A stretch of DNA of 64,000 bases, from assembly GCA_916048095.2 (NCBI GenBank), contig OU696570.1, forward strand, positions 4,456,518 through 4,520,517, given 5' to 3'. Numbering within the stretch: position 1 is the stretch's first letter; every line of letters begins with the position of its first letter. The position numbers and the translations under genes are program-made. The stretch is from Sacculina carcini. Its lineage: Eukaryota; Arthropoda; Thecostraca; Sacculinidae. The notes under the pieces are model-generated. The model did no database searches and had not been told where the DNA came from. It saw only the letters and a list, made by a program, of their open reading frames with translations. Positions 1-64,000 of the stretch are shown here, in pieces.

Positions 1-365
1 AATTGGCAAAATTCTCAAATACATCCAAAATTACACTTGATCACCGGGTGACTACAATTGATTCATTTTTATACCCATTTCTCAGGAACTGTTTGTCATA
101 CATTAAAATTAATTATACCATCGTGCTAGAAATTTTGTTTTCTACAGTACGGTATAATTCTTAATTTTCCAAAGTGTATCTGAAGGAAGTTACGGCGGTG
201 TAAAGTCAAAATGTCATGTTGCCAATTTGACAGCTATTATGCGCCCTTGCGATTACACAGGAATATACACTGATTAAATTTCACTGAAGCCCAATCACAA
301 TTATGAATGCATCATATTATCTCCAAGCATGGATGGTGTGGTTTTATTGCGTACAGTTTAATTAA
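1..365. other. AT-rich sequence, no gene seen
   Basis: I see no long ORF, RNA gene or recognisable repeat here. The base composition matches the Helitron-like array that follows, so it may be more of the same, but the hairpin motif is absent. Confidence 0.5.
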
Positions 366-1935
366 TGACGACGGGCGGATAAAATGCTGCTGGGAACAAA
401 GTAAACTACTGAATTTTACTGTGTAATTTAATTGGTTTAATTTCAAGTTGCATACGATTAAGCTGCATAAGGATATGGGCTGTAATATCATGCAATGCCA
501 ACTATATGCATATGCTGTTTTAGCGGACGCATAAATCTGGAATTATAGAGATGACAGAAAGTTTCATTGTTTCGATAGTGTTACGCTTCTGAATTACTAC
601 ACACGAAGGACGGGTGTGAATTTGAGCAGTGTTGAGGGAAAAACATCGTCAATAATTAAAACAAGAATTTACAAATTTGACTTTTTCTGTTGGTCGTTTT
701 TCATCCATTTTCTTTGTGTTTGTTTCGTGTTTGAGTTCTGAATTATTCCGCACGACGGGCAGCTTTAAATAAGAGGTGGGTTGTGAAAAAACATGTTTTC
801 TAAATTGAAACATAAATTTCACATTTCGACTTTTATATTGGCTAAAACTTTACTATGGGTTTGTTTTTCTTTTTCAATTTTCACTAATTTTTTTATGAAT
901 TGAATATTAATTATATTTTATGAACTGTTCCGCACGACGGGCGGGCTTGAATGTATCTATAAAGAGTGGGTTTAAATGATAGCGAGGTATATGATATTTT
1001 GCTAGCAGTAAATATTCTAGCGATAAAAGTAGAATAGCTCTTAAGCAAATGATTTTGGAGAATGATGTGAACCTGTAAATATATTTTGCGATCTGATGAT
1101 ATATGTATTAAGAATAATACGTAGCAGAATAAAGATTGCATAATATAATATCGGCTGTAATATCAAGGGCTGTAATATCGGTGTAATCCAAAAAATAACA
1201 ACTGTAGGAATATGATGCATTAGTGGAAGCATTAACCGGGAATCATGAGATAATATGATAATGGTGTATAATTATATCGCATTATGCAACAAATGTGAAT
1301 TTAGCTGCCTTACAGTTTGGTTCCGATACTATATTGGCGGGATAAGTATTGGTGGGCCGCGTGTTTGGGACCCCTGGGGTAGATAATCTCAGTCTTCTGA
1401 TTACAAATTATGATCGCATCAGTATATTTTGTGATCACAAACTAATAAGTTAAATCACCTCAGACTAGGCTGAGAGCGGTCAAGATTGGATGGTTGGGTT
1501 GGGTTGGGTAGGTTTGACTCAGGTTATATTGGGTTTTAATGATAGCGGAAAATATATAAATTTTAACAATAAATATTATAGCGGTAAAAGTGAAATAGTA
1601 CTTAAGCAAATGATATTGGGGAATGATGTTAAGTAATAAATATAGTTTGGAAACATTCTGATGAAAAGATTTCATCATCTTTCATTGTTTGTTTCGTGTT
1701 TGTGTTCTGAATTATACCACACGACGGGCAGATTTATATATCAGGCGGGTTGAGGGATAATATTTGTCAAAATAAGAACAAAAATATTCAAATTCAGACT
1801 TTTATATTGGTTAAGATATTTATAGGTTACATTTTTTGGTTTTCAATTTGTATTCATTATATTTTATGGATTTGATATGAATTTTATTGTATGAATTGCT
1901 CCGCACAACGGGCGGGTTTTAATGCTATATATATA

Positions 1936-2101
1936 CATAAAGAAGAAATTATCTGTCTGTCTGTGTATGTATGCTTGAATATGAGGTGACATAATTGCGC
2001 AGGTTCAATGGTATATTTAAACATAAAGAAGAAATTATCTGTCTGTCTGTGTGTGTATGCTTGAATATGAGGTGACATAATTGCGCGGGTTCAATGGTAT
2101 A
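1936..2101 (+). repeat. 86-bp tandem duplication with CTGT tract
   Basis: Two copies start at CATAAAGAAGAAATTATCTG (1936 and 2022) and differ at a few bases. A TATATA-CATAAAGAAG-(TCTG)n segment resembles the 5' region of many animal Helitrons (family knowledge, from memory). Confidence 0.8.
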
Positions 2102-3141
2102 GTTCAGGGGCTTAATTGTTCCGCACGACGGGCGGGTAAAATGCTACTGGGAACAAAGTAAACTACTGAATTATTGTACCATATAGAACCATTAAATAAA
2201 AAACCATTATTATATAATAAAGAACCATTTGAATATTAGTTAGTTAGTTGTCATTAGTTGGTTTATATATAAAGAACCATTGGTGTTGGGGCTTAATTGT
2301 TCCGCACGACGGGCGGGTTCAAATATGAGGCTGTTCGAGGGAAAATGTTAAATGTTTTGCTTTTTAATTTGTATCCAGTTTATTTTAGGGATTGAATATG
2401 CATTTTATTTTATAAATTGTTCAGCACGACGGGCGGGTTTAAATATGAGACGGGCTGAAGGAAAATATGTTGTCAAAAAATATAATTGAATTTAGACTTT
2501 TCAATTGAGTAAGATTTTAATGAGTATATATGTTTTATTTTTCAATTTGCAATATGTTTATGAATTAAATATGAATTTCATCTTATGAATTGCTCCGCAC
2601 AACTGGCGGGTTTCAATGCTAGACGGTGATATTAAGTTATTAAAATATTTTGGAAACATTATGATGAAAAAGTGTAGTCATTTTTCATTGTTTCGTGTCT
2701 GAGTTCTGAATTATTTAGCACGACGGGCATGTATAAATATGAGGCGGTTTAGGCAAACTATTTTGTGAAAATAAATATGAAAATATAGAAATTTAGACTT
2801 TTGTATGGGTTTACTCAACTCTTTTTTAATTCATATTCCTTTTCTCTCATGAATTGAATACAAATTTAATAGTATGAACTGTTTCGCACGACGGGCGGGT
2901 TTACATGCTAGGATTTTCATTGTTTGTTACGTGTTTGTGTTCTGAATTATTCCGCACAATGGGTTGGTTTATATATGAGGCGGGTTGAGGGAAAATATTA
3001 TGTCAAAACAAAAATAAAAATATTAACACTTGGACTTTTCTATTGAGTAAGACACTGATGAGTTTTCATTTTCTTTTTTAATTTGGAATATTTTTATGAA
3101 TATGAATTATTATGAATATTAATTCCATTTTATGAATTCCT

Positions 3142-3168
3142 CCGCACAACGGGCGGGTTTTAATGCTA

Positions 3169-3169
<1 letters not shown>
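3142..3169 (+). mobile_element. Helitron-like 3' terminus at TA repeat
   Basis: The hairpin CCGC-ACAACGG-GCGG is followed by GTTTTAATG and CTAG, and then by T of a (TA)n tract. This fits the Helitron rule of a CTRR end inserted between A and T. Confidence 0.6.
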
Positions 3170-3265
<96 letters not shown>

Positions 3266-3323
3266 GCAATGAAATGCTCGTGCCCAGCGATTGCAATAAA
3301 GCATTGATTGATTGATTATTGAT

Positions 3324-3392
<69 letters not shown>
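3170..3392. repeat. (TA)n microsatellite split by a LINE tail
   Basis: Pure TA runs at 3170-3260 and 3327-3392 flank 66 bp ending in GCAATAAAGCATTGATTGATTG, which looks like the 3' end of a + strand LINE or SINE with an ATTG repeat tail that inserted into the TA tract. Confidence 0.7.
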
Positions 3393-3398
<6 letters not shown>

Positions 3399-3439
3399 CA
3401 CACATACATACATGTATGAACATACACACAAATACATAC

Positions 3440-5280
3440 ATACACATACACAAACATGGTAGCATTTATCGTTCAAATATATATTACAAAATTTTGGCCG
3501 CTTCATAGTTTATACGTTTGCGAGCTGCTTCCGTGGATATTTTCGGCAGTTCAAGCGGTCTTGTTCGTCTCAAGTTGATGTTGTGTTCACGTGCTGGTTC
3601 AAATGTCTCGTACAAGGTGGGTTTTTGGGTCGTCGTTATCGTTCGAATAAGTCGTTTTCTATTGTCGTTAATGAGTGCATCCACTGTAGGTAGGCCGAGC
3701 TGTCTACAAGTTTCGGAAATGTGGTCGTATTTTCGTTTTTTCGTGAGGACTCGTGCCCAGAAATTGATAATTTTTTGGATTCGCTGTTTTTGGATAACTC
3801 CGGTATCTCCATAAACAGATATGCAGTATGCCAATACAGAAAAAATAAACGCATTGATGATAGGCCTATGTGTGTGTTCGGGTAACGATGTCATAGCTTG
3901 GTTTAAACATAAATGAATTCCAGTAGATTTTTGTGTAACATAGGTGATGTGTTTGGTAAATTGTAGATGTTTGTCCAAATGCACGCCTAGAACTTTTACG
4001 GCCTCGTTTTCCTTTATAATGCTGTCTTGAAATGTGATCTCAATTTTCGGGAACGTCTTGAGTACGTATTTTGTGCCAAATATTATATATTGTGTATTTT
4101 TGTGCTCACCTTCATTTTGTTTGCGTAGTAATAATCACTGAGTTCGTTGAGTCGCAGTTCCAGGTTGTGCACGCACATGGCGAGGTCTTGTCTTGCAGTG
4201 GTCGTCATGATAGTAGTATCATCCGCGTACTGTACTACGCGTAACTCATGGTGTTCGTGTTTTCGTGTAAAATGCGCCGATAAATCTTTCGAGAATATGA
4301 GAAACAGCACATAGCTCAGACTGCCACCTTGGAAAATCGAGAGGTTCTCAACTGTCGAAACGGTGTCGGAAAGATCATATGCATGATGATGCTGGACACG
4401 TAATTGTTGAGTGTGGCCGTGTAAATAACTGCCGAACCATGAGGGATCTATGTTGTGAGCTGCGATCTTGTCGAGAAGCTTGTCGTGGTGGACGGCATAA
4501 AAACATTTTGTGGGATCCACAGACACTAGAAGAGTGGCCTCGCGGTTATTCATGGCTTCATAGGCAGTGTCGGCTATGACCATGAGTACGACCATGACAC
4601 GACCATGCTGTTTCGCATGACAATCGTCGCCTGTATCCGTGATGGGCGTCGCTGATGAGATGATTATTTTCTAAAAAGTTCATCATTTGTATTTGTATGG
4701 CTTTTTCGGGGAGTTCCATGACGGGCGGAAGAATCGATATTGGTCGAGTGTCGTTTTTCGTTTTTGCGTTGTTTTTTGGTACAGGAATAATTATGGCGTG
4801 TTTGAGTCGTTGTGCTACTTGTCGCGAGGTGATGCTGAGCTTGATTATGTCTAACAAAATATGACCGATCGCTTCAAAAGATCTGAAGAGCATTTTCATG
4901 TTGATACCGTCTCTGTCTTCACTCGTTGATATCTTCGTTTTCTTCATTATGTTGAACTGCTCTTGCATCGATATTGGCTGCAGTTCCAATCTACCAGTGT
5001 TGACACGTGGTAGGAGATTGGTAGCCTCGTGAGATGTTTGTTGTATACTTTTCGTAGTGTCTATTCCGGTTCTGACATATCGTGCATTGAGTTCATTAGC
5101 ATTGATCGTAAATGCTGACTTGGTTTTCTTTCGACCGATGATTTCTTCGCACTCTCGCCACATCGATGAAAACGGCTTGTGTCGCATGCTAGTTTCTATT
5201 CGTTCGCGATTGTAAGTTCGGATAGCATTTTTGCACATCATGTTGATTCGCTTGTATTCACCTTTGCTGCCTTGCCTCAA
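3440..5280 (-). pseudogene. 5'-truncated non-LTR retrotransposon, RT
   Basis: Minus-strand pieces 5280-4558, 4595-4083 and 3984-3484 are consecutive parts of a LINE reverse transcriptase. The first carries the pre-RT and finger region (RPISILPP near 4735). The second carries the palm with YADDTTI (near 4220), where the two Asp would bind the metal ions. The third is the thumb/C-terminal region (ARVLTKKRKYDHIS near 3750). The pieces lie in different frames (first and third share a frame, the second does not), so the copy is dead. There is no endonuclease: the 5' end is lost at the (TG)n tract near 5280. I cannot assign the clade beyond Jockey/CR1-like. Confidence 0.75.
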
Positions 5281-5292
5281 AGCTCTTGTGTG

Positions 5293-5323
<31 letters not shown>

Positions 5324-5324
5324 T
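5281..5324. repeat. (TG)n microsatellite
   Basis: A TG run with one CG interruption separates the minus-strand LINE from the + strand L2-like LINE. Confidence 0.9.
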
Positions 5325-5802
5325 TGCGATGAAGAGCGACACACAGCTCAATGCCTCCTGTCGTGGCAAGATCATGCCAAAACTGAACATTACATCGGTC
5401 AGTTCTGACATATCTGACTAGGACATCCTCGAATGTGTGTGCCTCAAAAATGATGGAGTCAAGACAACAATCAAGCACTCTTCCGACTTTAAGGTGCTTT
5501 TCTCAAAGAAGTCTGCAAGCCTATCACAGTTGTTGCCGCCGTCTCTCCTGCCATCCGTGACATCGTAATGAAGTCAGGATACCTGTACCTGGGTGACCGA
5601 CGGTGCGTGGTGCACGACCGTTACTGGGTCACTCGCTGTGCCAAGTGCCAGCGTCACGGTCACATGGCTGTCAAGTCTCAGGCCCGAGAGAACTCCTGTG
5701 GCTGGTGTGCAGGCAAGCACACCTGTCCCTGCTTAATCTTGGCGAGAACTCGAGTTATATACCGCACCAAGACCAGTGATGACCGCCGTCCGGGAAACTA
5801 GA
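5325..5802 (+). pseudogene. L2-like LINE ORF1, zinc-knuckle end
   Basis: The readable part near 5568-5800 contains CAKCQRHGHMAVKS and CGWCAGKHTC, two CCHC-type knuckles (the first has lost its last Cys to Ser). This is the nucleic-acid-binding tail of a LINE ORF1. The upstream portion (5330-5565) carries related coding sequence in other frames, with stops. It is 5' truncated at the TG tract. It directly precedes the endonuclease of ORF2, as expected for a two-ORF LINE. Confidence 0.65.
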
Positions 5803-5803
5803 C

Positions 5804-6174
5804 GTGAATTTTGACCAGCCAGATCCTCCAGCCTCGTCCACCTCCAGCGTCAAAGAGTCTACTTCTCATCCTCAAACTTGTCGTACCGCTAAGTGTTCTT
5901 CACCTAATTCTAATTTCAATAATTTGTCACTCTCTGTTTCTGCTGATTGTAAATATGTAAGTTGTGCTCTTTGGAACTTACGTTCTATTAGATCTAAAAT
6001 TTCTCTCTTTGTCTCTGTCGTAGTTAATTATGACATTTTCTTTATGAATGAATCTTGGCTTTCCCCCTATGAAATTTCTACTTTTAATAGCTGTCTTCCT
6101 TCTAACTACTCCGCTTATCACCAGTCTCGCTCCATCAATAGTTCTAATTCCTCTCAGTCTGTTGGTGGTGGTGT
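5804..6174 (+). pseudogene. L2-like LINE ORF2, endonuclease start
   Basis: The 123 residues include CALWNLRSIRSKISLF (the N-terminal Asn motif of the apurinic-type endonuclease), ESWL (catalytic Glu) and SVGGG. The frame stops because a Ty3/gypsy element inserted at 6175. The same endonuclease resumes after that element at 11417 with AIIFNSDCIRLIQ. This is the first of the ORF2 pieces that can be followed to 34.1 kb. Confidence 0.85.
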
Positions 6175-6212
6175 TGTGGTGGTTCTGTAGAGCGCAATGT
6201 GAGCCGTATGCT

Positions 6213-6255
<43 letters not shown>

Positions 6256-6542
6256 CTTACTAGAGTGTGTATGTGTGAACTGTGTGTGAATGAACGTGTC
6301 TCAATGGTTCAGTATGTCATGCTCGTGTCTGTATATGTGCGTCTCTGTGTGTGTGCATGAGTGTGTGTGTGCCTCAGGTTGTCGAAGGTGTGTTGACGGT
6401 GTATATCTGAATGAGTATGTGTGTTGGTGTGTATCGGTATATAAGTTCGTGTCATCCTATCGTTTGAGGCTGATTCTACCGATAGCTGAAGCGCTGTCAA
6501 TATAAAGACCAGTTGATTTCTGTATGTGGACCGTTCACCACA
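6175..6542 (+). repeat. 5' LTR of the Ty3/gypsy element
   Basis: Starts TGTGGTGGTTCTGTAG, carries TG-rich tracts, contains TATATAAG near 6439 and AATATAAAGACC near 6500, and ends ...CACCACA. It matches 11053-11412. Confidence 0.9.
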
Positions 6543-6544
6543 TT

Positions 6545-6562
6545 TGGTACCGCGAGTGATTG
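6545..6562 (+). promoter_or_regulatory. Canonical tRNA 3'-end primer-binding site
   Basis: TGGTACCGCGAGTGATTG lies 2 nt after the LTR and begins with TGG, the complement of tRNA CCA. I could not identify the tRNA. This is the ordinary arrangement and contrasts with the 5'-tRNA sites of the other LTR elements here. Confidence 0.7.
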
Positions 6563-6622
6563 CTTCATCTTTTGCGACCCCTATTTGAACTTGTACTCAT
6601 TTCAGTCGTCAAATCTATCAGC

Positions 6623-7363
6623 ATGCAGAACTCAGGTGAGCTCACAGATTCAATGGAGCAGGTTTCGAGTCCGTTTGTTTCTGCCCATGTGGGAGTGAAA
6701 CCATCTCCTTTCATGCCAGAGTCTGGGGCTGGATGGAGTGCTGTCCTGGAGGCACAATTACATCTAGCCAGAATCGCATCGGAAAAAACACGTTTTTTTC
6801 ATGCGATGGCTGCACTGCCTCCAGATGTGGCCGCCCGACTCAGTCCACAAGCTTTGGCTAGTCACATATATTCGGAGCTCAAACAGGCTTTGCAGAACAA
6901 ATTCGATAAATCCAAAGCTGAAGTGATCGAAGAAGTGATGTCAAGAATGCCACTACCAGTTCGACCGTCTGAGGCGCTGGCAGATCTTCAGAGGATAGCG
7001 CAAAAAGCTGGTGCAGGTGAAGACATAGTGAAGTATAGGTTCTTGAAATCTCTGCCTACGGCCGTCGCTGCAGCCTTAGCGGCGCAACAGGACTTGAAAA
7101 TCGAACACATGGGCCCAATAGCAGACGAATTGGTGCCGCTGATACAGACAGAACCATGTTTTGCGGCACAATCGGAAGGTATGGGGACGACAGTAGCTCG
7201 CTCTAGCAGAGGGTACACCTCGCCACGAAATCAAACCAGTACCAGCCATTACTTATTACCGAGGGAGCTGCGACCATTTTTCGAGGCTCAACGACCACAA
7301 GTGTGTAGAGCACACATTTACTTTGGAAATGAGGCTCGCACATGCAAAGTATGGTGCAAATGA
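6623..7363 (+). CDS. gag: Gag polyprotein of the Ty3/gypsy element
   Basis: About 246 residues from MQNSGELTDS; the ORF is open upstream to 6560 but this Met begins the plausible gag. A capsid-like helical region follows (residues about 40-190: WSAVLEAQLHLARI, EALADLQRIAQKAG, RFLKSLPTAVAAAL). A C-terminal CRAHIYFGNEARTC ... WC stretch resembles the single knuckle of CsRN1-like gypsy Gags. The frame ends just as the protease frame starts (7342), so a frameshift, natural or mutational, separates them. Confidence 0.7.
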   Translation: MQNSGELTDSMEQVSSPFVSAHVGVKPSPFMPESGAGWSAVLEAQLHLARIASEKTRFFHAMAALPPDVAARLSPQALASHIYSELKQALQNKFDKSKAEVIEEVMSRMPLPVRPSEALADLQRIAQKAGAGEDIVKYRFLKSLPTAVAAALAAQQDLKIEHMGPIADELVPLIQTEPCFAAQSEGMGTTVARSSRGYTSPRNQTSTSHYLLPRELRPFFEAQRPQVCRAHIYFGNEARTCKVWCK

Positions 7364-9375
7364 CCTACAAAAAGACCTGGGATCAAGTTAGAGCCGTCAT
7401 CTCGCACTGTGTCACCGTCGCTCCAAGCATCTGTGTCGGAAAACTGAGCAGGCAGATGAACGTGAAAGCGACCACTCATCTGCCACTAGTACAAGTCGCC
7501 ACGCGAATATTTCTTCGCCCAGTGACATTCATCGTAGACACAGGTGCTGGTGTGTCACTCATGCCGAAACGCCTGGTGGCAGACAGACATCTAGACCCAT
7601 CGCCAGTTCGAATTACCGCCGCCAACGGTCAAACAATACCAGTATAATGTCAACTGCAACTACAGATCGAAATTCGTGGTCTGCGGCGAACATTCAATTG
7701 GTCGTTTATCGTAGCCGACATTGTCACTCTTCTTCTGGGGACGGACTTCCTGGCGCACCACAACTTGATAGTAGACTGCGGGAGGTGCGACCTGCGTGAT
7801 TCAAACACTGAGCTGGCCGTGTCGTGCAAAAAGTCATCAACGTTTTCATGTGGCATCATCATCAACGACTTGACCACTTTTCCAAAATAAATTCGCCCTA
7901 TAGTACAACGGTATCAGTCCGTAATATCGTCTGCACCGAGTGGACCGCCTGTAAACGCCCCTGCAGCAAAGCTGGTTGTTCACAGCATTGAAACAGGCAG
8001 CGCCACACCAGTGTATTTTTCACCGCGGCGTCTAGCTCCGGAACGAGAGAAAGCCGCAAAACAAGCATTCGACGTTCTATTGAAAAATGGCACCGTGCGC
8101 CCGTCTTGCTCACCTTGGGCATCACCTCTGCACCTCGTCCCGAAAAAGTCACCAGGTGAGTGGATAATTACCGGCGACTATCGTACGCTAAACACAAAAA
8201 CAATACCAGATCGCTATCCGCTTCCACACATTCAAAATCTTTCATCCAAATTGCACGGTATGCAAATTTTTAGCAAAATTGATATCCTTCGTGCATATTA
8301 TAACATTCCAGTACAAGAAAAAGACCTTCCTAAGATGGCAGTCACAACACCTTTCGGAATGTTCGAATATTTGTATTTACCTATGGGACTGAGAAATTCA
8401 GGAGCCTCCTTTCAAAGATTCATGGACTCAGCTTTTCATGAATTGAATTGTGTATTTATTTTTTTAGACGATGTTCTGGTGTATTCTCCAAATGAAGAAG
8501 ACCACAAGAAGCATTTGGAGGCCGTTTTTGCAGTACTTGACAGGTACAAACTAATACTGGCTCCCGAAAAATATACATTTTACCAAAAACACGTCCAATT
8601 TTTAGGTCACCATGTGTCAGCTGAAGGTGTGTCACCACCCAAAGAACGTGTGTCAGCCATCATGGACCTGCCTCTTCCAAAAGACGCAGCTGAGCTGAGA
8701 CGCATATTTGGCATGGTAGGATTTTTTCGTAGAATGGTGCCGCGATTTGCGCATATTACGTTTCCTCTCACAGAGATTTTGCGACTTCAACCGAAATCCA
8801 AATGTCTCGAATGGAACTCGGAGGCAGAAGCTGCGTTCACGGAGACTAAACAAGCGTTGCAGTCAGCGTGCACACTTGTCCATCCTTGTATGAAAAGTAG
8901 AGAGTTCCAGCTCGTGACTGACTGTTCTGGATGTGCTGCAGGTGCTGCGCTCTATAAACTAGTGCAACGCCATCCGAAACCAATATCATTTTTTTCCAAA
9001 AAACTTTCAGAACCACAGAGAAAATATTCCACGTACGATCGTGAATTGTTAGCTGCTTATCTTGCAGTTCAGAATTTTCGACACTTGCTCGAGGGCCAGC
9101 ATGTATAATTATTTACGGATCACAAACCCATGGAAAGTGCTTTCAGAAGCACAAAATCAGCCAAATCTGATCGACAGCAAAGATACTGGAGCTTCATCAC
9201 TGAGTATGTCTCAAATGTCCACCATGTACGAGCTGCAGACAATGTCGTTGCCGATTGCTTATCACGCATCAACAGTGTGAGTGTCGATGTTTGTGATCTA
9301 CCCAGTATAGCTAAGGCTCAGAGCGTAGACGATGAAGTGCAGTCATTGAAATCGAGGTTAAAATTGTTCAATTGA
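7342..9375 (+). pseudogene. pol: Ty3/gypsy protease-RT-RNase H, with stops
   Basis: One frame interrupted by stops near 7647 and 9108. The aspartic protease site is FIVDTGAGVSLMP (near 7530). The RT (8011-8560) has DYRTLN, FSKIDILRAYYNIPV, YLPMGLRNSGASFQ and the catalytic FLDDVLV near 8466. Tether and RNase H follow (FQLVTDCSGCAAGAALY near 8905, YDRELLA, then after the stop FTDHKPME and VADCLSRIN). The conventional gypsy order is kept. The copy cannot make an intact Pol without readthrough. Confidence 0.88.
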
Positions 9376-10747
9376 ATGACAATCTTAACCTATTATGTGG
9401 AACTTCGTCGATGCAGCCGAGACCGTATCTGCCCAAGGAATGCCGACTGACTGTGTTTAAACAGCTCCACGAGTTTTCACATCCAGGCATGCAAGGCAGT
9501 GTGCGACTTTTGAAGACTAGATATTTGTGGCCCGGTCTTGACAAAGATGTGAAATTGTGGGTGAAATCTTGTCAAAAATCCAAGGTACACCGCCACACGA
9601 AAACACCACTCTCGCCATTTTCGATGCCGTGTTCCAGATTTGAGGTGGTTCATGATGACATTGTCGGCCCACTGCCGCCATGCACCGCACCTGGCCAGAC
9701 ATTTGCTTCACCGTACAGGTTCTTGCTTACGTACATCGATAGAGCGTCTCCTTGGGTTGAAGCAGCGCCTTTAACGAGTATCACTGCCGAGTCTATCGCA
9801 CGTGCATTTTTTTCCGTATGGGTATCTCGCTTTGGTGTGCCTCTGCACATAATAACAGACCGTGACCCCCAATTCGAAGCTCCACTCATGACATCCTTGG
9901 CGCAGACCGTCGGCTTTCACCGATTTAGAACGACCTCATATCACCCGCAGTCAAATGGATTAATCGAGAGAGTACACCGAGTGTTGAAAACCGCAATCGT
10001 TGCCCGACGACAGGAGTGGATGGACGCTTTACCTGCTGTACTGCTGGGTATTCGGATGTTGCCGGCTGAGACGGTTTTTTCTCCCTTCACAGCTATCACA
10101 GGTGCACAACTTTTATGTCCGCGGGTCAGCATAGATCCAGCGTCACCATCAGCAGAGCGCCACGACTTTGTGCAGCAGCTGGTGCGGCATATGCGCCAAA
10201 TAGATTTCTACTCACTGTCAGCTGGCAGCACACATCGCACCAAGCGACTTATGTGCCACACGACTTGTCTACCTGTACACATGTGTGGGCTCGCGTAGAT
10301 AGAGTTCGACAGCCACTGGAGGCTCCATATCGTGGCCCATTTCGGGTGGTACAACGAACATCACATGTGTTTCAGATCAAGTTACCTACTGGATAAATTG
10401 ATGCCGTGTCCATAGAACGCCTGAAACCGGCTTACTTACCGCAACCATCACAGTACCAGCATTCTAAGTCTCGCTCTGTGCTGTCCGACGGGCCGTCTTG
10501 CGTGCAGAATGATTCAAGTGAACCAACTGCACCCGATACCACCGCTTCTGCGAGAGCACGTCAAAGCAGGAACACACAATCGCCGACTGGTGTCACTATC
10601 TCAAATGACGAAACTGCTCTGTCGACGCCTGGTTCGCAGTTATTGACTGCCGACCGCACTGGCTCAGGGCTGCTGCAGTCCACAAAAAGTACACGTTCAG
10701 GACGCAAGGTGCGTTTCCGTGCTGATCCAGACTTTGTATATGTTTGA
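9372..10747 (+). pseudogene. Ty3/gypsy integrase and C-terminal tail
   Basis: The integrase frame 9372-10298 has the zinc-binding region (HEFSHPGMQGSV ... CQKSKVHRH; the second Cys is present and the first appears replaced by Ser). The DDE core is present: HDDIVGPLP (near 9652), TDRDPQFE (near 9859) and NGLIERVHR (near 9955). It then shifts frame to 10115-10396 (YRGPFRVVQR, the GPY/F-type module) and 10406-10747 (SIERLKPAYL, then a low-complexity tail). Frame changes and a stop at 10396 mark decay. Confidence 0.85.
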
Positions 10748-11052
10748 TGTTTTATCAGTGAAATGTTTATGTATGTGTTTTGTGAATATTCACTGGATGC
10801 TAATGTTATTCAACGGTGATATTTGCAGGACTTCCCATGATGTGCTTGCGCGTGTTATGTAATTACTATTTCTATTATATTCACACACGCTGTTTTGTAT
10901 GGTCACCTTTCTGCAGTTGTTTCTATGCAGGTATCAGAAGCACGGAATGACATGATTCCATTGTATATGTGTACCGCTGGCATGTGTTGTCCACTTATCC
11001 GCACCTCAAGTGCGACCTTGTCAGTGTGCTCCGCAACTGGGGCGGCATGTAT

Positions 11053-11412
11053 TGTGGTGGTTCTGTAGAACGCAATGTGAGCCGTATGTTTGTATGTGTG
11101 TGTGTGTGTGTGTGTGTGTAACTTACTAGAGTGTGTATGTGTGAACTGTGTGTGAATGAACGTGTCTCAATGGTTCAGTATGTCATGTTCGTGTCTGTAT
11201 ATGTGCGTCTCTGTGTGTGTGTGTGTATGAGTGTGTGTGTGCCTCAGGTTGTCGAAGGTGTGTTGACGGTGTATATCTGAATGAGTATGTGTGTTGGTGT
11301 GTATCGGTATATAAGTTCGTGTCATCCTATCGTTTGAGGCTGATTCTACCGATAGCTGAAGCGCTGTCAATATAAAGACCAGATGAATTCTGTATGTGGA
11401 CCGTTCACCCCA
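11053..11412 (+). repeat. 3' LTR of the Ty3/gypsy element
   Basis: Pairs with 6175-6542. It is followed by GTGT (11413-11416) and then the resumed L2 endonuclease. Confidence 0.9.
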
Positions 11413-11416
11413 GTGT

Positions 11417-11462
11417 TGCTATTATTTTTAATTCTGATTGTATCCGTCTTATTCAATGTAAG
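11417..11462 (+). pseudogene. L2-like LINE ORF2, endonuclease fragment
   Basis: Joins 6174 after removal of the gypsy element, giving a GGVAIIFNSDCIRLIQ-type endonuclease strand. It is interrupted after GTAAG by element A and resumes at 12633. Confidence 0.85.
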
Positions 11463-11699
11463 TGTGGTGTGATCATGTGCAGTGGGAGAGAGTGTGTGTG
11501 TGAAAGATTGTGTGTGCGTGAACGTGTTAGTGTGTCTATATGTGATCGTGTATGGTTGAATTGTATATTGCGTGCGAGAGTGTGTGAGCGAGTGTGTATA
11601 GCTGTGTCGGTGAGTGTGACGCCTTGTGGGCGCGCGTGGGGCGGTGATGCACACGTGCGCCTGTCTGGAATATATCTAAATTTTGTGTTTGCTTCTACA
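11463..11699 (+). repeat. 5' LTR of element A
   Basis: TGTGGTGTGATCATGTGC...CTTCTACA; pairs with 12389-12627. Confidence 0.9.
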
Positions 11700-12388
11700 A
11701 GCTATTTCGGCCTTTTAGTTTGGAGGTGGTTTTTTGTCTGCGACCCGGCTTCAGCAGCAGAGATAGTGCCCTCCAGTATTAGCAGCGGCCTGGATGAAGT
11801 GGTGGAGGTGCTCGGCGGCGTGTCAGGTTGGTGTGCAGGGGGACGGCAGGAGGGCATGGTGCCGGCAGGAAGCAGCGGAGGAGCTGCAGCCGAGGGTCGC
11901 TCGTCGTCCCGCCTGCACTGGTGTTAGACTCGTCGCCGGGCAGATAGAAGATCGCTGGTAGAAGCTGCTGGTGCTGGAGGGCATGTGAGAGAAAGAGGCT
12001 GCTGAAGCCGGAGGAGAAATGACGAACGACGACGACGGTGCGGCTGGCGTGTGCGGCGGAGTCACGGCTGTCTGCGACGGGGTGCTGAATAGCACGGGTG
12101 TCGGCGGGAGCACAGTGGGTGCTGGGAGGCCGAGGTGTTGTGCCCTGTCGCGGCAGCCGGTGATAAAGAAGACGGCAGGTTGCGGCGAAGCACTGAAGAT
12201 CACGGGCGGAGGCGGGAGCGCGGTGGACGCTGGGGCCTGACGTGTTGTGCTTCGCCGCAGCCACGGTGTGTGCATCTGGTGGAGGCCGTCGTCGAGTTAG
12301 GTTTTTTATTGGCTCCTGGTCTGCTTGGTTCGCGCTTTTCAATTGTCTGTTCTTTTGTTGATTTATGTTTCTTTAAAACAGGTGGAGG

Positions 12389-12627
12389 TGTGGTGTGATC
12401 GTGTGCAGTGAGGGAGAGAGTGTGTGTGTGAAAGATTGTGTGTGCGTGAACGTGTTAGTGTGTCTATATGTGATCGTGTATGGTTGAATTGTATATTGCT
12501 TGCGAGAGTGTGTGAGCGAGTGTGTATAGCTGTGTCGGTGAGTGTGACGCCTTGTGGGCGCGCGTGGGGCGGTGATGCCCACGTGCGCCTGTCTGGAATA
12601 TATCTAAATTTTGTGTTTGCTTCCACA
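12389..12627 (+). repeat. 3' LTR of element A
   Basis: TGTGGTGTGATCGTGTGC...CTTCCACA, directly after GGTGGAGG and followed by the GTAAG duplication. Confidence 0.9.
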
Positions 12628-12632
12628 GTAAG

Positions 12633-14572
12633 TTAGGTCTGTGTATCAATTCCTTCGAATATGTTTGCTGTAAGATCACTAGCCGTTACTCTCCCCCGTC
12701 TGTATTCTCTCAATCTATCGTGGTAACTATGTATCTAGTTCTGTTTTCTTAGATGAGTTTAGTACTCTACTTGACACGCTTGTATCTATGTTTTCTTCTA
12801 GGATTGTTTTATATGGTGATTTTAATCTTTGGCTAGATGCTCCTCATCTCAATTCGTGCACATCTTCGTTTCTAGAATTAATTTCTTCGTATGGCTTGTC
12901 AAATCATGTGTGCGGCTCTACTCACGAACGTGGCCACACCCTTGATTTAGTACTTTCGTTTATTGACTCTCCTATTTTTATAAAGGATTTGACCATTCTC
13001 CCTATTGATTCTTCTGTTTCTGATCACTCATTAGTTGAATTTTCCGCATTCATTCCTATCATCATAAGATCTAAAAAAACTGTCTCATTTTTAGATTATA
13101 AAAATGCTGATTATTACTCACTATGTTATAACATATTTTCTTCTTTCAATTCTGATTCATTTATTTGTTTACCCCCTTCTGATCTTTGTAAATATTTCAA
13201 CTCCTGTCTTGAACTTCTTAGAGATCAGTTTGTTCCTGTTAAGAAGTTTCGTTCCTCTCTCTCTCTACATAGCCCCTGGTTCAATAGTGAAATTCGCAAT
13301 TCCAAACTTTCTCTTAGACGACTTGAGCGCCATTGGTTGCGTCTGAACAATGATGCATCATGGCAATCTTATTGTGTTGCACGGCGTCACCATCATATCT
13401 TGTGTGAGAACGCCAAAAAATCCTATTATAATATTAATATTTCCTCCTGTCTTGATAGTAAATCTCTTTGGAATATTTTCAATAGACTCCTGGGTAATAC
13501 AATACCCTTGTGTTTCCTGATAGTGATTCATCTCGATTACCTTCCCTATTTTTTAATTTCTTTGAGACAAAAATCTCTAATATCTGCTGTCGTTTCCCTC
13601 CTGCTATATTGTCTTATTCTCCCGCTACCTCCTTCATTTTTCACTCGTTCCACCCAATTTCCATTTCTGACTGCAGATTACTATTGAGACGTGTTCACAC
13701 TCGTTCTTCCTCCCTGGATCCTATTGACCTTGCTCGAATTCCCCAATGTACTGAGTTACTTCTTCCCTGCATCACTTATTTAATCAATACGGCGTTCTCT
13801 CTTGGCGAATTTCTTGCGTCAAAGAGTGCCAGTATTCTCCCAATTCTGAAAAAACATAACCTTGATCCCAATTGTTTGTCTAACTACCGTCCCATCTCTA
13901 GAATTCCTTGGCTATCCAAATCTCTTGAAATGGCTGCTTATGTCCAGATCTCGGACTACATTGAGCGCCATGATCCCTGAACTATCAGGCTTCCGTAGCT
14001 TTCATTCCACAGAAACCTCGCTTCTCTTCCTCTATGCCTCTATTCTTAAGTCTACTCTTGCTTGTAAGGATGTTCTTCTCATTCAACTGGAATTCTCTGC
14101 AGCTTTTGACACTGTTAATCATCTAATTCTACTCAATACTCTGTCTAACCTAGGTATTAGTGGTACTGCACTATCATTTTTCCGCTCTTATCTCTCTACT
14201 CGGTCTCAGTTTGTTTGTACTAGTGATTCTCGTAGTGAGTCTTTCCCACTATCATACGGTGTCCCACAAGGATCCGTCCTAGGCCCTCTCCTTTTCAATA
14301 TTTACTTAACTTCCATTGGTGCAATCCTTCATCGTCATGATGTCACTTTCCAAATCTTTGCGGACGATATCCAAATTCTTTTCTCGTCTAATACTATTTC
14401 CCAATCTTCTGTTTCTTCTCTCTTGGATGATATTGATACTTGGCCTTTTTCCCACCTTCTTAAGCTCAATCCCGATAAGAGTAAATATATCATTTTTCAA
14501 TCTTCTAGAAGCTTAACTTCTCTATCTGTTCCTCTCTCTAACTCTGTTCGTAGCTTAGGTGTTTTACTATGA
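12633..14572 (+). pseudogene. L2-like LINE ORF2, endonuclease to RT palm
   Basis: The endonuclease continues (INSFEYVCCKI, then YGDFNLWLD near 12815, DLVLSF and SSVSDHSLVEF near 13010, the Asp/His catalytic motifs). After frame changes the RT follows: NYRPISRIPWLSKSLEMAAY (13882-13940), SAAFDTVNH near 14100, GVPQGSVLGPLLFNIY near 14262 and the catalytic FADDIQIL near 14358. Three overlapping frames (12788-13687, 13510-13980, 13862-14572) show it is dead. The RT breaks off at SLGVLL and resumes at 22797 with DDSLCFDLYISDII, so everything between is a later insertion. Confidence 0.88.
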
Positions 14573-14724
14573 TTTCATTCAGCTATCCATTTTCTATTCC
14601 TCCTTATTGTACTCAAAACTCATGTAAATATGTGTATGTATAAGTGCATGTTTGTGTATGTATGTGTATGGTGCCGGTCTGGCATTATCAGTAGCGGGGA
14701 AGCGATAATGACGCGAGAGCGACA
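14573..14724. other. Junction sequence before the I-type LINE
   Basis: Contains TGTATAAGTGCATGTTTGTG (near 14638), which recurs at about 22632 and 22670 beyond element C. It may be part of the inserted I-type LINE or of its target. No coding signal. Confidence 0.4.
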
Positions 14725-15360
14725 TTGAATGTGGAGGCGTGTTTTGGGATTGTGGCCGTTAAAGCTATAAAACGACTGAGCATTCTGAAGTGTGTATCGA
14801 ATAAGTCTTACGGTGCTGATCGCGCCATACTTACACGCATCTTCAAAACCTTGATCAGGCCCATTCTCGAGTACGGCGCAACATGTCTGGCTTTCTCGTC
14901 ACCCAACGTGCTTCGACCACTTGATATCATTCAGAATCACTGCTTGCGTACAATTTCCGGCTGTCATCCGACAACCCCTATTGGAAAACTCCACCGTGAA
15001 CTGGGGATTATATCCCTTTAAACTAGACGACTCCAAAAATGCGTGAAACACGGTTTGAAAATTATTGAGGATCCATTTCATCCTTGTCACAATCTCATGT
15101 CTCAAATGAACTCCTTAATATCACTTCCGCCTGACATCATTCGCCGAAACTGTGGCTTTACTTTTGCCATGGCCTACTCACTAGCGAAAAAAGAAATCGG
15201 TTTCCTGTCAGTTCCGCTTACCACACCGTGCGCCCCGCCGCGTCCACAGGACCTTCAACTATCTTTCGACACACTAGAAATCCCCAGCAAACAACTATGT
15301 TTACCCCATATGGTCTCCCAAAACTTTCTGGAATACCGCAGCACGACCCCCTCGTACACA
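14725..15360 (+). pseudogene. I-type LINE, RT C-terminal part
   Basis: Frames 14725-15021 and 15043-15360 read as the post-palm region of a LINE RT: SYGADRAILTRIFKTLIRPILEYGATC, then LDIIQNHCLRTISG and TPIGKLHRELGI. One stop separates them. Element B interrupts it at 15364. The RNase H domain of the same LINE follows at 16900. It is 5' truncated: palm and endonuclease are missing. Confidence 0.75.
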
Positions 15361-15363
15361 TCC

Positions 15364-15511
15364 TGTGGTGTAATCGTGTGTAGTGAGAGAGAGAGAGTGT
15401 GTGTGAAAGATTGTGAGTGCGTGAACGTGTTAGTGTGTCTATGTGTGATCGTGTATAGTTGAATTGTATATTGCGTGCGAGAGTGTGTGATCGTGTGTGT
15501 CTAGTTGTTTC

Positions 15512-15548
<37 letters not shown>

Positions 15549-15789
15549 TTAGTGAAGTGTGCATGCCCCGCAGCGGCGAGCGAGTGACCGGCTCGCCGCT
15601 GATTGGTTGTTGCGGCGGGTGAGGACTGTGCGTGTGTATGTGTGTCCGTGTGTGCTCCCGTGTGACACGGTGTGATCGGGGAGTCCTGTATGAGCTGCGG
15701 TTGTGGCGTGACGTCTTGTAGGCGCGCGTGGGGCAGTGATGCCCGCGCACGTCTGTCTCTAATATATTTTAGTCTTTTTGTTTTCTACA
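15364..15789 (+). repeat. 5' LTR of element B
   Basis: TGTGGTGTAATCG...TTTTCTACA. The long LTR subtype, with the CAGCGGCGAGCGAGTGACC segment in the middle. Confidence 0.9.
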
Positions 15790-16491
15790 AGCTATTTCGG
15801 CCTTTTTGTTTTGGAATTATTTTTGTCTGCGACCCGGCTTCAGCAGCGGAGATGGTGCCTTCCAGCATCAGTAGCGGCCTACCAGCGGAGAACAGCGGTG
15901 GAGGTGCTCGGCGGCGTGTCAGGTTGGTGTGCAGGGGGACGACAGTGCAGCATGATGCCGGCGGGAGGCAGCTGATGAGCTGTGGTCGAGGGATGCTGGT
16001 CGTCCCGCCTGCACTGGTGTAAGGCACGTCGCCGGGCAAGTACAGGATTGTCGGTGGAGGCGACGATCGCTGGTGGAGGATGCTGGTGCTGGACGGCAGG
16101 TGACAGAGAGGGGCTGCTGAAGCCGGAGGAAAACATGACGAGCGACGGCGTGGCCTGTGGGAGCGGCGACGTCCCGGCTGTTTGCGGCAGGGTGCTGAAG
16201 AGCACTAGAGTCGACGGGAGCATAGTGGGTGCTGGGGTCGAAGTGTTGTGCCCTGTCGCGGCAGCCGGTGATGAAGAGGACGGCAGGCTGCGGCGGAGCA
16301 CTGAAGAGCACGGGCGGAGGCGGGAGCGTGGTGGACGCTGGGGCCTGACGTGTTGTGTTTCGCCGCAGCCAAGGTGTGTGCATCTGGTGGAGGCCGTCGT
16401 CTAATTAGATTTTGGTTATTGGTTCATTTTTCCTGGTTTGCTTGGTTCGCGGTTTTTTGTTGATTTATGTTTCCTTAAAAACAGGTGGAGG

Positions 16492-16899
16492 TGTGGTGTA
16501 ATCGTGTGTAGTGAGAGAGAGAGAGTGTGTGTGAAAGATTGTGAGTGCGTGAACGTGTTAGTGTGTCTATGTGTGATCGTGTATAGTTGAATTGTATATT
16601 GCGTGCGAGAGTGTGTGATCGTGTGTGTCTAGTTGGTTCGGTGTGTGTGTGTGTGCGTTTAGTGAATTGTGCATGCCCCGCAGCGGCGAGCGAGTGACCG
16701 GCTCGCCGCTGATTGGTTGTTGCGGCGGGTGAGGACTGTGCGTGTGTATGTGTGTCCGTGTGTGCTCCCGTGTGACACGGTGTGAGCGGGGAGTCCTGTA
16801 TGAGCTGCGGTTGTGGCGTGACGTCTTGTAGGCGCGCGTGGGGCAGTGATGCCCGCGCGCGTCTGTCTCTAATAAATTTTAGTCTTTTTGTTTTCTACA
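16492..16899 (+). repeat. 3' LTR of element B
   Basis: Matches 15364-15789 except for TG-repeat length and scattered changes. Confidence 0.9.
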
Positions 16900-17727
16900 A
16901 AAGACGTTCTCTACACAGACGGATCTAGACACAATGACGAGGTGGGATGTGCCGTCGTTGTACCTCACCTATCCGCGGAACTCACTTTTAAACTTCCTCA
17001 CTACGTATCTATTTTCATTGCAGAGTCCTTCGCCATTCTCCAGGCCCTCGTCTTCATAAAAGATAACGAAATTATGCTTTCTGTCGTTGTCTCCGACTCT
17101 CTTTCCGTGTTACAAGCTCTCTCCTCTTTCACCACCAAAAACCCCATCTGTAAACAGATTATCAGCCTTCACGAGAACCTCACCTTATCTGGCCTTTCCA
17201 TTAAATTTCTATGGATTCCGAGTCACATGGGCATCCACGGCAACGACATCGCTGACTCTTCAGCAAGGCGTGCCATTTCCCACCAAAACAGCACTATCCC
17301 TCCCTTATCGGCCACTGACCTTTTCCCATGGGTTCAACGTCTAACCGGGCACCTCTACTTCTCCAAACTTTTCTCCAACATGTCAGACCATACAAACTGC
17401 ATTCAGCATTATATGAAACACAGACACCAAATTCCACATCGGTCTAGATTAATTGATAAAGCTCTCATCCGACTCAGAACCGGACACACATACATTACAC
17501 ACAGACATCTGCTGAACCGTGAGGAACCACCCACTTGTAGTAGGTGCCGGGTCCCCATCACTGTATCCCACCTCCTACTGCACTGTAAATATTTCGAACA
17601 CCAAAGACCCATCCTAATGTCGCAGCTCCCTTCTACTGCTGATCTGGACTTATTGCTCTACCACCCAAACGCCCTAGAGCCTCTGTTATCCTTTTCACGC
17701 ACAACCGCTCTCATCGACCGCATCTGA
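16900..17727 (+). pseudogene. I-type LINE RNase H and C-terminus
   Basis: About 275 residues remain open from KDVLYTDGSRHNDEVG (first Asp of RNase H), through IAESFAILQAL (Glu), VVSDSLSVLQAL (Asp), to WIPSHMGIHGNDIADSSA (His/Asp). After it comes a C-terminal knuckle-like CSRCRVPITVSHLLLHCKYF (CX2CX8HX4C). A C-terminal RNase H in a LINE marks the I/Loa/Tad-type group. The ATG at 16888 lies in the LTR of element B and is not native. The domain itself is intact although the LINE is not. Confidence 0.85.
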
Positions 17728-17997
17728 TCATCCGACAACCCTCAAGCCACTACCACCAACATCCATAGCTTCAATACTCATTTCTCCGCACAAAACGTCT
17801 ACCCGAACAGCCCGAAGTATATAACTCCAGACTGAATCAATCTGAGCATCTCCACTTGAGCCTGAACTGAGCTACGTGCAGTAACCAACAAAAAAACAGA
17901 TTGTGGTCGTTGGAGATTAATGCGATGTGATTGAGATATTGCTGAGTTATTCTGGTGATTTTGTGGTTAGTTAATTTGACCAAGTTCGTTACCGTTT
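17728..17997 (+). other. Probable 3' UTR of the I-type LINE
   Basis: Non-coding. It continues past element C at 22573, as the CGTTT duplication shows. Confidence 0.55.
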
Positions 17998-18305
17998 TGT
18001 AACAAAACCAGAAATTGAAATATATTACAGACAGGCGCGCGTGGGCATCACCGCCCCACGCGCGCCTACAAGACGTCACACTCCGATCGCACCACAAACA
18101 CGCACACACACCAAGCCTCACCCGCCGTAGCAACCAATCAGCAGCGAGCCGGTCACTCGCCGCCGCCGCGGGCATGAACAATTCACGGCGTGTCAGTCAT
18201 ACTAGTACATACATACATACATACAAACATAGTACACAACACGAGCACAAACGCGAATAACACACACACACACACACACTAACACTCCATGCACATAACA
18301 CTACA
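17998..18305 (-). repeat. 3' LTR of element C
   Basis: On the minus strand it runs TGTAGTGTTATG...TTTTGTTACA. It contains the 12-bp GC hairpin at 18034-18066. Confidence 0.95.
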
Positions 18306-18476
18306 TGCACACCTGGCTTCAAGAGCCAACTAAACGTATAAATCTACAATATGCGGTAAAGTGGAAACGCTACACAGACAAACACATGACAATAACAATG
18401 ACAAATGCGTATCGACTGAACACGCACTCACACATGCATACTCACACGCACTCACACAATAGCATGACCATCAATA

Positions 18477-21400
18477 TTAAAATAATTGACGCGGCGCAGG
18501 ATTGACCCGTAATAAACGCACAGCAGAGCGACTAGGCAAGTCATTCGGTTGTTCACTCATCTGCACCGGTTCAACAACTCTTTCAGGCTGAACTGCAGCA
18601 GGCGGAACTGTCACGAGAGCCGGACGACGCTCTTCTTCTTGCTGCTGCTGCTGCTGCACACCAGGCGGCACACTGACAGCCACGCGTCGATTGCACGGCC
18701 TCAGACTTCTCACGTGACGAGGCATTCCGTCGACTTCGACGCTGAGCTGAGAGGTCACACCAGTCACAGTGCCGATGTGTGACCTGGTGTGACAACTTGC
18801 ACCTCGCTGCCGAACCCACACAACATCTCCAAGTTTGAACTTGCAGCGCACAGAAGCGTTGTTAACTTGAGCGTTGCCAGAATGTGGCGGCGTCGGGATT
18901 GGCCGCGACCGCACGCGATGTTTATATATCTGCATGGCAGGCGCGGAACTGTCTGTGCGGCTGTCCTTTGGAGTCATGTTGTACCAATGTACAGCTTCCG
19001 ATACAGAACAGTTCGACCTAGCAGCGATTGTTTTGATGGTGCGATGGCTGCGCTCAGCGATGGCATTTCCAGTGGGCTCATATGCGCACCGAAAAATCAA
19101 ATTGACACCCCATTTTTCGAGCATGCTTTTGAAAGCAGCGCTGCGAAACACAGTTGCGTTATCGGCCAGAACTTCCGCTGGTGAACCGCGCTCATAAAAA
19201 ATGTTCTCCAAGTGCAAGATGACATTCACACTGTCTTGCTGTCTCAGGTGACGCCACAATGAGAATCGCGACGGGCCACAGTCGATCACAGTGAGGTAAT
19301 GGTGAAGCCCTGCGTGCGTCACGTCGATGGCCAGACGATGCCAGTTGCGCTTTACGTGCAGCTTGCCTGCTGCCAAACGCACAGGAGCAGGATCAACTGA
19401 CTGGCATGCATCACAATTTCTCACCACCGTTTGGGCCATCCTTCTGCTCACACACGGGTCTTTCTTCTTCGAGAAATACAGTGTTCGCCTCACACCAGGG
19501 TGACCAGAGGCCTCATGCACGGCTCGCACGACAGCGAGAGGATCATGCGGTGAAGTACACGGTGCTGCCGCTGCTGCTGCCACTGACACGGCTGCATTAG
19601 GTTGCTTTCTCAGCCAGGCGGTGGGCACACGAGTCAGCTGGTTCGCCAGATTGCAACTTGAGCTGACGAATGCGACGTTAACGTCCAACTGGTACTCTGC
19701 CACCAGAGCCGTGAGAACAGATAACCTCCTGCGAATAAGCATTTCACTGGCGGCTTTTGTTTGAAGTCTCGATTGCCCACTCAATGCGTTGCTTATCCAG
19801 TGGAAGACTGTGCGGGAATCAGTAACTAGACGGAATTTTTTCAGCTTCCAAATAAGCGCCAGGTTCACACCTTTGACAGCAGCGTCGAGTACCGCCATAT
19901 TAATATGAACCGCATCCTCAGTGCGCAACCAGCATCCGTCTTCAATCACTGACCCGCCGATCTCCAATACCGCACCCATGGCCAATGAACTAGCATCGGT
20001 CCAAACAGTGGCGTCTCCATCAACCACATCCCAGCGTCCAGTTGCAGGATCAGCATCTTTCACACGGGCCAATATTTCCTCCAGCATTTTGCGGACTTCT
20101 CCACCATCACGCAGCTTGTCATCCCAGCTTGCAGTTGCAGCATTTGCTCGACGCTTGATGTATGCTGCCGCCACACGCAACCAGCCACACACTGGCATGT
20201 GCCCTGTCAGTTTGCCACAAACTGAAAACACGTTCCGCCGTGTGAGAACATCCGGTATGTCGCCAACACAGTTGTCACGGCGCCAACGCAGATGACGACC
20301 ATGGCTGTCCACTCTGACACCAAGGACACGAGCGCCGTCTCGCATTCGCTCGGGAGCTTTGCACACGAGGCCGTATTTTTCCAGGTGTGCAACCACCTTG
20401 TCCACACCAACGACATTCGCGTTCACAAGCACATCGTCGATGTAGGAAGACGTACTCTGAAACACGGTCGGGTCCTGTTTCAATACAGTCTCCAGTACGG
20501 CTTGCATCACCAATGGGGCGACATTGAGACCGAATCCGAGTCTAGTGAGACAAAAACGGCGGCCCTCGAAATTGACGGTTTGAAAAGGCCACAAGTCGGA
20601 GCTCACGGCGATTTGCAAGTAAGCCTTCCTCAAATCGATCAACACCGCACTGCCTCCAACACGTCTCCACAGGCGAATTTTGTCGGCACAAACGTCACTG
20701 TTGGCAGTGAATGGATTTATTAAGTCATTGAGCTCTCTGAAGTCAAGGACTGGCCTGGTTTTTTGCTTATTATTTTGAACGACAGCCATTAGGGGAATTA
20801 ACGCTTTCGCAGGTCCGTGCTCTCGTTCATCATATCGTTGCAGCCAGCCACGCTTGATCCAGTCCGATACTTCTCTACGGTATTCCATTCGAACACTGGG
20901 CTTCATGGCGTATTCACGAACTTTGTTTTTTAGAGCACCTGGTGGCCGTCCGTCCGCCCATTTCCACGCAGCTGTCCACTGTTTCTTGTCAGCACTGAAT
21001 TTTGCTGTAAAGTCTTGTCGTTCCATGACAATGTCGGTCAGTTTACCCGGCATTGCACCAGAAGCGTCAGCCGCTCCAGCCGTGTACTGAGTTCCTGCTG
21101 TCGCGTCACAATGCACACCAAGTCTCACATTACCCTCGCCACTGATGCACACACCACCGTAGGACGATATACCATTCATACCCAACACAAATTCAAAATT
21201 CAACGGTTTGAAGCTGACAACCATGGCTTCAACAAATTTTGGTGAATGAGCAGCACTTTGTAAGCATACCATTGTCCTGCCAAGACTCCTATGCTTGGTG
21301 CCGTCTACAGTTACAATAGTGCAAACATATGGTTCCCATGAACCACAACACGACTGATGAATTATACACTTGGAACAGCCTGAGTCGACGAGTACAAATT

Positions 21401-21503
21401 TCTCACAATCATTTACTCGCATGAGTGTCGTGGGTAACGCGTCATTGGCAAACGAGAAGACGCCAACGCTCACGCGTCTTCTCGCTGTCCGTTTCCCGAA
21501 CAT
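18477..21503 (-). CDS. pol: Pol polyprotein of element C
   Basis: 1008 residues in one frame. An aspartic protease is near residue 40 (FVLVDSGCSKCI). The RT covers roughly 210-400: RPVLDFRELN, VLIDLRKAYLQIAV, CLTRLGFGLNVAP and catalytic SYIDDVLVN. RNase H begins near 500 (TVWTDASSLAMG, then HINMAVLDAAVKG and LVTDSRTVFHW). The integrase has HEASGHPGVRRT...CDACQ zinc binding, then LAIDVTH, LADNATVF and NAIAERSHR as the DDE triad. A chromatin-tail-like module follows (KFKLGDVVWVRQRG), then a Gln/Pro-rich end. The first ATG (21503) is probably not used: the natural entry is by -1 shifting from gag at GGGAAAC, after which the frame reads KRTARRRVSV. All catalytic residues I can see are present. 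Confidence 0.93.
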   Translation of the reverse strand: MFGKRTARRRVSVGVFSFANDALPTTLMRVNDCEKFVLVDSGCSKCIIHQSCCGSWEPYVCTIVTVDGTKHRSLGRTMVCLQSAAHSPKFVEAMVVSFKPLNFEFVLGMNGISSYGGVCISGEGNVRLGVHCDATAGTQYTAGAADASGAMPGKLTDIVMERQDFTAKFSADKKQWTAAWKWADGRPPGALKNKVREYAMKPSVRMEYRREVSDWIKRGWLQRYDEREHGPAKALIPLMAVVQNNKQKTRPVLDFRELNDLINPFTANSDVCADKIRLWRRVGGSAVLIDLRKAYLQIAVSSDLWPFQTVNFEGRRFCLTRLGFGLNVAPLVMQAVLETVLKQDPTVFQSTSSYIDDVLVNANVVGVDKVVAHLEKYGLVCKAPERMRDGARVLGVRVDSHGRHLRWRRDNCVGDIPDVLTRRNVFSVCGKLTGHMPVCGWLRVAAAYIKRRANAATASWDDKLRDGGEVRKMLEEILARVKDADPATGRWDVVDGDATVWTDASSLAMGAVLEIGGSVIEDGCWLRTEDAVHINMAVLDAAVKGVNLALIWKLKKFRLVTDSRTVFHWISNALSGQSRLQTKAASEMLIRRRLSVLTALVAEYQLDVNVAFVSSSCNLANQLTRVPTAWLRKQPNAAVSVAAAAAAPCTSPHDPLAVVRAVHEASGHPGVRRTLYFSKKKDPCVSRRMAQTVVRNCDACQSVDPAPVRLAAGKLHVKRNWHRLAIDVTHAGLHHYLTVIDCGPSRFSLWRHLRQQDSVNVILHLENIFYERGSPAEVLADNATVFRSAAFKSMLEKWGVNLIFRCAYEPTGNAIAERSHRTIKTIAARSNCSVSEAVHWYNMTPKDSRTDSSAPAMQIYKHRVRSRPIPTPPHSGNAQVNNASVRCKFKLGDVVWVRQRGASCHTRSHIGTVTGVTSQLSVEVDGMPRHVRSLRPCNRRVAVSVPPGVQQQQQQEEERRPALVTVPPAAVQPERVVEPVQMSEQPNDLPSRSAVRLLRVNPAPRQLF
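21453..21497 (-). promoter_or_regulatory. -1 ribosomal frameshift signal, element C
   Basis: On the minus strand the slippery heptamer GGGAAAC (21491-21497) lies in the gag frame as G-GGA-AAC. After a 6-nt spacer comes a stem CGAGAAGACGC / GCGTCTTCTCG (11 bp, 10-nt loop, 21453-21484). Gag stops inside the loop and pol continues in -1. This is the textbook layout. Confidence 0.88.
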
Positions 21504-22246
21504 TGTGCAGCAAAATGTCCTTTAACGCCACATTTAAAGCAGTAAACATTTCTCGGCTTATGACGGCTATTATAACGCGTACTTGACTTGTGGCTTTTCT
21601 CACTCAACTGATTGCACGTTTGTGCGCATTTGAATGACTGTTCTTTGGTAGCATTGACACAGGAACAACTGCCACAATGGCGGTCACTCGTCACTGAGGT
21701 GGAACAAGACATACCTGCAATGGCGGCCTCTTCGTCAGCCAATATTCCGCGAGCGCTCTCCACCAGCTGAGACACGGTCATTTCTGATATTCGAGCGTTG
21801 GCACGGAGTGTTCGACGCACGTAGTCGGGCAGACCGTGGACGAAAGCGCTGTTTATCGCTGCTTCCTGCAGTCCACCAGCGAGCTGAGCGAGTCGTTTTA
21901 TATCCGCAAGATACGCGTCAACCGGTTCTCTAGACTGTAGCCGACGCGTCACCAGCTGATCATAAGCAGAAAAAGAATCGACCTCGAATGCCTTCACCAA
22001 CGCTCGCTGAACTTGATCCACATCAAGTTTGCTTTGATCCGAAAGCTTGTCATACACTCGGTATGCATTTCCTGTGAGTCGAAGTGGGATGATGGCAGCA
22101 ACAAACGAAACGTTGTACAATCTGCATATCCAATGCAACTTGCTGAACCATTCAGACACGGAGCAATCATCATTGCCTCTGAACTCCGGAACAAGTTTGA
22201 TGTCAAACGCCATCGCACCATGAGCAACGCTCTCAGACTTGGACAT
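21470..22246 (-). CDS. gag: Gag polyprotein of element C
   Basis: 258 residues starting only 15 nt after the LTR, so the whole leader is the primer-binding region. The capsid-like part (residues 15-170) includes LVPEFRGNDDCSVSEWFSKL, AIIPLRLTGNAYRVYDKL, VDAYLADIKRLAQLAGG and AFVHGLPDYVRRTLRA. A basic linker follows, then one CCHC zinc knuckle CFKCGVKGHFAAQC near residues 238-251. It ends SGNGQREDA within the frameshift hairpin. Related Gags are in E2 and G3. Confidence 0.92.
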   Translation of the reverse strand: MSKSESVAHGAMAFDIKLVPEFRGNDDCSVSEWFSKLHWICRLYNVSFVAAIIPLRLTGNAYRVYDKLSDQSKLDVDQVQRALVKAFEVDSFSAYDQLVTRRLQSREPVDAYLADIKRLAQLAGGLQEAAINSAFVHGLPDYVRRTLRANARISEMTVSQLVESARGILADEEAAIAGMSCSTSVTSDRHCGSCSCVNATKEQSFKCAQTCNQLSEKSHKSSTRYNSRHKPRNVYCFKCGVKGHFAAQCSGNGQREDA

Positions 22247-22249
22247 TGT

Positions 22250-22261
22250 GCCGAAATAGCT
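22250..22261 (-). promoter_or_regulatory. PBS matching tRNA-Phe 5' end, element C
   Basis: The + strand reads GCCGAAATAGCT, identical to nucleotides 1-12 of animal tRNA-Phe (GAA), and abuts the LTR without a gap. The following LTR bases do not match the tRNA. No TGG site exists between LTR and gag ATG (15 nt). Confidence 0.85.
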
Positions 22262-22567
22262 TGTAACAAAACCAGAAATTAAAATATATTACAGATAGGC
22301 GCGCGTGGGCATCACCGCCCCACGCGCGCCTACAAGACGTCACACTCCGATCGCACCACAAACACGCACACACACCAAGCCTCACCCGCCGCAGCAACCA
22401 ATCAGCAGCGAGCCGGTCACTCGCCGCCGCCGCGGGCATGAACAATTCACGGCGTGTCAGTCATACTAGTACATACATACATACATACAAACATAGTACA
22501 CAACACGAGCACAAACGCGAATAACACACACACACACACACTAACACTCCATGCACATAACACTACA
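22262..22567 (-). repeat. 5' LTR of element C
   Basis: Pairs with 17998-18305. The GC hairpin GGCGCGCGTGGG / CCCACGCGCGCC is at 22298-22330, next to TGACGTCTTGTA on the minus strand. Confidence 0.95.
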
Positions 22568-22572
22568 CGTTT

Positions 22573-22796
22573 ACATAAATATATTCAGTTGTGTTATTGG
22601 GTTGTTTGATCGTAATAACATAACAGTATGTTTATGTATAAGTGCATGTTTGTGTACGTGTGTATATGTATAAGTGCATGTTTGTGTATGTATGTATATG
22701 TATATATGTATTTACGCTTTGTTGTTCGTCTTGAAGTTATGCGCGCCCGTGTTTTCACAGGCGCTATAGTAAATATATGTTTGTTTGTTTGTTACT
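22573..22796 (+). other. I-type LINE 3' end with repeat tail
   Basis: Continues the sequence broken by element C. It holds two or three copies of TGTATAAGTGCATGTTTGTG and ends with (TTTG)n just before the L2 RT resumes, as a LINE tail would. No gene. Confidence 0.5.
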
Positions 22797-22931
22797 TGAT
22801 GATTCTCTTTGTTTTGATCTATACATCTCCGATATTATTAGGGTCTGTAATTTTCATATTAGGCGAATATATTCTATCCGAAGATACTTAACTGTCTCTG
22901 CTGCCTTTAAACTAGCTAATTTTTTCCATTC
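22797..22931 (+). pseudogene. L2-like LINE ORF2, RT thumb fragment
   Basis: Reads DDSLCFDLYISDIIRVC, then HIRRIYSIRRYLTVSAAFKL and ANFFHS, matching the same region of the L2 copy at 40400-40530. It follows on from 14572 and is cut at CATTC by element E2. Confidence 0.85.
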
Positions 22932-23358
22932 TGTAGCGAACAGGCCGAGCAAAGCAGTAGTTAAGATGTATTTCTGATTAAAATACACGAACGTCACGAA
23001 AATACAGATTGATTCACAAGGGCACTCTCACGCGCAAAACTGTCTAACACAGAGAACTCTCTCGCACACAGAAAACCACCTAATCCGCACACTGCACCAG
23101 ACACACTGCCGAAAAACAACACATCGCCACACGCCCCCGCAAGCACGACCTCTTCCGTGCCGAGTCGCGGCTCGCCCCAGCGCCGCTCCTCCGAATCGGC
23201 GACAGCATATTGTTTAAACGCACACATACACGCACATACACACAAACGCACTCGCACGTCCACATATTAATCAAACACCGCGCATAACTGAAAGTCGGCA
23301 AATACTAAACCCATGCAGATGCACACACACACACACACGCACACACACACACACACAC

Positions 23359-23612
23359 GTTTGCAAATTGTCGTTTGCATATTGTTTTGTATTGTATGAT
23401 ATATCATGCTTGATTGTTATTCGATTTTATTGCCTTGTAATTGTATTATATTAATATAGTTCCTCACTATATTTGATTTATACAAGTCCTAAAAGAAGCT
23501 TCGGCTTATAGGACTTTGTCACTGTGCTATACGATTTTTTTTCACATGTGTGTGCTTATATGTATGAGTGATAATAAACCTAAACAAACAAACAAACAAA
23601 CAAACAAACACA
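23359..23612 (+). mobile_element. LINE/SINE 3' tail with hairpin and (AAAC)n
   Basis: A + strand fragment with the hairpin AAGTCCTA...TAGGACTT (23484-23516, inner stem AAGC-TTCG-GCTT) ending GATAATAAACCTAAAC and an (AAAC)n run. A hairpin followed by a short repeat tail is typical of LINE-mobilised 3' ends. It has no coding part. Confidence 0.6.
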
Positions 23613-23619
23613 CACACAC

Positions 23620-25168
<1,549 letters not shown>

Positions 25169-25296
25169 CTTACACCTCCTCCAGATGGGCACAATCACAC
25201 AAATGACCAACTCTATTTCTACTAGACATTTGGCGGATTCTCTCGGATCTTCGCAACGGCACTTCACCACGCACGCCATGATCTGCCTCTGTTTGT

Positions 25297-28266
25297 TCAG
25301 GCCTCGCTGCCGCAACGTCCATCTGTATTTACACTTTGTTGGGCAGGGGAAACAAGAGTGAGTTCATCGTCACTGGTGTCCACTGATGTCTCCGCAGCTA
25401 CTTCCCCGCTTTGTCTATTGCCTCTCGGCCTCAAATGTCGCACGTGTCTGTACAGACCATCCACCTCTACACACTGTGCAGACACAACGTCAGTCACCAC
25501 ACCTTCTGACCACCTTTCAGTGCACCTACTTCCTGGCTGTTTCAACCAAACTTTGTCACCTTTTTTGAACTTTGGCGTCACTGGCTCACTATCCTCCGAA
25601 CAATTGTTGTCAATCCCTTTCGTTCTTAGATCATATCTGTAAATAATTGACGCTGGCGTGCGATCAGATGAAACATCGTCCAACGGCGTGACATTTTAAA
25701 GATAGACAGCCTCCAATATGTCACACTGTTTTCTTGCAGCTATCACCTTGATAGTGCGGTGGCTGCGTTCGACTATTCCATTGCCTGAAGGTGCATATGC
25801 ACACCTGTACTTGACGTGGACCCCCCACTCATTTGCAAAGCCAACAAACCTCTGGCTACGGAACGTCGTCTCGTTATCGGTCAGGATGCATTTGGGCGGA
25901 CCGCGATCAATGAATACATTTCGCAGCACGTCGACCACAACTTCCACGGTATGCGACCGTTGCGCACGCCATATTGCGAACCGAGATGGCCCACAATCAA
26001 TCAGGGTTAAATATGACTTTTCTCTGAAATGCGTGATGTCCATGGCCAGGCGCTCCCATACGCTCTCCACGCCCAAGTGTCCTCTCGTCCATCCAACAGG
26101 AGATGGGTCAATCGATCTACATATATCACACAAAGACACAACATTTTTGACGTCTTTCTTGGTCACGCTGCTTCCGTTCTTCCTGACAAAATACAATGTA
26201 CGTCTGACGCCCGGATGGCCCATTTCATGGTGCATTTTCCGAATCGTATCCTCCACCGCATGTACCGCAGCGGCGCACGACACCTTGGCCTCTGTCGCAG
26301 CCCTATTGTGTCCCAGCCATTCTCTTGGAACTCTGGTCAGTTCGTCAGCTTTGTTTTCTCTGGACGGAACCAGTGTGACTGTTACTATCAAATGGTACTC
26401 GTCAATAAGTGATCTCATAATGTCCAATCTTCTGCGTACAAGCATATCAGCAGCCGCTTTTGTTCTCAACCTCGCCTTGTTAGTTAACATGTCTGAAACC
26501 CATTGCCTGACAGTGACTGAGTCCGTCATCAACTCAATTTCGCGCATTTCTCATGCAAGAGCTAGATTCAAGCCTTTTATGACCGCGTCGAGCTCAGCCA
26601 TATTTATGTGTTTCACGTCATCTTTCCTGAGCCAAGCACCATCTTCCACGATCTCTCCGTCAACTTCCATCGCAGCTCCCAAAGCCAGACAGCTGGCGTC
26701 TACCCACACCTTTGCTGTTTTACCCCTCACCGCCCACCGTCCGCACACCGGATCATGCTTGACTAGCTCGGTTTGAACCCGCTGCAAGCAACGCCGAACA
26801 CCCTCATGACCAATTTCGTCGTCCCATGATCTGCTGTTATCATTGGCAATTCTCTTTATGTATGCCGTGGCCACTCTCAGCCATCCACCAACGGGATAGT
26901 GTCCTATCCACCTGCTACATACAGATAAAATTGTCCGCCGTGTAAGCCGCTCGGGCAAGGCACACACATTATCATCACGAGACCATCTCATCTGCCGGTT
27001 CTGCCTGAAAACTCTGAGTCCGAGAAATCTGCTCGCATCCTTCGACGTCTCATTATCTTTGCACAACAGTCCGTACTTCTGCAAATGCTTGCAGCACATA
27101 TTCGGCACTCACCACATCCTCGTTCACTAGCACATTGTCGATATACGAGACAGTGCCTGACTCGACTAGCTTGTCCTGGAGCATCACAGTCTTGAGCACC
27201 GATTTCATGACCAGGGGTGCCACATTAAGCCAGAATCCAGCCTCGTGAGACAATACCTCTGTCCTCCGATCACAACTGTTTGGTAGGGCCACAGAGACTC
27301 GTGCACTCTTATTTGAAGGTACGCTTTCGTCAAATCAAGATCAGTCACATTATCCCCCTGCCTCCTCCACTGCCGTAAAACATGGGTACATACATCGGCA
27401 TCTCTAGTGTGCGAATCAACGAAAGTACTTAGCTCCCTGAAATCCATGAAAGGTCTTACTTTCTCACGTTGAGGCACGGCCATCAGCGGCAGTAGTCCTT
27501 TTGCCGGACCCAGCTTGCTCTCGTCATACCTCACCAACCAGCCATTATCTATCCAGCAATGCAGCTCGTTTTCAAATACCTCCTGATGTGTGTCGCCCAC
27601 GTGATATGACTCCACAGAATTCTTCAAGGGGCCCGGCTCTTTACCATTCGCCCACTTCCATCTGGCCGTCCAGGATTTTTCTTCCTCGTCATATTCAACC
27701 AGAAAATCGGTTTCTTCAGCTCTCAAACCCGCTTCGTTCATAGTCACCGCAGAACACGCAAAATCTGCACCACTTTCCTTCCGAATTGTCTTTCTCTCAC
27801 AGTCGTCAACGCCAAACCGGACCTCACGGGCTGAAGAAACAGATACACCACCAAGAACGGTAATAGCGTCCATGCCATTGATTAGATCAAAACCCATTGG
27901 ATGCGACGAGGCAACAATCACATTTATGAGTCGCGGAACTCCCCCACAACACACGCGAATAGTTCCGCGTCCGATACAATCGAAATTATTCTGACTCAAC
28001 GTGAGTACAGATATCATTTCTCTCGACCAGTCATCACACACGTCCCCGCACACAATGCTCGCCGAGCACCCAGTGTCTACAAGCGCGTGCCGACGGACAC
28101 CGTTCACTTCAATGCGAATATCCGGCAGCTGCCCATTCACTGACTGGGGGAAGAGACCGGCGCAGTTTCTCCTCCCCCTTCGCCGTTTCCCGAGTGCTGT
28201 GCAGTGCGGCATTGAAAAGCCAGGTGACCGAGACGGTTGCAGTTGTAGCAGCGTCTCCCACGCCAA
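25297..28266 (-). pseudogene. pol: Pol polyprotein of E2, defective
   Basis: Mostly one frame, entered by -1 shifting near 28185. The protease is ALVDTGCSASIV. The RT spans 27600-27050: RPFMDFRELSTF, LDLTKAYLQIRV, then a short excursion into another frame (27292-27108) that contains SYIDNVLVN, where the second catalytic Asp has become Asn. RNase H follows (KVWVDASCLALGAA, HINMAELDAVIKG), broken by a stop near 26550 where relatives have Trp. The integrase (HEMGHPGVRRT, CDICRSID, LAMDITHF, LTDNETTF, NGIVERSHR) runs to a stop near 25690, then the C-terminal tail (FKKGDKVWLKQPG). Confidence 0.9.
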
Positions 28267-28934
28267 CCAGACGGTCCAGGCCGGCTAGTTCGGGCTGCAC
28301 CCTCAGTCGAAGACGGACAACGTGCAGCGAAGTGGCCAATCCCACCGCACGTGAAGCACCTGCGCTCATCACTGCGATCGCTGGCCACCGACTCTTTCTC
28401 AGGCTTCGCCACAATACAAGAGTCCGATGCATGTTTTTCGATCTCATGTAACAGCACTCTTGAACGCTCGAGCAGCTCAGATGGGCTCATGTTGTCCAAG
28501 CGAGAGCCCATGCGAAGCAGCTGGCGTAAGCTATCGGGAAGACCTGAAACGAACGCGCACATTACAAGTGAGTCTGGAACGTCACCGATGACAGAAGCCA
28601 GACGCTTGAGTTCTGAGAAGTAACTGTCTACAGCTTCTCCGGACTGTCTTTTCCTGCTGATGAAGTTATCATAAGCCGTGAATTTGCCTACTGAAAAGGC
28701 AGTCAGTAGCGCATGCTTGATTCGCTTGTAGTCTTGTTTCGCATCCTCAGGAAGTTGTTGGTAGACGGCGAAAGCGCCTCCAGTCAGCCTTAGCGGCACA
28801 ACGGAGTGCAGGTCGGTAATTTGCCTGAGCCGACACATCAACTCTACTTTTTCCAGCCACTCACTGACTGAGGATGAAGACCCATCGAACTCTGGGATGA
28901 GTCTCAAATCAGCACTTGTCTCACTCATTTCCAT
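28137..28934 (-). CDS. gag: Gag polyprotein of E2
   Basis: 265 residues, open throughout, beginning MEMSET 16 nt after the LTR. The capsid region includes LIPEFDGSSSSVSEWLEKV, VVPLRLTGGAFAVYQQL, VDSYFSELKRLASVIG and AFVSGLPDSLRQLLRM. Two CCHC knuckles follow: CFTCGGIGHFAARC and CYNCNRLGHLAFQC. The end runs over the frameshift hairpin and stops in the overlap with pol. Compared with element C it has one extra knuckle. Confidence 0.9.
   Translation of the reverse strand: MEMSETSADLRLIPEFDGSSSSVSEWLEKVELMCRLRQITDLHSVVPLRLTGGAFAVYQQLPEDAKQDYKRIKHALLTAFSVGKFTAYDNFISRKRQSGEAVDSYFSELKRLASVIGDVPDSLVMCAFVSGLPDSLRQLLRMGSRLDNMSPSELLERSRVLLHEIEKHASDSCIVAKPEKESVASDRSDERRCFTCGGIGHFAARCPSSTEGAARTSRPGPSGWRGRRCYNCNRLGHLAFQCRTAQHSGNGEGGGETAPVSSPSQ
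28146..28191 (-). promoter_or_regulatory. -1 ribosomal frameshift signal, E2
   Basis: GGGAAAC (28185-28191), 6-nt spacer, then GGGGGAGGAG / CTCTTCCCCC (10 bp with one G-U, 13-nt loop). The arms differ in sequence from those of element C while position and spacing are the same. Confidence 0.85.
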
Positions 28935-28938
28935 ATAT

Positions 28939-28950
28939 GCCGAAATAGCT
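28939..28950 (-). promoter_or_regulatory. PBS matching tRNA-Phe 5' end, E2
   Basis: GCCGAAATAGCT on the + strand abuts the LTR at 28951 although the LTR itself is unrelated to that of element C. The gag ATG follows after only 4 more bases. Confidence 0.85.
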
Positions 28951-29352
28951 TGTAGCGAACAGGCCGAGCAAAGCAGTAGTTAAGATGTATTTTTGATTAA
29001 AATACACGAACGTCACGAAAATACAGATTGATTCACAAGGGCACTCTCACGCGCAAAACTCTCTAACACACAGAACTCTCTCGCACACAGAACACCACTT
29101 AATCCGCACACTGCACCAGACACACTGCCGAAAAACAACACATCGCCACACGCCCCCGCAAGCACGACCTCTTCCGTGTCGAGTCGCGGCTCGCCCCAGC
29201 GCCGCTCCTCCGACTCGGCGACAGCATATTGTTCAAACACACACATACACGCACATACACACAAACGCACTCGCATGTCCACATATTACTCAAACACCGC
29301 GCAGAACCGAAAGTTGGCAAATACTAAACACATACAGATGGACACACACACA

Positions 29353-29399
<47 letters not shown>

Positions 29400-29405
29400 C
29401 TTACA
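28951..29405 (-). repeat. 5' LTR of E2
   Basis: Minus strand TGTAAGTTGTGTG...TCGCTACA, with a long CA/TG tract. Confidence 0.9.
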
Positions 29406-29410
29406 CATTC

Positions 29411-29578
29411 TCAGTAGGATTCAATATTGTTGCTGTCTTTTTCTTTCTCTTAATCACCGCCAGCTTCGCAAACTTCAATCCGTTATTAATAAAGCATGTC
29501 GTCTAATTTACAATATCCCTGCTGGCTCTGATATCTCTCACTTTCTACAAAAATTAGGACTTCTCCCTATTAACGCAC
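29411..29578 (+). pseudogene. L2-like LINE ORF2 fragment
   Basis: RIQYCCCLFLSLNHRQLRK...INKACRLIYNIPAGSDIS...LGLLPINA continues the RT C-terminus from 22931. It is cut by element G3 after CGCAC. Confidence 0.85.
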
Positions 29579-29954
29579 ATTATTGTGTTTATTGTGTATT
29601 GCATGGTATTGTATTTTGTACTATATATAATTGTGTGTGCGTGCATGTGTATTTGTGTGCGTACGTGGGAGAGTGATTTTGTGTACGTTTTTGTATGCGC
29701 GCGCGGAAGTAGCTGCGTTGCATAAGCGCGAGCTATGAGTGCATGCATGCGCGGGTGGTATCCGCCCGGAGTCAACGGTCGCTCGTGCATGTTGGGCAGT
29801 GCGTTACTGGTGAATTGAGATTGTGGTGTTTGTGCGGTGGCTTAGAGTGTTGTTCGGTGGAGAGAGTAGTATTTAGTGCATTGTGTTGCGGTGTGATCGT
29901 GTGGAATTGTGCTTTCTTGTTCTTTTTTATTTTTTGTGCTTACATTCAAATACA
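29579..29954 (+). repeat. 5' LTR of G3
   Basis: ATTATTGTGTTTATTG...CAAATACA. The usual TG start seems lost in this copy; the 3' copy has TGTATTATG. Confidence 0.8.
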
Positions 29955-29966
29955 AGCTAACCGGCC
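29955..29966 (+). promoter_or_regulatory. PBS matching tRNA-Ile 5' end, G3
   Basis: AGCTAACCGGCC directly follows the LTR. Its complement GGCCGGTTAGCT equals nt 1-12 of animal tRNA-Ile (AAU). The same tRNA window as in element C, but a different tRNA. Confidence 0.82.
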
Positions 29967-29975
29967 TTTCGGAAA

Positions 29976-30677
29976 ATGGAGTCTTCATGTGGTTTCGACT
30001 CTCGCGTGATACCAGAATTTGATGGTCAGAGTGACATTGTGGAATGGTGGACTCGCACGGAGATGATGTGTCAGCTCAAAGGCGTCGATGTGATGAGCGT
30101 AGTGCCACTACGTCTCTCAAAAGGTGCGTTTGTTGTGTGGTCCCAACTGCCGGATGAACTTCGCCGTTGTGCGAAAGGAGCTCGCAGCGCTTTGTTCTCG
30201 GCGGTTGGAGTGGACAGATTTCGTGCATACGCCCTGTTCACCAGTCGTCGTCTGCAAGAAGGTGAGTCGCCTGACGTATATTTAGCAGACTTGAAAAAGC
30301 TTGCAGTTTCATTCGGTGGCTTATCCGATAATCTGCTGATATGTGCATTTGTAAATGGCCTACCCGAGCACGTGGCGATCAGTATTCGTGCAAGCACAGT
30401 GTCAGAGTCTCTGTCGTTGAGTGATATTACGAGCAGAACTCGCATGGTGTTGCAAACGACAAAAAGCCCGCCGAGCTGTCTAGCCGCCAATGCCGGGTCG
30501 CTTTCACCCCGAAAATGCTACATTTGCAATCAGACTGGTCATTTGAGTAGAGATTGCCCGAAAAGGAAATATCGGATGCGATATTACAATTGTTCCAAGT
30601 TGGGTCACATGGCGAAGGACTGTCAGGGAAACGAGGAAGGAGAGGGTTCGTCAGCGCCAGCACCCTCTCCTCAGTGA
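29976..30677 (+). CDS. gag: Gag polyprotein of G3
   Basis: 233 residues starting 21 nt after the LTR. VIPEFDGQSDIVEWWTRTEM, SVVPLRLSKGAFVVWSQL, PDVYLADLKKLAVSFGG and AFVNGLPEHVAISIRA match the Gags of C and E2. Two knuckles: CYICNQTGHLSRDC is complete; the second, YYNCSKLGHMAKDC, has Tyr in place of its first Cys. It ends in the overlap with pol at the frameshift hairpin. Confidence 0.88.
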   Translation: MESSCGFDSRVIPEFDGQSDIVEWWTRTEMMCQLKGVDVMSVVPLRLSKGAFVVWSQLPDELRRCAKGARSALFSAVGVDRFRAYALFTSRRLQEGESPDVYLADLKKLAVSFGGLSDNLLICAFVNGLPEHVAISIRASTVSESLSLSDITSRTRMVLQTTKSPPSCLAANAGSLSPRKCYICNQTGHLSRDCPKRKYRMRYYNCSKLGHMAKDCQGNEEGEGSSAPAPSPQ

Positions 30678-33547
30678 GCAATGAGGCGCTTCCTGCAGTC
30701 ACTGTGTTTATTGATCAACGTGAGTCTTGTGTGCTTGTTGATACCGGTTGTTCTCGCTGTATTGTGTGGAGTGGAGTTTGTAGAACATGGACACCAGTAA
30801 CGACTCATGTGAATACTCTGGGTGGCATGGACTTTGACTGTTCGGGTGTTGGTGAATGTTGTGTGAGTGTCGAGAAACAGTCAGTTGTTGTAAAAGCCCT
30901 TGTTGTGCAGCACAAGCCGATGGGATATGATGCGATTCTGGGAATGAACGCCATATCAGCGCTGGGGGGTGTTTGCGTACGTGCTGACGGTGGGGTGCAT
31001 TTTCAAGTGAGTGCCAAGGCTGCATACTGTGCTGCGGCTGGTGATATTTTTGAGTCAAAACCTGGACATGAGGCACGGTTCGATGCAGCTAAAAACATGT
31101 GGACTTGCAAGTGGAAGTGGCTTGACGACCACGAGCCGCAGCGTTTGACATACAACAGCGTTTGACTGCACAATATCATGTGAGGCAACACGCCAAGGAG
31201 GCCTTCGACAGAGAGATCAATGAGTGGATCAGCAACAAATGGTTGATTCCCTATGATGAGAGTGTACATGGGCCTGCCCGCTGTTTGATTCCACTGATGG
31301 CAGTAATCCAAAAGAACAATAACAAAGTGAGACCGGTCCTCGATTTCCGAGAATTAAATAAACACATTGACACTCTTTCTGCAGATGCTGAGGTATGCAA
31401 TGACAAGCTGAGGGAATGACGGATGAAGGGAGACAATGTGTTTATCATGGACCTCAAGAAAGCCTACCTGCAGATATCAGTTGACAGTTTATTGTGGCCT
31501 TTCCAGACGGTGAAGTTCAATGGTGTGCTGTACTGCTTGACCAGGCTTGGATTCGGGTAGAGTTAGGCGCCCATGATCATGCATACGGTGGTCGACTAGG
31601 TGATGGAACAGGACGACCAGATAAGACGTGGGACATCGGCATATTTTGACGATGTTCTCATTGACGGGAACATTGTGTCACCCGAAGCAGTGAAGAAGCA
31701 CTTTGCCAAGTACGGCCTTGAATCTAAAGAGATTCAAAAGTTCTCTGACGGAACCCGAGTGCTCGGCTTACACGTGTACTCGTCGGAGTCTGGCAAGTTG
31801 ATGTGGAAAAGGGACAATGCCGTGGGTGAGTGTCCGGAACAGCTCACGAGACGAGTCGTGTTCTAACTATGCAGAACTGTGGTGTCGCATTATCCTGTCG
31901 GTGGCTGGCTGCGAGTTGCCGCTTCGTACATCAAGCGACTTGCATCCGAAGCGACAAACAGCTGGGACGAACCGATTTGTGACTCGGCACTCCAGAGTCA
32001 TGTGAACGAAGTGATGTCGAGACTACAGCATAGCGATCCCGTGAGAGGCGTGTGGAAGATCAATGGTGATTCGGCGAATGTATGGGTAGACACCAGCAAC
32101 ATTGCCATTGGTGCGTTGGTTGAGGTAAATGACGAGAAAGTGGAGGATGCTTGCTGGTTGAGAAGGGACAGCCACCACATAAACCTCAGTGAGCTAGATG
32201 CCGTGATAAAGGGGCTTGGACTGGCGATCAAGCTAAAATTTCGAAAAATTATGCTGTTCACAGATTCATCGACGGTGCATGTATGCCTCAGGGGACTCCT
32301 AACGGCAAATGAGCGTGTCAGGACCACTGCCTGTAGTGAGCTGCTGATCAGGCGCCGACTAGAGATCATCGGTGGATTGTTGGACGAGTACAACTTGACT
32401 GTTGAAGTAATGAAGGTGGCGTCTGAGAGGAATAAAGCAGACTCGTGTGCCTGGTCACTGGTTGAAACAGGACAAATCAGTGTGTGCCGCAGGTGCTAAA
32501 CCGACTGACGTGCGTTCTCGCATCAGGCAGATTCACCACGACGCCGGACATCCGGGCATCCACCGAACGCGGTACTTTTGCCGGAGGAAAAAGCTTTACG
32601 TGAGCAAGCAGGAAGTCGCAGATGTTGTGAGGTCGTGTGACATCTGCAATTCGATTTGCCCGGCGTCAGTGAAATGGAGACACGGGAAACTGAGCGTGAA
32701 TCGAAACTGGCACCGACTGGCAGCAGACTTTGTGCATGTGCGTAATTTGTTGTATGTGTCTGTCATCGATTGTGGTCCTTCGAGGTTTTTTCTCTGGCGC
32801 AAGGTTCGCAGTCGCTGCAGCGATGAAGTGGCGGACATTTTCGATGATATTTTTAGTAAGCGTGGACCCCCAAATGAAATAATTCTGGACAACGACACAT
32901 CTTTTCGTGGACAGTCTTTTGTCCGGGCGATGGAACGTTGGGGTGTGAGCATTCGCTATCGGTGTGCTTTTCGCCCAGAAGGAAACGGCATAGCGGAGAG
33001 GTCGCATCGGACTGTCAAGACCATTGTGGCGAGGAATCAGTGCAGTGTGAGAGAAGCTGTGATGCTGCACAATTTGACGCCAATGGATGACGCCGGTCGC
33101 AGACCTGTTGATGGTGTGTATCGATACAGAGTGCGAATGCGTGACGAACTCCCGCGACAGCGCAGCACATCTGTTCGTGGCTGCGATTATGAGGTCGGCG
33201 ATCCTGTCTGGGTGAGGCAGCGCGGAGACCGATGTGATGCTGTCGGTCGCAGGGGTACCGTCACAAGTGTCGTGTCAGACCTCGTTGTCGCCTTCGATGG
33301 CATCAACAGGCACGTGGGTGATGTCAGACCACGGGCGGTGACGGAGAACGGTGGCGGCACGAACTCATTGGACTGGGCGAGCGGTGACGTGGCGGACGAT
33401 AGCGAGTCTAACGTCATGGTGTACGGCGAGAGGACTGCCGTGACTGATCCGGCGAGTGGCGGTCAGCAGCAGGCGCAACCACAGCGACAGAGTCAGCGTC
33501 CGGCGCGGTTCAATGATTATGTTGTGTATAATTCTAATCGGGCATAG
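30554..33547 (+). pseudogene. pol: Pol polyprotein of G3, broken
   Basis: The protease is CVLVDTGCSRCIVW (near 30735). RT pieces are 31162-31419 (RPVLDFRELNKH), then past a stop MDLKKAYLQISVDS, CLTRLGFG followed by two stops, and 31600-31866 with AYFDDVLIDGN. RNase H is 31879-32499 (ANVWVDTSNIAIGA, HINLSELDAVIKG). The integrase 32447-33547 changes frame and has HHDAGHPGIHRT, CDICNSIC, LAADFVHV, ILDNDTSF and NGIAERSHR, then YEVGDPVWVRQRG and a Gln-rich end. It shares the full architecture with C and E2 but cannot be expressed as one chain. Confidence 0.9.
30626..30671 (+). promoter_or_regulatory. -1 ribosomal frameshift signal, G3
   Basis: GGGAAAC (30626-30632), 5-nt spacer, then AGGAGAGGGT / ACCCTCTCCT (10 bp, 14-nt loop). 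Third instance of the same layout. Confidence 0.85.
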
Positions 33548-33570
33548 TGATTCTTAGAATCAGGGGGGTA

Positions 33571-33946
33571 TGTATTATGTTTATTGTGTATTGCATGGTA
33601 GTATATTTTGTACTATATATAATTGTGCGTGCGTGCATGTGTATTTGTGTGCGTACGTGGGAGTATGATTTTGTGTACGTTTTTGTATGCGCGCGCGGAG
33701 GTAGCTGCGTTGCATAAGCGCGAGCTATGAGTGCATGCATGCGCGGATAGTATCCGCCCGGAGTCAACGGTCGCTCGTGCATGTTGGGCAGTGCGTTACT
33801 GGTGAAGTGAGAGAGTGGTGTTTGTGCGGTGGCTAAGAGTGTTGTTCGGTGGAGAGAGTAGTATTTAGTGCATTGTGTTGCGGTGTGATCGTGTGGAATT
33901 GTGCTTTCTTGTTCTTTTTTATTTTGTGTGCTTACATTCAAATACA
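33571..33946 (+). repeat. 3' LTR of G3
   Basis: TGTATTATGTTTATTG...CAAATACA, preceded by AGGGGGGTA. Confidence 0.85.
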
Positions 33947-34138
33947 GGCACTTATTGACTATCGCGTCTGCTTAATTATTAATTCTACCCTTAGTCTTCG
34001 TAAGCCCTCATATTTATTCGATCTTCTGTCTTTTAAAAAATCTACTCGTACACTTAGGTCATCTGATGATTCACGTCTCTTACTGGAGCCTGCTTTTCCT
34101 TCTAGACATTACTGATTACCATGATCCACCCTACTAAA
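33947..34138 (+). pseudogene. L2-like LINE ORF2, last fragment
   Basis: ALIDYRVCLIINSTLSLRKP then SYLFDLLSFKK and EPAFPSRHY complete the sequence started at 5.3 kb. A stop follows and the similarity ends before element D. Confidence 0.8.
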
Positions 34139-34143
34139 CCGAC

Positions 34144-34437
34144 TGTAGCAAAAACAAAAATGTAAATTATATTACAGACAGGCGCGCGTGGGCATCACCA
34201 CCCCACGCGCGCCTACAAGACGTCACACCACAATCGCACCACCAACAAGACTCTCAGCTCACCGTCACACACGGGAGCACAAACGGACACACACACACGC
34301 ACAGTCCTCACGCACACCGCCACAACCAATCAGCGGCGAGCCGGTCAATCGCTCGCCGCCGCGGGGCATGCACACTTCATGAAACGCATACATACAAACA
34401 CATCACCAAACAACGCAAACACGAACACAAACGCGAA

Positions 34438-34526
<89 letters not shown>

Positions 34527-34581
34527 CACAGACACTCCAACGCGCTCACACACTCTCTCTCTCGCTCACAATCACACCACA
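34144..34581 (-). repeat. 3' LTR of element D
   Basis: Minus strand TGTGGTGTGATTGTGAGC...TTTGCTACA equivalent; (CA)n at 34440-34521. Confidence 0.9.
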
Positions 34582-35262
34582 CCTCCACCTGTTTTTACAG
34601 AAACATGAACTATAGAGCATACAATAAAAAAACGCATAACAAACAAACAAAAACAATCAAACCCGACGACGGCCTCCACCAGACGCACACACCTTGGCTG
34701 CGGCGAAGCGCAACACGGCAGGCCCCAGCATCCTCCACGCTCCCGCCTCCGCCCGTGCTCTTCAGTGCTCCGCCGCAGCCTGCCGTCCTCTTCATCACCG
34801 GCTGCCGCGACAGGGCACAACACCTTGACCCCAGCATCCACCATGCTTCCGTCGACACCGGTGCTCTTCAGCACCCTACCGCGACAGCCGTAACGTCACC
34901 GCACATGCAGGCCACGCCGTCGTCTCAACTCCTTCGTTTTCTCCTACGGCTTCAGCAGCTCCTTTCTCTCACATGCCCTCCAGCACCAGCAGCCTCCACC
35001 AGCGACCTTCTATCTGCCCGGCGACAAGTCCAACACCAGTGCAGGTGGGACGACGAGCAACCCTCGGCCACAGCTCCCCCGCAGCTTCCTGCCGGCACCA
35101 TGCTCTCCTGCCGTCCCCCTGCACACCAGCCTGACACGCCGCCGAGCACCTCCACCACGTCCTCCAGGCCGCTGCAAATACTGGAGGGTACTATCTCCGC
35201 TGCTGAAGCCGGGTCGCAGATAAACAATATTTCCAAATAAAAGACAAAAGGCCGAAATAGCT

Positions 35263-35717
<455 letters not shown>

Positions 35718-35722
35718 CCGAC

Positions 35723-36640
35723 TTAAATTTTAATATCAAATAAGATTAGACGATAGAGTTTATAGAAAGCCCTTTACAATTGAAATAAATTGAACAAAAA
35801 TAACAATCAAATATGAGTACAATGTACCGCGGATATGAGAGAGTCTTAACTGGAAAAGTCTTATATTTTGGTTTTCATATATCTGTGGTACACTGTAATT
35901 AACGTTTAACTACCTTCAGATTCAAATGAATTGGCATGTGTTTAGGACAATAAAGCTTTATTTTCCTTGATAAGAAAGTGCAATGTCCATGATTATTATA
36001 TAGGGGAGGGGGGATACGGGGGACCTGACATATTTGTATGGGGGTTGAAGCCCCACTTGGCGCCGCCACAGCACAAACAGATCTGAAGAGCAGCACAAAC
36101 AAACACTTTTCTGGATTGATCGGGATAATGACAAAATTAAGTGATATATGTACATTTGTATGGGTATGTACATTTTACCATTCTATGTGTGTTTGTATTT
36201 CAATACTATTGTTGTTTTTGATTTGTGTTTTGGGGTGCACCGGCCTCTAGGACCATACGGCACCCCTATTTCAATACTAGCTAATGTTTGCATGTGTGCG
36301 CAAGCTGTTTGCATGCGTATATTGTGCTCAACTGGTTCCATAGTTACAAGAGATGTTGTGTGCTCACCTGGTCATAGTTTGTTGTCCAACTAGAAGGGAA
36401 AAAGTATTATTAGGTCTGTATTGTTTGGATCCATATGACGTTTAACTTTCGTCCATACCCGGAGAGGGAGAAGGCACGTATTATGATGATGTTTCGAAAA
36501 GTGGTGAGACTTCACATTTAGATATATTTCAGATTTAGATGGCACTAATTGTAAAAATCATATCATTTATTATTTTAATTTAAATTTTCCCGGATGTGAT
36601 GCATTTTGTTCAATAATCACTAGAATTATTTCTTGCTAGA
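35723..36640. other. AT-rich stretch with inverted repeats
   Basis: No gene. An imperfect inverted repeat pairs about 35818-35842 (TACAATGTACCGCGGATATG) with 35875-35899. A hairpin GGGGTGC...GCACCCC lies near 36232-36266 and is flanked by direct repeats of TTTCAATACTA (about 36198 and 36270), which could be a small MITE. Confidence 0.4.
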
Positions 36641-37263
36641 AGTAGTGTTTCAATTTGATAACTATTTTATCCTCCAATTGCAATTTGTAATGGAAATCGG
36701 ACGTGGCGGTAGCGATGAGTCGATCAGTGAACGGAGGCGGGGCTTATATCTCGTGTTTGTGTATCGTTGCATGTGTGAGTGTGTATGTTTGTGTGCGTGT
36801 GAGTGCGCAGGCGTCAACGACGTAAGCAGCGCGCTGTGATCTGATTGGTGGATTCGAAGTTCTGTAAACGAACGGCCGTTAACGGCGGTCGATTCGAATA
36901 TGTGACATGCACTGTGAATGTGGGGCAGTGGGTTGTGAGAGAGTGTGCGGTTCGGTGGCCCTGCAGTGCACTGTGTTGGATGAGCTTTTCCTTGGTGTTG
37001 CGGTGCACAGCGATAAGTGCATATTTATTTTGTGTTGCGGTGCACAGTGATAAGTGCATATTTATTTTGTGTTGCGGTGTACAGTGATAAGTGTATGGTA
37101 ATTTTGTGCTGCGGTGCGCAGTGATAAGTGTGGTCTGCTTGTGCTACGGTATATTGTGTTTGGCGCCGTCTTGGACTGCGTCGTTGGCTCACTGAAAGTC
37201 AGTGCGGATTCAGCTGTGATCATTCAATAAATCATCATTCATAAAGATCAAAAAATCATTAGA
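36641..37263. other. Non-coding sequence upstream of a LINE
   Basis: Contains the palindrome GCCGTTAACGGC (36875-36886) between two GATTCGAA copies, and the 37-bp repeats listed separately. It may be a LINE 5' region or a lone LTR; I cannot decide. Confidence 0.35.
36995..37142 (+). repeat. 37-bp tandem repeat, four copies
   Basis: Units start GTGTTGCGGTGCACAG at 36995, 37032, 37069 and (GTGCTGCGG variant) 37106. Spacing is exactly 37 bp, with divergence growing downstream. Confidence 0.88.
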
Positions 37264-38942
37264 TTGCATGGTTGTATCCAGGTTACGGACAACAAAAGAT
37301 ATGCCAGTATTACACATGACTGTTTTCAGAGCCTCACTTGTTTCAAGCCAATTGATTACAACTCCTGTCTGCAACTAGTCAACAACACTAGTACTAGTAC
37401 ACTAGTCAATCTGACTAGTACACTAGTCAATCTCTTGGATCCGATTAAATATAGCCGTATCAAATCGTTTGTAGTGCTCATTGTGCCGTTTATTGTCTAT
37501 CTTGTAAATACCAGCTTTGTTCATAATAAGTTTTTAGCATCGAAAGAAGCAATTATTACTCCTATTTTGAAAAGAACTAGACTGGACGCGAAGTGTCTGA
37601 ACAATTATAGGCCTGTGTCGCAAATTCCATGGGTATCAAAGCTCCTTGAATCGGCTATGTATGAGCAGTTGTCTTCCTTCCTGGAAGAAAATCATCTGTT
37701 TCTACCTCAGCAATCAGGGTTCAGAAAACATCACTCGTGTGCCACCTCGTTGTTGTTTACATACAATTACTCCCTGTCTGCGCTCCTACGTGGCCAGAAT
37801 GTTATTCTTATGCAGCTTGATTTTTCGTCGGCTTTTGATACTGTGAGCCACGAAATATTGCTGTAAGATTTATCAAACTGCGGTATATCTGGAGGTACAC
37901 TCTCGCTTCCTCGAGATTACCTCAAAGATCGCAAACAATTATTGTGAATGCAGCCCAGAGCCAGAGTTTCCTTCTGATGTCTGGTGTTCCGCAGTGCTCA
38001 GTTCTTGGTCCCCTTCTTTATAATGCGTATATATTATCAATAAAACAAGTTCTCGAGAGATATAATGTGCAATACCAGATTTCCGCTGATGATATCCTTG
38101 TATATTTTGAATTTGACGATCATCAACAAGCTCATTCAGGTGTCAGCAAAATACTGCATGGCAAAAAAACCTGGGCAGCGACCAAATGCCTGAAATTGAA
38201 CAAGGAAAAGACGAAATTCATGGTTTTAACAAAAAACGAGCTGGCAATCCCCGCTAGTAATGACTTTGATGTTGTACATAAAAGCAGACTTCTGGGTGTT
38301 ACAATTGATAGTCGCCTCACGTTTGAGGCTCATGTGTCTGAACTTGTGAGAACCTGTAATTATCATATGCGCCGTGTGTATTTTATATGGAAGAATTTAA
38401 CTATTGGAGCCACTAAAAAACTTGTAGATTCTCTTATCATATCTAGACTGCAATATTGTTCTGTTTTGTTCCTCAATTTCAACCACCGTATTCTACGGAA
38501 ACTTCAGAGCATTGTAAATAAAACCTGTCGCCTTATATTCAATGTCCCTAGACGAACTTCTGTAGTGGAATATCTTATCACACTAGCTTGGCTACCAGTC
38601 AAGGCTGACATTGAATACAACCTACTGTGTATGGTACATTCTGTCCTTGTATAGGAATCACCGCTTTATCTAAGAAATATGTTGTCTTATAAACAAGTTT
38701 CTGTAGATTATGATTTTCGTCGAAACCATCAGTATCTACTTCATGAGGCAGCGTTTCCCACCCGCCACACCCATGATAATCGATGTTTTAGTTACATGGC
38801 TCCCAGATTATATAACAAATTACCACCCTCTATACGATCGTCCCGATCTGTGGGTGTCTTCAAGAACAGGCTGAAAAAACACTTGCTTCAACAATCTTAT
38901 GATCGGGTAAATTCCTGCATAAAGCCGGAGTATTCGCTGTGA
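37264..38942 (+). pseudogene. L2/CR1-like LINE RT, divergent family
   Basis: Three frames: 37264-37866 (NNYRPVSQIPWVSKLLESAM, LPQQSGFRKHHSC, FSSAFDTVSHEILL), 37944-38654 (SGVPQCSVLGPLLYNAY, then ISADDILVYF at the catalytic site, LKLNKEKTKF, LGVTIDSRLTFE) and 38679-38942 (MAPRLYNKLPPSIR, VFKNRLKKHLL). The core is complete but carries stops at 37866 and 38654, and the usual Phe before ADD is Ser. No endonuclease is seen upstream. It is clearly distinct in sequence from the other L2-like copies here. Confidence 0.85.
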
Positions 38943-39054
38943 GTGAAATCATTTTGAATGTGTATGTTACAATTGTTGTAAATAATTACTATCATTCTAT
39001 ATAACTTGAATTGTCGGATTCGATGCATGTGTATTGCCTTGCTCTTGTGTGTTA

Positions 39055-41032
39055 AAGTCTTCCGTTCAACTAATACTCGCTGTCCTTGGTTTGACTCTGA
39101 TATTAAAAACTCTAAAATCTCCCTTCGTCGTCTTGAGCGTCAATGGTGCCGTCTCAAGACTGACTCTTCTTGGCTAACTTTCTGTTCTGCTCGTCGGCAT
39201 CATCATCTTCTCTGTGATTCCGCCAAAAAATCTTACTATAATTCTAAAATATCTTCCTGTCTCAATTCTAAGAAACTTTGGAAGCTTTTTGACAGTGTTT
39301 TAGGTGAATTCCGTTGTCTTGTTTTCCCAGATTCTGCCTCTAATCAGTTGCCTTCTTTATTTATGAATTTCTTCCAGTCTAAAATCGATAAAATTCGCTG
39401 CTTGTTCCCTGTTGCTCTACCATTATCCTCTCCGCCCTTACCCTCCTCTGTTTTGCACTCTTTTACTTCAGTTACCCTTTCTGATTGTAGGACTATTTTA
39501 AGACGTGTTCATATTCATTCTTCATCTCTCGATCCCATTGATCTTTCCAGGATTCCTCACTCCATTGATTTATTCTTCCTTTCTTAGCTAATTTCATCAA
39601 TGGTTCTTTCAATCTTGGGGAATTTCTTGCATCTAAAACTGCCAGTATTCTCCCTATACTTAAAATATCTGATTTAGATGCTAACACGCTCTCTAACTAT
39701 CGACCAATCTCTAGAATTCCTTGGCTGTCTAAAGTTCTTGAAATGGCTGCCTACATACAGATATCTGAATATCTTGAATTTAACAATTTGTTTCTTCCTG
39801 AGCAGTCTGGCTTCCGGCACTTTCATTCTACAGAAACTTCTCTAATTTTTCTCTATGATTCTATTCTCAAATCTAATCTCTCTGGTAATGATGTTCTACT
39901 TATACAACTAGACTTCTCTGCTGCATTTGACACTGTTAATCATTTGCTTCTTATTGATACTCTGTTAGACTTAGGCATTAGCGACACAGCTCTCTCTTTC
40001 ATTCGCTCTTATCTTTCTGATAGACTTCAGTTTGTTTCTACCTCTGCTGATTCTTGTAGTGACGCTTGCCCACTAACTTGTGGTGTACCTCAAGGCTCTG
40101 TCTTAGGTCCTCTCCTCTTCAATATGTATCTTACCTCTGTAGGGAAAGTTCATCGTCGTCACGATGTGTCCTTCCAAATATTCGCTGACGACATTCAAAT
40201 CCTTCTCTCGTCTGAGTCTATTTCTCACTCTTCAGTCAGTACCATCCTATTTGATATAGATAGATGGGCGTTCACTCGTCATCTCAAACTTAATCCTGAT
40301 AAGACTAAGAATATTCTCTTTCCATCTTCTAATAGTACTACTTCATTTAGTATACCTCTATCCTGCTCTGTACGTAGTCTTAGTATCCTACTCGATAGCT
40401 CTCTTTCTTTGGATCCACACATCTCTGACATTATCAGTGGATGTAACTTTCAACTAAGGCGTATCTATTCCATTCGTAGATATATAACTATCTCTGCTGC
40501 GTTCAAGTCAGCTAATTCATTCATCTTTAGTAAAATTCAGTACTGCTGTTCTCTTCTACTATCTCTCAACCACCGCCAGCTTAGGATTCTTCATTCTATT
40601 ATTAATAAAGCTTGTCGTATGATATTTAATCTTCCTTCGGGTTCTCATGTCTCTTCTTCTTTACAAAAACTTAGGTTACTTCCCATTAAGGCTCTTGTTG
40701 ATTATCGTATTTGTTTAATTATTCATTCAGCTCTTCATCTTCGTAAGCCTGCGTATCTGTTTGACCTCCTCTCTTATAAAACCTCACCTCTTTCTCTTAG
40801 GTCTTCTAACGATCTTTTTCTTTTAGTTGAACCTTCCTTTCCTTCTAGGCATTCTCACTACAATCATTGTTTCTCTATCTTAGGACCTCGTATCTACAAT
40901 AGGCTATCTCCCTCAATACGCTCAATCAAATCTCTATCTCTTCTCAAAATACATACTAAAAATATATTTCTCACTAAGTCTTCTTACTGTCTTAATAATA
41001 TTGTATATATTAGTACTGAATATAAGGTCTGA
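39055..41032 (+). pseudogene. L2-like LINE, 5'-truncated, long RT
   Basis: It starts inside the linker after the endonuclease (CPWFDSDIKNSKISLRRLER, 39080), broken near 39587, then opens for 429 codons from 39743 to 41032: MAAYIQISEYLEF, LPEQSGFRHFHSTETS, FSAAFDTVNH, GVPQGSVLGPLLFNMY, FADDIQILLSS, LKLNPDKTKN, and GPRIYNRLSPSIRSI at the end. The Met at 39743 is internal to the domain. RT motifs are intact from fingers to thumb. Its 3' UTR and tail hairpin follow. Confidence 0.88.
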
Positions 41033-41694
41033 TTTTTTCCTAATTCTGTCTTCTATGTGTATGTGCTTCATGCGCGTGTTTTCCGTTCTTGTGTATGTAT
41101 GTTTCTCCATTGTGTGCTGTCTGTGTGTTGTTGTGTTGAGCTCTGTTATCTGTGTTTGTGTGTTGTGTTGTGTTCTCTGTCTATTTGTTTGAGTGTATGT
41201 CTTTGTGTGTCTGTTATGTTGTGTTATCTGGTTTGCATTTGTGTGTCCATTGTGTTGTGATTTGTCAATCTGAGTGTATGTCGTTGTATGCTTGCTGTGT
41301 TGTTATAATGTGTTGTATGTTGTGTTGTGCTATCTTATTCAATATGTATGTTTGTGTGCGTGTGTATTTTTGTGCTTCTGAGTATGTTAACGTGAGTGTA
41401 TGTTTGTGTTTGTGCGTATATGTACTTGTCTGTTTTGTGTGTGTGTGTGTATGTAGGTGAGTGTATGTTTGTGTTTGTGCGTATATGTACTTGTCGGTTT
41501 TGTGTGTGTGTGTGTGTGTATATGTAGGTGAGTGTGTGTGTTCGTGATTGTTGTATGTGTATTACTCTTGTGCTTGAGTGTGTGTGTGTGCGTTTGTGTG
41601 TGTGTGTGTGAGAGAGAGAGCGCTTTTGAGACCCTCGGGTGAAAAGCGCGATATAAATGTCCTAATGTGATGTAATGTGCGTGTGTGTGTTTCA
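41033..41694 (+). other. L2-like 3' UTR with tail hairpin
   Basis: TG-rich non-coding sequence ending in the hairpin GCGCTTTT / AAAAGCGC (41620-41649, loop GAGACCCTCGGGTG) followed by GATATAAATGT and TAATG-type repeats. The same tail is found in reverse at 23665-23694. Confidence 0.75.
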
Positions 41695-41931
41695 GCGCCC
41701 TAGAGACCCTCTAGGTGTAGGGCGCTATATAAATATTTACCTAATGTAATGTAATGTGTGTGTGTGTGTGTGTTTCAGCGCCCTAGAGACCCTTTAGGTG
41801 TAGGGCGCTATATAAATATCTACCTAATGTAATGTAATGTGTGTGTGTGTGTGTGTGTTTCAGCGCCCTAGAGACCCTCTAGGTGTAGGGCGCTATATAA
41901 ATATCTACCTAATGTAATGTAATGTGTGTGT

Positions 41932-41969
<38 letters not shown>

Positions 41970-42132
41970 CAGCGCCCTAGAGACCCTCTAGGTGTAGGGC
42001 GCTATATAAATATCTACCTAATGTAATGTAATGTGTGTGTGTGTGTATTTCAGCGCCCTAGAGACCCTCTAGGTGTAGGGCGCTATATAAATATCTACCT
42101 AATGTAATGTAATGTGTGTGTGTGTGTGTGTG
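41695..42132 (+). repeat. Tandem array of five L2-like 3' tails
   Basis: Five hairpins GCGCCCTA / TAGGGCGC (starts 41695, 41778, 41863, 41972, 42053), each followed by TATATAAATATCTACCTAATG, AATG repeats, a (TG)n run and TTTCA. Spacing is 81-109 bp, varying with TG length. Confidence 0.9.
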
Positions 42133-42179
42133 ACACAAACAAATATATTTACAAACGCGTACACATATTCACAATACTA

Positions 42180-43187
42180 CTATAAAACAATGGAGGCGGC
42201 GTTGCCACGAATGACGGCCAGGCTTATTCGCTGCCGAAGCCAGGCCGTCTCTCGCGGCTCCCCTGAACGCTCGCTGATTCTGTCGCCCAGGAGCTTCACG
42301 AAGTCGTCCAGGGATGCCCCCATCACGCCGGTGGTCTCGATGGCCAGCGGCACGAAATCGTACCGCTGGCACAGTTCTGGGTAGCGCCGCCGCTTTCGGA
42401 CTTCCGCCGCCTGCGCTGCTGCCCCGGGAGTGACCGCGCCGTCCGGCAGATGTGTGTCGCAGAACGTGTTGACGCAGGTCACATCCCAGAGCAGCGACTT
42501 TCCGTGTCGCACCGGGAACACGGTGATTCCGTCCGGTCGGCGGCCGTCGCCGCGGTCCAGGCCTCGTGGCTCCAGCACCGCGGCGATCCCTGCCGACGCC
42601 AAACTGCGGCGAATGATGCTGTTCAGCGCCGTGTGGCGTGGCAGGCGGCCGGCACTGCGACTGCAGGAGAGGCTATGGTGGCCCCACCTGTCAGTTTTGG
42701 CACCGCAGCGACACCTGTGCGGTTCCTGCACTGCGGCACCGAGTCGCAACGGCACGCCGACTCGGACGGCTTCGTCTGACAGCAGCAGGCCGAGGCAGGC
42801 GACAGGCAGCGCTGACAGTCAAGCGCCACTGTGAGGAGCGGCCGCGGCCAGGAGACGGGCTGGGCACAGCTGGTTCGCGCTTGCGAGGAGATGTTGTTGG
42901 CGGACGGAGGAAGATCGGTCGTCTAGGTGGCGATGGTGCAGTGGCTCGCTCGTGCTGAAGTCCGGGCACATGGTGTCCACGAACTCCTCGATGGCTGCCA
43001 CCAGAGAGCAGGGTCTGTCACCGCTTGTGCGGTGGTTAATGAGACAGACAAAGTCTCTGGTAGCTTCCAGCGAGGCGATGTGGGCAGGTAGTGCCACGTC
43101 GCTCAGCCATCTGGCTCCGATACCTCCGTGGCGGACCGGAAGAGAAGCCTGCAGCCACTGTGCGTCAACATGGCGACATTGCAGCAA
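42180..43187 (-). pseudogene. RLE LINE C-terminus, endonuclease domain
   Basis: Frame shared by 43187-42819 and 42755-42180 with one stop between them. It begins LPVRHGGIGARWLSDVALPA, the usual post-RT region. The endonuclease domain has the knuckle CRCGAKTDRWGHHSLSC (CXCX7HX5C) and then the PD-(D/E)XK residues: RPDGITVFP, LLWDVTCVNTF and FVPLAIETTGV. This domain nicks target DNA in R2-like LINEs and is often site-specific. Confidence 0.85.
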
Positions 43188-43960
43188 TCGCTGATGGCCG
43201 ATCTCAGCTGCTCGTCGATGTCACCCATTTGTTCGCGGGCCTGGTACACCGGCACTGCTCTCAGTAGGTATATTGCCCGCGGAACCGATGCGTACCTGCT
43301 GAGAAAAAACAGCGCCGGGTGCGAGCCGATGTTGACTGAGCGCTGGATCAGCAGGGACGTTTGTCCCTCGATACTGCTGAGCGCCTCTGCAATGCCGCCC
43401 GTCTGCACTGGTGCGCCGAGCAGATGGAGGTCGGAGAGCTACGTGACTGTGGCCGAGGCAAGCAGTGATGTGGCGGCCGCGTTCGAGTCTTCGGTATCTG
43501 CTGGTCGTGTGTCGGTGGCTGGACCCAGACTGACAACTTCGCATCTGCCGGTGTTTAGCTCGAGGCCGATGCTGCCGAGGGCCGGGATTAGGCGACTGAC
43601 GTCTGCAAGCACCACTTCCCTGGGGCCTGCCAGTGTGGCGTCGTCCAGGTACCACAGGTTCAATGACGACTGGAGAGACTGGGCCACTGGGTCGACGGCG
43701 AGGGCGAACAAGATGGGCCCGAGCGGGTCTCCTTGCTGTACGCCGCGACAGGACCAGATTCGCTTGGTGCCGTGGTACAGTGGGGTTGGCTGGCCGTACG
43801 CCTGCTGGACGAGCGGCAATGCTGCGGGGAAACGACGGGCGACTTCGTCGAGCAGCGCGCGCCGACTGATGGTGTTGAAGGCGTTGGTCATATCCAGCTT
43901 CAGCAGAATGTGACCATGCCGACCGTTAGCCTCATTGACGAAAGCGCGCGTGGCGTGCAC
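43103..43960 (-). pseudogene. RLE LINE reverse transcriptase core
   Basis: Palm motifs: HILLKLDMTNAFNTISRRAL, GVQQGDPLGPILFALAVDPV and catalytic WYLDDATLAGP (near 43650), then GLELNTGRCEVV. The frame is -1/+2 relative to the N-terminal ORF. One stop near 43438 interrupts it before the thumb region PALFFLSRYASVPRAIYLLR. Confidence 0.87.
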
Positions 43961-43976
43961 GGCCGCTGTGCTAATA

Positions 43977-45230
43977 CTACTGTGCGAATGCGCTCGTCAT
44001 TTTGCCAGCGATCAGTTTGCTGGCGAGGCGCCGCAAAACACTGCCGACGGCTACTGGGCGCAGCCCGCCAAACTTCTTGCGCAATGCGATTAGTCGCGCG
44101 CTGTAGAATGCGCCGAGCACAAAGTCCGGGATGCGACCCTGTGCACAACAGTTGCACAGCTGCGTCAGTGCCTTCAGCAGCTGGGCACCCGCTTCAGCCG
44201 TCTGTGGCGCGATGAGCTGGCGGAGATGTAGCGGCCGTATTCCGTCCAGTCCTCCCGATGAGCCTTTGGGCATCGAGTGCACGACGGAGCGGATCTTGTG
44301 CTCCTCAAAAATTGGCAGTGTTCCGGCGTCATACATCTGCAGCTGCTCGTCCGGCAATGCAGGCGGGTGCTTGCGCTCGAGCTCGGCGGTCACTACCTCG
44401 TCTTCCCCGGCCAAGCAGTCGCTGGATGTCAGCAGGCGGAGCGCTGCACCAATGTCTCCATCGGCGCACTTGGGTCTGACGCCGCGGGATCTGGCCTCGT
44501 CTTCGTCGTGCTGTGATCGCCCCCGGTTTTGTGTGCCCCGCTTCTTTCTTGCTGCTGCGTCGGAGCTGATCGGACCCGTCAAGGCGTTTGACAGCAGCTT
44601 CCACCAGGCCGAGAGGGAGCGCTGTTCCAGAGCCGCCGTGATGTGCTGTGCGAGGTCGGCTGCCACCCGATGACGCAGCGCACGTGGGACATGCTGACGC
44701 ACTCGGCGTTGCTGTCTGAGCTCGGCAAGCGCCGCAGCCAGGTCTGTCGGAGTAGTGGTGTTACCGTCGGCTGACGGGTCCACGTCGCCATCCGCACCGC
44801 GGCTCTGCATGCACGCAGCGCAATGCCACACCGGCAAGACGTCGGCTTGTACCCGGATGATTCCCACGCAAGTGAGGTGGAATAACCGCTCACATTGCGC
44901 GCAGGAAATCACCCGCCTTCTGCTGTTGGCAGTGCCGCAGTGATGACACGGCTGCGCGGGGTCGGATCCCGTGTCTGCGCTGGGGGCCCGCTCGATCTGA
45001 ATTCCCACAGTTTGGCAACGGGCTAGACGGCATGGCGCACACGATCTGTCGTGCGGAGTGAGACGGCAGCTGCATCCAAGGTCGCACTGTCTCTCCCGTA
45101 CGCCGCTGTCCTGGTGTCGCCGCCAGAATATGTCGCATGCTCTGCAGAGAGCCACATCATTGTGCGTCTGTCGCACTCCGTTTGTAGAGTCACAAACAGC
45201 GCACGACAAATGATGTAGCTCTTGCGTCAT
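43977..45230 (-). CDS. NR-type zinc finger/PHD/RT N-terminal protein
   Basis: 417 residues. Residues 10-77 match the nuclear-receptor C4 DNA-binding domain: CAVC (10-13), LCRACDIFWRR (28-38, P-box-like), finger two C49-X5-C55-X8-C64-X2-C67 and the signature CAPCRLARCQTVGI (64-77). Residues about 93-140 are a PHD finger (CHHC, CAQC, FHLTCVG, WHCAAC). A charged linker follows, then the RT fingers: MPKGSSGGLDGIRPLHLRQL near 330 and FYSARLIALRKKFGGLRPVA, ending just before the palm. The start is the first Met, 9 residues before the first Cys. It is one open frame, so the zinc fingers belong to the LINE and not to a neighbouring gene. Confidence 0.85.
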   Translation of the reverse strand: MTQELHHLSCAVCDSTNGVRQTHNDVALCRACDIFWRRHQDSGVRERQCDLGCSCRLTPHDRSCAPCRLARCQTVGIQIERAPSADTGSDPAQPCHHCGTANSRRRVISCAQCERLFHLTCVGIIRVQADVLPVWHCAACMQSRGADGDVDPSADGNTTTPTDLAAALAELRQQRRVRQHVPRALRHRVAADLAQHITAALEQRSLSAWWKLLSNALTGPISSDAAARKKRGTQNRGRSQHDEDEARSRGVRPKCADGDIGAALRLLTSSDCLAGEDEVVTAELERKHPPALPDEQLQMYDAGTLPIFEEHKIRSVVHSMPKGSSGGLDGIRPLHLRQLIAPQTAEAGAQLLKALTQLCNCCAQGRIPDFVLGAFYSARLIALRKKFGGLRPVAVGSVLRRLASKLIAGKMTSAFAQ

Positions 45231-45565
45231 TGCAGGCTACAATTACACGAAACTATATACACATATTATTCAATATACACGAATTTCACTGGCACAATGT
45301 GGGTGGTCGATGACTAGAAGGGTGGGTATGACTAGAAGGGGAAACACTGGCACAATAAACACACTGGCACACTGGGGTATTTACACGCGCAGTCGTCCTG
45401 CGTAACGGCCGCCGCGATGATTGATGGTGACAGGTATCACGGTAAACGTGTAAACACGCGACCGGACACGCTCAAAAAATTGCGCGAGCACTTTTAAATA
45501 CACACCTAACCTAACTGAGGAGCCGGACCACAGACACAACCTTCTCCGGTGAAGGACTGAACAAG

Positions 45566-45570
<5 letters not shown>

Positions 45571-45612
<42 letters not shown>

Positions 45613-45690
45613 CAGCGGCCTAGAGACCCTCTAGGTGTAGGGCGCTATATAAATATCTACCTAATGTAATGTAATGTGTGTGTGTGTGCT
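45571..45690 (+). repeat. (TG)n and a sixth L2-like tail copy
   Basis: A TG run, then hairpin 45615-45645 (GCGGCCTA / TAGGGCGC, one mismatch) and the same TATATAAATATCTACC tail as at 41695-42132. The RLE LINE thus sits inside the tail array. Confidence 0.88.
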
Positions 45691-45760
45691 CACCTATTTG
45701 TGCTCACTTATTTGTGCATTACGGGATATGAGCTTGCGCTCGAGCTGTCCCGTCTCCAAA

Positions 45761-46888
45761 TCATGATTTATCTAGTTTCTCCTTGAACGATTGAATTGTT
45801 CTCGCTTTTACTGTTTCACTGTCTAAACTATTCCACTTTTCTACGCTCCTATAAGGAAAACTGTCCGGTTCGATCTTCTGTCGGCATCTTGTTTTTTTCA
45901 ATTTCATACCATGTCCCCTTTGATATCTCTCATTCCAAACGATCCAGCCTTCCCGATCAGTTTTTTGAAATCCTCTCATGTATTTGCAAATGTGTATTAA
46001 GTCCCCTCTCAGTCTTCTCTTTTCTAGCGTGGTCAGTCCTAGTTTGTTCAACCTATCTGCGTATTCTAAACCTCTCAAACTTGGTGCGATTTTCGTTGCT
46101 GCTCTCTGTATTCTCTCGAGTTTGTCGATATGCTTCCTCAAAGACGGAGACCATACCACTGCCGCATATTCTAGTCTTGGTCGAATTATTGTCGTGATCA
46201 GCTTCTTCAACATATCCTCATCCATATATCGAAACGCAGTATATATGTTTTTGACTAGTCTGAGTGCAGATGCTGTGATTTTGTTAATATGTCCTTCCGG
46301 GGATAGAGTGTCGCTCATGATTATTCCCAAATATTTTTCTTCTGTCACTTTCTGCAATATTTTTTCTCCCATCTTGTATTTTCCGCACGGCCTATTTCCA
46401 CTTTTTCCAACTTCCATTACTTTACATTTTTTTTATACCAAACTCCATTTTCCAGCTCTGACTCCATTTATAAATTGTATCTAAATCATTTTGGGGTGCT
46501 GTACAACTGCTGTCATTCTCAATTCTCCTCATAATCTTGACGTCATCAGCAAACATGCTCGCGTAGCTGCTCACACTATCAACCATGTCATTCACGTATA
46601 TGCTGAACATAATCGGGCCTAATACCGAGCCCTGAGGTACTCCACTTTTCATGCTCAACCATTCAGACTTGTTGCCATGAATAACAGTACACATTTGTCT
46701 TGCTTGTAGGTAATCTTTCATCCATTCTAACAATTTGCCCTGCACTCCTCCATGATGTCGCAATTTCTATATCAATCTTTTGTGCGGAACCTTGTCGAAT
46801 GCCTTTCTCAAGTTTAAGTATACACAGTCAGCCCAGCCGTCTCTCTCTTGAGTCTCATCAACGATCCTCGTATAAAAATCCAGCAGAT
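45761..46888 (-). pseudogene. CR1/Jockey-like LINE RT, truncated
   Basis: From 46888 down: ERDGWADCVYLNLRKAFDKV (broken frame), then 46763-46422 with SGVPQGSVLGPIMFSIYVND and MFADDVKIM at the catalytic site, then 46417-45761 with YLGIIMSDTLSPEGHI, RPRLEYAAVVWSP, LERIQRAATKI and the end FPYRSVEKWNSLDSE. Only short gaps separate the pieces. It is 5' truncated within the palm region. Confidence 0.87.
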
Positions 46889-46889
46889 T

Positions 46890-47936
46890 AGTTGCACATG
46901 CCTTTGCATTGCCTTTCCCCTTCTATGTGCTTATTGGAACATTCGCTCTATACGTTATAAAATTTCTATTCTGAAGTCTCTTCTTCCTAAATATGCCATT
47001 TTTTGCATTGTGGAATCCTGCCTTACCTCTGCTGAATTATCGATATTTAATAACTCACTTCCTTCTCATTTTTCCGCCGTTCATAGTTGTAGGGATCTTT
47101 CAAATTCAGCTAAATACTCAGGTGGTGGGATCTCAATTGTCTATAATGCTTCCATCATTTCATTGAATGTTATAAACATTCCTCTTCACATATCATCCTT
47201 CGAGCTTCTCTGTTGTAACCTATTTGGTCCTAATTCTGTTCCTGTTTGCATTGTAGTAATTTATCGTGCCCATTCATCTAATAGTTCCGAATTTATTTAT
47301 CAATTTTCCTCTCTTCTTGACTATCTACTTCCGTTATATTCTTCCAAAAATTTTATATGCGGCGACTTCAATCTTTGGCTTGACTCTCCTCACTTGAAAG
47401 CTTGCTCTTCTAACTTTATTTCTCTTATCGACTCCATTGGTCTATGTAATCATATTTCTGTTCCTACCCATGTGCATGGCCACTCCTTAGACTTAGTACT
47501 ATCATTCAATGACCCTGCTTCTGTCAATGTAGATCATATTCAAGTGTTTCCAATTGATTCATCTGTTTCTGACCACTCCATGATAGAGTTCTCAACTCTC
47601 CTGCTTTTCTCACTCAAAAGTCAAAAAAACATATCCTATTTTGATTATTCCTCTGTTAATTTTGATAATTTTTATGAGGATTTTTATGCATGTATTCTGC
47701 ATCTCGATATCCACCACTTTCATCCTAAAAACATATTTTCTTCCCTCTCTTCCTTACACTCTGACATCAGAGATAGGCACGTTACTCATAAAACAAAATC
47801 TATTGCTGCTCCTCCTCACGCTCCTTGGTTCAATCACACTCTTCGAAATTCCAAAACATCTCTTCGTCGACTTGAGCGTCAATGGCGCAATCAAGAAGAT
47901 AGTTCCTCTTGGCATGCTTATTGCTTTGCTCGGTGA
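46890..47936 (+). pseudogene. L2-like LINE ORF2, endonuclease
   Basis: CAYWNIRSIRYKIS, VESCL, YSGGGISIVYN, YGDFN-type motif CGDFNLWLD near 47360 and SSVSDHSMIEF near 47560 make a complete apurinic-type endonuclease, then LRRLERQW. A TGA at 47936 interrupts the linker, which continues in frame (SLCESAKTSYY...LWSLLDSLLG). The ATG at 46848 lies in the neighbouring reverse LINE and is not native. Confidence 0.86.
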
Positions 47937-48202
47937 CATCCTCGTTCCCTGTGTGAATCTGCCAAGACTTCCTATTACACCTCCAAAATCAGGAACTGTC
48001 AAAATCACAAGAAACTATGGTCTCTATTGGACTCTCTTCTTGGCAATAGCAGCTATAATATATTTCCTGATCTGAACCCTTCCACTCTGCCCACTGTTTT
48101 TGTTGATTTTTTTTAAATAAATTATCTACCATAGTCTCTTCTTTTCCTCCCACTGTCCATGATGGTTCTTGTCTTTTTCCAGCTAGATTTACGTCGCTTC
48201 GC

Positions 48203-49783
48203 TTGATTTCACTTTCAGATTGTTCTCATATACTTCGCAGAACTAAACTCAACTCTTCTCATTTAGACCCTATTGACTACTCTCGTGTGCCCCAACTTGT
48301 CCCTTCTCTATATTCTGTATTAATCTATTTTGTTAACAGCTGTTTTCTCTTTGGTCACTTTCTGGCCTGCAAAGATGCATGCATCTTACCCATCTTGAAA
48401 GCTCCAGGACTTGATTGTAATATTTTATCGAATTACCGGCCGATTTCCCGTATTCCTTGGCTATCCAAAGTCCTTGAAATGGCTGCTTATATGCAGCTTT
48501 CACACTTTCTTGGATCCTCTGATCTATTCCTTCCCGAACAATCTGGTTTTCGAAGTCTATACTCTACTGAAACATCATTGCTTAGTATTTACGATTCTGC
48601 GCTGAAAGCCACTCTCTCTGGGCAACACGTTCTCTTAATTCAACTCGATTTTTCTGCAGCCTTCGACACTGTCAATCACACCATTCTTATTGATACTCTC
48701 CGTTCAATTGGAATTGGTGGGTCTGTGCTTGCATTCTTTCGCTCTTACTTGTCATATAGGCATCAGTTTGTTGAAATACCTGGTTTTCCTCCTAGTGAGT
48801 CTCGTCCTCTTCTTAGCGGCGTTCTTCAGGGTTCAGTACTAGGTCCTCTTCTGTTTAATGTATACCTCACTCCTTTAGGCAAGTTGTTACGCTCATATAC
48901 AGCCTCATTTCAGATTTTTGCCGATGACATTCAAATTCTACTTACAACAGCTTCTCTATCTTCACTGCCTATCGATTCTCTTACGGATGACATCAACCGC
49001 TGGTCTGTTTCTCATCATTTAAAATTGAATCCTGACAAAACCAAGTATCTTGTATTTCACTCTTCTCGTCTGCCCTCCATTCCTCCATTCTCTACCTCTG
49101 ATATTGTTCGTAACCTGGGTGTCTTGTTTGATGAACATCTAACATTTGATCCTTACATAGCGGAAATATGTCGCCTCTGCCACTTTCAAATACGCCGCAT
49201 TTACTATATTCGTAAATTCATAGATATCTCTGCTGCTCATAAACCGGCTAATTCCTTTATATTATCTAAAGTTATGTATTGCTGTTCTCTCTTTCTATCT
49301 CTCAATCATCGCCAACTCCGAAAAATTCAGTCAATTATTAATAAGGCATGTCTTCTTGTTTATTTCCTCCCTTATGGTTCTCATGTTTCTCCCTATCTTC
49401 TGAAATTAGGGTGGCTTCCTATCAAGGCCTTAATTGAATTCCCTATTTGTATATTAATTCACTCTGCTCTTTTGTTCCACAAACCTGATTACATTTTCAA
49501 GCTGTTATCCTATAAATCCAACTCCTACTCTCTCAATCTCAGATCTGCTAACAGACTTTTGTTATCCGAGCCTCCATTTCCTTGTCGTCACTCGCATTTT
49601 GATCGTTCTTTTTCAATTCAAGGTCCTCGCATTTATAATAGGCTTCCGCTCTCACTCCGGTCTATTCAATCGATGTATTCTTTCAAAAAGCAATGCAGAA
49701 AACACTTCCTAATTCAATCTTTTTCTCACATAGGATCTGGACAGTCGCGGCGCGTCTCTATTTCTCCATCTTACCATATTTAA
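48203..49783 (+). CDS. L2-like LINE ORF2, RT
   Basis: 526 residues open: NYRPISRIPWLSKVLEMAAY, LPEQSGFRSLYSTETS, FSAAFDTVNH, GVLQGSVLGPLLFNVY, FADDIQILLTT near 48915, LKLNPDKTKYLVF, and GPRIYNRLPLSLRSIQ at the C-terminus. It lies in another frame from the endonuclease upstream, so a frameshift in the T-rich run near 48100 separates them. Best preserved L2-type RT in the window. The real protein would start in the endonuclease. Confidence 0.88.
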   Translation: MISLSDCSHILRRTKLNSSHLDPIDYSRVPQLVPSLYSVLIYFVNSCFLFGHFLACKDACILPILKAPGLDCNILSNYRPISRIPWLSKVLEMAAYMQLSHFLGSSDLFLPEQSGFRSLYSTETSLLSIYDSALKATLSGQHVLLIQLDFSAAFDTVNHTILIDTLRSIGIGGSVLAFFRSYLSYRHQFVEIPGFPPSESRPLLSGVLQGSVLGPLLFNVYLTPLGKLLRSYTASFQIFADDIQILLTTASLSSLPIDSLTDDINRWSVSHHLKLNPDKTKYLVFHSSRLPSIPPFSTSDIVRNLGVLFDEHLTFDPYIAEICRLCHFQIRRIYYIRKFIDISAAHKPANSFILSKVMYCCSLFLSLNHRQLRKIQSIINKACLLVYFLPYGSHVSPYLLKLGWLPIKALIEFPICILIHSALLFHKPDYIFKLLSYKSNSYSLNLRSANRLLLSEPPFPCRHSHFDRSFSIQGPRIYNRLPLSLRSIQSMYSFKKQCRKHFLIQSFSHIGSGQSRRVSISPSYHI

Positions 49784-51183
49784 CTGTCATTGTTCTAATC
49801 TAAACCGTCTTTATATTTTGATTGTGGGCTCGATTATGATGCAGCCGATACATCATTGGCCGTTCTCAATCGACACCCGCTATCTCGGACCCCAGGCCGT
49901 AGTCTTCTCTCTCTGCAGTGAGAAGATGAATGCAGCAGACAGACAGGCAATCGCCACACAAGTGATAACGTTTGAGACGACCACAAATTACACCGATAAT
50001 AGCATCATCATACAAGAGACGACGCGGCTCAGTGATATGGTAGATAAGCAGTCGTGGATGATTTTCCACGAGCATCTGGTATGTAGCACCGACTGACAGA
50101 TCACACCAGTTGAGACATCGCATAGCAGTGTTGAGTTTGCTAAACTCAAAACTTTCACATAAAATCTAAAAGTGACAAACGACTTGCCGAAAGAGGTGTG
50201 AAATTGCTGCTAGATTTCCTAGGGTCTTTCACACGAGATGGAGAGCAACTGCAGCATGTCATGCAGCTCGTGTAGGCCCATCGAAGACAGATCAAACATG
50301 ATTCAACAAGTCTGATTTGATGGAGTTTCAAAATGTTTCATTGGCCGATTTTCATTGTATATATTGTTGTTATCCGACTGTCAACATTTGTACTGTGCAT
50401 GTTTGTATATGATGAATATATTATTGTGAGTAATAGGCAGCACTGAACATATGTATGGTGTGGATGGATTCGTATGCGTTGTTGCGTGTGTCTGTATGTG
50501 TGTGTATGTTCTGCGTGTGTGTGTGTGCTTGACTAATTGTGTGTATGCGCTGTTCGTGTTGATCGTTTGTGTTGGTGGTTATGCGTGGCCTGGACAGTCA
50601 ATCGGTTTTGGAGTGTGTAGCGTGTTAGTGGTGTTAGAGCGTGAGTGTGTTAAGCAAGTGGTGTGTCTGAAAGTGTCATGAGCGGTTGTTTCATTGCTAA
50701 TGGGTTGTTTTCATTGTTATTCATTTAAATATACCTCTTGTTTACTCTCACTGCGGCTTAGCAATTACATATTTTACGCAGAATGACCTTAGAACAGAGC
50801 AAATGGAGCGAGCGAACAGAGCGAGTTTATTGTGCCTTATAGCGTGATGGTGTCACCACCTGTGCGATTACAAACTAATGATAAGGATATTTAATGGAGA
50901 CTATGCGGTATATTGTTAAGGGAAATTTTGCCATCAATTATGTGAGACGATGTATTGAAAATCCAGTCAAAAGAAAACAATACTTTGATAATAATGATAA
51001 CTTTGATACTTTGATAACACGGAGAACAAATATATTTGTGCTAACAATGCGACACATATGCAATATATACGTAAATAAACTCTACTTATTCACCCGTCTC
51101 CCAATCCAAGCTGCCACGTTTCCCAAACAAGGAATAACGCCTTACATCACCTTACAATTACATTAACAGATAGAGCCCATTGA
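49784..51183. other. No gene recognised
   Basis: Short frames only (for example 49818-50096, 92 codons, without recognisable motifs). TG-rich stretch at 50450-50560. Possibly unique flanking DNA or an old repeat. Confidence 0.45.
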
Positions 51184-51325
51184 GCTCCTTCTAATTATTA
51201 TATTTAAATGGCTGTACAGATTGCCGAACATAAGTTTTTGAGCGAAATAAGCAAATGTTTGTCATCTTCCGCTAAATTTGTAATTTTCAAGTGGTATTTG
51301 CGGCACTACCCTATTTGCGCAACGC
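51184..51325 (+). repeat. Dispersed repeat R, copy 1
   Basis: GAGCTCCTTCTAAT...TTTAAATGGCTGTACAG...TATTTGCGGCACTA. About nine in ten bases match 63515-63655. Confidence 0.85.
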
Positions 51326-51898
51326 TCCAAAGTGAGCACGACTTTGAGGTGACTAAGTTGGCCTACCAGCGAACACATGCTGGCGACCCGCGATCTGAAG
51401 GCCGTTAATCGCGCGCTACACGAGCCACTAGCGTTGCGCATCCTTGCCGATATGTTCACCTTTCGCAACTCGGTCTCATGCAAGTCTACAAGAACAACGA
51501 ATCGGGGGAGTCTGGAAATACCGCGAAACAGACTTGAGCGCACATCATCGCTTTTCCGCACAAGAGCAACAAAAACCTATAACAAACAGCTTTAATTTCG
51601 TCACAATATCCAGTCACTCCAAACTATTCCGGTCTCTTGTTTGTTAGCTAGACTAGTCTTACATGCAACCTGTTGCTTTAATGTATAGTTTTCGATTATT
51701 ATATTTTTTATATTTTTTCATAACAAATTTTCAATAGATTTCATCTGTATAACTATAAAACGATGATGCCAAATTCTTTATAACTTATGCCATTTTTACA
51801 CGTGATTTCGAGCATTATTCACAAATGTAAATGTTTGCACGGAAAACCAGATGTGGATTGCAAATATATTGTTTGAATTGAATTGAAATTGATTACAC
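51326..51898. other. No gene recognised
   Basis: Short unconvincing ORFs, AT-rich after 51640. Confidence 0.45.
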
Positions 51899-52335
51899 TG
51901 TGGTGTGATCGTGTGCAGTGAGAGTGTGTGAAACATTGTGAGTGCGTGAACGTGCTAGTGTGTCTATGTGTGATCGTGTATGGTTGAATTGTATATTGCG
52001 TGCGAGAGTGTGTGAGCGAGTGTGTATAGCTGTGTCGGTGAGTGTGTGTAGTTGTTTCTGTGTGTGTGTGTGTGTGTGCGCATGCGTTTGTCGAGTATGC
52101 ATGCCCCGCGGCGGCGAGTGATTGACCGTCTCGCCGCTGATTGGTTGTTGCGGCGGGTTAGGACTGTTCATGTGTGTGTGTGTGTGTGTGTATTCTCCCG
52201 TATGTCGCGGTGTGAGCTGAGAGTCGGCTTTGAGGTGTTGTCGAGAGTGGTGTGACGTCTTGTAGGCGTGCGTGGGGCGGTGATGCCCACGCTCACCCAT
52301 CTGTTAATACATCATTTAGATTTGTGTTTGTTACA
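51899..52335 (+). repeat. LTR of element E
   Basis: TGTGGTGTGATCGTGTGC...GTTTGTTACA, long subtype. Confidence 0.9.
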
Positions 52336-52448
52336 AGCTATTTCGGCCTTTTTGTTTTGGAATTATTGCTTGTCTGCGACCCGGCTTCAGCAGGAGAGAT
52401 AGTGCCCTCCAGTATTAGTAGCGGCCTGGAGAACGTGGTGGAAGTGCT
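51899..52448 (+). mobile_element. Truncated non-autonomous LTR element E
   Basis: One LTR (51899-52335), the tRNA-Phe 5' complement AGCTATTTCGGC (52336-52347) and about 100 bp of the interior shared with A, B, D and F (CGACCCGGCTTCAGCAGGAG, then GATAGTGCCCTCCAGTATTA), breaking off at 52448. No second LTR. Confidence 0.87.
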
Positions 52449-52670
52449 CTGTGATCTTCTTAAAACAGTTCAAACTTTGGCTGCTGTCGACTCGTCTTCG
52501 TACACCTTCTGGACAGCTTCATCGGAAAGACATGAGTTGAATTTATCGTTATTTATATTTTATTTTGATTGAATTATGTTATATTTTCTATCGGTGTGCC
52601 CAAGGCTAGCTTTGTCATGTAACCACACGCTACATCGTTTTCTGTGAATTCTTCCACTTTATGCGTTAGT
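52449..52670 (+). other. Probable BEL/Pao 5' leader
   Basis: Non-coding, ends at the gag ATG. I found no copy of it at the 3' side of the BEL element, so no LTR can be called. Confidence 0.4.
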
Positions 52671-52882
52671 ATGGCTGAACCAGATGAATCCAAGAGGTCA
52701 GATGAGGATCATTTGATTGAGATTAGGTCCCAAGTATGTGGGTCGGAATGTCCAAGTGTTGCCTCGAGTAATGCGCGTTTGGAGAGACTTGCGAAGATCG
52801 CCAGAATAAGAACCGAAAGAGAATATAAACGTAGAGAGTATGAGAAATTGATTGAGATTCAGCGACAGAATATGGAACTAGA
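52671..52882 (+). pseudogene. gag: BEL/Pao Gag, N-terminal coiled coil
   Basis: MAEPDESKRSDEDHLIEI, then RLERLAKIARIRTEREYKRR and YEKLIEIQRQNMEL: a charged helical region as in BEL Gags. It is cut by the hAT element and resumes at 55628 with EDLRCEKDMQATMAELQVLE. Confidence 0.8.
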
Positions 52883-52896
52883 CTCTAGTTCCATAT
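52870..52896. repeat. 27-bp palindrome at hAT left junction
   Basis: Arms ATATGGAACTAGA and TCTAGTTCCATAT around a single C. The left arm is BEL gag sequence. Confidence 0.9.
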
Positions 52897-55619
52897 ATAT
52901 ACTATACTATATACTAGACTCTAGCTCCTTAGTTCCTATATTCCATGTCTTAATGACACTCATTGTTGAGAAGCCAGTCTCGCAGAGGTAGGTTGAAGGG
53001 AAAGGGAGAAGAGTTTTCAGGGCAATTTCACTAAGCTCAAGATATTCTGCTTTCACTTTTATCCAAGAGGAAGCAAGTGATGTTGAAATTTCGAAACTTG
53101 TCTTCAAAACTTCGTCAGCAGCCAGGTCCAACAGTTTTTCTTCCAATGTGACACTTAGGTCAAAGTCATCTCTCAGTGGCATAAACGGATTTCGGATCCA
53201 TCCAGTCCCTCTCCGTTGATCTTCTTCTGCTGGAAAGTAATGCTGAAAACGATCTGCCAAATTAATCAAGTGTTCATTGATGACATTTCTTAGAGATGCA
53301 ACATTAAGGTCTTAGCCTGCATCGGCGACGAATGTTGCCAGTTGGTGAAACATGTCATAACAACCTCTTGACACTCGACTCTTCCATGCTTCTAGTTTCC
53401 GTTTTTGCCCATCGATCTTGTCTGCCATCGTAAAACACGCTGCCATCCTTCCTTGCATGGAAATGTTTAGATAATTAAAGATGCCAAATATATCAGCCAA
53501 ATAAGCCAGCTTGGCTAGCCAATCTACATCTAGGAACAATTGTGACCAATTTTTTTGTCCTGAAGAAACAAGACAAGTTCGTTTCGTAGCTCAACTACTC
53601 TTGACATAACTTTTCCCCTCAATAACCAACGTACATCGGCATGCAATAGGAGCTGTTTATGATCAGCTCCCATATCATCACATAATGCAGTGAATAGTCT
53701 CGAATTTAAGGCATTTGCTTTTACATGGTTCACAATTTTTACAACCTCACTGAGCACACTATTTAGTTCTGTTGACATTTTTTTGTTGCAGGACTCTCTC
53801 GGTGAAGGAAGCAGTGTGTTGACTTACATTCTGGGGCAAGTGCCTTGATCTGGGTAACCACTCCTGAATGCCGTCCTATCATTGCGGCAGCACCATCAGT
53901 GCATACGCCTACACAAGACTTGAAATCCAACCCACATTTGTTAACGATATAGTCGCTCACAGTCTTGAACACTTCAGAACTAGTTGTTTTTTTGGTAGTG
54001 AAGCAGAGAAAAAAACTCTTCTTTCAAATCACCCTCATGTTCACAGCGCACATACACCATCAGAACTGCTTGATTAGCAACGTCTGTACATTCGTCAAGC
54101 TGCAAAGAAAAGTACTTTGCTAATTTAATCTGCCCTATGAGCTGATCTTCCATATCGCGTGCCAGATCGTAAATTCGTCGAGCTATAGTGTCATTTGAAA
54201 GTGGAACCTGAGCCACTTTCCTTGCTGCTGCCTCACCCAGCATTTCTGTGCAAACATCTTTAATACAGCCTATCACTAGCGTCTCACCGATTGTGTATGG
54301 CTTTTTAGCTTTATCAACTCGAAGTGCTACTTTAAAAGAAGCCCGCAAAGCACTAGTTTTTATGTGTGACACTTCAAAGATCTGTTCCTGACGGCCTTTT
54401 AAATCAACATGCTTTCTTTCAAAGAACTCTTTCGACTTCGAACTCACTTCTTTATGTTTTGTATTTAAATGTCTTTTGAGGTTTGACGGCTTCATTGAGT
54501 CGATAGTCAACACATCTCCACAAATAACACACTGCGGTTTTGGCACTCCCCCATCATTCGTGGCTACAAAATCGAACTGAATGTATGAGGAATCATATTT
54601 CCGAGTAAAGCCAGTACGAATTCTCTTTGCCGGCAACACTTCGGTTTCAATTACATCGCTGTCATGTGCTTCAGAATTATTTGTGTGTTTAGCAACCGGA
54701 TGTCTTGGTCTAATAAACATGTCCATTGGGACTTGCTTTGCCATCTGTGAAAAACAAAAGCTGTTAAAGAAAATTGTAATTAATTTTATGTGCTGAAATA
54801 CAATTGATACTACTGTAGAACAAATACATCATAAAGTAATTATATCAAAAACAGTGAATTTAAAAAAAAAGACTTCGTTAAAAGTTTCACCTTTAAGTAA
54901 TAATTTGACCAGGGTTTAATGTAATCATAATTAAATAGCTTGGAACGTATTGAATCGACCAAGCTATGTTTCAATTTGTCTTGATTTGTGGATACACGAA
55001 TGGAACAAAGTAGATGGAAAAATGTGATGAGAGTACCTGGTTGTAAAATGTTCTTGGTAATAACATTAATAGGAAAACTAATGTTAGGATAAAGAGATTA
55101 TATAAAATATAAAATTTAATTACAAACATGTGCTCACAAATCACAATCACAATCACACAATCACAAGCTGCTCCACACATGTGGATCAGGTCTGCCAGAT
55201 GTTTGACATGCTTCATGGCTGCCACTCATAGTAAAAAAATGGTCAAATCTATTAATGGGATGCATACATCTACTGTTTCCAAAAATGAATAATTACCATA
55301 CTGTATTCTCATTCCAATTTTTTTAGGTAGATATGGTGTGACTGGTGGCTGAAAAATGTCACTGTTTTGCTGTTCAATATATCGCATTCGTTAGTTGTAT
55401 AGCTATGACTTTTAACCTGAGTGAGTAAATGAACAATGTAGCCATGATAATATAAAACTAAAATGAAAATGTAAAAAAAACCGTGTCAGATATTCCGGCA
55501 GTCTCCCGTGGCATGGAGTTTGACTACTGTTTCTTTCTTTTCTGGAAAATCTCCACGTACCGGTAGACGATGGCTCGCGTACCGTCACCGGTACGCGTAC
55601 CACACTTTGAGTAGCACTG
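52884..55619 (-). mobile_element. hAT DNA transposon, ZBED/SCAND3-like
   Basis: Minus strand. The right end reads CAGTGCTACTCAAAGTGTGG inward, a typical hAT terminal repeat. The flanking 8-mers are AACTAGAG (55620-55627) and AACTAGAC (52876-52883), 7 of 8 identical. The left terminal repeat is missing; a 27-bp palindrome lies there instead. Confidence 0.82.
52907..54744 (-). pseudogene. hAT transposase, BED finger type
   Basis: 254 residues are open from MAKQVPMDMF (54744-53980): a BED zinc finger (CVICGDVL...LKRHLNTKH, CX2C...HX4H) near residues 72-97, then LVIGCIKDVCTEML, PLSNDTIARRI and FSLQLDECTDVANQAVL with the first catalytic Asp. Further pieces in shifted frames are 53972-53763 (GVCTDGAAAMIGRHSGVV, second Asp), 53778-53530 (LLLHADVRWLLRGKVMSRV), 53539-53312 and 53269-52907 (FPSTYLCETGFSTM, the dimerisation end). 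Four frame changes make it inactive. Confidence 0.9.
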
Positions 55620-55627
55620 AACTAGAG

Positions 55628-57106
55628 GACTTGCGCTGTGAGAAAGATATGCAGGCTACTATGGCTGAATTACAGGTGTTAGAGTCTGTCGAGGAGCCCA
55701 AGCCCGATATAACAATGAATACACCGCTACGATCTCTGCAATGTGATGGTTCCAGTAAAGTGTTAAAGCCGGAAAATGTTGATGACATTCCCTTGAGATC
55801 CGTTGAGATACTGAAGCAAAGTTGTCTCTCTACAAACAATGGTTCACGTGGGGATGCTGTAGCGAGCTCTCTCCACCGACTTGCTGATTTGCTTTCAGAA
55901 CGACACAGTAGAGTGTCTCTTCCTCCTCCGGAGCCAGATGTATTTGATGGAGACATGCTTCAATTTCCGCTATGGTTGCGGCCATTTGAGTCTTGTGCTG
56001 AGTCACAGGTGAGTGGTGCTGATTGCCTGTATTTCTTCAGAAATATACAGAAGGAGAAGCAAGAAAAGTTAGCAGAGGATTTTTATCCGTGAGGACGGGT
56101 GAGTCGTTCAGACGAGCTAAGACACTCCTTGTAGAGAGATATGGTGATGAAGCGACCACATTTGATACATTCAGGGAGAAACTGTACAAGTGGCCTGTTA
56201 TTCATGAGCATGATGGTAGAGCTATAGCGAGGTTCTCTGATTTTTTGCAGTATTGTCTCAGCTTGTCGGAAGCAGTTCCCGCGCTCGGCTATCTTGATGA
56301 TCCGAGAGAAAGCCAGCGGCTGCTAAGAAAGTTGCCAGACTCTATCGTGCAGAAGTGGGCATTAGAAGTGGACAGTTGAAGAGCCGGAAAACGGTCTTCA
56401 TCAGTGTTTATGTATCCACCGTTTCATGTTTTTTTATGAATTCATTCAGAAAGAGGCACGCCTGGCATGTGACCCAATAACGTCGTTGCAAGCTGTAAAG
56501 AGGTCACCGAAGTAACGGTCGGGGAGAAATAGACGAGGTCATGTGAGTCTGTTTACTCAAGCTACTGGTGTACATGAGCTATCGTTCAAATCAAGAGATT
56601 TATGTTGTGTCTGTTGCGGAAGTCATGAGACTATATCTTGTCTTGATCTTCTTAAAATGAATGTTAAGGAACGGCAGCGTATTTTGAAGGAAAAGGGACT
56701 GTGTTTCATATATCTAAAAGGGGGACACCTTTTCAGAAAGTGCCCATCACAGTATAAATGCAGTGCGTGCAGTGGTCCGCATGCCCTTATATTGCATCAG
56801 GACAGCAGTGAGTTTATGTCTCCTTGTTGTGACCAGCGGCATTACATCGTGCGTTGTCCACGGTTCAAGTCGTTGTCTATCAAGGAACGTTGGAATCTCG
56901 TAAAGTCGAAGGGTCTATGGGCCATCTGCTTTAAACGTGACCATATAGGTAGTAATTGCACGAGGAAATATTCTTGTACCATTGACGGTTGTGGAAAGGC
57001 ACATAGCAGTTTTCTACATTTACCTATGAATCGTGAAACTCATGTCAAACCCAGAACCAGTCACTTCACATGTAGTCAGGGTCAAAAACTGGCGCTGTCC
57101 CTGTGA
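55628..57106 (+). pseudogene. gag: BEL/Pao Gag, capsid and zinc knuckles
   Basis: LPPPEPDVFDGDMLQFPLWL (near 55918) begins the conserved BEL Gag domain. It continues in a new frame (56023-56379: LLVERYGDEATTFDTFREKL, ALGYLDDPRESQRLLRKLPD). The knuckle region 56543-57106 has CCVCCGSHETISCLD, RQRILKEKGLCFIYLKGGH, FRKCPSQYKCSACSGPH. Stops at 56090, 56379 and others. Confidence 0.85.
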
Positions 57107-57591
57107 GGGTCAGATGTCCCGCATCTGACAATCATGTTGGCACTAATGCACTCCTTGACTCAGGTTCAAATTCATCTTACTGTACCGAAACCCTTTTCCA
57201 AGACGTTTGTGCCGAAGGAAAATCTCGGGCAATTGAGTTGACGACTATAACCCAGAGGAAGATGATAATTGAGTCGAAATCGACAAATCTGATTCTATCA
57301 GACGTGAAGGATACAAACTGTTCTCTCATTTCAGAGGTCACGGTCAGGCCGTCGTTGAATATTGATCTGTCAGGTTTAGCCTGCGATATCGAGGTTCACA
57401 AGTGGCGACATTTGAGTGATATAAGTATTCCGAAACTGGACGTTGGACAAGTACACCTTTTGATTGGTCTAGATTGTTCCGATCTGTTCATACCTACAGA
57501 AATTCGAAGAGGGAGGTCAGGTGAGCCGTATGCAATGAAGACTCCTCTCGAATGGGCATTCATGGTCCTATATATGCTGGAATCACTATGA
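57103..57591 (+). pseudogene. BEL/Pao protease
   Basis: NALLDSGSNSSYCTETL is the aspartic protease active site; HLLIGLDCSDLFIPTEIRRG follows, as in BEL elements. 162 codons open. Confidence 0.85.
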
Positions 57592-57593
57592 GA

Positions 57594-59429
57594 TTATCGC
57601 ATTTTGTTCATGGTGGGCATATTTCGAACAACTTGGCTCGTATGTGGGATCTGGGAGATGCGCACTGCGAAACGACCGGAATGTCTCAAGACGATATGCA
57701 GGTGATGGAGTTGTGGAGCAAAAATAAAGAATTTGATGGTGTCCACTACACTTTGAATATTCCATTCAAGGCCGGCAACCCTTGTTTGGCAGATAATCGT
57801 ACACTGGCATAGACCCGCTTGTAGTCGCTAAAGAAGCGTCTAATCAAGTACCACACATTCAAAGATAGTTATTCCAAGGAAATACAGAAGCTAACTGAAT
57901 AGGGCTATGCCGAAGAAGTGCCCATTATTGATTTGAATCGATCAGATGGCAAGGTTTGGTACTTGCCTCATCATTCGATGGTAAAACCTAGAAAACCGGC
58001 TAAGATGGGTGTCGTTTTTGATTGTGCGGCCAAGTACAAACGGGTGTCTCTGAATGACTGTGTACATCAGGGTCCTGAGTTGTCTAACAAGCTGATTGGT
58101 GTCTTATTGCGATTCCGACAAGGTCCGATCGCGTTCGTAGCTGATATTAAAGCAATGTTCCATCAAGTTAAAGCAATTTGAAAGACCGAGATTCGTTGAG
58201 GTTTTGTGGTTCGAAGGCGACGATACCAATGGAGAGTGGAAAGAATACCGGATGACGTCACACCTATTCGGAGGGAATCGGAGCCCTAGCTGTGCGGCTT
58301 ACGCACTTCAAGAAGTAGCTCGCGAGTTTGTTAGTGAATATCCCCCAACTGTACTAAGCACTATTTTGAGAAATTTCTATTTCGATGATTGCTTAAAGAC
58401 AGAGAATTCTGCGTATGCGGCTGTTGAGGTGGCCAAGCAGCTCATGGAAATACTGTCGTTTCGAGGATTCAAGCTCACAAAGTGAGTTTCTAATTCTGCT
58501 GATTTATGAAAGATATACCAGAAGAGAGACGGGGAAGCTGTAATCAATCGCTTAATGTGAGTTTAGAGAAACTCTCGGTACAACGAGCCCTCGGTATGCT
58601 TTGGGATGTCGAACTGGACGTTTTCAAATTTGACATTCAAATTCAAGAGAAGCCGTGCACCAAAATAGGACTACTTAGCACTTTGAGTACTTTATACGAC
58701 CCTCTCGGATTTGTCAGTCCCTTTGTGCTGCCAGCAGGAAGGATGTTTCAGGAACTGTGTTGTCTGGATGTAGGCTGGGATAGCCAATTACCAGAGGGCA
58801 TAATGGAGCAATGGTTGAAGTGGACGAATGAGCTTACTGCTGTTGCTTCCTACAAAGTGCCCAGGTGTGTTAATGCAAGTGATGAGCCTGCAGTAACTTA
58901 CCAGCTTCACCACTTTTGTGACGCGTCAGAATACGGTTACGGTGCCGCTTCGTATATACGTACCGAACATGATGCACACGTTTGTTCTGTCAGGCTGGCT
59001 ATGGCCAAGGCCAGGCTGGCACCAATAAAGTGTGCCACTATCCCGCGCCTAGAATTGGCTGATGTGGTCGAGGCAGTCCGATTAGACAATTGTTTAGGAT
59101 CAGAACTCGATGTTCCTCTTCGTGAATCTGATTTCTGGACGGATGGTACCATTGTACTGTGGTATTTACAGAACAGCGTGAAAGGTTTTCAGACATATGT
59201 GGCAAATCGAGTAGCCAAGATCTCGGAGAACACGGTGCACACTCAATGTAATTACGTCACCAGCTGCGAGAATCCAGCAGATGATGCCTCTAGAGGACTC
59301 ACAGCGACAGAGCTTTTAATTAACAGCAGGTGGTTGAATGGACCGTCATTTCTGCATTCAACGAGTGATAAGTGGCCGAGACAACCTGCACTGAGATGCG
59401 CAGAGCTGTTATGCATTGTGGAAACATGA
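57594..59429 (+). pseudogene. pol: BEL/Pao RT and RNase H region
   Basis: Pieces 57918-58181 (VWYLPHHSMVKPRKPAKMGV, VFDCAAKYKRVSLND, FVADIKAMFHQVK), 58204-58485 (YRMTSHLFGGNRSPSCA and catalytic FYFDDCLK) and 58506-59429 (LYDPLGFVSPFVLPAGRM, HHFCDASEYGYGAASYIR, IPRLELADVVEA, FWTDGTIVLWYLQN). Frames change and stops occur at 57812 and 58181. Confidence 0.88.
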
Positions 59430-59553
59430 ATAAATCCTGTTGTGTATGCAATCAAGACAGAATAAGATCATACTGGCAAGTTACTAACCCATTTTTCTTC
59501 TTGGCACCAATGAAAAGAGCTATAGCCTGGATGCTAAGATTTGGAGACCTGCG

Positions 59554-60396
59554 ATGCGTAAGAGACCTTTTAGTCATGACCCTTTGTCAGTGGATGAACT
59601 GGAAAACTCCGAGAAATGGATTGTTATTTACGCCCAGAAGTCTTTGAATTCGGATGAAACAAGTATATTGAAGCGATTAGATCCGATGTTGTCAAATCGT
59701 GGAGTACTTGTTGTAGGAGGCAGGACTCAATACGCGAAAATCGAAGATCATGCGAAGCATCAGATAATCTTGCATGGAGATCACCATGTGTCAAAATGCA
59801 TACTATATGAAATACATAATCTATTTGGACATTGTGGCTCAGAGAGACCGCATACAGAGAGCAGAAAACGATTCTGGATATTGAGAGGTCGCAGACTTGC
59901 AAAAAAGATAGTTTTTGAATGTGTCACTTGTAGAATATTGAGGGGCAGTTTCAGGTATCAGAAGATGGCTAATCTTCCTGAATGTCGACTAACACCTTAC
60001 GAAGCACCGTTCACGAGAGTTGGAATCGACTATTTTGGTCCCTTTGTGGTAAAAAGGGGGATATCTGAAGTCAAACGATACGGACGTATATTTAATTGTA
60101 TGGATATCAAGGCAGTACATATAGAGGTTGCTCATTCGCTAGATACTGATAGCTTCATCAACGCAGTAGAACGATTCACTGCAAGAAGAGGTGATCCCGT
60201 CGATATTTGGTCCGATAATGGTACTAACTTTGTCGGTGAGCAACGGGAACTATCTCGAGCTGTGAAGTTATGGAACTTGGAAAAAATTCAGGATCACCTG
60301 TCGAAGAAAGAAATAAAGTGGCATTTTAACCCACCGGAAGCATCACATCATGGAGCCGTAGGGAGAGGCAGATTCGTACTGTACGAGCTGTACTAG
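59554..60396 (+). pseudogene. BEL/Pao integrase
   Basis: 280 codons: HHVSKCILYEIHNLFGHCGS zinc region with CVTCRIL, then VGIDYFGPFVV, WSDNGTNFVGEQREL and FNPPEASHHGAVGRG (the Glu lies beyond, in a shifted frame). Confidence 0.86.
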
Positions 60397-60703
60397 ATGG
60401 TATCGTTAAACAACAAAGGATGGACGATGAGACTTTACTAACCGTGGTGACGATGGCTGAAGAGATCGTGAATAGTAGACCTCTAACCAAGGCTTCTGAT
60501 GATCCTACGGACGACAACAACAGATGACAACAACAGTCGACAACAGACCGATAACACCAAATGACATATTGATTCAGCGGTCAGGACCAATTTTTCCTAA
60601 ACTGAGTTTCGATCCAAAGAATGCATTTAGGCGTCGTTGGAAGCAATCACAATATCTTGCTGACTTAATCTGGAGACGATAGATTCGAGAGTACCTGCCG
60701 TGC

Positions 60704-60964
60704 TTGCAGGAACGGCAGAAGTGGAAAACCAAACAGCCGAATATGGAGACGGGTGATTTAGTATTGTTACGACAAGAGGTGACTCCCAGAAATAGATGGC
60801 CTTTTGGGTTTGTCAGAGAGGTTCACAAGAGTCGCGAACAGTTAGTTCGTTCTGTATCAATTAGAACGGGTACCGGAATTTATGTACGACCCATTACAAA
60901 AATATGTGTACTGGAAGTAAAGAGGCTGATTCTTTATTGTCATTGTTTTTGTTGTATATGTTTG
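60704..60964 (+). pseudogene. BEL/Pao C-terminal domain
   Basis: NMETGDLVLLRQEVTPRNRW, PFGFVREVHKS and GIYVRPITKICVLE match the module that ends BEL Pol proteins (DUF5641-like). The WRRRY-type region just upstream is frameshifted. Confidence 0.8.
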
Positions 60965-60967
60965 TGA

Positions 60968-61947
60968 AGCTACTGTTGCATTCAGTTGCCTGTTGGCGTT
61001 TAGTTGATTAAACGTGTGTTGCGCTGCTGCTCTTATCACAATCACGATCAGTGACCACAGTGACCCGAGTGGACTCCGATCTTTTGTATTGCGTTGCTTA
61101 TTTACATGGTATTAAACTTACGGTGGACACTGGTAGTGTTTTTGTGATGTATTGTCAGTTCACCCTTGTTGTATTGAATCGGAGAGGACACTTATGGAGG
61201 TTTCGGTACTCATTATTTTTCATGTATATGTTGGGTTTAGCGTTGTCCTGGCGTTGTGTTTGAGTGCAAGTGTTGCACTGGGGCCGGTGTAACGCCTGGC
61301 CAAACTTTGCTGTGTTATTTTGTCTTGTCGTTCTTGTCTGGCAACGCAGCGCCTATATCTGGCAGCCTGTGCACGTGCTTTGCCGCGTATTATGTGTGTT
61401 GCCCATGGAGTAGAGATTTTGTGTCTGAGATTGTGTGCCTGAGAGTTGTGCCTGTTTGCGCCACGTTACACCCAAGAGAGGTCAGAAAATGTAAGTTATG
61501 GTCATGTTTATGATTGTTTATGATTTTGATGGTCATTTTGCTGTATTATATGCAAATGATATGCAGAAATCACGTGTGTTCTTCGTTGTCTTTCTTCTTC
61601 CGCACTTGATTTATTGTATTCATGAGTATGTTTTTTACGTTGTTTCTTGTGTTTTATGCCCAGTTGAACCGCTACGCTACGCTACGCATCATTACACCAC
61701 ACCGGAGTGCACGGAAAAATATTGTGGTATCAAACAAATGGCTTCTGATTCGTCTAAATAACGTAGTGTACGTTACAAACCAGCCTAACCTAACTTTACT
61801 ATTCCTTTTCCGTCATATCCTCTACGATGAAAACAACCGTGAAACGTGCCACTCTATTCCATATTAATAAGACAACAACATTCAACGCCTGAAACATAAC
61901 CCAAATGATAGTGGTTAATAAATATACATTAGCAAGGTTGATTACAC
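60968..61947. other. No gene recognised
   Basis: Short frames only. It may include the BEL 3' UTR and LTR, but no 5' partner is visible. Confidence 0.4.
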
Positions 61948-62395
61948 TGTGGTGTGATCGTGTGCAGTGAGAGAGAGTGTGTGAAACATTGTGAGTGCTT
62001 GAACGTGTTACTGTGTCTATGTGTGATCGTGTATGGTTGAATTGTATATTGCGTGCGAGAGTGTGTGAGCGAGTATGTATAGCTGTGTCGGTGAGTGTGT
62101 GCAGTTTTTTCGGTGTGTGTGTGTGTGTGTGCGTATGCGCTTGTCGAGTATGCATGCTCCGCGGCGGCGAGCGATTGACCGGCTCGCCGCTGATTTGTTG
62201 TTGAGGGGGTTAGGACTGTGCATGTGTGTGTGTGTGTGTGTGTGTATGTGTCTTCTCCCGTGTGTCACGGTGTGAGCTGAGAGTCGGTTTGGAGGTGTTG
62301 TCTGGAATGGTGTGACGTCTTGTAGGCGTGCGATGGGCGGTTATGCCCACGCGCACCTATCTGTTAATATATCACTTAGAATTGTGTTTGTTACA
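61948..62395 (+). repeat. 5' LTR of element F
   Basis: TGTGGTGTGATCGTG...GTTTGTTACA. Confidence 0.88.
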
Positions 62396-63085
62396 AGCAG
62401 TTTCGGCTTTTTTTATTTGGAATTATTGTTTGTCTACGACCCGGCTTCAACAGGAGAGATAGTGCCCTCCAGTATTAGTAGCGGCCTGGAGCACATGGTG
62501 GAGGTGCTCGGCGGCGTGTCAGGTTGGTGTGCAGGGGGACGACAAGAGAGCATGGAGCCGGAAGGTGGCAGCGTTGGAGCTGCGGCCGAGGGTTGCTCGT
62601 CGTCCGCCTGCACTGGTGTTAGACTCGTCGCCGGGCAGCTGGAAGATTGCTGATGGAGGCTGCTGGTGCTGGAGGGCAGGTGAGAGAGAGGTGCTGCTGA
62701 GGGCGGAGGAAGGAAACGAACGACGGCGACGGCGTGGCTTGCGTTAACGGCGACGTCCCGGCTGCTTGCGGCAGGGTGCTGAAGAGCACTGGAGTCGACA
62801 GGAGCATAGTGGATGCTGGGGTCGAAGTGTTGTGCCCTGCCGCGGAAACCGGTGATGAAGAGGACGGCAGGCTGCGGCGGATCACTGAAGAGCACGGGCG
62901 AGGCGGGGGCGTGGTGGATGCTGGGGCCTGACGTGTTGTGCTTCGCCTCAGCCAAGGTGTGCGTCTGGTGGAAGCCGTCGTCGAGTTAGGTTTTTTGTTC
63001 TGTTGATTTCTCTGGCTTGCGTATTTTGTTTACTGTTTAGTTGTCTACTGTTCAGTTTATTTGTTTATTTAAAAACAGGTGGAGG

Positions 63086-63513
63086 TGTGGTGTGATCGTG
63101 TGCAGTGAGAGAGAGTGTGTGTGTAAAAGATTGTGAGTGCGTGAACATGTTAGTGTGTCTATGTGCGATCGTGTATGGTTGAATTGTATATTGCGTGCGA
63201 GAGTGTGTGAGCGAGTGTGTATAGCTGTGTCGGTGAGTGTGTGTAGTTGTTTCAGTGTGTATGTGTGCGTATGCGTTTGTCGAGTATGCATGCCCCGCGT
63301 CGGCGAGCGATTGACTGGCTCGCCGGTGATTGGTTGTTGCGGCGGGTTAGGACTGTGCGTGTGTGTGTGTGTACTCCCGTGTGTCACGGTGTGAGCTGAG
63401 AGTCGGCTTGAGGTGTTTTCGGAAGTGGTGTGACGTCTTTTAGGCGCGCGTGGGGCGGTGATGCCCACGCGCACCTGTCTGTTAATATATATTAGATTTT
63501 TGTTTTCCTTTCA
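63086..63513 (+). repeat. 3' LTR of element F
   Basis: TGTGGTGTGATCGTG...TTTCCTTTCA; its last bases differ from the 5' copy. Confidence 0.85.
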
Positions 63514-63514
63514 A

Positions 63515-63655
63515 AGCTCCTTCTAATGATTGTATTTAAATGGCTGTACAGATTGTCGAACACAAATTTTTGAGCGAAATAAGCATATTTTTGTCATCTT
63601 TCGCTAAATTTGTAATTTTCATGTGGTATTTGCGGCACTATACCCTATTTGGTAT
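63515..63655 (+). repeat. Dispersed repeat R, copy 2
   Basis: Second copy of the repeat at 51184-51325. It starts directly after element F. Confidence 0.83.
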
Positions 63656-64000
63656 AAACCTTATTTGCGCATCGCAAGCAAAGCAAGCAATAGTGCGCTA
63701 CGCAAAATGGAGGCGGAGCTAACAGGCGCGTTCCCTTCATTGCAATACTGGCGCTCTCTAACGGCGGAAAGTGTAACTAACCTAACATAACCCAACTGTT
63801 GTGTGTGTAAGCGTATGAGCGCCATAACACTAGAGACGTATATGTTATTGCGTGACCTGTCAAGGTCACAGGCACTTGTGTGTGCGTTCATGTATGTGTG
63901 CGTGCTAGTCAGTGTGATTCGTGTTGCGGACCTGTGAAGTCATAGTGTGATCGTATTGTGTGGTGGTTTGTGTGTGTGTGCATATAATAGAATTGTATCA
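63656..64000. other. No gene recognised
   Basis: Short ORFs only; TG-rich at the end. Confidence 0.45.

Follow-up and report, generated by a model that had tools for sequence, protein, structure and literature searches.

Which RNA end could start reverse transcription in LTR elements whose 5' LTR is followed by a 12-mer complementary to the first 12 nucleotides of a tRNA? This question is raised by several elements of the window, i.e., the whole 64-kb stretch of Sacculina carcini DNA that was analysed. We argue that the 12-mer is very probably the minus-strand primer binding site (PBS) of a large lineage of LTR elements with Gypsy-like gene order, and that a tRNA cut between nucleotides (nt) 12 and 13 would act as the primer.

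A 12-mer of the tRNA-Phe type beside 5' LTRs

Exact copies of AGCTATTTCGGC are found at 11700, 15790, 22250 (minus strand), 28939 (minus), 35251 (minus) and 52336, and adjoin the 5' LTR at these six sites, while a two-mismatch copy at 62396 belongs to element F. A search of the window returned every position that the first-pass annotation had given for the 12-mer in elements A, B, C, D, E and E2 and, with two mismatches, in F. At up to two mismatches, AGCTATTTCGGC has 10 matches in the window, and the shuffles gave a mean of 3.47 and a largest value of 8, with 0 of 100 reaching 10. The remaining two-mismatch matches (29703, 50186 and 55488) have no LTR-like ...ACA end ahead of them; such an end directly precedes the 12-mer at 7 of the 7 sites named (A, B, C, D, E, E2 and F).

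LTR pairs are present in the window for A, B, C, D, E2, F and G, the last being described below, and a second LTR of E was not found within it. Reading by eye, we saw no 12-mer after the 3' LTRs of A, B, C, D, E2, F and G, and the 12-mer is thus internal sequence. Target duplications of 5 bp, also read by eye, fit A, C and D, and none was found for B.

Structure of element C

Element C lies on the minus strand and carries its primer site, the complement of tRNA-Phe nt 1-12 by sequence match, at 22250..22261. The site adjoins the 5' LTR (22262..22567, TGTAG...TTACA), which pairs with a 3' LTR at 17998..18305 that has no 12-mer after it, and the 5-bp target duplication AAACG is present at 22568-22572 and 17993-17997. 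The gag gene (21473..22246, minus) has a Retrotrans_gag match just below the cut-off (9.2e-5) and a zinc knuckle above it; its ATG at 22246 agrees with the earlier claim that gag starts 15 nt from the LTR. The pol ORF (18477..21521, minus) encodes reverse transcriptase (RT), RNase H and integrase (rve) in this order. RVT_1 and DUF7047 (PF23088) were both above the cut-off for the RT, the predicted RNase H is a weak match below it (0.0024), and the piece tested for a protease had no Pfam match. The order of the domains, with RT and RNase H ahead of integrase, is Ty3/Gypsy-like (Metaviridae order), and since RT precedes integrase, C is not Copia-like.

The RT of C is 25% identical over 153 aa to that of the window's other Gypsy-like element. 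Among the best 120 of 413 matches in public proteins, relatives of the C-type RT occur in Trichinella, Trichuris, Chionoecetes, Petrolisthes and Hydra, and none was confirmed in the prokaryote and viral collections.

The LTR of C (22262-22567) is itself a mosaic, its first 210 nt resembling the LTR of its own family (L008, 94%) and about its last 100 nt matching the short element D (35263-35717, 89%). This pattern would fit strong-stop DNA made on D-type RNA and then transferred to C-type RNA.

Other elements of the window

Element E2 has an exact 12-mer at 28939..28950 (minus), LTR matches at 28951-29377 and 22932-23358, and gag at 28140-28934; its short RT piece had no Pfam match. An additional element, G, which the first-pass annotation had overlooked, spans 29581-33946 on the plus strand and is bounded by a pair of LTRs (5', 29581..29954; 3', 33573-33946). 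Its primer site AGCTAACCGGCC (29955..29966, plus) is complementary without mismatch to nt 1-12 of tRNA-Ile(AAT) as encoded by this genome, and was recovered in the genome-wide search at G000:C1:4486470-4486483. The gag of G (29976..30677, plus) has zinc knuckles and belongs to the same gag family (A1) as those of the window's other such elements. An RNase H-like piece (31867-32463) stands ahead of an integrase piece (32414-33544), which again is the Ty3/Gypsy-like (Metaviridae) order. In their RNase H segments, G and E2 share 40 and 49% identity with C.

The LTR pairs of A, B, D and F lie 926-1,138 nt apart, start to start, and are accompanied by a primer site of the Phe type. In the short element A the site is at 11700..11711 (plus), between LTRs at 11463-11699 and 12389-12627, with the target duplication GTAAG; in B, also short, it is at 15790..15801 (plus), behind a 5' LTR at 15364-15789. 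The short element D has its site at 35251..35262 (minus), LTRs at 35263-35717 and 34144-34581, and the target duplication GTCGG. The two-mismatch site of F (AGCAGTTTCGGC) is at 62396..62407 (plus), and the exact 12-mer of E at 52336..52347 (plus); the LTRs of E and F are 90% identical. By contrast, a different Gypsy-like element (6171-11412, with LTRs at 6171-6542 and 11049-11412) has a TGG-starting sequence at 6545..6562 (plus), two bases past the LTR, which is a candidate site without a tRNA match.

Two further features were observed in the window. An ORF at 43977-45236 (minus), beside reverse transcriptase-like ORFs, contains a cysteine-rich stretch which by eye resembles what we take to be a zinc finger of the nuclear-receptor type, and 58503-59426 encodes a Pao/BEL-like protease domain (Peptidase_A17).

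Match of the sites to tRNA-Ile and tRNA-Phe

The complement of AGCTAACCGGCC, GGCCGGTTAGCT, is exactly the first 12 bases of the genome's tRNA-Ile(AAT) genes (L095 and L096). The Ile-type site is the complement of nt 1-12 of a host tRNA-Ile, not of its anticodon arm, and at the level of sequence the Ile case is complete. The Phe- and Ile-type sites differ at 4 of 12 positions, both end opposite tRNA nt 1, and both place the 3' end of the primer at U12. Because two tRNAs fit in the same register, a single lineage appears to use two tRNAs from nt 1 to nt 12. With 45 tRNAs on offer, the probability that one site type fits nt 1-12 of some tRNA by chance is about 2.7e-6, and the computed 12-bp duplexes, at -18.7 and -23.1 kcal/mol, are stable.

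The assignment of AGCTATTTCGGC to tRNA-Phe was made on the start of animal tRNA-Phe, which we take to be GCCGAAATAGCT. A whole tRNA-Phe gene was not found in the assembly by pattern searches and BLAST, and no tRNA-Phe was among the 30 typed of 51 tRNAs listed by an Rfam tRNA search in which 63 of 15,013 candidates were scored. BLAST gave only two tRNA-Phe-like 3' pieces, L082 (G000:C19:4480881-4480915; nt 38-72 at 94%) and L083 (G000:C12:8527627-8527656; nt 38-67 at 100%). Since both begin at nt 38, an intron-bearing tRNA-Phe was considered, and was rejected because no 5' half lies upstream of either piece. A tRNA-Phe gene must exist in the organism and may be missing from the assembly; as none was found, the Phe assignment stands on the presumed animal sequence together with the in-register Ile case. 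The next-best own tRNA for the Phe-type site is tRNA-Thr(cgt), with 3 mismatches, within a small set comprising Ala, Arg, Cys, Ile, Lys, Met and Thr only.

Occurrence of the sites in the genome

The 12-mer with the LTR end TACA ahead of it (TACAAGCTATTTCGGC) occurs 694 + 694 times in the 264-Mb genome, against 0 for the reversed control and a random expectation of 0.12. In 30 genomic loci that were cut out (L005-L034), which include six copies of the window and some others that are near-identical, the 12-mer stands behind several unlike LTR ends. The Ile-type pattern GGCCGGTTAGCTYR was found 195 + 200 times, and its control 11 + 8 times (19). Among 100 places listed for this pattern, 97 have ...GCTTG, the form that follows LTRs ending in CA; the two tRNA genes account for 2 with ...GCTCA, and a single place has ...GCTTA.

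To avoid selection by the site itself, loci were also picked by protein similarity alone. The RT of C gave 142 matches, and the 10 loci read comprised 5 with an exact Phe-type site, 2 with one mismatch, 2 with two and 1 with three; those with two or three mismatches form one family, in which the site is at the same place. With the RT piece of E2 as query (150 matches, 20 read), 13 loci had an exact Phe-type site, 2 an exact Ile-type site, 3 a Phe-type site with one mismatch, and 2 had none. Overall, a Phe or Ile 12-mer was present in 28 of these 30 RT-chosen loci, which were hand-picked across identity classes and contigs and are not random draws; 20 sites were exact and 8 had 1-3 mismatches, and 26 of the 28 were of the Phe type and 2 of the Ile type.

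The RNase H of G gave 151 matches, and 40 among the matches listed were used, on contigs C1-C4 and C6 up to 4.0 Mb, the contigs for which the Ile-type pattern was completely listed. We examined 39 of the 40, the one left out being in a nested array on C1. An exact Ile-type site was located 1,900-2,002 nt upstream on the right strand in 28 loci, and in none at the mirror distance downstream. Ten further loci, read at the expected distance, had an Ile-type site with one mismatch (7) or no site (3), and one locus is the L102 element, with an exact Phe-type site. The site was thus present in 36 of the 39 RNase H-chosen loci and exact in 29. The first-pass annotation had made its reading depend on conservation of the 12-mer across family copies, and a Phe- or Ile-type site was present at 63 of the 68 distinct protein-chosen loci. 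On brief inspection, the site was absent from the stretch read at the other five (L108, L111, L119, L120 and L126). No third tRNA type appeared among the 68 loci in this search for the Phe and Ile 12-mers.

Limits and variants of the conserved stretch

Conservation around the site was measured over 15 family groups, made up of 28 loci and G grouped by similar flanks. The conserved stretch consists of the LTR end ACA and 12 bases, and stops opposite tRNA nt 1; from +1 onward the commonest base is shared by at most 10 of the 15 family groups, and beyond ACA the flanks are unlike on both sides. The exact match, the register, the position and the conservation are properties of the site as observed. 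If the site must pair with the 5' end of a tRNA, or is copied from it, the stretch should stop opposite tRNA nt 1, whereas a signal for protein binding or packaging gives no reason to expect such a limit. Whether a PBS is copied from the primer or inherited varies by element according to passages of PMC7472051, in which retroviruses may copy it and Ty1 and Ty3 inherit it.

Two family groups carry variant sites. In the one with AGCTATTTCGCA, L085 and L087 have two mismatches to the Phe complement and L086 has three, through one further change, while AGCTATTTCGTC (L106 and L109) departs from the Phe complement in its last bases. These two groups indicate that the last bases of the Phe-type site are not strictly kept. 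The variants in L085-L087, L106 and L109 perhaps reflect tRNA variants or a relaxed pairing at tRNA nt 1-2.

Search for 3'-CCA and self-priming sites

Other kinds of primer site were sought in 31 elements, namely L005-L034 (including six of the window's) and G, with F left out. The annotation's claim that no TGG site follows the LTR proved right, as no TGG occurs within the first 15 nt past the LTR in any of the 31. Phe or Ile 3'-CCA sites with fewer than 3 mismatches were also not found in them. Classical 3'-CCA tRNA priming was rejected for lack of a TGG-starting site at the LTR edge. The best complement of the site within 600 nt upstream was at chance level in 30 of the 31 elements (4-6 mismatches; shuffle means 3.9-4.5), the sole exception being L012, with a 2-mismatch complement 533 nt upstream. 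Near the window's elements, no right-strand complement was found at up to 2 mismatches. Self-priming of the Tf1/sushi kind was rejected on the 30 of 31 elements without complementarity beyond chance.

Proposed priming mechanism and alternatives

Annealing, cut and priming, as we infer them from the sequences, would proceed as follows. The element RNA (AGCUAUUUCGGC in the Phe type) would pair with the 5'-terminal 12 nt of a tRNA, the partner presumably being tRNA-Phe in most families read and tRNA-Ile(AAU) in others, and the acceptor and D stems of the tRNA would open for this pairing. The primer must offer a 3' OH at nt 12, opposite the first base of the site, and an uncut tRNA lacks one there, so that a cut between nt 12 and 13 would be needed; since this position is within the D-stem of the folded molecule, the tRNA would have to open first. 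The cut would leave a new 3' OH at U12, which could prime DNA synthesis into U5, the first cDNA base copying the last base of the LTR. A likely cutter would be the RNase H of the element, acting on a short RNA-RNA duplex as in Tf1, or alternatively a host nuclease that yields a 5' tRNA fragment. Tf1, with a tRNA taking over the part of its transcript, offers the closest parallel. The first-pass annotation had proposed that a 5' tRNA fragment reaching U12 is the primer, and the independent tRNA-Ile(AAT) site in the same register argues for this proposal; with the second tRNA, sequence-level support for 5' tRNA priming is strengthened.

A cut in the anticodon region, as in copia, might alternatively provide a longer 5' tRNA half that anneals through nt 1-12 and has its 3' overhang trimmed to nt 12. 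Half-tRNA primers are known in Copia elements, according to parts of PMC6317226 and PMC10886601, and nt 38 is where both tRNA-Phe-like 3' pieces of the genome start; however, the half-tRNA sites described in those parts of PMC10886601 pair with the anticodon region. Besides, pairing stops here at nt 12, so that the overhang would have to be removed exactly, and the domain order of C is not that of Copia, which makes such trimming unlikely. The tRNA 5' end might also merely tether or package an intact tRNA, with another RNA end as primer, and tRNAs of some elements do make extra contacts with the genome RNA. The site, however, directly adjoins the LTR, at the place that defines the start of the cDNA, and neither a Phe or Ile 3'-CCA site nor a self-primer lies nearby in the 31 elements, which leaves tethering a slim chance.

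Pairing of the first bases of the element RNA with the site has a counterpart of like geometry in Tf1, whose RNA anneals to its site by its first 11 bases, which RNase H then removes (PMC7175516, in part), but the upstream complementarity at chance level and the lack of a right-strand complement in the window make self-priming scarcely credible here. Just as remote is the reading that common ancestry, or a role in integration or packaging, has preserved the 12-mer and that its match to a tRNA is due to chance. The families are indeed related through their RT, but the second site type, changed at 4 of 12 positions, also fits a tRNA in register despite the low chance given above, and neither flank is conserved past the LTR end. 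Priming by the 5'-terminal 12 nt of a tRNA thus remains the reading that we favour.

Comparison with known priming systems

A plant survey (PMC6317226, in part) distinguishes three primers, namely the whole tRNA, the half-molecule left by a cut in the anticodon stem of a tRNA, and the self-primer; none of them is a tRNA 5' end, and in plants half-molecule primers are confined to Copia elements. Primer sites of animal and fungal TRIMs correspond to tRNA 3' ends or anticodon loops, and the half-tRNA sites of Copia to the anticodon region of tRNA-iMet, or in rust fungi also of tRNA-Tyr, tRNA-Ile and tRNA-Asp, in the sections of PMC10886601 at hand. For Tf1, whose own site pairs with the first 11 bases of its RNA, the RNase H cut falls between bases 11 and 12, and Cryptococcus Tcn2-5 may have novel priming, according to an excerpt of PMC7175516. 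The Cer1 site fits the 3' end of tRNA-Pro (PMC3315495, in part), and the accessible portion of PMC5445492 describes no tRNA 5'-end site. We found no description of a tRNA 5'-end primer site in the literature searched, i.e., outside subscription journals and Repbase, where a prior account may exist.

There is about an even chance that these elements represent a fourth mode of starting reverse transcription in LTR elements, in which the RNase H of the element clips the 5' 12 nt off a tRNA in a Tf1-like manner. Such a mode may be an animal-wide habit of this RT group (DUF7047), which has relatives in Trichinella, Trichuris, crabs and Hydra, and it could represent an intermediate stage linking tRNA priming with self-priming. 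A 5'-end primer would join the logic of tRNA priming with that of Tf1 self-priming, and the prediction that follows from it is tRNA cleavage between nt 12 and 13. If true, programs that seek TGG may call such elements PBS-less.

The likeness to copia/Ty5 half-tRNA priming would lie in the use of a 3'-truncated tRNA as primer. The primer there ends in the anticodon region, whereas here it would end at nt 12, with a site reaching tRNA nt 1, and the gene order of C, with RT before integrase, is also different. As for the short elements, A, B, D and F resemble TRIM-type LTR elements in having close LTR pairs with a primer site, but they carry the 5'-end tRNA site of the present lineage. With Ty3/Gypsy elements primed by the 3'-CCA end, the lineage shares gag, RT, RNase H and integrase, LTR ends in CA and 5-bp duplications (A, C and D), although it would use the opposite end of the tRNA. 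As in Tf1/sushi, its site would pair with the 5'-terminal 11-12 nt of an RNA, and these nucleotides must be cut off that RNA to prime; the pairing RNA, however, would here be a host tRNA and not the element's own transcript.
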